Assembly (NCBI GenBank): GCA_017562135.1
Contig: QEYB01000466.1
Coordinates: 1 to 64,000, forward strand
DNA length: 64,000 nt
Origin: Dipylidium caninum
Lineage: Eukaryota > Platyhelminthes > Cestoda > Cyclophyllidea > Dipylidiidae
Reading direction: 5' to 3'
Part shown: piece by piece, positions 1-64,000 of the stretch
How positions within the stretch are numbered: position 1 is the first letter of the stretch
How the letters are laid out: every line of letters starts with the position of its first letter
The notes under the pieces: model-generated
Database searches by the model: none
Seen by the model: only the letters and a program-made list of their open reading frames with translations
What the model was told of the DNA's origin: nothing
Translations under genes and position numbers: made by a program

Positions 1-392
1 AATGCGACACCGTTTGCGACTCTGGCACACACCAGCGCGAAGAGAGGCGACGCGGCAGGGACAATTGGCGTGGACCGGTGTCTGCCGCGGGGCGAATTCC
101 CGTCAGGCGGGAGAGCAGTCGGATCGAGTGGCACCGAGCGCCACGGTGTAAGGCGTCACACTGCCACAACACGCCTGGAGAAGGCGGCCGCATAAAGAAC
201 AGGCCGGAGGACGATCCGGGAAGGACGACGAGAGGACAGGACGGACTCGGCCACGCACTGCTCCGGCACCTGACCAGACCACACACAAGCCCCACTCCTC
301 CCCATTCGCCACCGGAGCTAATTCTAGTTATGCATACGAGGCAACCGTGCGGGTGCTCACAGCACGTTTTGCATAGGTATTTCATGGTTCAA

Positions 393-646
393 TGGGACCG
401 TGAGATCACTCGAGGTAATGCAAGTAGAACTCACAGCCGACACGCGTGCGCCTCACACGGGGGTTGAAGTCAAGAGCGCCACAGCACTGCCCGTCTTGTC
501 GGGTTGGAAAAAATTGGGGGTACAGGTAAGCGAGGCGGAGCCTTTCATTGTAAGCCAACTCACTCTCGAACATAGTAGGCAACCGACCGTTGCAGAAATT
601 ACACTGGCAAGCCCGGTTGTTCGAGAACAGATACGACTGACACCCG
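393..646 (-). pseudogene. Degenerate U2 snRNA copy at left array edge
   Basis: Only islands of U2 remain: the stem-loop IV block around 393-420, the part leading into stem-loop III near 500, and the stem IIa side near 590-640. Insertions separate the islands, and the 5' end with stem I is absent. Beyond about 650 the sequence jumps to a different part of the repeat unit, so a deletion has removed the promoter side. Confidence 0.75.
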
Positions 647-858
647 ACAGGCGCCACACACGCCGCAGTGACTAACCGATGGACACGCTATCACGCGAGC
701 AGGACGACACGGATGCCAGGCAGTCGTACTGGCACACTACACGACTACCGAATATCGAGCTATGGACTCGTCGCCCTTGACCAGACCCCACCTCCCTCTC
801 CCTCTCTCATCCCGCCACCCCCGCTATTCACTATCTCTTGCTTTGCCATGACCTGAAT

Positions 859-1071
859 GGGCCGAGATCTCGCAGGTAATGCAATACGAGGCCGACCCGC
901 TCGGCAACGCCGCGCCTCCTGAGCCAACGCTACAGCACCCTCCCGGGTTTCGCAAACCATACCAGGTAATTCTTGTCCAACATCTCACTCGCGACCCGTT
1001 GCAGAACATTACAGCATGCAAGCAGAACATGACATCTTACACATGTATCTGACTCGAAGCCGAGAAGCGAT
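859..1071 (-). pseudogene. Degenerate U2 snRNA copy
   Basis: The first ten nucleotides of U2 (ATCGCTTCTC on the minus strand, ending at 1071) and the stem IV block are kept. The branch-site recognition stretch has changed from GTGTAGTATCTG to GTGTAAGATGT, the stem IIb hairpin is lost, and the copy is about 25 nt too long. The promoter-like block upstream (near 1111-1130) is still recognisable. Probably not functional. Confidence 0.8.
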
Positions 1072-1886
1072 AAAGTCCGCGCGCCTCGAGAGGCGCGCCT
1101 CGCGATCTCCACTTGCCCCGTGACCCGCCCTTCCTCACATCAAGCCGCTCACCCGCCTCGCACCGCAGGCTGCGCCTCACACGCCCTCCTCTTGGCTACG
1201 AGGCGGACCCCGACTTGTCGCCTTCCCCAGTCCAGGCTCACCGGGCTCTCCGGGCCTGTCTACAGACGCGGGCACACACTACTCACTTCGGTCCACTTGC
1301 CCATCAGTAGTTGAGGGCCGTGGAGGGGCGCCCTCTCCTCCACCAGCCTAACGAGGACTTGGGGTAGGCGCGCCCTTAGCCCAAGCGAAGGTTAAGGCGA
1401 GGCCACACTGGCCCCCTTCCAATATACTCCCAGGCGGGTTTGCCTAAGCCACGCACCTCCACTCATCGAAGTGGCGCCCACCTCCTCGTCTCTTGTCCGT
1501 GGTGCCACCTCCGCGATTGCAACACCCGTCTCCCCCCCCCCCCTCAGACTGGGGGCAATGGCGACACGGTGTGCGACTGTGGCACCACACAGGCCGAAAG
1601 AGAAGGCGACCACGGACCAGAGGACAATATGGCAGTGAGCCGGGTGTCTGCCGCGGGGCGAATTCCACCAGTCAGACAGCGGAGAGCAGTGCGATCGAGT
1701 GGCACCGAGCGCCACGGTGGAGGCGGTCAACATTTGCACCCTGAGAAGGCGGCCGCAAGACGGCCGAGAGGACGACCGGAGGAGTACGAGGACAGCGGAC
1801 GTCGGACCAGCACTGCTCCGCGCCTTGACCAGACCCCCACTCCCTCCCTTTCGCCACCGCTATTCTATTTGCTTTGCCATATGAAT

Positions 1887-2078
1887 GGCCGATCCCTCCG
1901 CGAGGTTAATGCAATACGAGGCCGACCCGTGGACGGGTTGAGCAAGCTCACAGCACCCGTCCGGGTTGGAAAAAATACAGGTAATTTCATTTGGTCCCAA
2001 ATTAGGGACCGTTGCAGAAATTACACTGCAAAGAACAGATACTACACATGATCTTAGCTCAGAGAGCCGAGAAGCGAT
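1887..2078 (-). ncRNA. RNU2: U2 snRNA, variant copy with indels
   Basis: This copy is full length but about five bases longer than the consensus. Differences cluster in the 3' stem IV (extra C and CG, extra T), the U-run (six U) and the stem IIb flank (extra T). The 5' half, including stem I and the branch-recognition segment, is intact. The 3' stem changes may weaken U2B''/U2A' binding, so it is either a minor variant or an early pseudogene. Confidence 0.7.
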
Positions 2079-2905
2079 AAAGTCGCGCGCCTCCCCGAGA
2101 GGCGCCGCCTTCGCCAGATCTCCACTTGCCCCGTGACCCGCCCTTCCTCACACTTCAAGCCCGCTCACCGCGCCTCGCACCGCAGGCTGCCGCCTCACAC
2201 GCCCTCCCTCTTGGCTACGAGGCGGACCGCCGACTTGTCCGCCTTCCCCCAGTCCAGGGCCTCCACGGGCTCCCGGGCCTGTCTACAGACGCGGGCACAC
2301 ACTACTCACTTCGGTCCACTTGCCCATCAGTAGTTGAGGGCCGTGGAGGGGCGCGCCCTCCCTCCACCAGCCTAACGAGGACTTGGGGTAGCGCGCCCTA
2401 GCCCAAGCGAAGGTAAGGCGAGGCCACACTGGCCCCCTCCAATATACTCCCCAGGCGGGTTTGCCTAAGCCACGCACCTCCACTCATCGAGGTGGCGCCC
2501 ACCTCCTCGTCTCTTGTCCGTGGTGCCACCTCCCGCGACTGCAACCCGTCTCCCCCCCCCCCCCTCAGACTGGGGGGCAATGGCGACACGGTGTGCGACT
2601 GTGGCACCACACAGGCGCGAAAGGAGAGGCGACCACGGACCAAGGACAATTGGCAGTGAGCCGGGTGTCTGCCGCGGGGCGAATTCCACCAGACAGGCGG
2701 AGAGCAGTGCGATCGAGTGGCACCGAGCGCCACGGTGGAGGCGGTCAACATTGCACCCTGGAGAAGGCGGCCGCAAGACGGCCGGAGGACGACCGGAGGA
2801 CGTACGGAGGACAGCGGACGTCGGACAGCACTGCTCCGCGCCTTGACCAGACCCCCACTCCCTCCCCTTCGCCACCGCTATTCTATTTTGCTTTGCCATA
2901 TGAAT

Positions 2906-3092
2906 GGGCCCGATCCTCGAGGTAATGCAATACGAGGCCGACCCGTGGACGGGGTTGAGCAAGCTCACAGCACCCGTCCGGGTTGGAAAAATACAGGTAA
3001 TTTCATTGGTCCCAAATTAGGACCGTTGCAGAAATTACACTGCAAAGAACAGATACTACACATGATCTTAGCTCAGAGAGCCGAGAAGCGAT
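2906..3092 (-). ncRNA. RNU2: U2 snRNA copy with two single-base changes
   Basis: This copy is 187 nt long, but compared with the consensus copy at 3911-4097 it has one extra C in the 3' stem IV and lacks one G in the 3' arm of the stem IIb hairpin, so the length is unchanged by chance. The 5' half is identical to the others. Confidence 0.85.
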
Positions 3093-3882
3093 AAAGTCGC
3101 GCGCCTCCGAGAGGCGCCGCCTCGCCAGATCTCCACTTGCCCCGTGACCCGCCCTTCCTCACACTCAAGCCCGCTCACCGCGCCTCGCACCGCAGGCTGC
3201 CGCCTCACACGCCCTCCCTCTTGGCTACGAGGCGGACCGCCGACTTGTCCGCCTTCCCCCAGTCCAGGGCCTCCACCGGGCTCCCGGGCCTGTCTACAGA
3301 CGCGGGCACACACTACTCACTTCGGTCCACTTGCCCATCAGTAGTTGAGGGCCGTGGAGGGGCGCGCCTCCCTCCACCAGCCTAACGAGGACTTGGGGAG
3401 CGCGCCCTAGCCCAAGCGAAGGTAAGGCGAGGCCACACTGGCCCCCTCCAATATACTCCCCAGGCGGGTTTGCTAAGCCACGCACCTCCACTCATCGAGG
3501 TGGCGCCCACCTCCTCGTCTCTTGTCCGTGGTGCCACCTCCCGCGACTGCAACCCGTCTCCCCCCCCCCTCAGACTGGGGGGCAATGGCGACACGGTGTG
3601 CGACTGTGGCACCACACAGGCGCGAAAGGAGAGGCGACCACGGACCAGAGGACAATTGGCAGTGAGCCGGGTGTCTGCCGCGGGCGAATTCCACCAGTCA
3701 GGCGGAGAGCAGTGCGATCGAGTGGCACCGAGCGCCACGGTGGAGGCGGTCAACATTGCACCCTGGAGAAGGCGCCGCAAGACGGCCGGAGGACGACCGG
3801 AGGACGTACGGAGGACAGCGGACGTCGGACCAGCACTGCTCCGCGCCTTGACCAGACCCCCACTCCCTCCCCTTCGCCACCG

Positions 3883-3896
3883 CTATTCTATTTTGC
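3883..3896 (-). promoter_or_regulatory. Candidate U2 3' box
   Basis: On the minus strand GCAAAATAGAATAG lies 15-28 nt downstream of the U2 3' end. It resembles the AAA-rich 3' box that directs snRNA end formation by Integrator. The element recurs below each U2 copy with only small changes. Confidence 0.4.
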
Positions 3897-3910
3897 TTTG
3901 CCATATGAAT

Positions 3911-4097
3911 GGGCCGATCCTCGAGGTAATGCAATACGAGGCCGACCCGTGGACGGGGTTGAGCAAGCTCACAGCACCCGTCCGGGTTGGAAAAATACAG
4001 GTAATTTCATTGGTCCCAAATTAGGGACCGTTGCAGAAATTACACTGCAAAGAACAGATACTACACATGATCTTAGCTCAGAGAGCCGAGAAGCGAT
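3911..4097 (-). ncRNA. RNU2: U2 spliceosomal snRNA (reference copy)
   Basis: U2 snRNA pairs with the intron branch site in the spliceosome. Read on the minus strand from 4097, it starts ATCGCTTCTCGG and continues GCTAAGATCATGTGTAGTAT, matching the near-universal 5' domain with the GUAGUA branch-site recognition element. Stem I re-pairs as GGCUC/GAGCU. Stem IIa is a perfect UUGCAG/CUGCAA hairpin, IIb is GGUCCC/GGGACC, III is closed by GGACGGG/CCCGUCC around the conserved AGCUUGCU, and IV contains UAUUGCAUUACCUC as in other animals. The stems differ from human by paired changes. Length is 187 nt against 188 in human. The single-stranded U-run is AUUUUUCC, where the usual Sm site has G after the U-run. 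Confidence 0.97.
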
Positions 4098-4140
4098 AAA
4101 GTCGCGCGCCTCCGAGAGGCGCCGCCTCGCCAGATCTCCA

Positions 4141-4158
4141 CTTGCCCCGTGACCCGCC
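4141..4158 (-). promoter_or_regulatory. Candidate U2 proximal promoter element (PSE-like)
   Basis: On the minus strand this is GGCGGGTCACGGGGCAAG at about -61 to -44 from the U2 start. It is kept in every unit with a U2 start, including the decayed copy at 859-1071, while farther spacer varies. Position fits a snRNA proximal sequence element, which is known to be poorly conserved between phyla, so the assignment rests on position and conservation only. Confidence 0.45.
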
Positions 4159-4568
4159 CTTCCTCACACTCAAGCCCGCTCACCGCGCCTCGCACCGCAG
4201 GCTGCCGCCTCACACGCCCTCCCTCTTGGCTACGAGGCGGACCGCCGACTTGTCCGCCTTCCCCCAGTCCAGGGCCTCCACCGGGCTCCCGGGCCTGTCT
4301 ACAGACGCGGGCACACACTACTCACTTCGGTCCACTTGCCCATCAGTAGTTGAGGGCCGTGGAGGGGCGCGCCCTCCCTCCACCAGCCTAACGAGGACTT
4401 GGGGTAGCGCGCCCTAGCCCAAGCGAAGGTAAGGCGAGGCCACACTGGCCCCCTCCAATATACTCCCCAGGCGGGTTTGCCTAAGCCACGCACCTCCACT
4501 CATCGAAGGTGGCGCCCACCTCCTCGTCTCTTGTCCGTGGTGCCACCTCCCGCGACTGCAACCCGTCT

Positions 4569-4592
4569 CCCCCCCCCCCTCAGACTGGGGGG
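4569..4592. repeat. C-run/G-run motif of the U2 spacer
   Basis: Eleven C, a short CT-containing loop and six G form a potential hairpin or G-quadruplex/i-motif. The same element recurs in most units with a C-run of variable length (for example near 1533, 2552, 3560, 5578, 6590, 7601 and 8614). It lies about 470 bp upstream of the U2 start in each unit and is interrupted in the diverged units at 9610 and 10680. Confidence 0.8.
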
Positions 4593-4922
4593 CAATGGCG
4601 ACACGGTGTGCGACTGTGGCACCACACAGGCGCGAAAGGAGAGGCGACCACGGACCAGAGGACAATTGGCAGTGAGCCGGGTGTCTGCCGCGGGGCGAAT
4701 TCCACCAGACAGGCGGAGAGCAGTGCGATCGAGTGGCACCGAGCGCCACGGTGGAGGCGGTCAACATTGCACCCTGGAGAAGGCGGCCGCAAGACGGCCG
4801 GAGGACGACCGGAGGACGTACGGAGGACAGCGGACGTCGGACCAGCACTGCTCCGCGCCTTGACCAGACCCCCACTCCCTCCCCTTCGCCACCGCTATTC
4901 TATTTTGCTTTGCCATATGAAT

Positions 4923-5109
4923 GGGCCGATCCTCGAGGTAATGCAATACGAGGCCGACCCGTGGACGGGGTTGAGCAAGCTCACAGCACCCGTCCGGGTT
5001 GGAAAAATACAGGTAATTTCATTGGTCCCAAATTAGGGACCGTTGCAGAAATTACACTGCAAAGAACAGATACTACACATGATCTTAGCTCAGAGAGCCG
5101 AGAAGCGAT
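4923..5109 (-). ncRNA. RNU2: U2 snRNA, consensus copy
   Basis: Identical by eye to the 3911-4097 copy, with the same upstream promoter-like block and the same 3'-box-like element. Confidence 0.96.
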
Positions 5110-5932
5110 AAAGTCGCGCGCCTCCGAGAGGCGCCGCCTCGCCAGATCTCCACTTGCCCCGTGACCCGCCCTTCCTCACACTCAAGCCCGCTCACCGCGC
5201 CTCGCACCGCAGGCTGCCGCCTCACACGCCCTCCCTCTTGGCTACGAGGCGGACCGCCGACTTGTCCGCCTTCCCCCAGTCCAGGGCCTCCACCGGGCTC
5301 CCGGGCCTGTCTACAGACGCGGGCACACACTACTCACTTCGGTCCACTTGCCCATCAGTAGTTGAGGCCGTGGAGGGGCGCGCCCTCCCTCCACCAGCCT
5401 AACGAGGACTTGGGGTAGCGCGCCCTAGCCCAAGCGAAGGTAAGGCGAGGCCACACTGGCCCCCTCCAATATACTCCCCAGGCGGGTTTGCCTAAGCCAC
5501 GCACCTCCACTCATCGAGGTGGCGCCCACCTCCTCGTCTCTTGTCCGTGTGCCACCTCCCGCGACTGCAACCCGTCTCCCCCCCCCCCTCAGACTGGGGG
5601 GCAATGGCGACACGGTGTGCGACTGTGGCACCACACAGGCGCGAAAGGAGAGGCGACCACGGACCAGAGGACAATTGGCAGTGAGCCGGGTTGTCTGCCG
5701 CGGGGCGAATTCCACCAGACAGGCGGAGAGCAGTGCGATCGAGTGGCACCGAGCGCCACGGTGGAGGCGGTCAACATTGCACCCTGGAGAAGGCGGCCGC
5801 AAGACGGCCGGAGGACGACCGGAGGACGTACGGAGGACAGCGGACGTCGGACCAGCACTGCTCCGCGCCTTGACCAGACCCCCACTCCCTCCCCTTCGCC
5901 ACCGCTATTCTATTTTGCTTTGCCATATGAAT

Positions 5933-6119
5933 GGGCCGATCCTCGAGGTAATGCAATACGAGGCCGACCCGTGGACGGGGTTGAGCAAGCTCACAGCACC
6001 CGTCCGGGTTGGAAAAATACAGGTAATTTCATTGGTCCCAAATTAGGGACCGTTGCAGAAATTACACTGCAAAGAACAGATACTACACATGATCTTAGCT
6101 CAGAGAGCCGAGAAGCGAT
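5933..6119 (-). ncRNA. RNU2: U2 snRNA, consensus copy
   Basis: Identical by eye to the reference copy. Its surrounding spacer is also the consensus type. Confidence 0.96.
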
Positions 6120-6939
6120 AAAGTCGCGCGCCTCCGAGAGGCGCCGCCTCGCCAGATCTCCACTTGCCCCGTGACCCGCCCTTCCTCACACTCAAGCCCG
6201 CTCACCGCGCCTCGCACCGCAGGCTGCCGCCTCACACGCCCTCCCTCTTGGCTACGAGGCGGACCGCCGACTTGTCCGCCTTCCCCCAGTCCAGGGCCTC
6301 CACCGGGCTCCCGGGCCTGTCTACAGACGCGGGCACACACTACTCACTTCGGTCCACTTGCCCATCAGTAGTTGAGGGCCGTGGAGGGGCGCGCCCTCCC
6401 TCCACCAGCCTAACGAGGACTTGGGGTAGCGCGCCCTAGCCCAAGCGAAGGTAAGGCGAGGCCACACTGGCCCCCTCCAATATACTCCCCAGGCGGGTTT
6501 GCCTAAGCCACGCACCTCCACTCATCGAGGTGGCGCCCACCTCCTCGTCTCTTGTCCGTGGTGCCACCTCCCGCGACTGCAACCCGTCTCCCCCCCCCCC
6601 CTCAGACTGGGGGGCAATGGCGACACGGTGTGCGACTGTGGCACCACACAGGCGCGAAAGGAGAGGCGACCACGGACCAGAGGACAATTGGCAGTGAGCC
6701 GGGTGTCTGCCGCGGGGCGAATTCCACCAGACAGGCGGAGAGCAGTGCGATCGAGTGGCACCGAGCGCCACGGTGGAGGCGGTCAACATTGCACCCTGGA
6801 GAAGGCGGCCGCAAGACGGCCGGAGAGACGAGGACGTACGGAGGACGCGACGTCGGACGTCGACGGAGCACTGCTCCGCGCCTTGACCAGACCCCCTCCC
6901 TCGCCACCGCTATTCTATTTGCTGCTTTGCCATATGAAT

Positions 6940-7127
6940 GGGCCGATCCTCGAGGTAATGCAATACGAGGCCGACCCGTGGACGGGGTTGAGCAAGCTCA
7001 CAGCACCCGTCCGGGTTGGAAAAAATACAGGTAATTTCATTGGTCCCAAATTAGGGACCGTTGCAGAAATTACACTGCAAAGAACAGATACTACACATGA
7101 TCTTAGCTCAGAGAGCCGAGAAGCGAT
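6940..7127 (-). ncRNA. RNU2: U2 snRNA, six-U Sm-region variant
   Basis: 188 nt. It differs from the reference only by one additional U in the U-run between stems IIb and III. The spacer on its 3' side (about 6820-6925) has lost and rearranged short GGACGACCGGAGGACG repeats. Confidence 0.95.
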
Positions 7128-7955
7128 AAAGTCGCGCGCCTCCGAGAGGCGCCGCCTCGCCAGATCTCCACTTGCCCCGTGACCCGCCCTTCCTCACACT
7201 CAAGCCCGCTCACCGCGCCTCGCACCGCAGGCTGCCGCCTCACACTCCCTCCCCTCTTGGCTACGAGGCGGACCGCCGACTTGTCCGCCTTCCCCCAGTC
7301 CAGGGCCTCCACCGGGCTCCCGGGCCTGTCTACAGACGCGGGCACACACTACTCACTTCGGTCCACATTGCCCATCAGTAGTTGAGGGCCGTGGAGGGGC
7401 GCGCCCTCCCTCCACCAGCCTAACGAGGACTTGGGGTAGCGCGCCCTAGCCCAAGCGAAGGTAAGGGCGAGGCCACACTGGCCCCCTCCAATATACTCCC
7501 CAGGCGGGTTTGCCTAAGCCACGCACCTCCACTCATCGAGGTGGCGCCCACCTCCTCGTCTCTTGTCCGTGGTGCCACCTCCCGCGACTGCAACCCGTCT
7601 CCCCCCCCCCCCTCAGACTGGGGGGCAATGGCGACACGGTGTGCGACTGTGGCACCACACAGGCGCGAAAGGAGAGGCGACCACGGACCAGAGGACAATT
7701 GGCAGTGAGCCGGGTGTCTGCCGCGGGGCGAATTCCACCAGACAGGCGGAGAGCAGTGCGATCGAGTGGCACCGAGCGCCACGGTGGAGGCGGTCAACAT
7801 TGCACCCTGGAGAAGGCGGCCGCAAGACGGCCGGAGGACGACCGGAGGACGTACGGAGGACAGCGGACGTCGGACCAGCACTGCTCCGCGCCTTGACCAG
7901 ACCCCCACTCCCTCCCCTTCGCCACCGCTATTCTATTTTGCTTTGCCATATGAAT

Positions 7956-8142
7956 GGGCCGATCCTCGAGGTAATGCAATACGAGGCCGACCCGTGGACG
8001 GGGTTGAGCAAGCTCACAGCACCCGTCCGGGTTGGAAAAATACAGGTAATTTCATTGGTCCCAAATTAGGGACCGTTGCAGAAATTACACTGCAAAGAAC
8101 AGATACTACACATGATCTTAGCTCAGAGAGCCGAGAAGCGAT
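7956..8142 (-). ncRNA. RNU2: U2 snRNA, consensus copy
   Basis: Identical by eye to the reference copy, in a consensus-type spacer. Confidence 0.96.
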
Positions 8143-8950
8143 AAAGTCGCGCGCCTCCGAGAGGCGCCGCCTCGCCAGATCTCCACTTGCCCCGTGACCC
8201 GCCCTTCCTCACACTCAAGCCCGCTCACCGCGCCTCGCACCGCAGGCTGCCGCCTCACACGCCCTCCCTCTTGGCCCTACGAGGCGGACCGCCGACTTGT
8301 CCGCCTTCCCCCAGTCCAGGGCCTCCACCGGGCTCCCGGGCCTGTCTACAGACGCGGGCACACACTACTCACTTCGGTCCACTTGCCCATCAGTAGTTGA
8401 GGGCCGTGGAGGGGCGCGCCCTCCCTCCACCAGCCTAACGAGGACTTGGGGTAGCGCGCCCTAGCCCAAGCGAAGGTAAGGCGAGGCCACACTGGCCCCC
8501 TCCAATATACTCCCCAGGCGGGTTTGCCTAAGCCACGCACCTCCACTCATCGAGGTGGCGCCCACCTCCTCGTCTCTTGTCCGTGTGCCACCTCCCGCGA
8601 CTGCAACCCGTCTCCCCCCCCCCCTCAGACTGGGGGGCAATGGCGACACGGTGTGCGACTGTGGCACCACACAGGCGCGAAAGGAGAGGTGACCACGGAC
8701 CAGAGGACAATTGGCAGTGAGCCGGGTGTCTGCCGCGGGGCGAATTCCACCAGACAGGCGGAGAGCAGTGCGATCGAGTGGCACGAGCGCCACGGTGGAG
8801 GCGGTCAACATTGCACCCTGGAGAAGGCGGCCGCAAGACGGCCGGAGACGACCGGAGGACGTACGGAGGACAGCGGACGCAGACACTGCTCCGCGCCTCG
8901 ACCAGACCCCCACTCGCCACCGCTATTCTATTTTGCTTTGCCATATGAAT

Positions 8951-9138
8951 GGGCCGATCCTCGAGGTAATGCAATACGAGGCCGACCCGTGGACGGGGTT
9001 GAGCAAGCTCACAGCACCCGTCCGGGTTGGAAAAAATACAGGTAATTTCATTGGTCCCAAATTAGGGACCGTTGCAGAAATTACACTGCAAAGAACAGAT
9101 ACTACACATGATCTTAGCTCAGAGAGCCGAGAAGCGAT
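8951..9138 (-). ncRNA. RNU2: U2 snRNA, six-U variant
   Basis: 188 nt with six U in the Sm region, as at 6940. The base four positions upstream of its 5' end differs (AAGG instead of AAAG on the plus strand). From here rightwards the spacers begin to diverge. Confidence 0.95.
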
Positions 9139-10013
9139 AAGGTCGCGCGCCTCCGAGAGGCGCCGCCTCGCCATATCTCCACTTGCCCCGTGACCCGCCC
9201 TTCCTCACACTCAAGCCCGCTCACCGCGCCTCGCACCGCAGGCTGCCGCCTCACACGCCCTCCCCTCTTGGCCCTACGAGGCCGACCGCTGACTTGCTCG
9301 CCTTCCCCCAGTGCCAGGGCCTCCACCGGGCTCCCGGCCTGTCCACAGACGCGGGCACACACTACTCACTTGGGCGCACTTGCGCATCAGTAGTTGAGGC
9401 CGTGGAGGCGCGCCCTCCTCCACCAGCCTAACGAGGACTTGGGGTAGCGCGCCCTAGCCCACGAAGGTGGCGAGGCCACACTGACCCCCTCCAATGTACT
9501 CCGCCAGGCAGGTAAGCCTAAGCCACGCACCTCCACTCCCATCGAGGTGGCACCCACCTCCTCGTCTCTTGTCCCCGTGTGCCACCTCTCCGCGACTGCA
9601 ACCCGTCTCCTCGCCTCTGCCCCTCCCAGACTGGGGGGCAATGGCGACACGGCGTGGACTGTGGCACGACACAGGGCGAAAGGAGAGGTGACCACGGACC
9701 AGAGGACAATTGGCAGTGAGCCGGGTGTCGGCTCCCTACACTCTAGCGTATGCGCGGGGTGCTACGAGGAAGGTTGTCCAATTCCAGACAGGCGGAGAGC
9801 AGTGCGATCGAGTGGCACCGAGCACCACGGTGGAGGCGGTTAACCTCGCCCTCTGAAGAAGGCGGCCGAATGACGAGACGAGACGAGACCCCCGCCCCGC
9901 CCCGCCGACGTACGGAGGAAGGCGGACGTCGGACCAGACACCGCTCCGCGCCTTGACCAGACCCCCACTCCCTCCCCTTCGCCACCGCTACTATTTTGCT
10001 TTGCCATATGAAT

Positions 10014-10200
10014 GGGCCGATCCTCGAGGTAATGCAATACGAGGCCGACCCGTGGACGGGGTTGAGCAAGCTCACAGCACCCGTCCGGGTTGGAAAAATA
10101 CAGGTAATTTCATTGGTCCCAAATTAGGGACCGTTGCAGAAATTACACTGCAAAGAACAGATACTACACATGATCTTAGCTCAGAGAGCCGAGAAGCGAT
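10014..10200 (-). ncRNA. RNU2: U2 snRNA, consensus copy in a diverged spacer
   Basis: The snRNA is identical to the reference although the spacer on its 3' side carries many indels, including an insertion at about 9728-9775. The contrast suggests selection or gene conversion acting on the RNA gene. Confidence 0.96.
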
Positions 10201-11019
10201 AAAGTCGCGCGCCTCCGAGAGGCGCCGCCTCGCCAGATCTCCACTTGCCCCGTGACCCGGCCTTCCTCACACTCAAGCCCGCTCACCGCGCCTCGCACCG
10301 CAGGCTGCCGCCTCACACGCCCTCCCCTCTTCCCTACGAGGCGGACCGCCGACTTGTCTCGCCTTCCCCCAGTGCAGGGCCTCCACCGGGCTCCCAGGGC
10401 CTGTCCACAGACGCGGGCACACACTACTCACTTGGTCCACTTGCCATCAGTAGTTGCAGGCCGTGGAGGGCGCGCCCTCTCCACCAGCCTAACGAGGAGT
10501 TGGGGTAGCGCGCCCTAGCCTCAAGCGAAGGTAAGGCGAGGCCACACTGGCCCCCTCCAATATACTCCGCCAGGCGGGTTTGCCTAAGCCACGCACCTCC
10601 ACTCATCGAGGTGGCGCCCACCTCCTCGTCTCTTGTCCCGTGTGCCACCTCCCGCGACTGCAACCGTCTCCTCGCCTCCCCACCTCCCCCCCTCAGACTG
10701 GGGCAGGGGCGACACGGCGTGCGACTGTGGCACGACACAGGCGCGAAAGGAGAGGTGACCACGGACCCCAGAGGACAATTGGCAGTGAGCCGGGTGTCTG
10801 CCGCGGGGCGAATTCCACCAGACAGGCGGAGAGCAGTGCACGATCGAGTGGCAGCGAGCACCACGGTGGAGGCGGTTAACATTGCACCCTGGAGAAGGCG
10901 GCCGCAAGACGAGCGAGACGAGACGACCGGAGGACAGGCGGAGACGCAGACACTGCTCCGCGCCTCGACCAAGACCCGCCCTCGCCACCGCTATTCTATA
11001 TTTGCTTTGCCATATGAAT

Positions 11020-11206
11020 GGGCCGATCCTCGAGGTAATGCAATACGAGGCCGACCCGTGGACGGGGTTGAGCAAGCTCACAGCACCCGTCCGGGTTGGA
11101 AAAATACAGGTAATTTCATTGGTCCCAAATTAGGGACCGTTGCAGAAATTACACTGCAAAGAACAGATACTACACATGATCTTAGCTCAGAGAGCCGAGA
11201 AGCGAT
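11020..11206 (-). ncRNA. RNU2: U2 snRNA, consensus copy in a diverged spacer
   Basis: The snRNA is identical to the reference. The 3' flank has TCTATATTTGC in place of TCTATTTTGC, a small change inside the 3'-box-like element. Confidence 0.96.
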
Positions 11207-12065
11207 AAAGTCGCGCGCCTCCGAGAGGCGCCGCCTCGCCATATCTCCACTTGCCCCGTGACCCGCCTTCCTCACACTCAAGCCCGCTCACCGCGCCTCG
11301 CACCGCAGGCTGCCGCCTCACACTCCCTCCCTCTTGGCCCTACGAGGCCGGACCGCTGACTTGCTCGCCTTCCCCCAGTGCATGGCCTCCACCGGGCTCC
11401 CAGGCCTGTCTACAGACGCGGGCACACACTACTCACTTCGGTCGCACATGCCCATCAGTAGTTGCAGGCCGTCGGAGGGGCGCGCCCGCTCTCCACCAGC
11501 TAACGAGGAGTTGGGGTAGCGCGCCTAGCCTCAAGCGAAGGTGGCGAGGCCACACTGACCCCCTCCAATATACCCGCCAGGCAGGTAAGCCTAAGCCACG
11601 CACCTCCACACCCATCGAGGTGGCGCCCACCTCCTCGTCTCTTGCCGTGTGCCACCTCCGCGACTGCAACGCGTCTCCTCCCTCTGCCCCACCTCAGACT
11701 GGGGCAGGGGCGACACGGCGTAGGACTGTGGCACGACAGGGCGAAAGGAGAGGCGACCACGGACCCCAGAACAATTGGCAGTGAGCAGGGTGTCGGCTCC
11801 TACACTCTAGGCGTATGCGAGGCGGTGGTGCTACGGGCCCCGGCCGCGGGGTGAATTCCACCAGACAGGCGGAGCGCAGTGCACGATCGAGTGGCACCGA
11901 GCACCACGGTGGAGGCGGTTAACATTGCCCTCTGGAGAAGGCGGCCGAGATGATACGAGACGAGACCGAGGACGTACGGAGGACAGCGGAGTCGCAGCAC
12001 CGCTCCGCGCCTTGACCAAGCCCGCCCCTCGCCACCGCTATTCTATATTGCTTTGCCATATGAAT

Positions 12066-12230
12066 GGGCCGATCCTCGAGGTAATGCAATACGAGGCCGA
12101 CCCGTGGACGGGGTTGAGCAAGCTCACAGCACCCGTCCGGGTTGGAAAAATACAGGTAATTTCATTGGTCCCAAATTAGGGACCGTTGCAGAAATTACAC
12201 TGCAAAGAACAGATACTACACATGACCTTA
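12066..12230 (-). pseudogene. 5'-truncated U2 snRNA at right array edge
   Basis: The 3' part of U2, from the end of stem I to stem IV, matches the consensus with one mismatch at 12226. It stops at 12230, so the first ~22 nt, which hold most of stem I, and the whole upstream promoter are missing. The near-perfect remainder argues that the break is young or that the copy is kept uniform by conversion. Confidence 0.9.
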
Positions 12231-12882
12231 TTGGCTCTAGCCATTGAACTGCCCGCCAGGCTGCAGTTTATTAATGTGTTGCATCTGTATTTCTGTTTTC
12301 CACTGCTATGTCTCCTTTTTTTCTATTTTATCTTCCTTTCACCCTTTGATTTTTGAATTTTTGCACTGACCTCGTTTTTCTTTTTAATTCTTTTATTTCA
12401 TCACCCATTTTCCACACTGTATGCGTTATGCGAGCTTTCCCATCTTTTTTTTATGACGCACTCTCTGCCAAATCACATCCTTTAATTGTTTCTGTCTTTT
12501 TATAAAACTTATATGATATTTAGAATTTAATTGCTGTAATTTGATGAAAGACTTCTTGTTAAAGAATTCTCAATCTTCGTATTCCTGAATTCTACCCAAT
12601 TACTCGTTTATCGCAGAAACCCTCGATATATCCGTTTTAGGGATTGGTTGGTGTCGAAGCTCTCCTTCCAGTACCTGAAATTGAATTATAATACAAGGCG
12701 TTCAATTTGCGCTTCCTTGAAGGAACACAGTTTAATGATTTATAGCCCTTATAAGTGCCGTGAATAGTTCTTACGGGATTCCCTCTCTTAGAAAGCGGGC
12801 ATTTCTTTTGGTCCCTCCTTTAAATAAGAATCTATAATACGTGGTTCTGTGCCTAACACAACAGCTTTCCGAATCGACATAC
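12231..12882. other. AT-rich flank between U2 array and CLINT1 stop
   Basis: Single-copy, T-rich DNA on the plus strand. It should hold the 3' UTR of the minus-strand CLINT1-like gene; a minus-strand AATAAA lies near 12267-12272. No other gene seen. Confidence 0.5.
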
Positions 12883-15800
12883 CTAAAATATTAAAAATAT
12901 CTCCTTACCGGGAGAAGTGTTTTGAGCTGTCATTTGTTGGGTGGCAGTAGGAGTTCGTTTGAGACTCTGTAACTGACTAAGGCTCGGAGCGGCAGGTTTG
13001 ACGGGGTTGCTCTTGACCGTCTTGAGGTCTAGGTCCAGATTAAAAGCGTCTAAATCCTTCCACGTATTGCCAAAGTTAGAATGGGCCCTTTTGGTCTGGT
13101 TGCAAGTCTGATGGTTGGACGTAGAAGGTGAAGCAAGCACCGAATTCTGTTGTTGCTGCCATTGTAATAGGGGTAAGTTTGAATAAATACATGATCCAAA
13201 TATTCGTCAAAGAAAATCAAAAAGGTATAAAAGGACATTCGTAAATCAGCCAATGAATTTCGCAGCTCCATCAGGGGAAAGCGCAAGCAAGTCAAGACTG
13301 TTTAAAACCTCAATTTTAGAGGTTTCTTTCAACTAATGGGAAAAATCTCCTCGACATCTGATGAGACGGAGACCAAGAGTGTGATCGCTACTACTTACGC
13401 ATTTGTTTATCGCAATGACATAAAACACCTGACCGTGGATTGATCGGTCTTGAGTGGAATTAAGGCTGAACGAGGTGAGAGTAGAATTAGACGGAGGGGC
13501 CTAGGAAAGACACACTGTCGTGCCATAGGAGCTGCGTCTGCACACAGGCCCGCACACAGCCTTGCACCGGCAGGCAGGCATAGACAAGAAGTAGGCGACG
13601 TGGGGCAATCGATCGATAAGAGCGCGATGGCACCCGCACACGCCGATGTCAGGGCGCGCGTGCGGATGTGCCTGTGCGTGTGCGTACGTGCATGCGTGCG
13701 CACGCATTCATTCGACGCGTCTGCATTGGCGGGGTGAGGAGCACAGGGCACAACACGAGTTCGGCTACTTTTATGCGAATTAGAGTAAAAATGTTAACGA
13801 TTCCGACGCTATTCGAGTTATGCTAGTAAGTTGGGGGGGTGGGGGGGGTGGGGGGGAGAAAAGAGTCCTTTACTTTCAGGAGTAAAAAGATAGCAATTCC
13901 TCAAGTTTCACACTGTTGTGGGGTATAAACAACAACAACAATGAGATGAGCTAAGCTATTTCCTTTTACAACAAAGCAATTTGGCTCAGATAAATCCCAG
14001 GATGTTGAATCATTGAAATATCATTGCTCCGAGGCTAAGGCAAAGATGAATGGAATTGATGTTTGAAAAATAACTACACGTTTTACAAGCTGGTGTATTT
14101 GGTATAGAATTAATGACACCAGGTTAGAAATTTGATTGTAAGTTGACCCGGTGAAATCCGAATAGTGAGTTGACCGATGCTTTCAGAAAGACTAAACCAA
14201 CTACAACAAATGAACGATATTCCAAAATCTAAGCTTCTGAATGCACCGATACGAGCGATCGAGTCTAACTCGACTAACAAACCGACAAAAAATGCAAAAG
14301 AACGGTTAATGATACTGCAATTTGGAACTCAAACATGCCTGAAGGCAAATTTAATAAAGACATTTAAAAATAAAGCAAGAAATGATCTTTTTGCCCAGAA
14401 TTCGTAGATTTTGTACCTCCGGTACTGAATCAATTAGCATACCATCAGATAAATAGAACTAGAAAACACCCAACTGTCTTGAGAACAAACATGCAATGCA
14501 CATTTGTAAAGTAATTTATCAACACGCCACAATACTCAAAATAAAGAGCTAACCGAGATAACCGAGGAAGGAGATGTTGGTGTCATGGGAGCTTGACCGG
14601 AGGCATGAACTGTGGGAGAAGAGGGTAACGTATAGCCATCGAAAAAGGGGTCAACTGGTTGAGTGGTCGGTTGGACAGGTTTGGCAGCGGCGGTGGACTT
14701 CACAGATGACTCGGCACCGAAGGCAGCATGGAAACTTGAAAAGTCACCGAAATCCGCGTCACTCGTGACAGCAGTAGTCGAGACGGTTGATGCTGTTGTA
14801 GGCACGTCCGTTGATCTCAAGTTCACAAGAATACTGAAATAGGAAGAATAAGATTGTTATCACTGCAAGTTACGGATTTTGGTACTTGAAAGGTGATGAC
14901 AATTCAGTGACCTAGGTCTCGTAAATAATTCATTTCGGATTATGCACTCACAAACCGTTTAGACAACCGCAATTATCAAACTTAGTGAGAAAATAGTAGA
15001 ATATCGTGGCATCATCAGTGCACATATGGAGTTTTCACAGGCTCATGTCACTATCTAAGACCTTAAACCAAAACCAAGTTAAAGCCACAAACTTGTGCAA
15101 TAGAACAATGAAATTCCTTATCTTCTGTTTTAGTATTAAGTTCACAAGGAGGCAGGAGAACAGTTTACTATTACATGCAGTAGGAAAACAGATATTGCGA
15201 CTGAGTAGTTTGGTGAAAATGGCAAAATGACCCAATTCAAAACAACACTGGAAACTCAATATATGGATAACGCAATTTTAAGCGTTTTAGTCGCCGAGGC
15301 ATGAAAATTACTAAAGCGGACAGTGGAAATGACTGCAGAAAACGACAAGTAATTGTCTACATTAGAAGACCTTGGAGGAAAGTATTAAAATGGTACAGGG
15401 TGTCATATAAACGAGCTGCTAAACTTACTCCGTAGTAGAACTGGTAACATTCGCTGACGATTTGACTTGAAGTTTGTCCAGTTCAGCAAAAAAATCGACC
15501 TCCTTTTCGATCTGTCCATTTTTCGGTGGCGACGCCAGCATTTCCGTTGAAGGGGGTCTAGGCAATCTCGTGGGAGTCTACAAATTCATAAAAGTCCCAA
15601 TTGTTCAGAGGGAAAAGGTGAATTCGGGGCGTGCAAGACTTCATAACGAGAACGATGAAATCCTCGAGATACCTTCAAATGTAGTCCTTAGAACAATAGC
15701 AAATGCAACTGACCCCATAACTTTCTGAGAAGAATCGCAAATGTTAAAAAGAACTGTCACATGTTTGATGTTTGAAGCCAAAATAAGTGATGATTTAGGC

Positions 15801-18800
15801 GAGAATAAGTGAAATCATATATGAAATTGGTCACGAAATTGTGAGGTGAAAGGTCAGCGCGCCCAGACTTGTGACAATTGTACGGTTTTATGGCGATATT
15901 TAGTCTATTATAAATTTACCTCAAAAGCATGCTTTTCAGAGAATTTATGGAAATGGACTATTAGTAAAAAATAGCGTTAATATTATAAAGACTAATAGCA
16001 AACCGAAGTCGAAAAAAGATCGGGTATCTAAAGAAATCAGCAGTGTTGAACTTCTAGGTGAAAAACTACTGTCTCAGACGGCTCCCTATCAGTGAACAGA
16101 CTGTTTCTTATCAGTCAGCATAGTTGAAAAGACAAATTGACGTAACCGTAAACACACAGTAATAGTGGATTCCTTTGACGGAGGGTCGAATTCTATCAGA
16201 GAAGCTGGAGCTGGCGACGGTTTTTCATGTCGGACTGCTGACGGGAGATTAGTGGGAAGGGTCGAACTATAAGAGTTATGCATGTCTTCCGATTGATCAA
16301 CTTCAACATCCGGAAAGGTGAAGGTCTCCTCGGAGACCTTATGTGGATCCTCTTCGAATCTGCAAGTCGATTAAGTGGAAAATAAGAAAAGGCACAGAAT
16401 AAACACTAATCCGAGTGCCTCGATTACTGCAAAGCGGGAAGCACGAACTGAGTAGCCGGTTAAGTGGAATCCTGTAAGGCAGTCGTAGACAAGCACTTTG
16501 AAAGCCACAAATAACATTCTTATATGGTTGAGAAGATGGCAACATTCTGTCTTTCGAAGGCAAACCTTAATCAGTACACATGTGCCCCAAAGGTTTCTTG
16601 TAGCAAATAACAAAGGCCATCGGTGAAAAAATCCAGTTTCCATAATTAGGAGTCCGTTCTCCGTCCTCCTCAAGGCAGATGCGCCTGGACATTAATGGTC
16701 ACCTAGCAACCATACACAAACACAAAATGCGTGAAGTAGGGATAATGGCGATAATTTGTATTAAAGTAGTAAGTGATAAGGGAAAAGGAGGGGGAGAGGG
16801 TTAAACTCACTGATCACTAAACAAGGTCGCCTCATGGAAAGTCGTTTTTTGGTACCTTTTGTGCGACTTAGGGGATAAGGCGATTAAAAGAACAAAAACG
16901 TGACGAGTATGTTGCTCAATGAGAAGACGCACAGTCCAATTCGTGGAGGTCATTTGTCGGATATATCAAGATGTAGAAATCCAGTGAGTAGATGAATCAT
17001 AGACTTCACTGTCGTAATCTCCATATTTATAAATGCCAGATAAAAAGGAAAATTAAAAACATGGCTTGTGGTAAAGTGGCGGATGCAATGATTTGGGCAC
17101 CACATCATTCTCCAAAGGAAGCATATGTCATAGTTAGGTTTACTACCAGTTTCGCACACATAACGTTGTGATGTCATGTCACATGGCAAATGTTTTGGCG
17201 CAAAGTAAACAAAGTAAGTGCGAGTTGTTCTCGATCAAACAATACGTCGCATTATCAACCTTAGAAAATGCCAAACTACTATTAGGGCACATCTGAAGAT
17301 GGAAGCGGTCTATTTTTTAATGAGATAATACCATCGAAGCAGCCAAAAACGCCTAATTTTGTAGGAATATTTACTTTAGGAAGCAACGATGGTGGAAAGA
17401 AAGTCATTGAAGGTTATCCACAATTTTGAGGCATTTCAGAGGAAAATACTCCGAATACAAAGGTATGGAAGAGGAAATTCGGAGGAAATTAGGCAAAATA
17501 AACGTCGAGTAGAGAAGCCATCGCCAATATCATGCTTCAGGCATTTCCTAGAATATGAATATGCATTCTATCCCTGCCTTAATTAAATTACGGGCATATG
17601 AAAACAGGTTAGCTTTCGAGACGATAAAATCAAAGAAGGAATGTTCGAGTTAAAACTTAAGGCGCATTGTTTTAGGTAAATAGATACAAAATCAAATGTA
17701 CATTAAATCAGTTTCAAAGTACAAAAAGGTAGTGCCATTTGTTTAACGTGAATATGACCTCACCAACGGCAATTAAGTGTGCCAAATAAGCACACAACTG
17801 GGTTTTAGCTCCGCATTTAAGTGGTGAGTAAATTGAACTCAAGATAGTCAATAGTGGAATGGTTGTCCAAGTAACCTGATGCAAAAACGGTTGTGAGGAC
17901 GTGCGCGGCAAGAGTGTCAAACCATCAACCGACTAACAGAATCTAGTAGATTAAATCACCCTATGAGGATAGTTTTTTATGGAATTTGGAGCCGAGTACA
18001 CGTATATAAAGGTGATTTTGCTGCTCACAGTTCAACAAAACAAAGTGAAGTGTGTTTATGACACTACGACCGCTGGTTTGGAAGCAATGGGCAAAATAAC
18101 CCACAATTGTGGAAGGTAAATGAGAAGATCGAGGTGTCAATGTTATTGCATCGGAAAATCCAACAGTGGATGCGATTAAAACACACCAAAATACCTAACA
18201 CTGACTATATAACTATCGAAAGATATTTAGAGGGAAGACAGTAAAAACACCAAGAGACATGGCAATATAGTTTTAGTAGTTTGGAAATATAAAAAGAAAA
18301 AACCAAGTGCATACTAAATCGCGAAGCCGGTGTCTAAGTAACGTTTCAGGCTATTGTCTACAAAGATAATATTTGCATTGGAGTATAAATGTGTTGCATA
18401 GACCACTCGAAATCAAATTGCCAATATCTAGACTGAGTACTGATAATCCGTTTAGTTTCGTTGAATTAATGTCTATAGAACAGTTTGTCTTGATTAGAAG
18501 CACCTTATAGTACATCCAAGTAAAAATGATCTATGAATTCCCATCACAGCGGAAGTGAAAGTGCACCCTGTGAAGACCACACCATTTTCATATGTCTGAA
18601 AAGGTTGTATAGAGAAGAATATTAAAGCGATATCTATATAAATTATAAAGATGTTTACCAAATATGTAATCAAAAATGCCACGAATGCTGGTTTACTGAT
18701 TAACTGTGTATGTAAAAGGAAGCACTCAGTAGTCTGTTGAACACAATAAGTTAAGTGGAACAGCAGTTATACCCAAAAGTGTGGACATTTCAGCTACCTA

Positions 18801-20270
18801 TATCGATAGAAATATACATACAACCCGAATCTATTCCAACTAGCCTACTAAATGGCAGCAGGCAGTGTAGATGATTCAAGGAACAAACAATGAAATGTGA
18901 AAAAGGGAAAACCTTTTCAGAAGGGAAATAATGAGCCACGGAAGGAAAGCACTCAAACATGTTACCGACTCTATACCGATGAGGCTTACATCGAAGGCGG
19001 GGGAACTCTTGGCCTGCCCAGAAAATCGTTTGTTACGGCTTTAGCAGCCCTCAGGACCTCAGAAAACTTATCAGCAACATCGTCAGCTATGGTGCGCTCA
19101 TGGGCGTCTTTCCATGACTCAAAACTACCCAGCCGGTTGGAAGCGATGGTATTGCTCTCATGACTCTTTTCTGTGTGGAGCCACGGCATCTCAGCCTGCG
19201 GCGCGGAGCGTGAGGGAAGACGACAGAGGTTGTCACGATCCAAATGATCAGGATTATTCCCCAAATCATACCTTTTTATGAAAGGTTAGAGTGCGTCAGT
19301 GAATTGTGATAAAGCACGCAGTTATAAATAAGTAGACACATATAAGTATTAATAAGCACACGATAAGGGTAAAAAAGTTGGGAGGGGGGACAAATAAAAA
19401 AACACATTTATGGATACTGCAAGGCATTAAACGAAAGGAAATACTATAAAATGTTCAAGTCTAAAATCTTACATTCCAAAGTTACCAGAGTAGTTAGAGC
19501 TTCGGAAATGATTGCTTCCAATGCCAGCATAGACCTTTTGATTTGAAAGAGCTTTATTTCGCTCAGCTTGTAGAAACTCATTGTCTTGAATAAGTTCCAC
19601 AACTTCGTGTGCCTTAATCCGCACTGTGAGGAGATAACATTACCTAAGTTTATAGACATACCAGAAGAACCTAGATCCCGACCACGCAAATCAATGCATT
19701 GGTAATTTTCAAGGGAACGGAGATTGAAAAGATGGTCACGGGCAATTTCACATACATTCTCAGAGCCATTGCGCAGTAAGTAGGCGAGGACTACTAACCC
19801 CTAAAATACGAGCAATCAAAAAATGAATAGGTTCGATGAAATAATAGGAAAGGTAGAGAGAAAATTCCTAAAAAATGCACCCAAGTGATAGTACAGTTTG
19901 ACAGAAAAAAACTAATTTCTTCACTTTTCAATGATTATCAACGGGAATTGCAAACCAGTGAACAATATAATTCTGAGAATACTTTGTGGATTCGTCGCCA
20001 GTTTTCTGAGTTTTCTGGAAAGATTCGGGTCATCAGCATCGTCATGATTTCCAGAAGGCCTTCTGTGTCGTAGGTTTCCTTTGCGAGGTCATTGAGAATA
20101 GTTCCATGGGGCCCCCAAGGCTCGTCACTAGTTGCCTCACGAACCTTGTTTTCCAGCTCCGTATAGTTCATAACAGCGGCGGCTCTTAAATGAAAACTTG
20201 GAAAAAATACAAAAACTCACATCTTATCGACCCATACTTTCCCTTTTTCTAAATATTCGCGGAACATCAT
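12883..20270 (-). CDS. CLINT1: CLINT1/epsinR-like ENTH clathrin adaptor
   Basis: An ENTH adaptor that binds phosphoinositides and helps clathrin/AP-1 trafficking between trans-Golgi and endosomes. Nine exons give a closed 575-aa frame (human CLINT1 is 625): 20270-20221, 20184-19983, 19800-19662, 19623-19473, 19271-18990, 16359-16158, 15577-15429, 14833-14554, 13155-12883. Residues 10-170 are the ENTH domain, with VMNYTELENKVREAT, the DEPWGPHGT block, NWRRIHKGLVVLAYLLRNGS and the RSLENYQ region. The tail is disordered and holds LIEFDPPS near 326 and an acidic-phenylalanine motif DFGDFSSF near 419, of the type that binds adaptor ear domains. The stop follows immediately in the last exon. The first two introns (36 and 182 nt) and the third (38 nt) are short; introns at 13156-14553 and 16360-18989 are long and hold nothing recognised apart from G/GT-rich tracts. 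ENTH sequence favours CLINT1 over epsin 1-3, because no ubiquitin-interacting motif was seen. Confidence 0.88.
13655..13706. repeat. Alternating GT/GC purine-pyrimidine tract
   Basis: A stretch dominated by TGTGCG, CGTGCG and TGCATGCG steps inside the last CLINT1 intron. Such alternation can adopt Z-DNA. Confidence 0.6.
13833..13857 (+). repeat. G-run tract, possible G-quadruplex
   Basis: Three runs of seven or eight G separated by single T lie in the last CLINT1 intron; on the transcribed strand they read as C-runs. Confidence 0.6.
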
Positions 20271-20987
20271 AAGCGTAATCCAACGGGCAACCGCGGAAGG
20301 TCACGAAACAACCTTTACCCGTTGAAGTAGGCGCTCGCGAATGAGATAACACGTTTGTTGGTGAATCGATCTATAATAATAAACATGTAGGTGTGTTTCA
20401 TAATTCAGAGCTGCAGTTGGAAAGTACTTCCTAATACACTGTTTTTAGATGCAGTGGCGCTATGGAAGGTGACGCAAATAGTGGTGGCCACAATATTATT
20501 TTCGGTGCCAAAAATTCACAACTTGATGGCTAAGCCATATAATTTGTCTAACAGTTTGGCGCAAATGTGAGAGCGATTTGGGTTTCTATTAGCGTTGTGT
20601 CGTTAGATGGTGTAACAATGGGTAACTAAATAGGCTGTATGGCTTCCTCAAGCCATTGAAAGTACAAAATTCGTAACAGTTTGGCCGAATGCCTAAAATA
20701 ACTGGATACAACGGAAGGTTATGTTGGTGTTTATAATTTAAAGGCTCGATATATGGCAAATGGGTAATTCTCGCACTCTTCGTATCAAGTGTCTCGAGTA
20801 CCAAAACTATTACACTGAGCACGGTATGAAATAAATTAAGCAATGTCATTCGAGTAATTTGTATATTTACTAATCAGCAATAAATTAGTCGATGTATTGA
20901 ATTATGCGTTTAAAATAACCTACATGCGTGGCGGCCAACGCAAGCTGTTCCTTTCTGCAAAACACCCGTGATGACCCCCGTCTAGAA
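20271..20987. promoter_or_regulatory. Shared upstream region of CLINT1 (minus) and RYBP (plus)
   Basis: About 720 bp separate two divergent start codons. It must contain both 5' UTRs and promoters. No TATA box, spliced-leader acceptor or other site can be assigned with confidence. Confidence 0.4.
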
Positions 20988-23101
20988 ATGGATTCGCGCC
21001 ATTCTGAACCTTTGAGGTATCTAGATTCAACCGAAAACAGTCCTTTGCCGAACTAATCCATCACTGTGCATACAGTGCTTTATTTATTTGATATTCTTTA
21101 CAATTATTTAATATCCCCTTGCTATTTTGTCTCCAATATTTTTCAACGTCCTATACTCAATTCCATTCTTTCCACCTTTAAATATGGTCCATATTTTTCA
21201 AACGAAATGGTGTTTAGTAACTTGACTCCATTTGATCTACACCTAGGAAAACAGTCCTGCTTCTGACTTTGGTGTTCTTCTTTTGACATGTATCGAAATT
21301 TAATTTTTTTCGTTGTCGCATATATCCTGTAATTAAAATGCTTTTTTTACCTATAATGTGTTTCATGGACATAATAATACTGCTAAATTTAACCAATTTG
21401 TGGCAAATGAATTCTTTAAGGGCATAGCTGCCAATGTGTTTTTAAAGATGGTGTGGATTGTTTCCCTACATTCCAGGTATGGTGTGCGACTTTTTAGATT
21501 TCAAATAAGTAAAGTGTTGGATCTAGTAATGACTGTGATAACTATGCTTGCAATTCTTGAAGTCTAGATTGGGTTGCGGGAGTGAAATTGTATCAACGTT
21601 GTTTTCAGAAAACGCAAACATCGTTTATCCTCCACGCTGGTAACTGGGGTGGAGGAAGAATCTTGGGATTGCACTGTGTGTACTTATAAGAATTCTGCTG
21701 AAGCCTTCCGTTGTGAGATGTGTCAGACCCGCAAAGGCACTTCAACTCGCAAGCCAAAGTTGAATCGGCAAATTGTAGAGGAACAAAGTCTGATCGCCCG
21801 TGCCATCATTAAAGAACGTCAAGAGGAGGTTGGTTCTGGTACAGGTGGTTCGGAGTCTACCACTCCACATCGCCGGAAGTATCATCGACATTTAAATCCT
21901 AATTTAACCAATTCGGCCTCAGCACCAAGCCTTAAACATGGTGGTCTATTGCGCCCTGGGTAAGTCCTTTTTCGAGTAGTTTTGCCCATTCTCACAATGC
22001 ATATCAGTTTCGATAAGTTACGACGTCACTCCGTGAATTTTAGGTCTCTCCGAAACATCGACCGATCAAGTTCTCAGCAGTTTGAAGTCTTCGCCAATGG
22101 ATTCAGTGTAATTATCACGGAATACTACCCCAAAGCTTCCTCTCCTTCAACTCATGGCGGCAGAAAGCAGACGCTTTCACTGCCTTATAGCCCAACGCTT
22201 CCAATCCCCTCATTACTTGTGGTGCGTTGTTACATCTCCACTTCCTAGTCACAAAATAGGTTTCTTCTTGTGCATACTTTTTTCTACCGGTGTTCGCTTG
22301 TTAAATCCTTTGAGATACTAAATTAAGAACACTATTTTAGCACTTAGTTTGAGCAAGGTATTCGTGGAGATTTATGGAATATGGATATAAAAATAAGGCC
22401 GATTGGTTTAAACAGTTTTTTTATTTGGTTCCATCAAGGCTCCATCGAGCACCCCATTAGGAAATGGTGCCACGAAAGTAGAACCTGACTGTCACCCTGC
22501 ACCTCCAACCACTAACCATCTATCGTCTCCGTCGTCTGGGGGTGATGCCGGAGGTGGCCATTCCAATCTAGCTTCCTTGAACAATTTTATTGCCATACCT
22601 GAGGAGGAGGAGGAGAGAAAGACACAATTACATGCGGATACTAAGGACTTCAGTCCTGATGAAGGGGATCCTTGTGCAATTGACCCCATTTCTCCATCCT
22701 TAATTGGACAGAATCCGGAGGTGACTGCAACTCAACTGAGGAGTTCCATTTCTGCAACATCTATATTGGTTCGAAAGAAACGACGCAAGCGTCGGTTACA
22801 GAGCGAGCTCTCTGCCAACAATCCATCTAGATCCCTACGCAGCAATACAGGATCATCAGCTGTGACATCGCGCAGCCGTCAGGCCAGTAGGATAGCTCGC
22901 GCTTCTCTCTACCGTGCTACTAACACACCTCGTCCTTATAAGCGTCGTAAGATCGCCACACCATCCACTACCAACGCTCCCGTCGAATCGGCCTCGACAT
23001 CAGGGATGGCCTCTCCCATTAATAGGGAATCTACCGCCCCTATGACTGATAGTTGTGGTGCGATGGCATTGGAAATGTCTGCGACTGGTGCATCTACCTA
23101 G
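20988..23101 (+). CDS. RYBP: RYBP/YAF2 homologue, Polycomb PRC1 subunit
   Basis: RYBP and YAF2 bind RING1 in variant PRC1, which ubiquitinates histone H2A. Four exons with matching phases give 405 aa: 20988-21016, 21609-21959, 22044-22218, 22439-23101. Residues 29-48 form a RanBP2-type zinc finger, WDC-x2-C-x10-C-x2-C, followed by the family signature RKGTSTRKP. Exon 3 starts the RING1B-binding hairpin with [14 protein letters not shown] and VIITEYYPK, close to the vertebrate RNVDRSS/VIITDF region. The last 220 residues are specific: a Ser/Thr-rich stretch, an acidic run EEEEE, and a basic segment KKRRKRR with PYKRRK that could be nuclear localisation signals. Human RYBP is 228 aa, so this is a long form. 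The 29-nt first exon is inferred from phase and a basic N-terminus and is the least certain part. An AATAAA occurs 180 bp after the stop. Confidence 0.88.
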
Positions 23102-23280
23102 ATGCACACCTCTCTTCCCTCTTCCTTCCATGTATATATTATGTTAGCGCTTCTCTCCTCATCAGATCTCTCTGTTCCTCCCATACCCTATAAGTGTACA
23201 GCTACCCGTAGGTTTGTGCCTTCTTCGCTAACTGTATGTATACGTCTGGTTACTAGGTTTATGAAGTGGTTATTGAAACT

Positions 23281-23286
23281 AATAAA
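23281..23286 (+). terminator. Poly(A) signal for RYBP
   Basis: AATAAA on the plus strand 180 bp past the RYBP stop, followed by a T-rich stretch at about 23314-23330. The next start codon (WDR59) is only about 250 bp away. Confidence 0.55.
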
Positions 23287-23532
23287 CCCGCTGCACCAGC
23301 ATACGAACAACTAGCTTTTTTTATTGCTTGTTTGAGAAAATAATCACATTTGGCGTCTGCGGCGAAATGCGGGTAGAGCTGACTGGTAGGAATTCAAGTG
23401 TGAACCGTTGTGATGTTTGTTTGAGAATAATAAGACCTGGAGGAATCCTGTGATAATCATATTTGATGTAGTATATTTTTGGGAGTGCATTTGAATTTAT
23501 TAGTGCCTTACAATCTCACAAACGTGTGGTCA

Positions 23533-26500
23533 ATGACACCTTGGACGTTTTCGGTACTTAGTTAACGGCTTATTTTTATTTTAGGAGAGTCGTCTCATCG
23601 CGAAATTTTCCCATCCAGAACTGCGGGTAGGTGTACTGTTTTGTTGAAAGTACTCAACTACTCTCCATCCTCTCCTGATCTCCAATTCCGTTCTCATAGG
23701 CCTCTGTCCTTGATGTGGACTGTACGGGGCGTTTCTCCTTTCTTGCCGGGTATGAAATCGTGATCACTACGTTATTGCAATTTCGATCGTTTCTGAAGTT
23801 TTCCAAATTGGCGACAGTCCCCCTCTGCATTTTTATCCTCCCTTATTTAGTAGACAGGTCTTTATTAGATTTGATGCCGAAACTCAACTTCTATTTCCCA
23901 TTTGCAGTTCTAAGGAGTTGGCTGTCGTCGATCTTGAGTCCCCTTACGAAAAAGCTTATTTTGATGTGATAGACACGCCTGACCCATCAATACTACAATG
24001 CCATCCCAGTGAAGGAAAACAGTTTGCTCTCGTCGTAAGTTTTTCCTATGAATTAACAGAATTTAAGGCGAATGACACTATGTAATGCATACTTATTCTC
24101 AGTGTTATCATTATTAATATTCCACAAGGGGTAAGACAATACAGGATTATCTGAGGCAACATGTTTTTATTCTTTTTAGGGTTTTAACTACTTACATTGT
24201 CACATACTCAGTAATTTTGAAAAATTCTGTCTTGATCTTAGCTCTCTCAATTACTTCCGTTAACTACCTCCTCTGCTTCTGAAGGCCAAATTGATACTAA
24301 TGAATTTGTCCGTTTTTAGCGGAGAAATATATGTGACGTCTACTCTTGGTCTCTCAATGAGGGTCGACTAGCCTTGGTGACCTCACTTCAGGGCTACATC
24401 CGACCAATTAATGCTCTCGATTGGTGTCCAATGCAGCCCAATATTTTGGCCACTGCTTCAAGCGAACAGTTCCGTTCAATCACTGTATGGGATCTGAGGG
24501 ATCCCGTCAAGCTAGTGAAAAATGTCGAATTATTCTGTATATATATATATATATATATCCATTTCCTATTCTTTCTTCTGATACCATTTTTCAAGTCCTG
24601 TTAATAAATTATTCTAATATTTCAGCTTCCACAAGTCTGCTTCGTTGGGATCCTTTTCGAGAGTATCATTTCGCCACTGGAGGTGACTTCACAGTCCAAT
24701 TTTGGGATCTCCGGGTAAGTATTCTTTAACACACACTGGGTGTTTTACCTCGATTGAGAGACGTTTTTTTATTCGATATTAGCTATATAGGCTCGAAGTG
24801 TAAATTGTCTGTACCCTTTTGTCGCTGGAGTTGAATAAGTCTAAACCTTTGGGTGGATATTATTTAGTCACGAGAGCAGTTTGAGTAAGTTTCCTTTCAA
24901 GCAGTGCTTGTGTCCAACTGATGTAATAACATTTGGGTGCTCTAAGACTTGTTACATACCGTAGTTGATATTCGGAGTATTCTTAGCTAGTAAAATTTAT
25001 TTTGAGAAGCGTATTTGTGGGGAGCGTTTTATCACGAAACCTAATCGCTATCATTATGTATTTGATGATTAATGGAAATGTACTTACATGACGTTTCAAC
25101 TGGCTCGCTAGCAGTAAGCCTATTCGCCATTAGGAGCGGTTGTCCCTTGTTATTGGCACTTCACTTACTACTTTTAAAGTGTTTATTTTCCGAATTCACA
25201 TAGGTATTTCGCGAAAAGTCAAGCTTTTGCAATCATTATTCTTATCTCGATGTCCATATAAACCTGGTTGTTTGTTTTAAAGTGTATGTGTAAAGTCAAA
25301 TACCGCCTACTCACTAAGCATTTTATAGGCCTTAATGTCAAGTCAAAAAAATGGTTTTCAGTTCATCTATTCACGTCATCTGTTTCCATATTTAAGAATT
25401 AATCTTAATAGTATAACATCCACTTGTTGCAATTTTAACGTCCAAAAGATCCCTTGAACGTTTTTACGGTGTTGATTTATTTTCACGAGTTTAGAGGATG
25501 AAATGCGCTTATGTGCTTCATATCGGGTAATTGGTATCCGATGAATTTGGAAGCTAATTTTTTCACTAGAATATCTTAAGTAGCGGTTCCAACTCAAAAT
25601 GGTGGTACTCTCTTCACTGTTATTTGACTGTAACCTTATCATGGCTTCTAGAGCCCTTACTTACATTGGAGCGATGCTTCTCCCACCTTTTACCGCCTTG
25701 TATGGACTAGAATATCCTTGCAATTGTCTGCCATATTTTGCAGTTGTCATACATACGCACACTCCAGTCGCCCCTCTTGATTCAATCCTCAATTGTTTTT
25801 AAAATATACCGCTTTCCTTTGTTGCGAATTCCATCGCTTTTGCTTGCTCCCAAAAGTCTAACACACCCGAGCGTCACCTCTCGATGCAATCTTCGCGGGT
25901 TCTCGCTATGGCCTGGTCACCAGTTCGTGTTGGCGAATTGGCTCTCTCTACGAAAGACGGGAGTCTGCGTATATGGCATCTCAACGACTCTGACAACGCG
26001 TTATTGGTGGGCAACTACAAGAAAGTTCCCATGTTTCATCTACGCTACACTGTAAGATTAATTGTTATACCATTTAGAAGTCGCTACTCTCTAATTTCAC
26101 TGAATGACGTGTCTCCCTATCCAAAACGTTTTCAAGTCAAACGACATGCTTATTTTCCCCAACGCCGTGCCCCGAGGCTTGTCGTCTTCGGATAAAACGG
26201 ACCAATCAAGAGCACAGAGAGGCCTTATTATCTCACAGTTTCAAGAAATTTCTAAAATCGTAACTTAATCAAAAAAAGAATGCGCCAAATGGGTGTCTGC
26301 GCCTGGGAGCCTCACTTGTTCTCTTGATGTTCACAAGGTACCAAAATCACCGAGGCCATCTGAAACACTTGGCAACGCATTTAGTGCATTTTTAGTATTA
26401 AAGATCTTATTGCTAAGATTTTTGATGTCCTAACATTGTATTGTGTTTGAAGTCATCTGTAAACACAAGCTAAAATTTTATACTTTTACAGCACGCTGTT

Positions 26501-29500
26501 TCATATACCCATCTTCTCTTACCTTACGCCTTGATCATGTACGTAACCAGGTGTCCCCACAGAATATCCTTTATTTGACATTATAAGCTTGGAAGTTCCA
26601 CATTAACTGTGGTAACCTCCATGATAACCAGTCTTAAGTCGCTGAGCAGTAAATTTTTCGAAAAGTGAGTCGCTTAACAACTTCAGTCCACAATGACTGA
26701 TCTAGTCGAGAAAATTTGAATCGGGTTTTACTAATGTAATTATTTAGCCGAAAGGTGACGGAATTGTTAGTTTGCCGCAAAGGACACGCTGGACGAGCTC
26801 GGGATTACTTCTTTGGCGCTCAGATACCCTGTCACCTCTGCGTCTAGTACCCGCCATGGATGGGAGTGACGAGGGGGTTGAATACCAGTCGGAATCAGGC
26901 ATCAGTGAGGAGAGTTGTGTCCTCGGCTTCGGGTGGTGCCTGCCTGAACTTCCCATCGCAAAAACTTTCAACGAGACCACCTTCGATTTAGAACAAAAGG
27001 GAAATCTACGAGAACTGGGTGCGTCCTCCTAGTAGTGCATTATAAGTTAAAAACCTTTCCACAAGATGGCTGACTTGAGACATCCAAAGTAGACACATTG
27101 GTCTCAATACGATTGGCCACGTAGATTGGACAAAGCCAGTCGGAACAAGCGAGTGGGTCGTTATTTGAACTTAATCATTGAGTCGTCAATCCTTTTGATA
27201 ATGGTCCAGTATTATAAACTTTTTAAAATTTTCTTCTTTTGGCCTATTCTAATGCTTTCAAATTCAAAGTACGATTATCTTTGGTGATGGTTTTATACGA
27301 GTATATAGTTTAAAGAGAACATAGGCACTGGTCAAACTGACTGTTTTTCCCATAATAATCTGTCTTTCCCTCATAAAAGACCGTCTTGTCAATCAATTCA
27401 TGGCGCCTATTTTCCCTCAGACACACCCATCTTAAAATCGTGCAACACGGACTTGACGGCACCTATGCTCAACATATGCAACTTAAATTGAACTTTTTAA
27501 AGATATATCTTTAAGTTAAATCATGAATTTAAAAGCTGTTAATCGGTCTATGCTTGGGTGGATAAATGTTGGTCTTTTTTGTACAAATCCTTGTGTATTA
27601 CATTTGTTCTAACAAACGAAGCACTATTCGAAGCCATCGCATTAGCGTTTTGTTAACAACTTCTAACGTTACTCGTTAATATTCCGCAGCTAGACCACCT
27701 AATCTCGTCTCTTGGTCTCGGGATCACCAATTGAGCGTGTATAATCTACCAAGTGCCTTCCTACACTCCGATGGAATGAAACCGTCATCTCACCACAGTC
27801 CCCCACGTCCGGTATTCTCACAACCCGGCGAAAAGGATTCCGAGTCTGTGAATGCGTCGAAACGAGTTGAGTCTTAAGCATAATGATACGCTTCTTCTTC
27901 CTCACTTTTACCTTTTTTGTTATTCTGACTTTTTAGCAGTTGGACAACGGTCGTGTCCCCTTGAGTCACCCTTCTCCCGACAAAGCAGGTTATTCAGCAC
28001 GTGCATTATGCCAAAACACTTGTATTTTTTAATATTAATGCGCCATTATTTTTCTTGATTTAGTCCCTCAGCCAGCTGAAAATGACTCGCCTGCCTTCCA
28101 ATTTGTCACTCAGGAAGTCTCCTTGCTCAGTTCATCTATCGGTCAGGTAAACAAGCTTCGTCTTTGCCAACACTTACAAAATGTGAGTAGTGGTCACTGA
28201 TGTGTCTTTTTTCCCTCTCTCTAGTACCGGATTGGGAGTGTTAATCGCAATGGTATGAACTGTACAGTTCAGTTGACTCTTTACTACTGTCGTCGTAATC
28301 ACTACCACCACCACACGGTGTGCGGTTTCGATGCCGGCGTCGAGCAAACTGAATTGCGGAATCGTTCGGACTCTCTCCCTTTGACTGATTTGGATGCTCT
28401 CTTCCAATCCACCACCACAGCAAGTTCGGCCGATGCTGTCATCTCGAATGCACAGCCTATACCATCGGCGTCTGGCAGGAGTCTAGAATCCCTTCCTAGT
28501 GCTGGTAATGTGACTCTTCTGGCCCACTTTCCTCCTGCCTACCCTGCGCCCAACTGTCCTCCCATTTTCGCTTTCATCGCCTCCGATCCTGTCATTGATG
28601 AAAGGATCCTTACGCACATACTCAAGGTATATTTTGCTGTTTTGAATCCACCCTCTAATACTCAGCCGAAGAGTAATTTATAGGAATAGTGGCTTTTGTT
28701 TCTCTGTTGAGATGCTTTTATTAATCACTTCTGCTTCATGAATGGTTCTAACAGAAATATGTATTGTCTTCCCCCTAAGTCATAACATTTCTCCCATTAT
28801 CCAACATTTTTTGTCTTTCGAGGCTAACATAGAAATAAGATCCTTTCAATTTGCAGTCTTTGCTTGCATAGGAACACCTCAACGTCCGTATTTGACTTGT
28901 AAAAGACAAAAACCCGAAGTATAACTTAATTTACCAGCACCTTACAGAGAAGTAAATGATATGCCCTTTTTTCGTTTTAAGTACTCATTGATTAACTCTG
29001 ATCCCAATTATATGTCGGTAACATTCTTGAGCCATTTTTATTCAATGTCAGATATAATTTTCAAGAAACATTAGCATTACTTTCGTTGGAATTATGCCTC
29101 TATTCATTTAGAGAATACTTATGCTACGTAGATCAAATGTCATCGACTACCGTGGTGTTAAAATGGTCCAATTTCGTGATTGTAGTTGTAACAATGTAAT
29201 ACAACTCAAGAAACCCGAGAATCTTCCACAAATAATTTAATGTATACATTCCATTACTGACTATAAATAAAGCTGAAGTTCTGGGGAATCTCTAATTTGT
29301 CTGGATAAATCTATTCAGATTGTGCGTGTCTGCACAAGATTCCCACACCACTGGCTCGGTAAATTGAAATTATGTGCACTTGAAACCACTACATTACAGG
29401 TTCATTCACATCTCTTGTGTAAACGCCTTGCCTTTGAACTATCCATTGTAGTAGATGCGTAACATACACACATATTTGGGGGAATATCCGATTTCACCGG

Positions 29501-32500
29501 AGTCGCTGTGGTATTAACAAATATCTCGGAACTTAAAATTTCATTGAAGGATTAACACTGCGGCTGATAGTGAAAAATTGAACAAAGTAAACTTGTCTCC
29601 GGTAGTATATTCATTCCCTCGGATGGCCCTACTGTGTATTTTATCGAGAAACAGTCTTAAGTATGGAAAAAGACTTTGTTAACATGTTTATTAGTGGTGA
29701 GTGTTGATCTTACTTTGGTTGCAGAACATTGATCACACGGCTGAAAAGACTGTTTCTGCTTCCCGTGGTTGCTTGGAACCCTGTCTCCGGAAGATATTTA
29801 AACATCTAAATTCTACGGATATAACATCTTACGAAAAGTCTGTAAGCGGAAGTCATTTTTTGCTTTATTTATTGTATTCTTCGTTTGAAGTTCCTTCTAC
29901 TTTCATGCTTGCGTTCTGATTATTAGGATGAGACAAATTTGGCATCGTCTGATCCATACGTGAGTTTTACCCAAGAAAATCCAGATTTCAAGGCTTCCAC
30001 CACTACCACTGTCACTGGCGTCTCCCCGCAGCCGCCTTCACGGGATGCATTTGTCCCCTTCCCACGAACTTCAGGAGTTCGTATTTCCCCATCAGGACTC
30101 ATGGTAACCTTTGGACTCCATCAACCCCTTCCGGAAATTGTCCAAGCCGCCAGTCCGATACCTCTGGAACCCACCCGCACTCCCCCCTCCTTCTATGACT
30201 ACCTCCAACTCACAGAGGGCAAAGAACATCTTTTTTGCAAGGATGCGGACAGGCCGTTGAGTAGACAGCAGACAAGATTCTTGTGGACCGTAGATCAGGC
30301 AACAGATAGTGTCTATGGCCAGTTGAAGAGAGCAAGGAGTGCAGAAGCTATCTGTGGTACTAATAGCAAGGAAACAGTGGACCATTTGCTGAGTGGCTCT
30401 TTGATGTCTTTCGAGTCACCTAAAAGTGTTAGTCGAACACGCCATTTTTCGGGCAAGACTTCTAATGAATCAAGAAAGGTAGGTTGATCCTAGTTTTGAT
30501 AGTTGAACCAGTTGACATGACAAGTAAAAGGAGAAAAATTGTATTTTCGCCTCAGATGTCCACTACATCAGGTAGAAAGGCGCCAGTCATCTTGGTTCCA
30601 GAACATTTTACTACATTGAGTCAACCCCAGCAAAACCGCCGAGCATCCTGTGCCACCCGTTTCACTCCGTTACATGCCTCGATGATTGCTCGGAAATTCT
30701 CTTATGACAAAACCCGTTCTGGTGGTAGGTTTTCGTAATTCGTACAACATTCACATCATTTCAAATTTCGAATGTCTACATGCTGACATAATTTCTTCCC
30801 ACTAAGTAAGGCGTCATTAATCGGATACAATTCTTATAATAGTTGGGAGTGTGTTGGTCTTGCCGTCTTTTCATACTTCATAAACACTTAACCGAGACAG
30901 GTCATCCCACATTAAGCCGTTTCAGTAGTAAGATATTTTCGATTCGGTTGCTTTGTGTAGGCTCACCAAGAGCGATCGTCAGCGACCTTTCATTACTAAT
31001 TCCAATGTCGAGATACCTGGCAAACGCTTATATGTAAGTCGCCGCATATTCTGTCCTTGAATCTTACCATATTGAATAGATGTCTGACAACCGAGAACCT
31101 ATTTGCATGCATAATATATGCGTTTGAAGTAAAAATTTACCCATACTTTACCTTAAATGTCTTGGAAAGCGGCGTCTTCATTCTACTGAACAACTCTAGA
31201 GTCGATGTAATGATATTTCGTTTTCATTCCATTTTCCATGATCAGACTTGACATTGCTGATCCAAAACACATGTGTTCGCAAAACCTCGAGGTTGCTCGT
31301 ACAACTGGTCGGCCGGATTTGATTCAGGTTTGTCCATCTTCTCCATTTAACTAAAGTTTTTTTGCCTTTCCGCCATTCCCAATCCTCAACCCCAGAGACT
31401 TGAATTATTCACCTGACCCTAATAGGTGTTCTTTACATACTGCTATCGTCCTCTTGGATGTGTGATTTCGTGAATCTTTTTCCTCGTCAAAATATTACCG
31501 TAGTTCAAGAAAACTGCATTTCTTGTTCAATTTTTCGTTGGTGTCAAAATTATGCGGTCATTCCTTTTTTATAACCCTTCGGCATCTTAATTGGCCGTAT
31601 TACTTTCTTTAATTCCACAGTTTTGGAGTTTCGTATCGTCTTTGGCGCGGGCCAAATTACGACAACCGCCGTTTCCTGCCGTAACTCCTCCCTACGCCAG
31701 TCAGTCCATTGGTCGTCCCTTCTTCAACACTTGGTGGGGTAGTGGAAATACTAACTACTAAGTAACAAACCTTCCCTATTTTATCCAATTGCGATTATTT
31801 ATTTAGCGCTTATTTCACTTTAGCACTAGGTTTCCCACGCATTTTTCCCATATTGGTGTTCTGTCATTGCTAAAGAAGGGTAGAAAATCAAAGTGCACGT
31901 TTCAATCAGTCCCACATATATTCGACATTTCATTGGGCAGATTCTTCATTGTCACCTCAGGAGAATCTCTATTGCTTCAACTGAAACGTATTTTCTGATC
32001 GTGATTCCCAGTCGCTATTTTTTTAAAATCCATTTAATAGACTCAAATATTTAAGTCTGTTTACTTCAAAACTTAAGCTGGATTCTGCTTTATTGTGTTA
32101 AACTTCATTGTTCTACTTGTTGCTAGGACGAAGTTGTCAAACTATCGGACATTGATCATTGTATCTAATGCTTCATTTGTTTATAAGTTAATTAAATGAG
32201 TTATATTTACAGGCTCCGTCACTTTCTCTCCCTCGGGGATGTTCAGAGCTTGACAATGATGAGTTTCGTGATGGCTGCCATCGATGCGCAGTCGAGTCCA
32301 CCGGCCCTCCTCCTCACCGCCCCGCCACATGGAGTCGCGACGACTTGGTGGCATTCGCAACGCTCACCTCTCTGGCTAGACTCCAAAAAGAGCCCAGTCC
32401 ACTGCCTCTTTCACCAATTTACACACCACGCCTCCAGCAATACTGCTTCGGCCCAGCTGTCACGGAGGTCAAAATCCACCGTAGTTCCGCCAACTCTCGG

Positions 32501-34646
32501 TCTTTTGGAATTACCTGAGAATTTCACAATAATGCTTGAAAAGGCAGATCGGTGCAACATTACTTTTCTCATCAAAGGTTATGGTTAACTTCACGTTTGA
32601 CTTTTATCGTGTATTTCCTCGTGCCCATCTCCCTAATTCAGCATGCCTTCCGATTTATTGTGGTCTTCTTCCATCCTTAGAAATCGCCAGTTTACTATTA
32701 TTTCAATAGCGAACATCCGCCGTCTTAAGTCTTTTTTTGCGACAATATTTTTCCCCTTTCGATTTGTTAATATTTCACGACAGTCTGGAGAAATACTTTT
32801 TCTTTCTTGGCGATTTAAACCATATCATGATTTCTGCCGAGCAGTAGTATTCCATTCTACAATCTCTCTTTATCCCTGGGCGTCGATGCAAAAGCGGTCT
32901 GACCATCCTATATTAAGCGTCCAGGGGAATGAAAAAGGAATTTCATTATGACGATTGAACCTCTGACTTTATGACTGGACACGAGTTGGGCGCTAACTTT
33001 TCCTAGTCTTATTTCAATATTCATGACTCTGTTGGGCCTTTATTCTAGTACTTGAACTTTCGTTACTTCCTAACTTTTCCAAATGTATCACCTTTTTAAT
33101 TAACTTTTCTTCATATTCTGACTTCTCCCTGACGTTATATTCATTTTCCCATGAAACAGTTTTTCCCCTTCACACTAGGGCACTTCCGTTGCTCCTTACT
33201 CGTGTGAATTTTTATGGACATGCTCTTTTGCAGGTCGCCGATACTTCCTTTCTTTGTTGGTTAGAAATTACTACCGATAATACTATTTGCCACCTTCTCA
33301 GATATTTCTGCAGGCAGGAGTTCGCCTTTTCTTTTTATCTAATTTCCCAGGAGTCAATTGAACCTCATGCAGCTTAAAGGTTTTATAACAAGAAACTCGG
33401 AGGAGGCCATGCTCTGAATCTTCTGCACTATCACTTACTGCTGAGGACTTTCTATTGTGTATGACTTCTTTTGCCAGCAGGCACAAACTGCGACCTTTAC
33501 CAAGCAAGGGTCTTCGAAATTTACTGTAGAAAAAGTCGCCCTCAACCAATCTCCCCCACAAGCACTAGGCGTTAAAAGTATGTCCCATTTTACTAAGCTC
33601 TCCTAGTCTATTTTAACTTATTTTCACAAACTTTTCGGAAATTGATTGGTTTCGCCTAGACAATAAGCCTCCTACCGTTCCTTCCCCTTCCGAGGTTGGA
33701 TTGAGTGTGCCGGTGTACGCGCGAACGCGGTCAAATAGCTGCTCAATCAACCCGTCCACTTCGGCCGATAGCACAAGCGCGGACTCCTCTGAGTCGCCCC
33801 AGCGTCAACCATGCCATACTGCTACACATGAAACCAATGCCACAGAGTCCACATCTCCCCAGACACGTTACTCCTCTGACGAAAGAGCAAGCATTGCTCT
33901 TCTTCAAAAACACTTCCATGACCAAGCTCTTATGAATATTTGCGGATTTACTGTGCAAGAATTGCAGCAAGACACCTATGAGTCTAACGTGTGGTAAACT
34001 CAAAAACTTGTGAAGGTAACCGTTTCAGTAGTGATCATGCTGACACTTGTTACCTTTCTCCAAAGGTTGCTATCCTTCAAGCATGTGCTGCAGTACACTC
34101 ACTTCCTCAACGTCTACATTAGCCTTCTCTCTGCATGGAATCTAATAATGCCACGCGCCAACTTTTCTGCCCAATGGCACAAAGTTCTCACCTGGCTCCA
34201 CGCACGCCAATGTCCCGATGTCTATCATTCTGGATTAGCAGAACAGTTCGACCCACAGAGTCAAATTCTCCTCTGCCCTTCCGAGTGGCGATCCGAACAC
34301 ATGCCGGTAGTGCTTACTCACCTCCTCAGCCCCCCGGGCATTCAAACGAAGGTAGTCAACCCCGTGGGTCTCGCTAGTTTTGCATACTCTGGTAACGCAG
34401 TTGCCACCCCCGCGGACGCTGGCCACCTTTTGCGCTGTGCCGTCTGCAATATCACAGCACGCGGCGTGATAGTAGTTTGCCCCGTGTGCAATCACGGCGG
34501 TCATGGAGCACATGTCCGCATGGTGTATACGAAGGAGTGGAGACGGCGGGGAGATTACCTGTCCGGCGCCCAACTGCGACTGCCGCTGTGGTTATTTACG
34601 TCTCACCTCCGAAGACGCCGTCACCGATGTACGACAGGATTTATGA
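23533..34646 (+). CDS. WDR59: WDR59 homologue, GATOR2 subunit (one-base frame break near end)
   Basis: WDR59 is a scaffold of GATOR2, which activates TORC1 at the lysosome in response to amino acids. Exons: 23533-23553, 23585-23626, 23700-23749, 23908-24034, 24320-24536, 24626-24714, 25857-26051, 26748-27018, 27690-27865, 27937-27988, 28064-28146, 28225-28626, 29725-29841, 29927-30478, 30556-30724, 30961-31033, 31246-31327, 31621-31733, 32213-about 32480, 33481-33577, 33660-33993, 34066-34646. The N-terminal half is a WD40 propeller (LDWCPMQPNILATAS, FATGGDFTVQFWDLR, LALSTKDGSLRIW, LVSWSRDHQLSVY). An RWD domain follows (HFPPAYPAPNCPPIFAF), then RGCLEPCLRKI and VPFPRTSGVR as in human WDR59. 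The C-terminal zinc fingers have CAVC, CPVC, HGGHGAH and CPAPNCDCRC. All phases agree except one surplus base near 34548-34551. About 1369 aa; human has 974. The exon ending near 32480 is the least certain. The largest introns are 24715-25856, 26052-26747, 27019-27689 and 28627-29724, where no other gene was seen. Confidence 0.9.
24537..24558 (+). repeat. (AT)n microsatellite forming a WDR59 splice donor
   Basis: The donor GT is the start of a GT(AT)n run, so exon 5 of WDR59 ends directly at a dinucleotide repeat. The phase (one base left over, two taken from the next exon) confirms this donor. Confidence 0.7.
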
Positions 34647-35126
34647 GCTTTGAAATTCTGATTTTTATGGTTTTGCCTTTTCTGGGTGGATAAGCAAATC
34701 CTAACCACTATACTATCCCACCTCTTGGCGAGTCTCAGTACTCGAAGTCAAGTCTGTAGACGTTATTGGTTGAGTTAACCCTCAAGGAATCATAACCGCC
34801 GACATCAACTTCCACGCGAGAATGGCCTAATGAAAACTGCGAAGTAGTCCAACACCCCTAGCCTGATAAAATAAATCAGTGCGGTCCTCAACACGTTTTT
34901 CCGCTATCTGAGCACCCAACTATTGACGCGGCACCATGTTTGTTACTTTCAGAAGACTAGTCTCAATCAAGTAAGACGAAAGGTATCAGTATGTGTAAAA
35001 TCTGGTGAACTAGATAAAATCTAGCATTGTCCCCCTAACGCAAAAAACATGTAACACATTTTGGATTTGTTAGATGAGAAAAAGGGGTTTACAGACAAGA
35101 AGGTACAAATGTAGGAGTAAAGTTAG
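34647..35126. other. Convergent 3' region of WDR59 and SMARCE1
   Basis: 480 bp between stop codons of two genes facing each other. It should hold both 3' UTRs. AATAAA-like words on the plus strand occur near 34868-34872; nothing else recognised. Confidence 0.5.
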
Positions 35127-37902
35127 TTACGATCCTGGAGCGGGCGGAGTTGGAGTGGCAGCAGGGTGTTGAGGGTTAGGCGAGGGCCTCTGCATCGTCG
35201 ATTGATCAGCGGGTGACGCCGCACTAACGTTGGTACCTCCGACACTACCTGCGTTAGTAGGAGCACCCATCGGATGCTGTTGCGGCGGTGGAGGCTGCTG
35301 CGGATGAGGTGCTTGCGGAGCAGTCTGATGTGAAGGAGGAGTAGGCTGAGGAGCCATAGAGGGTCTTTGTGGTGCCTGCGAAGGCGGGTAACTACCAGGC
35401 GGGTACTGCTGGGGCCAATGGTGTTGTGGTGGTTGAATGTAGGGCTGGTGGCCATAACCACCACCTGGTTGCATCGGCTGCTGTTGTGGTGGGGGGCCGT
35501 TGAAATAGACCCCACTTTGGGACGACGGAACCCCATAGACAGGTGGCGGAGCCCCACCATACCCTTAAAATAATAAATGAAAACATCAGTTGACGAGTAA
35601 AACAAAAGATGTACTAAATTAGATGCTAAGGCGAACTAAACATTGAAATTGATATCAATTTTCTCATCGAACGAACATGGCTAATATCGTCAGCTCCGTC
35701 ATCCCAGTATTAACCGAGTGGAAAAAGTATGCAGATCCGCTTCGAATATCGAGTAGTAAAAGCAAAATGCGGACATAAATAAACTTACGCGGGATTGCAA
35801 TCACAATAGTCGAAAAGGGAAACCCACCTTGGTAATATCCTGCAGATGTAGACACCGATTGCTGAGGTTGTTGACCTTGAGGCATTATTCCCATCTGCGG
35901 ATCACCAGAAGCCGATGGGACCGGATAGTGCCCAGGAGGCGGTGGCTGAGACATTTCCGACTGCTGCGTTGGTGGCTGCTTGTTGCCAATAGCCTTGCTG
36001 ATGTGGGTGATGCATAACTTGTGTTTGCTGTTGTTGATACGGCGGTGGGGCAGGTGGGGCTTGAGCTTCTGAGTAAGGGGGGCGTTGGTAACCGTGTGGT
36101 GGTGGTGGGGGGTACCTCTGAGGGGGGATCATACCGCCACCTGGATACCCCGGTTGTTGTTGCTGCTGCTGCTGATACTGCCCCTGCCAAGAGGGATACA
36201 TCTGCTGTGACTGGGAGGACGGATAACTTGGAGGTGGAGGTGCCTGTTGAGGTTGAGGGGCCGGGTAACCTGGATAAGGGGGCCTTCCACCCTGTGGGTA
36301 ATAGTTTGGATAACGACCCTGCATTGCAGGTGGCTGGGGGATGGACTGTTGTTGCGGCTGCTGATGATACTGATATTCAGGCGGTGGTGGGGGTTGTGGT
36401 GTTTGTGGCACTGTATAGTTCGGAGGGGGTGGTTGTGCGCCACCACTCAGAACAGATGGACCTGGAGCCACGTTTTGTTGCTGATCCAACATCAATTTAG
36501 TGTTTGAATCATCCACTTCGGCTCCTGATTCGGAAACATCGCTATCCTTCTTGATAGAATCTTCAACAAGTGCACTATTATTCCTCTCCGAATCTAACAC
36601 GCCTACGGCAGACGGTTGTGGTAGCGCAGATGCATACTGCGGTGGGGGGGGATAGGGTTGTGTCCCCGGAGGACATGGGTAAGGTTTGCGGTTATAATGA
36701 GCCTGCTGTTGCGCTTGCACGTACCCAGAACCTTCTATCGGAGGCCCCTAATTAAAGTAACAGTAAACGAAGGTTAGAGTACAATAAAAACATCAAAACA
36801 CCGATCAACTCATACATTAGGCGTATGCGGTACTTGTGGGGCGACCTGCAATTGCTGTTGTTGTTGTTGCAACAGTTGCACTTGACGACGTCGTTCAGCC
36901 TCTGCTAATTCGGCTTCTCGTTGTTGAGCACGTTGTTTGCGAGCTTCGACTTCAGCGGCCTGACGTTCACGTTTCTTCTCTTCCTCGCGATCCAAATCTT
37001 GTTTTGCTTTAACAATCATATCAGCGAATTGCGAGTCCGTAATACGAGGCGTTTGAGTCATTAGCTTACGATACTCCGTGTAGAAGGCAGCAGATTCATC
37101 TTGAATACGACGCATTTTAGCTTGGTGTCGTAACTCACAATTCTCGATTTCGCTACATAAGTTCTTCTTGTGACTCTTCAACTGCTTGACCTGCATTTGA
37201 AGAGTTTGTATCCGAGTCTCGGTGATCAACTGGCCAGGATCTGGCAGTTTGGTGTCACTGAGGATTTCGTGCATTAGACGATGGTTGCGTTGGAACCGGG
37301 CGGCAGCAACATGTTTCACAGTGAACTGCTCGTCAGGATCTTCTTCATTATCTTCCAGGATGTAAGACTCCCGTAAGTCAACAGGCGGTTCGTGTTTCTC
37401 ACGAGCACGTGCAGCAGTTCTTCGCTCTTCTTCTTCAATAACTTTCTCGGCTACAAAAATAAGGATATGGTGAAAGGCAAACAAATATCGAATGGGTATT
37501 CAAAGAGTAGCGTTACCTCTCTCTTTTGCAACAACCCATGCTTGGTAAGCGGGCGAACTATGATACTGTCTTAGAGTTTCATTATATCGTTGTTTCTCAG
37601 CTTCATATTCCTCAACATAGATATTCTTTTCCTCATCAGGCAATTCGCGCCACATCTGCCCAATGATACGACCAACTTCCCATAACTTCAATTGAGGATT
37701 TTCATTCTTAACCTTCTCCCAAACCTGGAAGATTAACATTGTTAATATTAATCACCTTCCGGCTGTACCGCATGTATGGCATCAACGGTTTCTCCGGGGG
37801 TTTTGGAGGCTTTGGTATACGTGCATCAGCCTACCGGTAATAACTTTAAAAAACGCATACCCTTGGTAAGGTTTTCCCAGGAGCAACTATTGAGGAGTGC
37901 AT
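35127..37902 (-). CDS. SMARCE1: SMARCE1/BAF57 homologue with long Q/P/Y/G-rich tail
   Basis: BAF57 is the HMG-box subunit of animal SWI/SNF (BAF/PBAF) remodellers. Six exons: 37902-37861, 37830-37756, 37724-37517, 37450-36816, 36747-35828, 35563-35127. Residues 29-95 are the HMG box, from [13 protein letters not shown] through [20 protein letters not shown] to the [10 protein letters not shown] block. The diagnostic BAF57 region follows, with [20 protein letters not shown], then a coiled coil rich in E, R and K (about 175-300). From about 300 to 771 the protein is low-complexity Q/P/G/Y, interrupted near 355-385 by an acidic serine-rich patch. Human SMARCE1 has 411 aa and an acidic tail, so the extension is striking. 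The fifth exon contains one surplus base near 35980-35981: the frame with YPGGGM and [12 protein letters not shown] must shift to the frame with [13 protein letters not shown] before the next splice. The first two introns are 30 and 31 nt. The start ATG is the only in-frame one I found. Confidence 0.88.
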
Positions 37903-39035
37903 GGTTCGCGAAACAATATTCCGAAGAAGACGGTAAAATGGCGTACTGCGCTAGAAAGGCGGCAAGGTGCAAATTTATATTTGCAGATAATTGACCTACT
38001 GGTCACCGCGTGGTTACTTGGCAAGATTGAGCACTTGTCAAAATTATAATAATATGTTCGTATATCGCTCATTAAAAATAAAGCAAGGCGAATGTGTCAA
38101 AATGCGAGCATACTCTAGACAACTTCGTACACAAATCAGCGCGTACTGTTTTTCTTACAGCAATGCAATGGCCCTCCTGATACGAGGTTCTTTCCCATAA
38201 AGTGTGAAGGATATTTATTCCACCTCTACCGGCATAAGCCTTGCCAAATCGGACCGGCTTTTCCTTTATCTTTCAGCCTGAAAAAATTCGATTCAATTAA
38301 ATGATTTCAAGGGATTCTGGGCCTCGAAAACCGATTTTCAGTTAATTTGGCATTCAACGCTCGATCGTTGTTGTATAGCTATTACGGCCTGCCCTTGATT
38401 GCGACAGTGCAAGGCGTTGTCTAGACTGGCAAGCTCTGTATCAGTATAACTTGTAACAAAGATGCTAATTCTCAAAATACTTTTTCCAGTAAACGTGGCC
38501 TGCATGCACATGTATATGGCTTGGAGTAAATAGTAAATACTGATATTTTGAACTAATGTGGTAATAATTTCGTTAAATTCTATGAAATGATACAGTTGCC
38601 CAAGTAAATGTTGCAAATTTCAATAATTTTCTCTAGGCCGCACCGGTCGTTGCCGGCCTTCTTGCTGGCACTTTGTGCCCATGCGAGCTAATTCAGCAAT
38701 CCACTCGGGTTCGTTGATCCTATTTGTATGGCCTTCGTGGGAGATCTTACTACGTTCATAAATTTGTAGAGATGTACTAAATTTATCCTCCTTTAAGCAC
38801 ACATCATTTACCGTCTATTCCTCATTTCTTATCTGTAACGTCTATTGATACCCTCCTATTGCATGGAACTCTCAAAGATTTTCCTACAATTTTTTTTAGA
38901 TTTTACACATCCCGCTTGTTCGCGTTGCCATTTCATTCAATGCCAATTTTTGAGTTCTTCGAAACTTTACTTAGGTAAAAAGTCTATCTCGTTGTTAAAC
39001 TACCAGAACAAAACCGGTTGATTTTCGAATAAAAA
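37903..39035. other. Divergent interval between SMARCE1 and caspase, with possible small exons
   Basis: Upstream of both divergent genes. Minus-strand fragments at 38630-38790 (containing EPEWIAELARMG) and 38338-38480 (ending SSVECQIN) have coding-like composition. A third, at 38232-38278, follows a TTTTTTCAG acceptor and ends GPIWQGLCR-stop. They could be exons of a small minus-strand gene, but I could not connect the phases and do not recognise the product. On the plus strand a good acceptor TTTTCTCTAG sits at 38627-38636, which argues the other way. Confidence 0.25.
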
Positions 39036-40172
39036 ATGAATAATGAACAAAGGCAACGGTTGTGTCGGATGCAAGTCGATTTTGTTAAAGGATTGCATGA
39101 TATCGAAAATATAACTGACTACCTTCTTTCCCATAATATCCTATCGCGTAATCAGGTAGAGCAAATCCTTTCATCTGGTCCCGCAATATCCGATAAAATC
39201 AGGACTTTCCTCACTGTTTTGGTTCGTTGTGGCCCTGATGCTTACGATACTTTCTTATCAGCCCTTTCTGAAACGAACCAATCCTTTCTGGTGGAAAAAA
39301 TGAAAAATTTGGATTTAAATTGCCACGAATCGTCATCAGCGCCACTTCCACCTAAGACAACAGTTAATATCGCCGAAAAACAAATGCAGTCCCTTGTTGC
39401 ATATCCTGTCAATTCGAATCCATGTGGATATATTCTTCTTATCAATGTCTCCAATTTCGAATCGGGTTCGGGTCTCAGTAACCGCATAGGTTCTTCCAAA
39501 GACGTCTCCGCTTTAAAGTCCCTCTTTATTGATCTGGGATACGTCGTTGAAGTTCTTCTAGACCCGAACTCAACAGTTTTGGAGTCCAGTCTCAATGCTT
39601 TTATAAGAAGTCCCAGCCATTATGAAGTTGACGCCGGTGGACTCATTGTTATGTCGCACGGGTTACAAGACTACATCTACACCGCCGATGGGAAACTTTT
39701 TGCTATTAATGATATTCTCAACGCTTTTACAAACAAATCTCTCCCAGCTCTGGCTGGGAAACCTAAATTCATTTTAGTTCAAGCCTGTAGAGGTGACGAG
39801 AAAGACCGTGGATACGTGCTTAGACTAAATGTTTCAAGTGCCCCCACATGTCCTTCAGAGAACGTCGACGCAACGGTAGATAAGAGCTATTGGCAGTGTT
39901 TACCCTATATGAGTGACTACATAATTGCTTACTCCACTCTTCCTGGGTTCGTGTCCTGGCGTTCGGAAAAAGAGGGGAGCTGGTTCATCCAGATACTTGT
40001 TGACGTGTTTCGCAAGTACGCTGATTCTTTGCATGTTCTCGATCTGCTAACCGAAGTTAATCGCCGCCTAGTTGAGGAGTCCCAAGATCGCGAGTTCAAA
40101 CAGATCACTCAACAGTCCCATACCCTCACTCGACCCTTCTATTTGTCCACTGCGCATTTTAACTCTAAGTAA
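39036..40172 (+). CDS. Intronless CARD-containing initiator caspase (caspase-2/CED-3 type)
   Basis: A cysteine protease of the apoptotic pathway, 378 aa in a single exon. Residues 1-90 form a CARD death-fold domain, with MQVDFVKGLHDIENITDYLL and the RCGPDAYDTFLSALSET segment that aligns well with caspase-2 (RGPQAFDAFCEALRET). The catalytic domain follows: GYILLINVSNF near 131, the active-site histidine in VMSHG (His 208) and the catalytic cysteine in QACRG (Cys 251). The small subunit has the substrate-binding VSWRSEKEGSWF stretch near 306-317. The linker between subunits is only about 30 residues. The domain order is that of an apoptosome-type initiator such as CED-3, Dronc or caspase-2; the sequence alone does not choose among them, so no symbol is given. 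The start is the first ATG in frame, 30 bases after a T-rich stretch. Lack of introns contrasts with neighbours of 4-22 exons. Confidence 0.9.
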   Translation: MNNEQRQRLCRMQVDFVKGLHDIENITDYLLSHNILSRNQVEQILSSGPAISDKIRTFLTVLVRCGPDAYDTFLSALSETNQSFLVEKMKNLDLNCHESSSAPLPPKTTVNIAEKQMQSLVAYPVNSNPCGYILLINVSNFESGSGLSNRIGSSKDVSALKSLFIDLGYVVEVLLDPNSTVLESSLNAFIRSPSHYEVDAGGLIVMSHGLQDYIYTADGKLFAINDILNAFTNKSLPALAGKPKFILVQACRGDEKDRGYVLRLNVSSAPTCPSENVDATVDKSYWQCLPYMSDYIIAYSTLPGFVSWRSEKEGSWFIQILVDVFRKYADSLHVLDLLTEVNRRLVEESQDREFKQITQQSHTLTRPFYLSTAHFNSK

Positions 40173-40917
40173 TCTGTATTTCCTTTTATCTGTAGAAATC
40201 TAATGATGTGTAGGCGGCTTTTCCTATGCTTCGATTGTATTTTTATTTACTTCTTTTCTGTTCGCAAATAACCAAACCTCCGATATCCGTGACCTTGGTA
40301 GGCCATCAGTAATTGCAACTTTTCAGAACTCGAAGTAGTGCTCCATCGGTTAGAAGCTTCCGTTTACTTAGTCACCGTTGGCGTAGCAATGACACGAGGG
40401 TGCCACTCGCAGAATTACCCCACCTTCCATTTGCCGAACGGCATCCTTGACACACATGCCCTAATCTTACAAAATTTTAATCTTGAGCTAACAAATCTCA
40501 CCCTAAAAGGTCGATTCGGGCACCGAAGTTATAATAGTGAGAACTCGAGGTGTGATTAGCCCCCCACGAGTCTCATCTAAATCGCGCCAATTTTCAACAA
40601 TTTGCAGTGTTAGCCGAAGCACATCCCTCGGGGTCAACACGAAGTCATAACGCAATGCCAACTTGCCATTAACCTCCCAATTCCCGTGCTGATGCTAAGT
40701 GCGCCGCATTATTGAATTCCGTTTCGAGGATCCTACCGCCTTTTAACGTTTGTAGCAAAATAACGCCAAAATTGTCTACTGAAGCCGAGATAAGTCAAGG
40801 TTCGGTCGTGTTTTACCCAAGACACAAGAGTGCCGGACAAGAAGTGAACAAGAAAAGATGGTATACGGATTGTACATTTGAAGGGAGCTGTACAGAGATA
40901 GGCACGTGTAATCAATT
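40173..40917. other. Convergent 3' region of caspase and TFIP11
   Basis: 745 bp between two stop codons of genes facing each other. Short open frames on both strands (for example 40338-40559 plus) have no recognisable domain. Confidence 0.5.
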
Positions 40918-43900
40918 CTACTCCGCCAACGCCATAAGCTCGTTGAAGGAGACGGGGTGCCAACCAGAATCATAGGAGTTAAAGCAAAAAGCGACATTGC
41001 GGTCAAAGAAGACCTGCTGACCTTCCAAGCGATAAACCTGTTTGCCCTCGTGGAAGCGATTTGCAATGGGTAGGAAGAGAAAGCCCCTCTGAGCTGCCGT
41101 CTGTTCAACTTGCTCCCTCAAACTCGTCGGTGGAAGTTGTAGTCGAGACACAAACGGTGGACGACGCGGAATATTACTGTTGTTGAATGAACCTGCAGCC
41201 ATCTGAGGATTTAGCGCCCTTCCGTACGTCGAAGCGTCCTGAATTGACAAGGCGCATGTTCAGGAAGCTCATACAAATTCTTGATAAAGAAGAGTTTAAA
41301 GACATTAACCGGGGGTATGCCGCGCATCGCGCGCTCCATTAGACTGAGAGCCTGAGTGAGTGCGTCCTTGATACTTGCATAATCAGTCAGCTCTGGAGGG
41401 ATCTGACTCTTCCAGCCTGAGTACCAGGCCCCTATTTCACTGAATATCTGACCAGTAGATGGAGCGTGACGATTACGAGAATCCACGGCTTGGCCGAGCC
41501 ATTCAGAGAGACAGTGGAGCCACCGTGGTAGGAAAAAGCGCTCAAGAAGGTCAGCTATTACCGCTGGGTCGACAATTTCCAACCAACGCATTACCCAATT
41601 CCAGGGTTCCATTTTCTGGTCGGCAGGATTTATCTGAAAAATTAAATGAGGGGAATTTGGGTCTTTTTGAACTTTGGCGTTGCTCATATGCACTTTCGCA
41701 TACAATAAACAGGTGAGTTTGCTTTTTACTCACATCACTCACACGCGTTCGAAAAGTTTACACTTAGAAAACCAACATATGCCTAGCCTTTTTACCGCGT
41801 CGGATTAGACATTAGTACAGAGTTCCGGGTGTTTTCAAATGTCCCACTTCGAAAGCAGTTTGCTCTTAAGTCAAAGTAGCAAGAGTATATGAAAACAGTA
41901 AAAACGAGCTTCGATAAAGATCGCCATTACACACATGGCGGATGCAAAATAACACAGGCTAAAAGTATGTTTTTGAACCATTTTAACACCCCACGAAGCT
42001 GAAGAACTGAGAGTACCCATTTAGATGCTAACGCCTTGGCCCCTAAAAGGCTCTTTCTTTCTACAAATCATAACTTTCTAATTTAAAAATGACATCCCTC
42101 TTTGCTAACAGTAAGGAGACTCCCTGCGCCTCCATAATTTCTTTTCTGTCAAAAAACTTAAGTAGGTTGATGTTAAAATAAGTTGCACGTTACTCGCGTT
42201 TTAAATTATAACGCAGTTAAAACAAACGGATAAACTTTAGGGATATTATGTCAAAAGTACCATATTTTTGTACAAGATGCAAATAAAAAGTCGAAGACGT
42301 AAAGGGGTGCGAGATCAAGATTATCAATATCAACAGAGACATGGTAGAGGTCAGGAAAGTCAGGCCTGTATACAAGTCGAGTTTTAAGATGTTGTCAATT
42401 AGAAATTTTAACTTGATAGGTCGAAGCCGGTGATTTGCGCGGTAACACTCATCACTCTAAATCAAGAGGCAGTTAGAGCTAGTGTTAGACGATCACATTT
42501 CTGCCCCAATTATGTTGCTAGAACACAAGAATGAGCAAGCAAAACTTCAGCGCTTTGAATATTTTTCTGACCAGCGAAAATGATGAAGACTTTGATACTT
42601 AGATGGTTAATGACATTAAAATACCAACAAGGGACTTGGATAATAAAGGAATTAGATCACTTTACAAGGTCGCGGAATGCAACATCGAAATGAACACTCA
42701 AAGTTTATATAATTATTGAGGAAAAAACGTTGATGGAAAACAGGGAAGACAGCGGGTCCCGAAAAGTTATGAATGGAAACAAATGAAAAGAGTGAAAAAT
42801 ACATTAACCGAAATCTAGAACAGGGCTGATGCCAATAAGATGGGAGAAAGTCTGTCAGTGAATAGCGGAAAAGATACTAACCTGAAAAGTCTGCATGACA
42901 AGAGCCAATTTAGGCACAACATTGCGAGTGAGGAAGGCAGTCATCTGAGCCATGGGGATTACGTTACGCCAAGGCAGGAGAACTGAACTAGCGGATGCAT
43001 CAGAGGGATGCCAATTAGTGAGGCAGAGAGCCAATTTATGCAGTACCACCTCGTGTACGCTCGCGAGGCGAGAAGCCCCTCCAAACCATGGTAACCAAGG
43101 ATGCAGCCACGTATGAATGGGGACCGTGTCTGTCAGCGGATTCCACGCCTCCACCGCAAACTGAATTAAAAAGTAAATTGATTGCATTGTAACATTCGTT
43201 ACAAATCTCAAATCCAACGCAAAATGCTACGTTAGTACACCGTATTATGACTACTGAGGAACAATCAGATTCTACGTTTGCTACGGACAAGGGCATAAGA
43301 AAGTTAAGGGTTCGAACATGGTAGGCGAAGAGTTTTAATAACCTAGTTTGTAATAAGGAAAATCATTTAAGCCATCAACAATGACAGAAATAGTCTAAAT
43401 TAGAAGGGTTTCAAATACCACGTGACTGAGCGGCCGTGATGGGTCTACCAGCAGAAAATCACAATCATTTGAAAGGCGAGACTAGAATATCCATTACCAT
43501 GAAACACTCATTAAGTTCTTTTTTCCATGAACGGCAAATAGGTAGGTTAAAATTACGGAGGAAAATAGTCAAAATTCAATAGAATTATACCATAATAAGT
43601 AGAAGAAACAAAAACTAGAAGTAAATAATAATGTATAATATCAGTCATATTAGGTATTTTCCTTAAAAAAATCCGGTGCGCAGATCATTACACAGTTAAA
43701 GACTATTAATTTTAGGGAAAACAGTGTCAAATTAAAATGCGGAACAGCAAGTAAAGTAACCGTCTCAAACACCTAAATCGAAAACGTTCAACAGATCAAA
43801 GACCAAAAAACGGCGCTTATTAGGGACTTAATTTATAACTTTGGGGTACGAGGGCTCAATAGTCCCGAAAAGACACCCCGAGCTTGAATTTCGTTCAACC

Positions 43901-46900
43901 CGAGAAAGCGATGGATCGCAGTTCCTGCTGATTAAAGCAGAATCTGATCAAATGTATGATGATCGCACGAGAGAGGCATGGAATAAGGACGTACCCGCAA
44001 ACGCGGCAGTACAAGCCCATCAAGAAGATCGTGTTGAAGGAGGTCTTCAGGGAGAAGGGACTGCCAGGCCTCAAAAACAGCTAAAAGACGTTCACAATCA
44101 TGTGGATCCCAATCAGAAGTGATTGAGCGTCGTATTGCTGGCAGCCAACTTGCACACAAAAGAATTTCGAAGGCCCCCCCGTCTTGCAGAACGCCATGCC
44201 ACTCAGTTAATACGGAAACCCCGTAGCTAGGATTCTATTAAACAGAAAAAAAGTTCAAGACAGATTTTGGGGGAAAATGAGAAGTAACAAAAATACACCA
44301 ACTTTAAAGAATTAAGGATGTGAAGTATGTGATGTTTCTTTAGAGGAATATACGAAATAAGAAGTTTCAAAGGCATGACCATTCAAACCACTGGCTGTCG
44401 AAGTTTTTGATTTTCTTCCACATGAGCATACCTCATTCTGGGATTCGGACAGATCAACCAAATTGTCCAATAAAACTATGTTAAAAGCCATACGAGAACA
44501 CGGAATATTCCTAGTTGAAAAAATACGGAACCAAACCACATCAATATAAACGGCATTAAATGAAGGAAGCAACACCTACTGCATTCACTGTTGTTGACAT
44601 ATAGAACAAAAAAATGTATACTGGCAAGTACTTCAATGAAGGCGAAGAATTTTAATTACGTAAGTCACAAAAATAGCATTTAAAGTTTGTTCCCAAACAA
44701 CTAGAGAGTGAAAGTCAACACATCGGAAAGAATATAGAGGTCATTATTACCTCCAATATCAAATATTATAAAGAATTAACTAATTGTTAAAAACTCACAA
44801 CGAGGGGCTTCCAGTTAACCAAAAGGCTGTCCATAAGGGGCCTCGCAACGGCAGCAAGAAGAGCAGGTAGCTCAAAAAGACCAGTGCACTCCCGACGGAT
44901 TCGTGTAAGCCAAGATGAACAGGCTTCCGGGCTCGATCCAGTCTCGCCTCTTTTCAAGGCAGATTCGAATTGCCCAATGAGGTCAAGCGCTGCTGCCAAC
45001 TCGTCTACATCGAAGGACGCTTTCTCTACCAACTAGAAAAGTCATTAACCTCAAAGTCATTCAAAAATGAACATTAATACAGCGTGAAATAAGACTAATT
45101 AACATATTTAAAAAGTTCTCCGATGAGGCAAATATAGATTTTGGAACAATAACGGTTTCTTGACAAGTATCTAAGTTATTTTGCACTAAGTTCAAATGAA
45201 AACAGAATTGCTCAGAAAGCGACAACAGCTGCAATTTAAAAGATGGGGACACCAAGAATTTGTAAAAAGCAGAGTCATGGTGTAATAATCTACTAAATCA
45301 TCTTCTTCACAACAGTACAAGAAGTTTTGGACAGCGAGTGATTTAAAATTTGCAACATAAACAATCCTAACGACATCAAGACTTAAAACTCATTTTCATA
45401 TATTAATTAATGCAAAAATCAGTGCAAATAAAAAACTGCAAAATGTTACTCAATCGAAAAAATGCAATACGCACCTGACTAAGGCGATCAATTTCATGCT
45501 GTAGTCCAGCAACTCTGTCCTCTTCGTATCGAACACCACGATCAAGGCGTCGAATCTCATTCTCCGTAGTGTTAATAACAAGATCAATATTGTGACAAAG
45601 CACAGGCACCTCGAATAAGTGTCCTTCAATGCGTCGTTCTCGCTTCCGTGACTCCGCATCCACAGAGTCATCTTCATTTTCATCGACGCGTCGACTGTAT
45701 CGAGATGAACTGGACAACGCAGCCTCATAACCATCGTAAATACGCTGCTCTCTTTGAGTCATATCTATCACTTTTACCTTGCTCAACTCACTTAGAGTAA
45801 AAAAAAGACAGTGAGAAAGACGTTTCATAGGGCTATCGACCAAGTGATATTTACCTATTTTGCATGAAAGGACCATGTGACTTGATTACCGCAGCAGGTG
45901 TGGCTGGACTAACACTAGCGATAAGCTCATCAGCAGTTATAGATATGGCCCTTTGGGATCGCTTTTCAGAGCCGACTGAGCCGTTTACACCTGGCCGTTT
46001 TTTGTAACGAGGAAGACCGGCTAAATCAAAGGAAATGAAAACGACTCAAGCGTCTTGGATATGAAAGGAAAAACGCAAAACAAACAACATACACTGTTCA
46101 ATCTGTTTCGCATTCGGAATTGGGGCTGGTTCGTTGCCTCGACGCGGAGCAGGTGCAACCTCAGACCCTAAAGAACCAACGGCGCCTTTTCCGGAACGTT
46201 TGACCGCTTCCACTGGAGTAACAATCCCCTGTCCATCTTTTCCAAGACCCTCACCAGCTTTGAAACCCATTTTTTGCAGCAATTTCATCCCGATACCTTT
46301 GGTGTGTCTTTCCCAAGACCCAAAACCCTGAGCATTGGACGAAGATGAAGGTTTGCGAGGGTGAACGGATGTATGTTTAGCATAAACCTGCTTTTTCGGG
46401 GAATGTTCCTTCGGATGTGAATCTACAGAAAACAGACGTTTGTCTTCCTCTTCATCCGAGATTTCGACTTCGATTTCTTCCTCGTGTTCTAAAGAAATCA
46501 GAAGTCTTGGACCCTTCCTAAAACGAAAAGAAAAAAGAGTGTTAGATACAACTCTGTCATGATTACGCTCAACTAGCTAATGGGGAATGACAATGAGACA
46601 ACTTTGGTAAATAGGGACGCCCATTTTAGGACTTTTGCTTCACTGAAAGGCCCCAAAACAATACTTTAATGATAAGATACCTTAATTCCACCACTGACAA
46701 AAGTGATGGGTCCAGAATAGTTTGAACCCTTACGCTTGCGAATGGAAGCCATGGTACTCATCCCACTTTCTTCCACGTCGGAGTCAGAATCCGAGGCGAA
46801 GATGCCATATATTTGTTGCTTTTTTGAAGAAAAATTACGACGCTTGAGAGGATCGAACATAAACTCATAGTCCTGGTCGGAAACCCCAAACCTGTCCATT

Positions 46901-46917
46901 TCGGGCGACGAATCCAT
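40918..46917 (-). CDS. TFIP11: TFIP11/STIP homologue, G-patch spliceosome disassembly factor
   Basis: TFIP11 (yeast Ntr1/Spp382) recruits the helicase DHX15 through its G-patch for disassembly of the intron lariat spliceosome. Nine exons with fully consistent phases give 845 aa (human 837): 46917-46681, 46513-46093, 46020-45855, 45790-45475, 45032-44799, 44234-43995, 43160-42882, 41633-41310, 41238-40918. Residues 1-80 are the TIP N-terminal region, ending [11 protein letters not shown]. The G-patch lies at about 151-195 ([20 protein letters not shown], then [11 protein letters not shown]). [15 protein letters not shown] marks the middle domain. The GCFC-type helical region includes [31 protein letters not shown] and [10 protein letters not shown]. 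The C-terminus keeps [17 protein letters not shown], as in human. Introns of about 1.2 kb at 41634-42881 and 0.8 kb at 43161-43994 hold nothing recognised. The ATG at 46917 is the first in frame before the TIP motif. Confidence 0.93.
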
Positions 46918-49900
46918 ACCGGACACCGGTAAAACAAGTGGTTGTAAGAAGGCGCGCTGAGGCTAAGCTGTGCTTTGGTCTATTTAAATATCATACATCG
47001 TGCACACATTAAGCTAACCAATGAAATTTCAAAGTGCCATAGATAAATTTTCACATTTTTCCAAGAATGGAGTTATTTTGCTAGTAATAAATATATATCG
47101 GCCTTGTGGGAACAGTTTATTTTAATTTTAACGAGACCAGTCAAACGTGCGTAACTGAGTCACTAATGATTTTGTGCGCTGCACTGAACTGGAAATTAGC
47201 GCAGTGGATATTTTTATTCTACCCCAATGTTCCCTGAGCTATGTAAAGATTTCTCAATTTTTTTCCACGCCGCTATCGGTCTGATCTTACCCGAATCGCG
47301 AAAATTTTGATTTCTTCAATTGCATCTGTCACTTCGATCTTTGAACCGTTTCGAAGGGATGCAGCATGTTGCACTTATTTCTGTTCTGAGTTTGAGGTCG
47401 TCCTTTAACTTACTTCTGCTCAGTTGTAAATGCCTCTAATGCCTTTCAGCAGACAAATCTGTGCATGAAACAGAGATTTGGAGATACGCACAACTTGTGA
47501 AATGCGATTTTGACAATTCCACACAGTTGGCCACCGCAGTAGCCCCAGAACAGTGAACGACAACAGTTAGTCTTCTAATGTGTTTTCATAGCCGGCATTA
47601 TTTCCCCCTCCCCTGTTCCGTATTTTTACCCAGCTGCAAATTAATCCACAAAGTGGGGACATGCTGATCCGAGGTTAACACCAAGGGAAAGCGGAACATA
47701 GGGTCATAATACCCTCGCTCCGCTATTATATATCGAACACAAAATAACTCAAAATTGTAATATTTCCGAAAACCTGGCGATCTGATATCTCCAACCTCAA
47801 GTTGCGTCTATCTTCCGACGTTCGTTTTCATCTAGTCTTGCTCCAAAACCTTGGTGTTGCATATGCGCATCTGAGTGCATCCTTGCTCATTTATAAACTG
47901 CAAATCCAGAAGAAGCGATTTAGCGCCCCCCTTCTACCTCAGTTTTATTCCCTAACTCCGCTGCGAAAACACTCCCGGGCAAAAATAATACTAACACTTT
48001 TTCACTCAACTTGAGATCCACTGGAGCAAATCACTTCTTCTTCCGCTCTGATTCACTTATTGTCTATATAGAAGACGGTGTCCTTTCAATCCCTGCACTT
48101 TTAATGGTATTTAATAATTTGTAGCGTCCAGATTTTTTCCTCATATCCTAATAAGTCGACAGGCCGGAAAAAGGTTAACGCTTACCAAGTAAAGCACAAC
48201 CCAGCATTAAAATTTTTTAAAAGCCCAGTCTATTCACAGATTGTAGAATCGTTAATCCAGGGGGTTCGTCGAAAGAATCCCATTGGTTTTGCGGAAAACA
48301 AGTTTTCCTCTACATAATGCATTAATGAGAGAACTCGAAAGAAAGTGGCTTTGTGTGAGGAAGAAGGTAAATTAGCTGCTTTAGATGTTGTAGCATCATT
48401 TCAGTCTAAATAAATGAAAATCTCTCCGGACAAAATTCAAAGAGTTCCGTACATATTTTCGATGAGTTGCCATCTTAAATATATGGTCTTGCTAGTCTCT
48501 ACCCGACAGAATGTACGAAGAGGCTGTGACGATACGACGATCCTTGACCTGTGCGGTTCTATTATAAGCACATTAACACAAAAGAAAATCCGAAGTACAT
48601 TAAAGGAGACAGGGAATTCGAGGGAATGTGAAATAAGCCTTCATCGACCTTCCGCCTACGCACTCAGAATCTTTAACAAAGACGATTGCCCCCCATCTTC
48701 TATGTTTGTCTTATGTGACAGAGACTTGAAGGTGATGGCATGTCAACAGCAAAATTTACAAAAGGGTAAATGACCCCCCATGGAAGAACAGTTTGTAGCA
48801 AGTGACACCGATGAGATGCAACTTCTCTGGAGTGATACGGAAAGATAGCCTTGTTTTCAGGTCCATGTGCAAAAATATGTACTTGGCCGGTGTCGAATCG
48901 GTGCTCTGGCCGAGCGACGCTGCCACGGCGCCACGATCTTATTAACTCGATCTTATTAATCACATTTTGCGATAAGATACTTCTGTCAGAAGTACTTTCG
49001 GTTCACCTCTTTAGCCAAATTGTAGCTCATTTTAACTGGTCTCAGATTAGCAATCATTCGAAACATTCATGACAATGAATATCGCAAACGAAAGGTTTTT
49101 GAGCTCTAAAAAATTTGACGAAATTTCAGATTAGATCAAGTGCGGTCGAACCTAATTTTTATGAAATTCCACTTAGTCAGACGTGATTTCTAAAAAACAA
49201 TTTCCGAGAAATTGAGAGATCGTATTGCCTCCATCGTGAGCGAAAGTTCATACTCTAGTCAGATGAAATCCGATTAAATTGGAAGCTTTATACGCTTCTA
49301 GAAGGGGCTAAAAGGGGACTGTAATGTTTTCTCTGACTAAAACATGCCCGGAGGCAGGCGTGAAGTAAGTCATTCCTGTGATGCGTGTCCTGATAAACCA
49401 AGGATGCACTTTGGGCATTGTTTCACAGCATATCATACGCAAACGAATTACGGAGTGCAGCGTCTATTAACAACGATACTTTCCTCATAAAAATAAATTA
49501 AATTTGTGGAATTCCATTATTTGTATACGTTTGGAAATAAATGGTCTTAAAATACTTGTAAAATATTCCCCCAATTTGGCCCAAATCATCTCGAGTTGTT
49601 GATTCGCGCAAGTGTAAAAAGCCTCGGTGCAAAGGCGGTTTATTCGTCAAGAGTGGAGGACAATCACTAGGCGTTGCTGGGCAACATAAGAGTAGAAGCG
49701 GGCATTCATTTTTATGATAACATCGATGAGCAGGTAGACACCGTGGTGCCAGTGAATGTAGAACATGAGGCATACTCTTGGCTGAAAGCTCTCGTCCTAC
49801 TTCGTATCGCAGTTGGTATCACTTTGAATGAACATTGTGACCGCATGTTCTTCAACCTGAGACAATTCTAGAACTAAGTGGGTAATAATGTCAATGGAGT

Positions 49901-52900
49901 AAATACAACATAGGCATTGGGCAAGTTAATGGTGCCACCTTGAATATTCTCCGAAATATGGCAGACAGGCCGACAAACTGAGTAATTGGTTGACCTGAGA
50001 TGAATCAGATGTCTGAAATTGTAGAAGTGACAGGTGAGTGCAAGACTGGAAACGACGGAAGGAAAGGTAGAATCCTTCTCCAACTTGCCAAGATGGGAGA
50101 AGCTTAAAACAATGGACACAGGTCTGAACGAGAAAAAATACCTCACTTTCAGAAGTAAGTGGCAAAAATCAAATGAAACTAAGTTTTTACCTCTGGGCAC
50201 TTGCAGACGGGCATTGCAGGCAGACAAAGAAGCATAATCTAATTTCGTCCAGGTTTCCCAGCCAATATATTGCCCACCTTCCTGGCAGCCCATCCTCTTG
50301 GCCGAGTTTTAACAGGCAAACCACATTTACTACTGGCAAGAAGGAGATTAATTAAAAGTAGCACTCGGTAAAAATAGGCTTTCCACGTTTATTCCAAACG
50401 CGGGTGGTTTTAGTGATTGGCGTCAAGCAAACGAGCATTTTGCCAGGATTAGATCGGAAAGGACAAAAGGGCGAATTCGTTGAAGAGGCCGACACGCACA
50501 GTGCTGACCCACCCACTGTTGTAGCCGGAATTTCTTGGGCGATATATCTTGCTAAGAACAACAACTTCTAACGAAATGGGGACATAACCACACAAGGAGA
50601 TCTAAAAATACATTCATTTGAATTGTGCAGAAGGCCCGAAAAAACAAAACCGTAGAATGCCATAAGCGAGGGTCATTTTATTCGAAAGAAAAGAAGACAC
50701 CAACGTGATTTTGCAACTGCTACTCCGAGGATTCTGGTCGGTGATCTTGGTTCCCACCAAATTGAGATAGCAAAACCCGGAGGTTTTGTAGATCAGGCGA
50801 AGCGACCGCAACTTCTTGCAGTTACGGAGCACCGGGAGGGAAGTAGGGCCAATGTTCATCTCCACTACTGATAAGTGCGCATCGAAAGAAAGGATTGCTT
50901 GAGGGTGAAGGATCTTCATTATTGCTCAATTGAGGCGATTTCGCTTTCCATATTTCAAATTTCATTGGTCCTATGTCCACCCCTACCGCCGCAACAGCTT
51001 CCTTGTTCCGACCAAGTTCAATCTCACAGGACGTCCCTGAAGTTCCAGTTAAGGTTGCCTAGGCCATTGATGGGAGGATTAAAAGAAGGTGGGAAACGTG
51101 TGCTCACAAAGACATCTCAACTTCCGTCCCTCATCGAGTGCAAGACCAGGGCTGTAGAACCTACTCCACCATGACGTAGTGATGAAGACTTTATGACCAG
51201 ACGGATTAATAAATGATCATTATGGCAAACGTTTAGTGTAGGGTCGTAAAGCCCTCCCCTAGACAAACACCAGTGAGCATACCAGGCTTAGGACACTTGA
51301 CCTTGACGAAATTTACTTCTCCTCATCCACTTACTATTCTACGACACTTTGGACGACTTTAGGTTAGGAAAAGTGTGAGAAACTTCGACTTATACCAAGG
51401 GGAAAATTCCTCTTGTCTGGAGGCCTTGATCAGGTAAAATCGAGGTAAAACGACTGAAGTACGAAAGATTGCCTTCCGCTAACTCAGTTTTGTGTTTCAC
51501 TTTCGTGGAGGTTCTGATGTCATAAGGTGTTGTCAGTGGATAAACACATTTACACTAGTGGATCTCCAAAATTTCTTTATTCTTCCTAAATTCGCTGATT
51601 TAAGATGGTGTTGAAGAGATACATAACAACCGACTAGCAAGCCTTAAAGCAGCCGCTACAACGGTGATTCGAAGGTGATATGATTGTGAAGAAAAGGCGG
51701 AAAAAACAAGGGAAGGTGCAGTATAAATTATAAAACTATGCGCCGAAAGCGAACCTTAATCTTCGCTTCTCTCTTGCCGGATAGGTGCTTGGCACTTTTA
51801 TCACCCACTTTCTGCGTTGCTTCAGTGAGTATTTAACCGTTTCGCCAAATGCAATGTTACTCGGACAGTAAATCGCCATTCTACTTTGTCTTGTTGGGCG
51901 TCTTGTTGATAAGTTCGATGATTGCCCAATCCTGGTATATTTTGGTGGTCAAGTGCTGTGTTGTCTCTTGTTACAATGGCATCTCGCAAAACGCTTCTAC
52001 AAATTAATAGCTTGTTGACCACGAAACGGGCGGTTTTATGTAGTCTGTGTTAACCTGCAAGGGAATGATATGCAAGGGACCCTAACGGTTCCCATATTAT
52101 TCGTTTGGTAAATTTTTTCGTGTTTGCATCCCATTTCCATTTTATTAGCCTGCGAAAGCAGATATTAACAAAATGCCAGTTGCATCTACTTTTGTTTTTA
52201 GAGTTCAAATTTCAACATAGCGCAGCTCAACAAGCCTTGGGAAACATTAATGGAGCATTCCAGGATAGATTCATCGATGAAAAAAGTGCTCGGTGTTAGT
52301 CCCAAAAGTTACTTTTTGGCAATTTGAGTGACGTCCAGACACCTTGAGGGAGACCAGTGACCCACGCTGATAAGGGTGAAGTAGTAAGGATGACCACTGT
52401 GGAATCAGATCCACGAAATCACAGGTGTTCATTAACTGAGTCAAAATTAAATATGAATTAGCCGCATATACGCCTGGGGTAAAACATGTGCCTACAACAA
52501 ATTACTTAAAAAATAACGGACTCATATTTACCTGCCTTACGAACCCTGCATTACACGACTATTGCCTCGTAATGGAAGGAAGATATCATATGAAAACCGA
52601 AATTTCGTCAAAAAGCATTAGGGTTAGCACATGGTAGAATGTTTGGGGAGTGATAATCCATTACTCCTTTCTACAACCACTAGGCGAAAGCACAACAGCG
52701 GCGGAGTCCCACTGTCGAGCACGAAGTTGATGTCATGCATGGGAAGAAACTTGTGAAGAAAACCACTAGCATTGCTTATTTGGCAGAGAGAAATATAGCG
52801 GAACGATAACGCTGAACCATCATATACAGTCCCAATTCTTGTTGACAAATTAAATAACTTCTATAAAATCGCATATTTTACCGCCGACCCGGATATTACC

Positions 52901-55900
52901 TGTTACGTAAATGTGAATTATTTTAAAAGAAACATGCAACATTCAAATTTTCAGGACAAAAGCCTTTGGATTTTTGATTAACTGGAACAGTAGAGATTAT
53001 TTCAGGCATATGTGAGTTGCTCAACATCCGGCTTCAAGTGGGAGATGTCATAGAAGCGATTTCGAGTGAATACATTGAATGATGTTAACAGTTACTCTTT
53101 TTATTTGATACATATTTCAACACCCGTTGATCCTTTCCAGGCTAATAACTAACCCAGCGACCGTTCAACTATTTTGTTTCAAGGAGGAAGGGTTGAAAGA
53201 AGACAAATTAGTATGCATTTCGGCTTAATGGTCAAAGTAAAAAACTGGAGCTTCCAGACCAAACGGAGAAGCCCGCTTCTCCCGAACCTACTCGCCCAAT
53301 CCAATATGCGGGGATAGATTATAAATTCTTTTAATTCCAACCATTTCTAGCGGCCATTTTTTGAGTTTTCTTTATACTAATTGCCTCAAGGTTACGCGGT
53401 ACAGAGCAGACGCGCGACCATTTTGAAGGAGAGGGTATTCTCCCCTTCACCGTCCATTTCGTCCGTTTGATCTGCGGATGGAGCATCCGTTAATCTGGTA
53501 ACCAGATTACAAAGCGAAGAAATGTGAGAGTTATCACCAGTGTAAAACGGGGAAAGATAATAGAGAGAAATTGTTAGGAAGTATTACGGAAGCACAAAAA
53601 GTGGAGGCTTATTGGGAGAAGAGTGGAATTGTTGTGGCTATTCGGAAGTCGGCGCCGTGGCGACAGCTGTAAGAATATGAGTCTTGCTCTCCCCTTCAAA
53701 TCACTGCGTGAGGTGATTTTATGGGGAATGTGGTGAATTAATCATTAAGTGAGAATAGAAGAAGTACTTTTCCCCCTTTCTTGACTTTGCTAACCACGAT
53801 GGGGCATCGTGTAGGTGTTTAACATCATCCTTCTGCGGATAAAACTTATTTACAGGAGAAGAAATGTACCGAGTGATAGATCGGAGGTAAACAGACATCA
53901 TGAAGAGGCGCAATAAGGAAAACTGGATGCAGACTTGTGGATGCCTTAAAAAACCTACTTTGCTGAAATGCTCGGTCTTTGGGGATGCTCCTCAGGCTCT
54001 TGCCTCACCACAGTTTCACACGAGGAATTTCTGGATGGCCTCAACAACAATACATTCTTTAAAGGGTATTTTTCAAATTACCGCAGTCGTAATGCCTCGC
54101 ACTGCCGTACGGCTTGTCCTACGAGCGTTCCATTAACTCGACAGGGGCGTGGACGGAAAAGCGGTACCCTTGATGAAGCAATTAATCTGATAAAGGACTG
54201 AAAACTAGGGGAGCAATAAAGTAAAGGCGCTTATTTGTTTCATTACGACTTCCAGCATTAATGAGCAGACGATGTCCACCGGTAGGGCGATGCCGATGGA
54301 ACAGAAATTAAAGGGAATCACCACTGGCCAATAAAAGATAGCCGCGAGCAACGAGGCCCTCTGGGCCGTGGGCCTGGTATGTCTAACAGTAAAACGAGTA
54401 TTACGCACTTTTGCGATGTTCACGTAGTTGGCGGTTTGTGTCTTCAAGAAGAAAGCTTCTAAACTAAGCCATAAACCATCACGCGGACCGATTTGCCGAT
54501 TAGGCAGTACTTTATGAGTTCACTTGGAAATATGAGCCTGATTGAGTTACCAAACAGTCTATTCGTAGAGGCATTTTTACTCTCATGCCAAATGTTCTGC
54601 TCACCTTCAAGGCAGACGCCTGCAACACCTTACATGAGCAATTGAAGGTCACATTGTCCTACTCCGTGGTCTGTCACTCCACTTCACATCACTCGTCCAC
54701 AGCGACTGTCGCTAGCTGTCATGATGGATGATACGAATTAGTCCAGGCGACATTTGTCATTTACTGTCTCTTTCAACAAAGACCAACTGACATCCGGTTG
54801 AGCGATAACAAGTTAACTTTTACCTGAAAACTTCGTTTCAAGTCAGCTGATCTGACGTCTAACAATGAGGAATTGAAATTATATGGCGCAAGTCCTTCTT
54901 AATCGGCCAATCATTCTGACAGTGAGGCAAAAGAAATCTTACCTGCATGGGATACCATACAATCGGTGAGGAAAAAGACATCCGTACTAACGTATCTTTC
55001 CGATAACCGCAGAAATGTCGACTTACTTCCTCCACGCTCTGAAATGAAAAGGTATGGTAAATGGAATACCGATTCTACCCAATGTGAATGGGGCTGAAGA
55101 TTATGAACCTTTCCTATGACCACTTCCCGTGGTCCCAGGCATAATGCGCGCCACCATTTGACAATTAGGATCGTCTGCTTAACACCAGATTTTCGCCATT
55201 ACTGACGATTGGAACTTTAGGCGGCTGCCGTCCCACCTCAGGATATTTAGATAGCCCATGTGCATATCTACAATTTTTTAAGACCAAAAGTCTAATGGAA
55301 TTATTATCCAATATCCCCTGTGAACTTTTATTCACCAAGAACCGAAAGAAGAGACCTTTTAACATTACAGACGCATATTACCACTTTTATTACAAAGTCT
55401 ACTACGCGTAGGTATTCGACCTTGCGTGGGAGACGCAAACTCGACCTCGCACAATGAGGAGTCGTGTCGAGAGCCAAATAAATAATATGCAGCATCAGCG
55501 AAGGGGATATCTGCAAGTCCCCTTTCGATGCCACATGAGTAATGACCGTCTTAAACCTTGGCGAAAGTTATAATGACAAAGACGATCAAAGTTTTAACAA
55601 GATTATCAGGTTGCAAAAAAACTTAGTGTAGCAAAAAGTCCTGATAATTGTTACCTCTGTGCTCTGGCACAGCAGTGAAAAGTTTTATGCTTTGAGAGAT
55701 CACCATAATTTACCATGTTAAAATGGTAGTGCACGTATGATGATAACTTCTACTCACTTCTCCCGATTTTTACATAACCATGAAAGGATAACGCAGTGTA
55801 CAGTAAGGAATGCAGTGGTGGAGTGGAGTGGAGTGTGTAAGGGAAGTGAAAAGGCAGGACGGAAGGGAGCTAGGAGGGCGGGTGAGCGAGAAGAGTTCTA

Positions 55901-58900
55901 GGGAAGAGGAGCTAGGAAGACTTGGTACTCCAACTGCCAGTGGATTGATGGGCTGGTGGCTTCGAGGCTGAAGTCGAAGCAGACGTCTGTGTCGGTGTGG
56001 GCGACGGGGTGTGAGGGCAGACCTTGGCTGGACTGTTTGTCCGGAGGGCCACCGGCCCAACGTCCGTGGAGCAGACCGGCACGCAGATGTAACCCGTCGA
56101 TCGGAGACACTTCTGACGTTGAAAGCCTTCACATTAGACAAGAAGAGACACCCTTTACTAAAGTAACCTGGCAATTCAGTCAGCTAAAGATGGTAGCGAT
56201 GGGAAGAAGCCAGTCGAAGAGGCTTCGAAACTCCCTCCCACATGATAAACAGGTTCATTTGATACTGTACGAAGGACTGTGTGGTTAACAAAGACTAAGT
56301 CCCACCTGGCACGGGCAGCAGAAGAGGTTTGGACGTGAGACTAATTCACCAACATTGGCCAAAAACAGGCAGTTAACAATGCATATGTCCGATGTTTTGT
56401 TTTACTCCTGCTCTTCGACTCCCTGTTAATCTCCTTCTCTCCCGCTGCGAGAAAGTGCCTAAACACCGTTGGGTAATTGCATTTATTCCCTCCTGTTTTA
56501 TTCAATTTTGGCTGGGATAAAGTAGATCGGCAAAAATAATCCCTCCTATTAACTGCCTTTGTTAAAAAGTCACTTCTAACGCCGGCGATGCCTGTAAAGT
56601 GTAGGTAATTTAACAACTTTTACTCTCGCCTCAATTCCCTCCCAAAGTTACTCCAAATTAGACGCCAAAGTATGCCTCCCCTGAGCCTGAACATCCGTAT
56701 AATTTGTCATTACACCGCACAAAATGAACGGCCCATTACTTTCGGCGTTGGAAACAAGAAGAGTAAACATTTGTGCAGCCTGCCAAATATAACTCTGACA
56801 TTGTGAACTTCAGAAACAGCCGCTTCCTCGACTAAGCCGAGGATATTTGGCCGCGACCGGGAAGTGAATACTAAAGTCGTCTGAAATGCTCTGTTCTCGG
56901 TGGCGGGGTAGGGGGATTCACAATCCGCCTTTTGTTCCACTCGCCGCCTACTTTCATTTTGGAACGCTTTTCTCGCTTCGTCAGTGTCCTCCACGTCGTG
57001 TGATGAAAGAGGGGCCGAACAGGCGTTATTTACACCAGAGCATGTAAGTCAGGGGACGACTGAATGCCGAATGCCAGAATGGCCGTGATTATCATGTTCC
57101 GCGTCTTCATGTCAAAACGGAGGCATTCGGACAAACGGTCAAAGACAAGTACACGAGGAGAACTAAGTTGGAATTAGACTGGGCGAAAAGCCTTTTTATT
57201 TAGTGGTGAACTTGCAGCCTCATGAGGGGTGTACTTGCGTTGGCCAACCGAGAGCATACACAATCCCTCGTGCCACAGCAGTGGAGGGATCGGGCGGAGG
57301 ACTTCCCCCAGTGAGCGGTCTCAGGAAGCTTTCGCCACACTTAGCATGCATTTATGCCAGCCATCTCTCGGCACTTTACAGTAGAGGAGCAGTTTTAGAG
57401 GGGAGCAAGTAGAGGAGGAGGAGGAGGATGAGAAACGCTTCGTGCCACGATTAACGAAGAAATCCAACGGGATGTTGACGTTGGCAGACTGTGAAAAGCG
57501 AAATGGCTCGAGCAAAGATAAGATGGTAAATGAAATCGAGAACAAATGAGAATCTGCGATCCGACAGACCACTGTTTATATTGCTTTGGCGACTAAGTCA
57601 TTGGCTTTTTTAGTTTGGATATATAATTTTGCTCAATTAGGTACTGCCCGTTTTCGCCAACGACCCTTTGTAACAATTCCACCTTCATAAAATTTCTGAT
57701 CGTTCCTAGCACAAAAAGGAATTAAATGCGATTTGACATCGCCGACGCCATTAAAAGTCTTCACTGCTCAAGGAATTCTGCATGGAGCAAAAATAAAATG
57801 GTGGTCTGAAGGGGCGCACAAAGGCCAACGACCTCATGGCGGATGTGCCATCACCGCCCAACCCAGATCCAACAATTGTTGGCGAGTGAACCAAAGGCTC
57901 GAGGAGGACAACAGCACCCTTGTGGCAATTTGCCACTTCTGCCCACTTGGCGCACCACGTGACTGCATCGCCTCACCGTCGAGTTGTTGATCGTTTGGTT
58001 GTGCGGCAAGAGTTCAAATGGGCAGAATTCCTCAATACTCCCCCACACTGACAGCATAATCTTCTTCCGTGATTCTAGACTTCTCATGTCGTCTGGGCTG
58101 CTTCGTCTCGCATCGCCCACTCCCTCTCCCCATTAACGTTGGTGCAAACTCGCCACCTTTCGTCGCCAACAAGCAGTCTTTCGAAATGCATCACTTTCCT
58201 CGCGTGTCAGAGGCGACTAATCGTGGATGCTACTGCGTCGGGTCAAATAAAACCCCACAAGCTGGTGAAGCATCCAAAGGGCGAGTTTCCTCACGTAGCC
58301 CAGCTCTTTCGATGCCTGCAATTCGCATCCCAGCTTCTCTGCGACCTATCATGTTTTGTGCTCTGACCATCTCATTCCACCACGACCTTCGTTGATGTGG
58401 GTGTCATCGACTTCAACTGGACGGCCGTTCAGGTGGTGAAGGATTTTTCAATGAAAAAAAAACCACCAGAACAAAATGTGGCAAAACCACTTTTGACGAC
58501 ACTGTCTTTCTTTCTTCTTCTTCCTTCTCAAGGCCTCATTCCCATCTACGGCGGCATAACTTCTTCTTGTACGCTTGCGATGCGTCCTCCCCCTTTTTTT
58601 CGCAAATGATACAAGTAAAGCATGTCTGAACAAGTGCTTCTCGTTTCTCCTCTTGTGAACTTAGATACAGACAAAGTTGCGCTAAAACGATGAGATTACT
58701 TTACTCAATGAAAGGCAGAAGTCTAAACAATAAGAAAAAGTAGAGGTTAGGTACTTGAACACCGTAAAGAAAGTGTGAAATCCATCTGTCGAAATACCCG
58801 CAATCGCTTATTTGCCAACCCAATAGACACTTACGAAGCTCTCAAAGAAAGGACTTTTTTTCTAATCATACGAGTTGGACGAGAAGGGCTTCCAAACCGC

Positions 58901-61228
58901 GTCAGCAGATGGGGTGATCGGCTAAAGTTTTCGGACTCAAATGGGAAGTTTGAAAAGACTTTCACCTGTTGTCCAAGCTAAACAAGTACCGAATGTGCAT
59001 GAAATTGGCAAAGGTGCCTGTGAGTCCTGTCCACATTGAAGAGGCAGGTTGGCATTCTAGTGACGTCCGCCAGGTGACGCCATCATTCCACAGTCATCGC
59101 GACGAAGGACATTGCATAAGGCGGGAAAGAAGTCGCATCGAAGTGCATTGGCACTAATCCGAGTGCGTAATGAGTTAAAAAAATTTATAGAGGAATCAAA
59201 TAATGGAGGAAAACGCCTCAATTTTGTCCTACTCACACATTTGCGTTAACTTTCACGTGTCACTATTAATATTGACGGTGATGGAAGTGAAGCGACTTGC
59301 CTTGGTCGACACTTCTGAACTTCACTTAGGCAGTGAAGAGAATGTTTCACAAGAATTCTATCCATCCTAAGCAGGCGATTTAATTACCGTTGTTAACGTG
59401 AGATATGAAGGCAGGAGGGTAGTGTGAAGTGAGTGTCGGGGAGAAAAAGCTCGAGAAGTGGAATCCCCGATCTTTAGGGGGAATTAAACAGGTGCACAAA
59501 ATGCCATTGTGAGGAAGTTGAAAAAAAAAGTTGGGGCTAAAAAATGATTAATTTCCAAATCAATTTCAATGCTGGGGGAGTATTCAAGGTGAAAATGATT
59601 TATGCCCTCCTCCGAGAATATCCAATCTCGCTTTCCGAAAAACACACTTCCACGGGGTACTGAAAAAAAAATTAACTTGGACAGACGCCAGAGGAGGATT
59701 TTTGAGAGAGAATTTATAATTAAGCACGATTATTTCCACGTCATCTATCCTGATTTGTGCGACATAGTGTCAAAGCGAAAGTAGCCTCCTACGCGGCAAG
59801 TTCGTTTGGTCGCTCTAATCAAACTCTTTATCTATGGCCAGTGTCTCTACACGCGTGATCGACCTTTCTTTGTCGAATAGCTTCGACGTTGGACATCTTC
59901 CTCCTCTTCTAGTGAGAGGACGATGATGGTGGATGTAATTCTACGATTCCACGTCAACGTCATTAAAGGTCGACATATCGCAAATGTCAATCTCTCGCCA
60001 ACTTTACTCATCAGCTCTTTTTAAGCTCTGCTTGCCAGATCCATGACAATTCATTTCCACTTCCTCAGCAATTGAGTTGTGTGCCCGAGGAGAGGCAAAG
60101 GCGCGAGGCAAAATTATTCTCTAACTTAACGTTAGGCGATAAAAGTCTCTAAGGTGTGTACACATATTTTCGTTAGACTAACCTGCGAAACTTACCCTCA
60201 TGATTGAACACGTCGTCATCACTTTGACCTTTCCCCGAGTCCGCGCTCGACTTGTCTCCATCGGGAATCACGCAAGCCATGAGAATGCCCTGCAAGTGGA
60301 ATAAGTGAGTCCTCGGCTAGTCAAATGTGGTTTTGTAGTATGCCCTATGAGTCGGACTCCATTAAATCGCATTGCATGCATGAAAACGGAGTGTGTGGTT
60401 TGGGGAAAGGGAGGGGAGGGGGGACGGGCGCTTTATTACCTACTACATCTAAAAGCACCCAAAAATGTGGGAATAGTCCCAAAATGGCATAAGAGTCCAC
60501 CTGGATTGAGTGAACTGCTTGCTGTTTTAACCAGGAATTGTGAGGTACACAGGCAGTCGCCTTTCCTGTAGGTCACATTCCCATGGCTACCTCCAAACCC
60601 AACAAGTAACAGAAATTGCCAGAGACGCATACATTACGAATAGAAATGGATCCAGCCAAGTGTGGAGATGAGGTGTGAATTCAGTGGCTTTAAAATCCAC
60701 AAACAGTGTGGGCTCCGGGAAAACAAAGCATCTTGTGCCATGAATTAGCTCAACATCAACATGGGGACGTTGATTGTGTAAATCACTCGCCTTAATCGAG
60801 AGCGGAGAGACGTGGACAGGCATGGGAAAATCATAATGCCACCGAAAGCATTATGTAATTGTAAAGGTTAGGGGGCATCCAAACCCATACTAACTTATTT
60901 CCTTTTACGAAAACCAAATTCCTTACACAGAATTAAAATCTGTTCATTCTTATTGCTGGCTTCTGCTGTGTTCGGGTCAAAAGTAACTTAGTATTTACGT
61001 GCTCGTCGGCTCCATTAAACATAAACAGGAAAATATTTTAGGAAATGAATAAGAAGAGTACTTTTAAACTTTATAAATATAAATAATCAGCGCATGTTAC
61101 AATGTATCTTTCGCAGCTACAGTTTAATGAATGCTATAAACCACACCCGTTTCATGGTTTCCAACCTATTAGTAAACAATAGAAAGTGCCTTAACCAAAG
61201 CCGAGTCCCTGAGACTGCATGCAGGAGA
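46918..61228. other. ~14 kb without a recognisable gene
   Basis: Upstream of TFIP11 and downstream of the protocadherin-like gene. Many short open frames occur on both strands, none longer than about 140 codons, and none has a domain I recognise. Coding-like candidates are 53968-54201 plus, which has several Cys and N-glycosylation-like sites, and the GC-rich block 55800-56130, where all three minus-strand frames are open. A GAG-repeat sits at 57411-57428 and a GGAGT-repeat near 55819-55838. No tRNA, rRNA or transposon terminal repeats were spotted by eye. Confidence 0.6.
55800..56130 (-). other. GC-rich block, possible exon of unknown gene
   Basis: GC content is well above the surrounding AT-rich DNA, and CpG is frequent. 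On the minus strand one frame encodes a Ser/Thr/Pro-rich stretch with PTPTQTSASTSASKPP ending STKSS-stop. A second frame contains HTDTDVCFDFSLEATSPS. Both can begin at an AG acceptor near 56117. It could be a terminal exon of a membrane protein tail or simply a CpG island. Confidence 0.25.
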
Positions 61229-61260
61229 TCAGGTCTTTACACAGATATAACACACGAAAC
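61030..61260. repeat. 3' region duplicated at 63080-63300, copy 1
   Basis: Shared words in the same order with those at 63080-63300: GAATAAGAAGAGTACTTTTA against GAGTAGGAAGAATACTTTTT, ACAATGTATCTTTCGCAG against ACAATGTGTTCCTCTCAG, and TTCATGGTTTCCAACCTA against TTCCATAGTTTCCAGCCTA. Spacing between them is nearly equal in both copies. Confidence 0.75.
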
Positions 61261-62474
61261 AAGCAAGAGATTTTTCAGCGCTACTGAGAAAAAACCGCGT
61301 CGATTGTGAGGCAAAACATACACTTTCAGGAAGAGGTTGGTATTTGACCATTGTGTTAGCGAGGGGACAGGCCGCAACGTTGCGTTTTGGAACGGGAACG
61401 AGGATGGTCCCCTCCAGCTCAGGAATACTTGTTAGCCGAATCACTGTATCTTCAGGCGGCATAGAAGCTGTCGATTCCTCGACCACTGGTTTCAAGTAAA
61501 TGGGATAGACGACTTTACTCTCTGGTTGGACGTCTCCGCTATGTACAGAAGCAGTGTCATCGACGTGTACGCCTGTTATTGTGTGTCCGAGGTCATGTCC
61601 CCCGACTGATTGCAGCCTCGGTCGGGAGGAGGTGCTTCCTAAGTCGGACGTGAAGATAATCTGCGATGTCGAGGGCGTTGGCGACCTAGTGCGAGGGGAG
61701 CAGGTGTCGGGGGGAGAGAAATGATGTTTCCCGCTACCGGATGGCAGGACTTCTAATTCATTGAGATTGCATGGGTCCTTAAAACCCCATCGCCTTGGAC
61801 GTCGTCTTTTTCGTGATCTAATTACCACTAAGAGAGTGGTAATGAGACAACAGCAGAGAAGAATCGCGACCAGTGGAATGGCGATCATTAGGCCGAAGAC
61901 CTGCATCCGCTTTGCCCCAGCTACATCTGCCGTTTTTTCAGTGGTAGCATGTCCCAACGACTCGATATGGATGTGACTTTCACGAATTTGAGACTCCGGA
62001 CTTGGTGGCTTATTCCCGATGGCCTCGTCCGCCTGTGTAAGGAATGTGGACTCAGGAGGGATGTTTGAAACCTCAGTGCCAGCCTTAAATTCGAGGAAGA
62101 ATTCGGCCTCCTTTGAGAGAGGCGGGGCGCCCTCGTCAGTGGCTCTCAGCAGGAGACGAATCGAATCGCCCGGTTTGACACAGGACTGTATTCCCTCCCG
62201 CATTCTGAGATGACCTGAGACGCTTTCGAGGGAGAAGAGGGCGAGGAGGTCACAGGAGCGATCATTGTTAAAGTGTACGAAGGAGGCATCCTCCAAGGAA
62301 TACACAATAAGTGCATTTTTTCCACTGTCCGCGTCCACAGCACGTACTCGTGTGATTATCCGGTTGGTGGGGAATTCCACACCAATTTGAATCCGAGAAT
62401 CGTCCGGCGCCCGAGGATACAGCCAAATTGGCGAGTTATCATTTTCATCACTAATCTCAATTGTTAGTTTGGTT
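61229..62474 (-). CDS. Protocadherin-like protein, last exon (C-terminal 414 aa)
   Basis: Calcium-dependent adhesion receptor, partial because earlier exons lie to the right of an acceptor CTGTACAG at 62475-62482. The exon opens with the end of one cadherin repeat (ISDENDNSP). It continues with a last repeat containing VRAVDADSGKNALIVYSLE and LLLRATDEGAPPLS, where the DAD and RATDEG motifs bind Ca2+. A juxtamembrane stretch follows, then a transmembrane helix at exon residues 192-218 (GLMIAIPLVAILLCCCLI), a stop-transfer cluster RSRKRRRPRR, and a cytoplasmic tail of about 190 aa. The tail has Ser/Thr/Pro-rich segments and DTVIRLTSIPEL near its end. The large exon carrying a final repeat, membrane segment and tail fits the protocadherin-type family; I cannot name the orthologue. 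Confidence 0.88.
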
Positions 62475-63079
62475 CTGTACAGGGAAATAAGGAAAAAACG
62501 AAGAAATAGTTGAGGTTTGAAAAGCAACCAGCCAATAAAAGTGTTTAATAGTTACGGGGCAGCATTAGGCCCATTTTTCTACCACACGACTTAGAAGATC
62601 TCGTTATTTTGCCGCCTTAAGGCTGACATTAAAATCGTAATCGAGTTGACAAAATACTTGGCGTCTACTTAGAAGAAGGCAGACAGGCCAGGTGAATGAG
62701 GCAGTCGATTTCAGTAGTATGTGTCAATTCTCGACGACATTCTCCAAAGTAACGAATGCTTTAAGTACCAAAGAAGCGAAGGTTTTTAGTACAATGTTAA
62801 CTCAATAAATTCATGCAATTTATGCTCGAAGGGGGCGAAATGGGACTCTATGCTGCAAAAATCTTAAAATAGCACATTGTTAAGGTGGGTTACCTTAGGG
62901 ACTGCTCAAAAATGCAGTTTCTTAAAGTGTAATAACCACTTTGGTAGAATTTTAACACGCTGCCATCGAATTAGTGAGTTAGGCGAGTGTCCTGTTGGCA
63001 AAGACAACCCATTCGCTTATCCCATACAAAATCGGTGTGAAGTAATGAAATAAAAATGGGACACGAACACGAACAACCC
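62475..63079. other. Intron of the left protocadherin gene and/or spacer between paralogues
   Basis: AT-rich DNA following (in transcription terms, preceding) the last exon. If the left gene has further exons they would have to lie upstream of the right paralogue's tail, so either an intron spans the right-hand tail exon or the two tails are alternative last exons of one gene. No coding segment was recognised here. Confidence 0.4.
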
Positions 63080-63300
63080 TACAGAATGAGTAGGAAGAAT
63101 ACTTTTTAACTTAAGGAGTAAAATATGGAGGGCAGACTACAATGTGTTCCTCTCAGTCGCAGTTAAACACAGACTAGGCATAAAAAACGCTTGTTCCATA
63201 GTTTCCAGCCTAATACCTCTTCACCATGTAAAAACAAAGGCGTTTCACGTGAACCTAGACCGTGAGACGGGTTGATACCAGACGCAAATTAGTAAGTCAG
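63080..63300. repeat. 3' region duplicated from 61030-61260, copy 2
   Basis: Diverged partner of the block near 61030-61260, in the same orientation about 2.05 kb away. It lies immediately downstream of the second tail exon, as expected for a tandem gene duplication. Confidence 0.75.
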
Positions 63301-63415
63301 TCGTGGAGGTCGCTGCTGCGTCCCGTAGGATAACACGAAAGACCTCGTCGGCCGGACTATTTGGACCCACCAGCTTTCCTAAGTGGTGTGGAAATACGAT
63401 CTGCCTCCTGTCGGC

Positions 63416-63717
63416 TCACTTTTCGTGCGACGCAGCCTCGGATGCCCTTGTAGCTAAGCGGACTGTGTGAACAGGCAGACGACACTCGGAGCCGGTCGAA
63501 TGACTCCACGTTTTGGACGCAGGTAGAGACGTAATTATTACACTTGTGTCCATTTGACTTCTACTTGACTCGATGCTTTGACGCGATTCGAAGGATGTGA
63601 GTGACAAACAGAACATTCCAGCTTTGGGGGGCTCCATCCCATCTCTGCCCTTTCGGCTTAAAGACGTAAACGCGTAGTGAGAGGCGACAGGTCCTCTGAA
63701 CCACGCATAGGTGAAGC
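63416..63717 (-). CDS. Second protocadherin-like gene, terminal tail exon (partial)
   Basis: A frame of about 100 codons ends at 63416 and can start at a TACTAAATGTTAG acceptor (63718 and up) or at a TTCAG a little inside. It encodes a Ser-rich tail with ESSRSQMDTSVIITSLP, which aligns with ESTASMPPEDTVIRLTSIP in the protocadherin exon to the left. The DNA just downstream (about 63080-63300) is related to the corresponding DNA of the left gene (about 61040-61260). I therefore read it as the last exon of a tandem paralogue, with the rest beyond the window. An ATG at 63859 in the same frame probably lies in the intron. Confidence 0.6.
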
Positions 63718-64000
63718 TAACATTTAGTACAAAATTTCGGAATTTCAATCCATTTGAGCAAGAAATAACTAATGAAAGAATGAGTGAAGACGAGGGAGCC
63801 GGACACGATAAAAAGAAGCTTGAGAAATGCCCAAAAGTAAAACGACACGCAAAAGGCATCTTGAATAAGGTCTGAGGATATGTTTTTTAGTTGCACGCGC
63901 ACCTTCTCTTCCTGTCAAGCTCGGATTCATGCGAGTTTTTTTGGCGAATTCATACCAAACGGATGGAAAGGACGATTGCCGATGTCGTTTTGACCTCCCG
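63718..64000. other. Window end, likely intron of the right protocadherin gene
   Basis: Upstream of the terminal tail exon; the frame stays open to about 63859 by chance with no domain. Nothing else is recognisable before the window ends. Confidence 0.4.

Follow-up and report, generated by a model that had tools for sequence, protein, structure and literature searches.

A tandem array of U2 snRNA genes with a sharp upstream edge in the genome of the cestode Dipylidium caninum

The window, which is the whole 64-kb stretch of DNA analysed here, comprises bases 1-64000 of contig C867, and its left end is contig base 1. Eleven head-to-tail units of 995-1063 bp (~1,010 bp) were identified from 854 to 12058 by blast with one unit. 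The same search identified a truncated copy beyond 12058 (12059-12230) and damaged scraps within 4-804. The cmscan search of the window against Rfam yielded 11 gathering-level matches to RF00004 (U2; gathering cut-off 46 bits), all on the minus strand between 1883 and 12267, with scores of 130.8-161.4 bits. The G+C content per kilobase is 0.59-0.64 in the array versus 0.41 in the kilobase 12001-13000. Based on the Rfam matches, the blast units, and the G+C profile, the array spans about 1-12230. The features are as follows, with the U2 copy at 4916-5109 as the reference.

1-853, no strand: contig-end array sequence, heavily damaged (spacer and U2 scraps; blastn scraps at 4-314 (78%), 585-606, and 775-804)
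854-1071, minus: badly damaged U2 near the contig end (224-column alignment to the reference with 72% identity and 38 gaps; no gathering-level Rfam match)
1883-2078, minus: U2 with small indels in the contig-end zone (RF00004, 130.8 bits; 95%)
2900-3092, minus: U2 gene (RF00004, 159.1 bits; one base deleted, one inserted)
3904-4097, minus: U2 gene identical to the reference (RF00004, 161.4 bits; 194/194)
4916-5109, minus: U2 gene, the reference copy (RF00004, 161.4 bits)
5110-5227, minus: conserved proximal promoter, -1 to -118, of an example unit (4/120 substituted columns in -1..-120)
5146-5168, minus: PSE-like element, -59 to -37, of the example unit (invariant 23-mer in 10 chosen units; CAAG motif)
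5926-6119, minus: U2 gene identical to the reference (161.4 bits; 194/194)
6933-7127, minus: U2 gene, T run of the Sm-site region longer by one T (157.9 bits)
7949-8142, minus: U2 gene identical to the reference (161.4 bits; 194/194)
8944-9138, minus: U2 with one additional T, in the first of the edge-type units (157.9 bits; spacer 8.6% substituted)
10007-10200, minus: U2 of an edge-type unit, identical to the reference (161.4 bits; spacer 6.0% substituted)
11013-11206, minus: U2 of the last complete unit, identical to the reference (161.4 bits; spacer 8.8% substituted)
12059-12230, minus: edge copy, a promoterless U2 lacking its first ~22 nt, the true upstream array edge (99.4% over 172 bases)
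12886-20216, minus: ENTH-domain gene (PF01417), approximate extent, 3' end towards the array

The initial annotation had described a U2 array of ~1-kb G+C-rich units in a flatworm-like genome and had named a search with Infernal and RF00004 as the check. That search was run, and every one of the 11 matches is U2 and none is another snRNA. The array is confirmed as a genuine U2 tandem array, the unit length and G+C content are as described, and the genome is that of a cestode. Nothing but U2 reaches the Rfam gathering cut-offs anywhere in the 64-kb window. No rRNA was found there at gathering level, and no tRNA was found in the window by ARAGORN with the bacterial code.

Ten of the 11 gathering-level copies are full length, and nine of those ten score at least 157.9 bits. 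In the copy at 4097-3904, 42 of the 45 U2 consensus pairs are standard, eight are changed on both sides, none is changed on one side, and three are non-standard. The paired structural changes that had been proposed relative to human are thus present in 8/45 pairs, as measured against the Rfam consensus and not against human U2. The U2 alignment contains GUGUAGUAUCUG with GUAGUA, the branch-site recognition motif. The Sm-like site reads AUUUUUCC; UAUUUUUCC is in the expected place, and its final bases differ from the Sm-binding consensus. The predicted 5' end of the U2 is the A of AUCGCUUC.

The U2 matches in the genome (46 scored of 2472 candidates) are distributed over three contigs where, among the 46 listed, C103 carries 16, C517 carries 21, and C867 carries nine, with none on other contigs. 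The genome was also searched at the DNA level with a whole unit; this search skips common words and returned eight pieces, not intact units. A match on C276 (67%) from that search was dropped, as it exhibits no gathering-level Rfam family.

The columns of ten chosen units were compared. Substitutions are present in 0/194 columns of U2, 4/120 columns of the promoter (-1..-120), and 159/696 columns of the remaining spacer; 20% of spacer columns are substituted versus 0/194 U2 columns. The PSE-like 23-mer at -59 to -37 is unchanged across the ten units. The CAAG motif is located at -47..-45 in 6/8 snRNA promoters, a level reached in 0/1000 shuffles. The U2 copies identical to the reference number 6/11 units in C867, 15/17 in C103, and 12/28 aligned in C517, and 15/17 spacers of C103 have 0-1 mismatches to the reference. 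The core units are near-identical, as would be the case under concerted evolution. The edge-type units exhibit 0 U2 mismatches in 3/3 units of C867 and 11/11 units of C517, with one inserted base in 2/14. There are hints that copying from unit to unit maintains the identity of the U2 gene itself.

The right side of the array is a real, sharp edge. The edge copy at 12059-12230 is 99.4% identical over 172 bases (one mismatch within reference positions 1-170), after which the match to the unit ends; Rfam extends the match to 12267 (131.3 bits). The three C867 units before it have diverged spacers and U2 genes without substitutions. The junction is also present in C517. The claim that the array adjoins protein-coding genes holds, as an ENTH-domain gene lies beside the right edge. 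PF01417 (ENTH) was identified in 19941-20216 (4e-17) and 19447-19800 (2.1e-7), and no Pfam match was found in 16092-16370 or 14539-14856 of this gene. Its downstream exons are suggested by open frames, and a motif suggests that the gene is CLINT1/epsinR-like.

C867 holds the upstream edge of the array and C103 holds the downstream edge, and each is head-to-tail in a single orientation. The two flanks are the ENTH-gene flank and the FIBP flank. A single gene taken from each is located on the same contig in Echinococcus granulosus (27,399,268 bp) and in Taenia crassiceps (12,609,106 bp), which makes it likely that the units, about 28 or more in number, form one locus. The shared contig could be due to chance, as these contigs are chromosome-sized. 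C867 and C103 probably represent the two ends of one locus. The count of ~28 units includes two badly damaged contig-end units and assumes no overlap between contigs. C517 (48.9 kb) is almost entirely array; its orientation flips near 10.4-17 kb and 28-30.6 kb where the sequence is degraded, so the array layout is only partly resolved.

These flips, together with a C517 tail that is only 81.5% identical to the window flank (263 gaps and 116 mismatches over 2047 columns), as in uncorrected reads, make it quite conceivable, if short of probable, that assembly artefact accounts for part of the array length and of the edge units, with C517 as a long-read contig that is misjoined or chimeric and with C867 and C103 collapsed. 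Against this, C867 and C103 each keep one orientation, the edge junction was found in both C867 and C517, and seven C517 variant units differ mutually by only 0.7-3.8%, which indicates a real unit type; the variant unit at 34988, the eighth compared, is more distant (6.6-8.5%). The C517 edge has 11 variant units versus three in C867. A tentative reading is that the two edges are alleles with different numbers of edge-type units, since the junction is common to both and the unit content differs; human RNU2 alleles range from 6 to 82 copies (PMC3795722). However, C517 is unreliable in other parts, and gaps that resemble errors make up most of the divergence between the flanks.

The decay that had been described at both array edges is an edge property only on the right side, as the left limit of the sequence coincides with base 1 of C867. 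The damage grows towards that base in the blast with one unit, and the C103 units at 26-889 and 890-1896, at the array-side end of that contig, exhibit a similar gradient, whereas the true downstream edge of C103 keeps 98-99% identity with the reference unit right up to the junction. The C867 units at 1880 and 2899 have 0-1 spacer mismatches to the reference yet 9-10 indel events, whereas real edge units have 47-69 spacer mismatches and 20-24 indel events. The left-side damage looks like contig-end sequence error, and biological decay of a left edge was rejected on the contig start, the C103 gradient, and the indel-dominated spacers. One reservation concerns the unit at 854-1879, where U2 (126/194 matched) is worse than its own spacer (41 mismatches, 29 indel events), unlike the prediction of simple indel error; the second unit of C103 likewise has many spacer mismatches (27, with 22 indel events). 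Even with these two units and the rise of damage towards base 1 in its favour, the reading that the array has two true edges, each decayed biologically, is very unlikely. It is extremely improbable that the array is a U2-derived satellite of mostly dead pseudogenes with the working U2 gene elsewhere: such pseudogene repeats are known in animals, which counts for it, and the edge copy is promoterless, but nearly all gathering-level copies are full length and high-scoring, the promoter is conserved, and the scored candidates place no U2 outside the three array contigs.

The array in the window is very probably one end of a working RNU2-type cestode locus, whose ~1.01-kb units number about 28 or more. 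The U2 identity, spacing, orientation, conserved promoter, and edge junction are direct observations. Each unit carries one U2 gene with an snRNA promoter of its own, and all would be transcribed one way. Unequal exchange and gene conversion may keep the core copies alike. Towards the upstream edge the spacers drift, with U2 and ~118 bp of promoter remaining unchanged, and the array terminates inside a U2 stripped of its 5' end and promoter.

A further reading, rather doubtful, is that conversion is focused on U2 and the ~118-bp promoter regardless of selection per copy, and that the same recombination, being GC-biased, enriched the U1, U2, and U5/U6 arrays in G+C. The promoterless edge copy, with 0-1 substitutions in 170 positions beside an 8.8%-diverged spacer (~15 expected), points to conversion independent of per-copy selection. 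The three array types are mostly 0.54-0.66 G+C per kilobase versus about 0.37-0.51 in their flanks. The edge units match the core units in G+C content (0.631-0.644), so that no difference between edge and core favours GC-biased conversion.

U1 and U5 (with U6) are also arrayed in the same genome. A reading of truncated U6 within the U5 units was dropped, as the middle of those U6 copies is masked as N. A putative Echinococcus spliced-leader pattern, with letters that are possibly wrong, gave 0 matches at up to 3 mismatches, a result of little weight.

The array resembles the human and primate RNU2 locus as described in PMC3795722, where near-identical head-to-tail units with one U2 each lie near protein-coding DNA; the unit is ~1.0 kb here and 6.1 kb there. 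In E. granulosus G1, also a cestode, chromosomes 2 and 4 have long repeat regions that contain U2 genes (PMC8894454). The available part of that report lists U2 alongside rRNA genes, with counts of 44 and 80 that cover each listed set as a whole, and holds no unit anatomy, whereas the units here carry U2 only, with no gathering-level rRNA in the window. Cestode U1 repeats or U1 microsatellites are described in PMC12274263 and PMC12714974 (Echinococcus multilocularis U1 microsatellites/EmsB, where the place of EmsB in the U1 unit is presumed, and Caryophyllaeus laticeps ClatSat13-761). They are similar in that an snRNA gene is tandem, and similar to the U1 arrays of D. caninum, which carry CA or GA runs. 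The window array differs in being U2 and in having no CA or GA run of at least 6 repeats. Multicopy U2 is also reported in Schistosoma, with 15 sequences in S. mansoni (3 after merging identical flanks) and 1-63 in S. japonicum; the available part of that source does not give a tandem layout (PMC2770079). The initial annotation knew of no description of this array, and its novelty is weakened by the E. granulosus U2 repeats and the cestode U1 repeats, as far as these sources go.

Tandem U1 and U2 genes are already known in animals including cestodes, and the D. caninum array adds one more. In a group whose U1 repeats are already in use as genotyping markers, the edge of a cestode U2 array is now resolved down to its junction, along with the anatomy of the unit and the footprint of the promoter. 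The intact promoterless edge copy offers a natural test of conversion versus selection in the concerted evolution of snRNA genes, and the parallel rise of G+C in three snRNA array types may be a testable footprint of biased conversion.

At the Rfam gathering thresholds, 11 matches were obtained in the 64-kb window, and all of them are U2 on the minus strand, as expected from the minus-strand U2 array of the initial annotation. The blast search with the unit at 4916-5925 as query identified 11 head-to-tail units of 995-1063 bp each from 854 to 12058. The G+C content of the array is 0.59-0.64 per kb, so the description of G+C-rich units of ~1 kb also holds, and it drops to 0.41 in the kilobase containing the edge. 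The window contains no N. The same search identified two further features:

12059-12230, minus strand, truncated U2 copy
within 4-804, array scraps

The right side of the array is a real edge. The last copy matches U2 for 172 bases, where the unit match ends, and it lacks the promoter and the first ~22 nt of U2. The same junction is found in C517, a third array contig. An ENTH-domain gene adjoins this edge on the U2 strand with its 3' end facing the array.

The decay that had been described at both array edges is borne out on the right side only, by the truncated, promoterless U2 and the junction shared with C517. The left end of the window is base 1 of contig C867, and the U2 bases matched fall toward it from 193/194 to 185/194 and 126/194 (units starting at 2899, 1880, and 854). 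This side could be read as a true, biologically decayed edge, a reading favoured by unit 854, where U2 is worse than its own spacer (41 mismatches and 29 indel events). However, a similar gradient is exhibited at the array-side end of C103, the contig with the downstream edge (118/194 U2 bases in the first unit; intact U2 and 27 spacer mismatches in the second), yet its real edge retains 98-99% identity as far as the junction at 17765. Relative to the reference spacer, units 1880 and 2899 also show 0-1 mismatches with 9-10 indel events, whereas units 8944, 10007, and 11013 at the real edge show 47-69 mismatches with 20-24 indel events. The left side is no array edge; it is the contig start, and its damage, similar to that at the array-side end of C103, looks like sequence error at a contig end.

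In C867 the promoterless edge copy exhibits a single mismatch over 170 bases, although the 8.8% divergence of the adjoining spacer would predict 15. In C517 it exhibits 0 mismatches and 9 indel bases. Polishing is disfavoured as the cause of this identity because the C517 copy, which is uncorrected, agrees. Selection on this copy is unlikely, and its near-intact state is explained by conversion or by recent truncation.

Judging by gene orientation, U2 transcription would head away from the C867 flank and toward that of C103, where FIBP is the first gene, just as the two ends of one array would show. One gene searched per flank was found with the other on a single contig in Echinococcus granulosus (27,399,268 bp) and in Taenia crassiceps (12,609,106 bp), which is support and not proof because these contigs are chromosome-sized. 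C867 and C103 are thus probably the two ends of one U2 locus. This locus would comprise at least about 28 units, provided that both contigs do not overlap, since 11 and 17 units were aligned on them, the outermost of each badly damaged. C517 (48.9 kb, almost entirely array) was left out of this count because of two orientation changes, degraded sequence at both, and a tail that looks uncorrected. At least 46 U2 matches were obtained genome-wide (46 of 2472 candidates scored), and all those listed are on these three contigs; this is a lower bound, as the search missed 2 of the 11 window matches.

In one U2 copy, 34 of the 45 pairs in the Rfam consensus were unchanged. Both sides of 8 pairs had changed with pairing preserved, no pair had a one-sided change, and 3 were non-standard. 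Paired changes, which had been claimed relative to human, are thus present relative to this consensus. The U2 contains GUAGUA and an Sm-like site, UAUUUUUCC. In the full-length copies at 6933-7127 and 8944-9138, the T run of this site is longer by one T, which is a variant or a homopolymer error.

Conservation was examined in 10 units (four of C867, reference included, and six of C517) out of 56 aligned (11 of C867, 17 of C103, and 28 of C517). Substitutions occur in 0/194 U2 columns, with one inserted base, a figure that depends on unit choice because units with U2 damaged at contig ends or in degraded C517 parts were excluded. Substituted columns number 4/120 at -1 to -120 and 159/696 in the remaining spacer, and a 23-mer at -59 to -37 is invariant. 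No U2 mismatch was found in any of 14 edge-type units with diverged spacers (three of C867 and 11 of C517). CAAG, which was spotted by eye ahead of testing, is present at -47 to -45 in six of eight snRNA promoters (U1, U2, two U4, U5, and U12, one copy each) and absent from the U1 promoter of C219 and from U6. Six of eight was reached by 0/1000 shuffles for any 4-mer in any 3-nt window, and by 20/500 for an 11-nt window at any place.

The assembly comprises 106.3 Mb in 920 contigs. The caspase-2 gene at 39036-40169 shares 76-77% identity with proteins of Taenia solium and E. granulosus, 73-74% with those of Hydatigera taeniaeformis and T. crassiceps, 70% with Anoplocephala, and 66-67% with Hymenolepis and Mesocestoides. 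For a second protein, encoded on C103, identity is 59-60% with taeniid proteins and 53% with Mesocestoides (over 70% of the query). These identities place the genome within cyclophyllidean cestodes, probably near Taeniidae. A G-patch domain (46049-46576) and a GCFC domain (41214-41729) are encoded on the minus strand within 45406-46576 and 41214-41729. They presumably belong to a TFIP11-like spliceosome disassembly factor, whose proximity to the U2 array (~30 kb) is probably coincidental.

U5 arrays consist of seven copies on C233 and six on C539, their units measuring ~1.65 and 2.0 kb, and one more match is on C533. A whole divergent U6 lies beside one U5 in each array. Each unit appears to hold U5 and U6 paired head to head, partly by inference because U6 beside the other 11 of 13 U5 copies is visible only by its two ends. 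U4 was identified as two pairs and U12 as one copy. In the U4 pairs (C29 and C486) the spacing is ~1.27 kb, and their surroundings resemble each other (pieces of 78-96% identity), which reflects segmental duplication or diverged haplotypes. The G+C content per kb lies mostly at 0.60-0.66 for U1 arrays, 0.54-0.61 for U5/U6 arrays, and 0.59-0.64 for U2 arrays, compared with ~0.37-0.51 in the array flanks examined and 0.40-0.55 near the U4 pairs. All three array types (C388, C802, C867, C103, C233, and C539) are far richer in G+C than the flanks examined, unlike the U4 surroundings.

Published work covers U2 in repeat regions of E. granulosus (PMC8894454), Schistosoma U2 copy numbers (PMC2770079), human RNU2 (PMC3795722), a U1 satellite (PMC12274263), EmsB and U1 microsatellites (PMC12714974), and EmsB (PMC8518320, PMC4700906); see also PMC6312358. 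No publication describing how the units of a cestode U2 array are built was found in a search mainly of openly available papers. U1 exhibits 26 matches above the cut-off (30 listed overall) on C219, C388, C506, and C802, spaced by ~1.45-1.46 kb on C802 and 1.52-1.62 kb on C388 and C506. At least two U1 unit types were observed among the latter three contigs. The C388 array has 10 GA runs and two CA runs, and on C802 there are 11 runs of CA and none of GA with six or more repeats. These runs recall the U1/EmsB microsatellites of Echinococcus.
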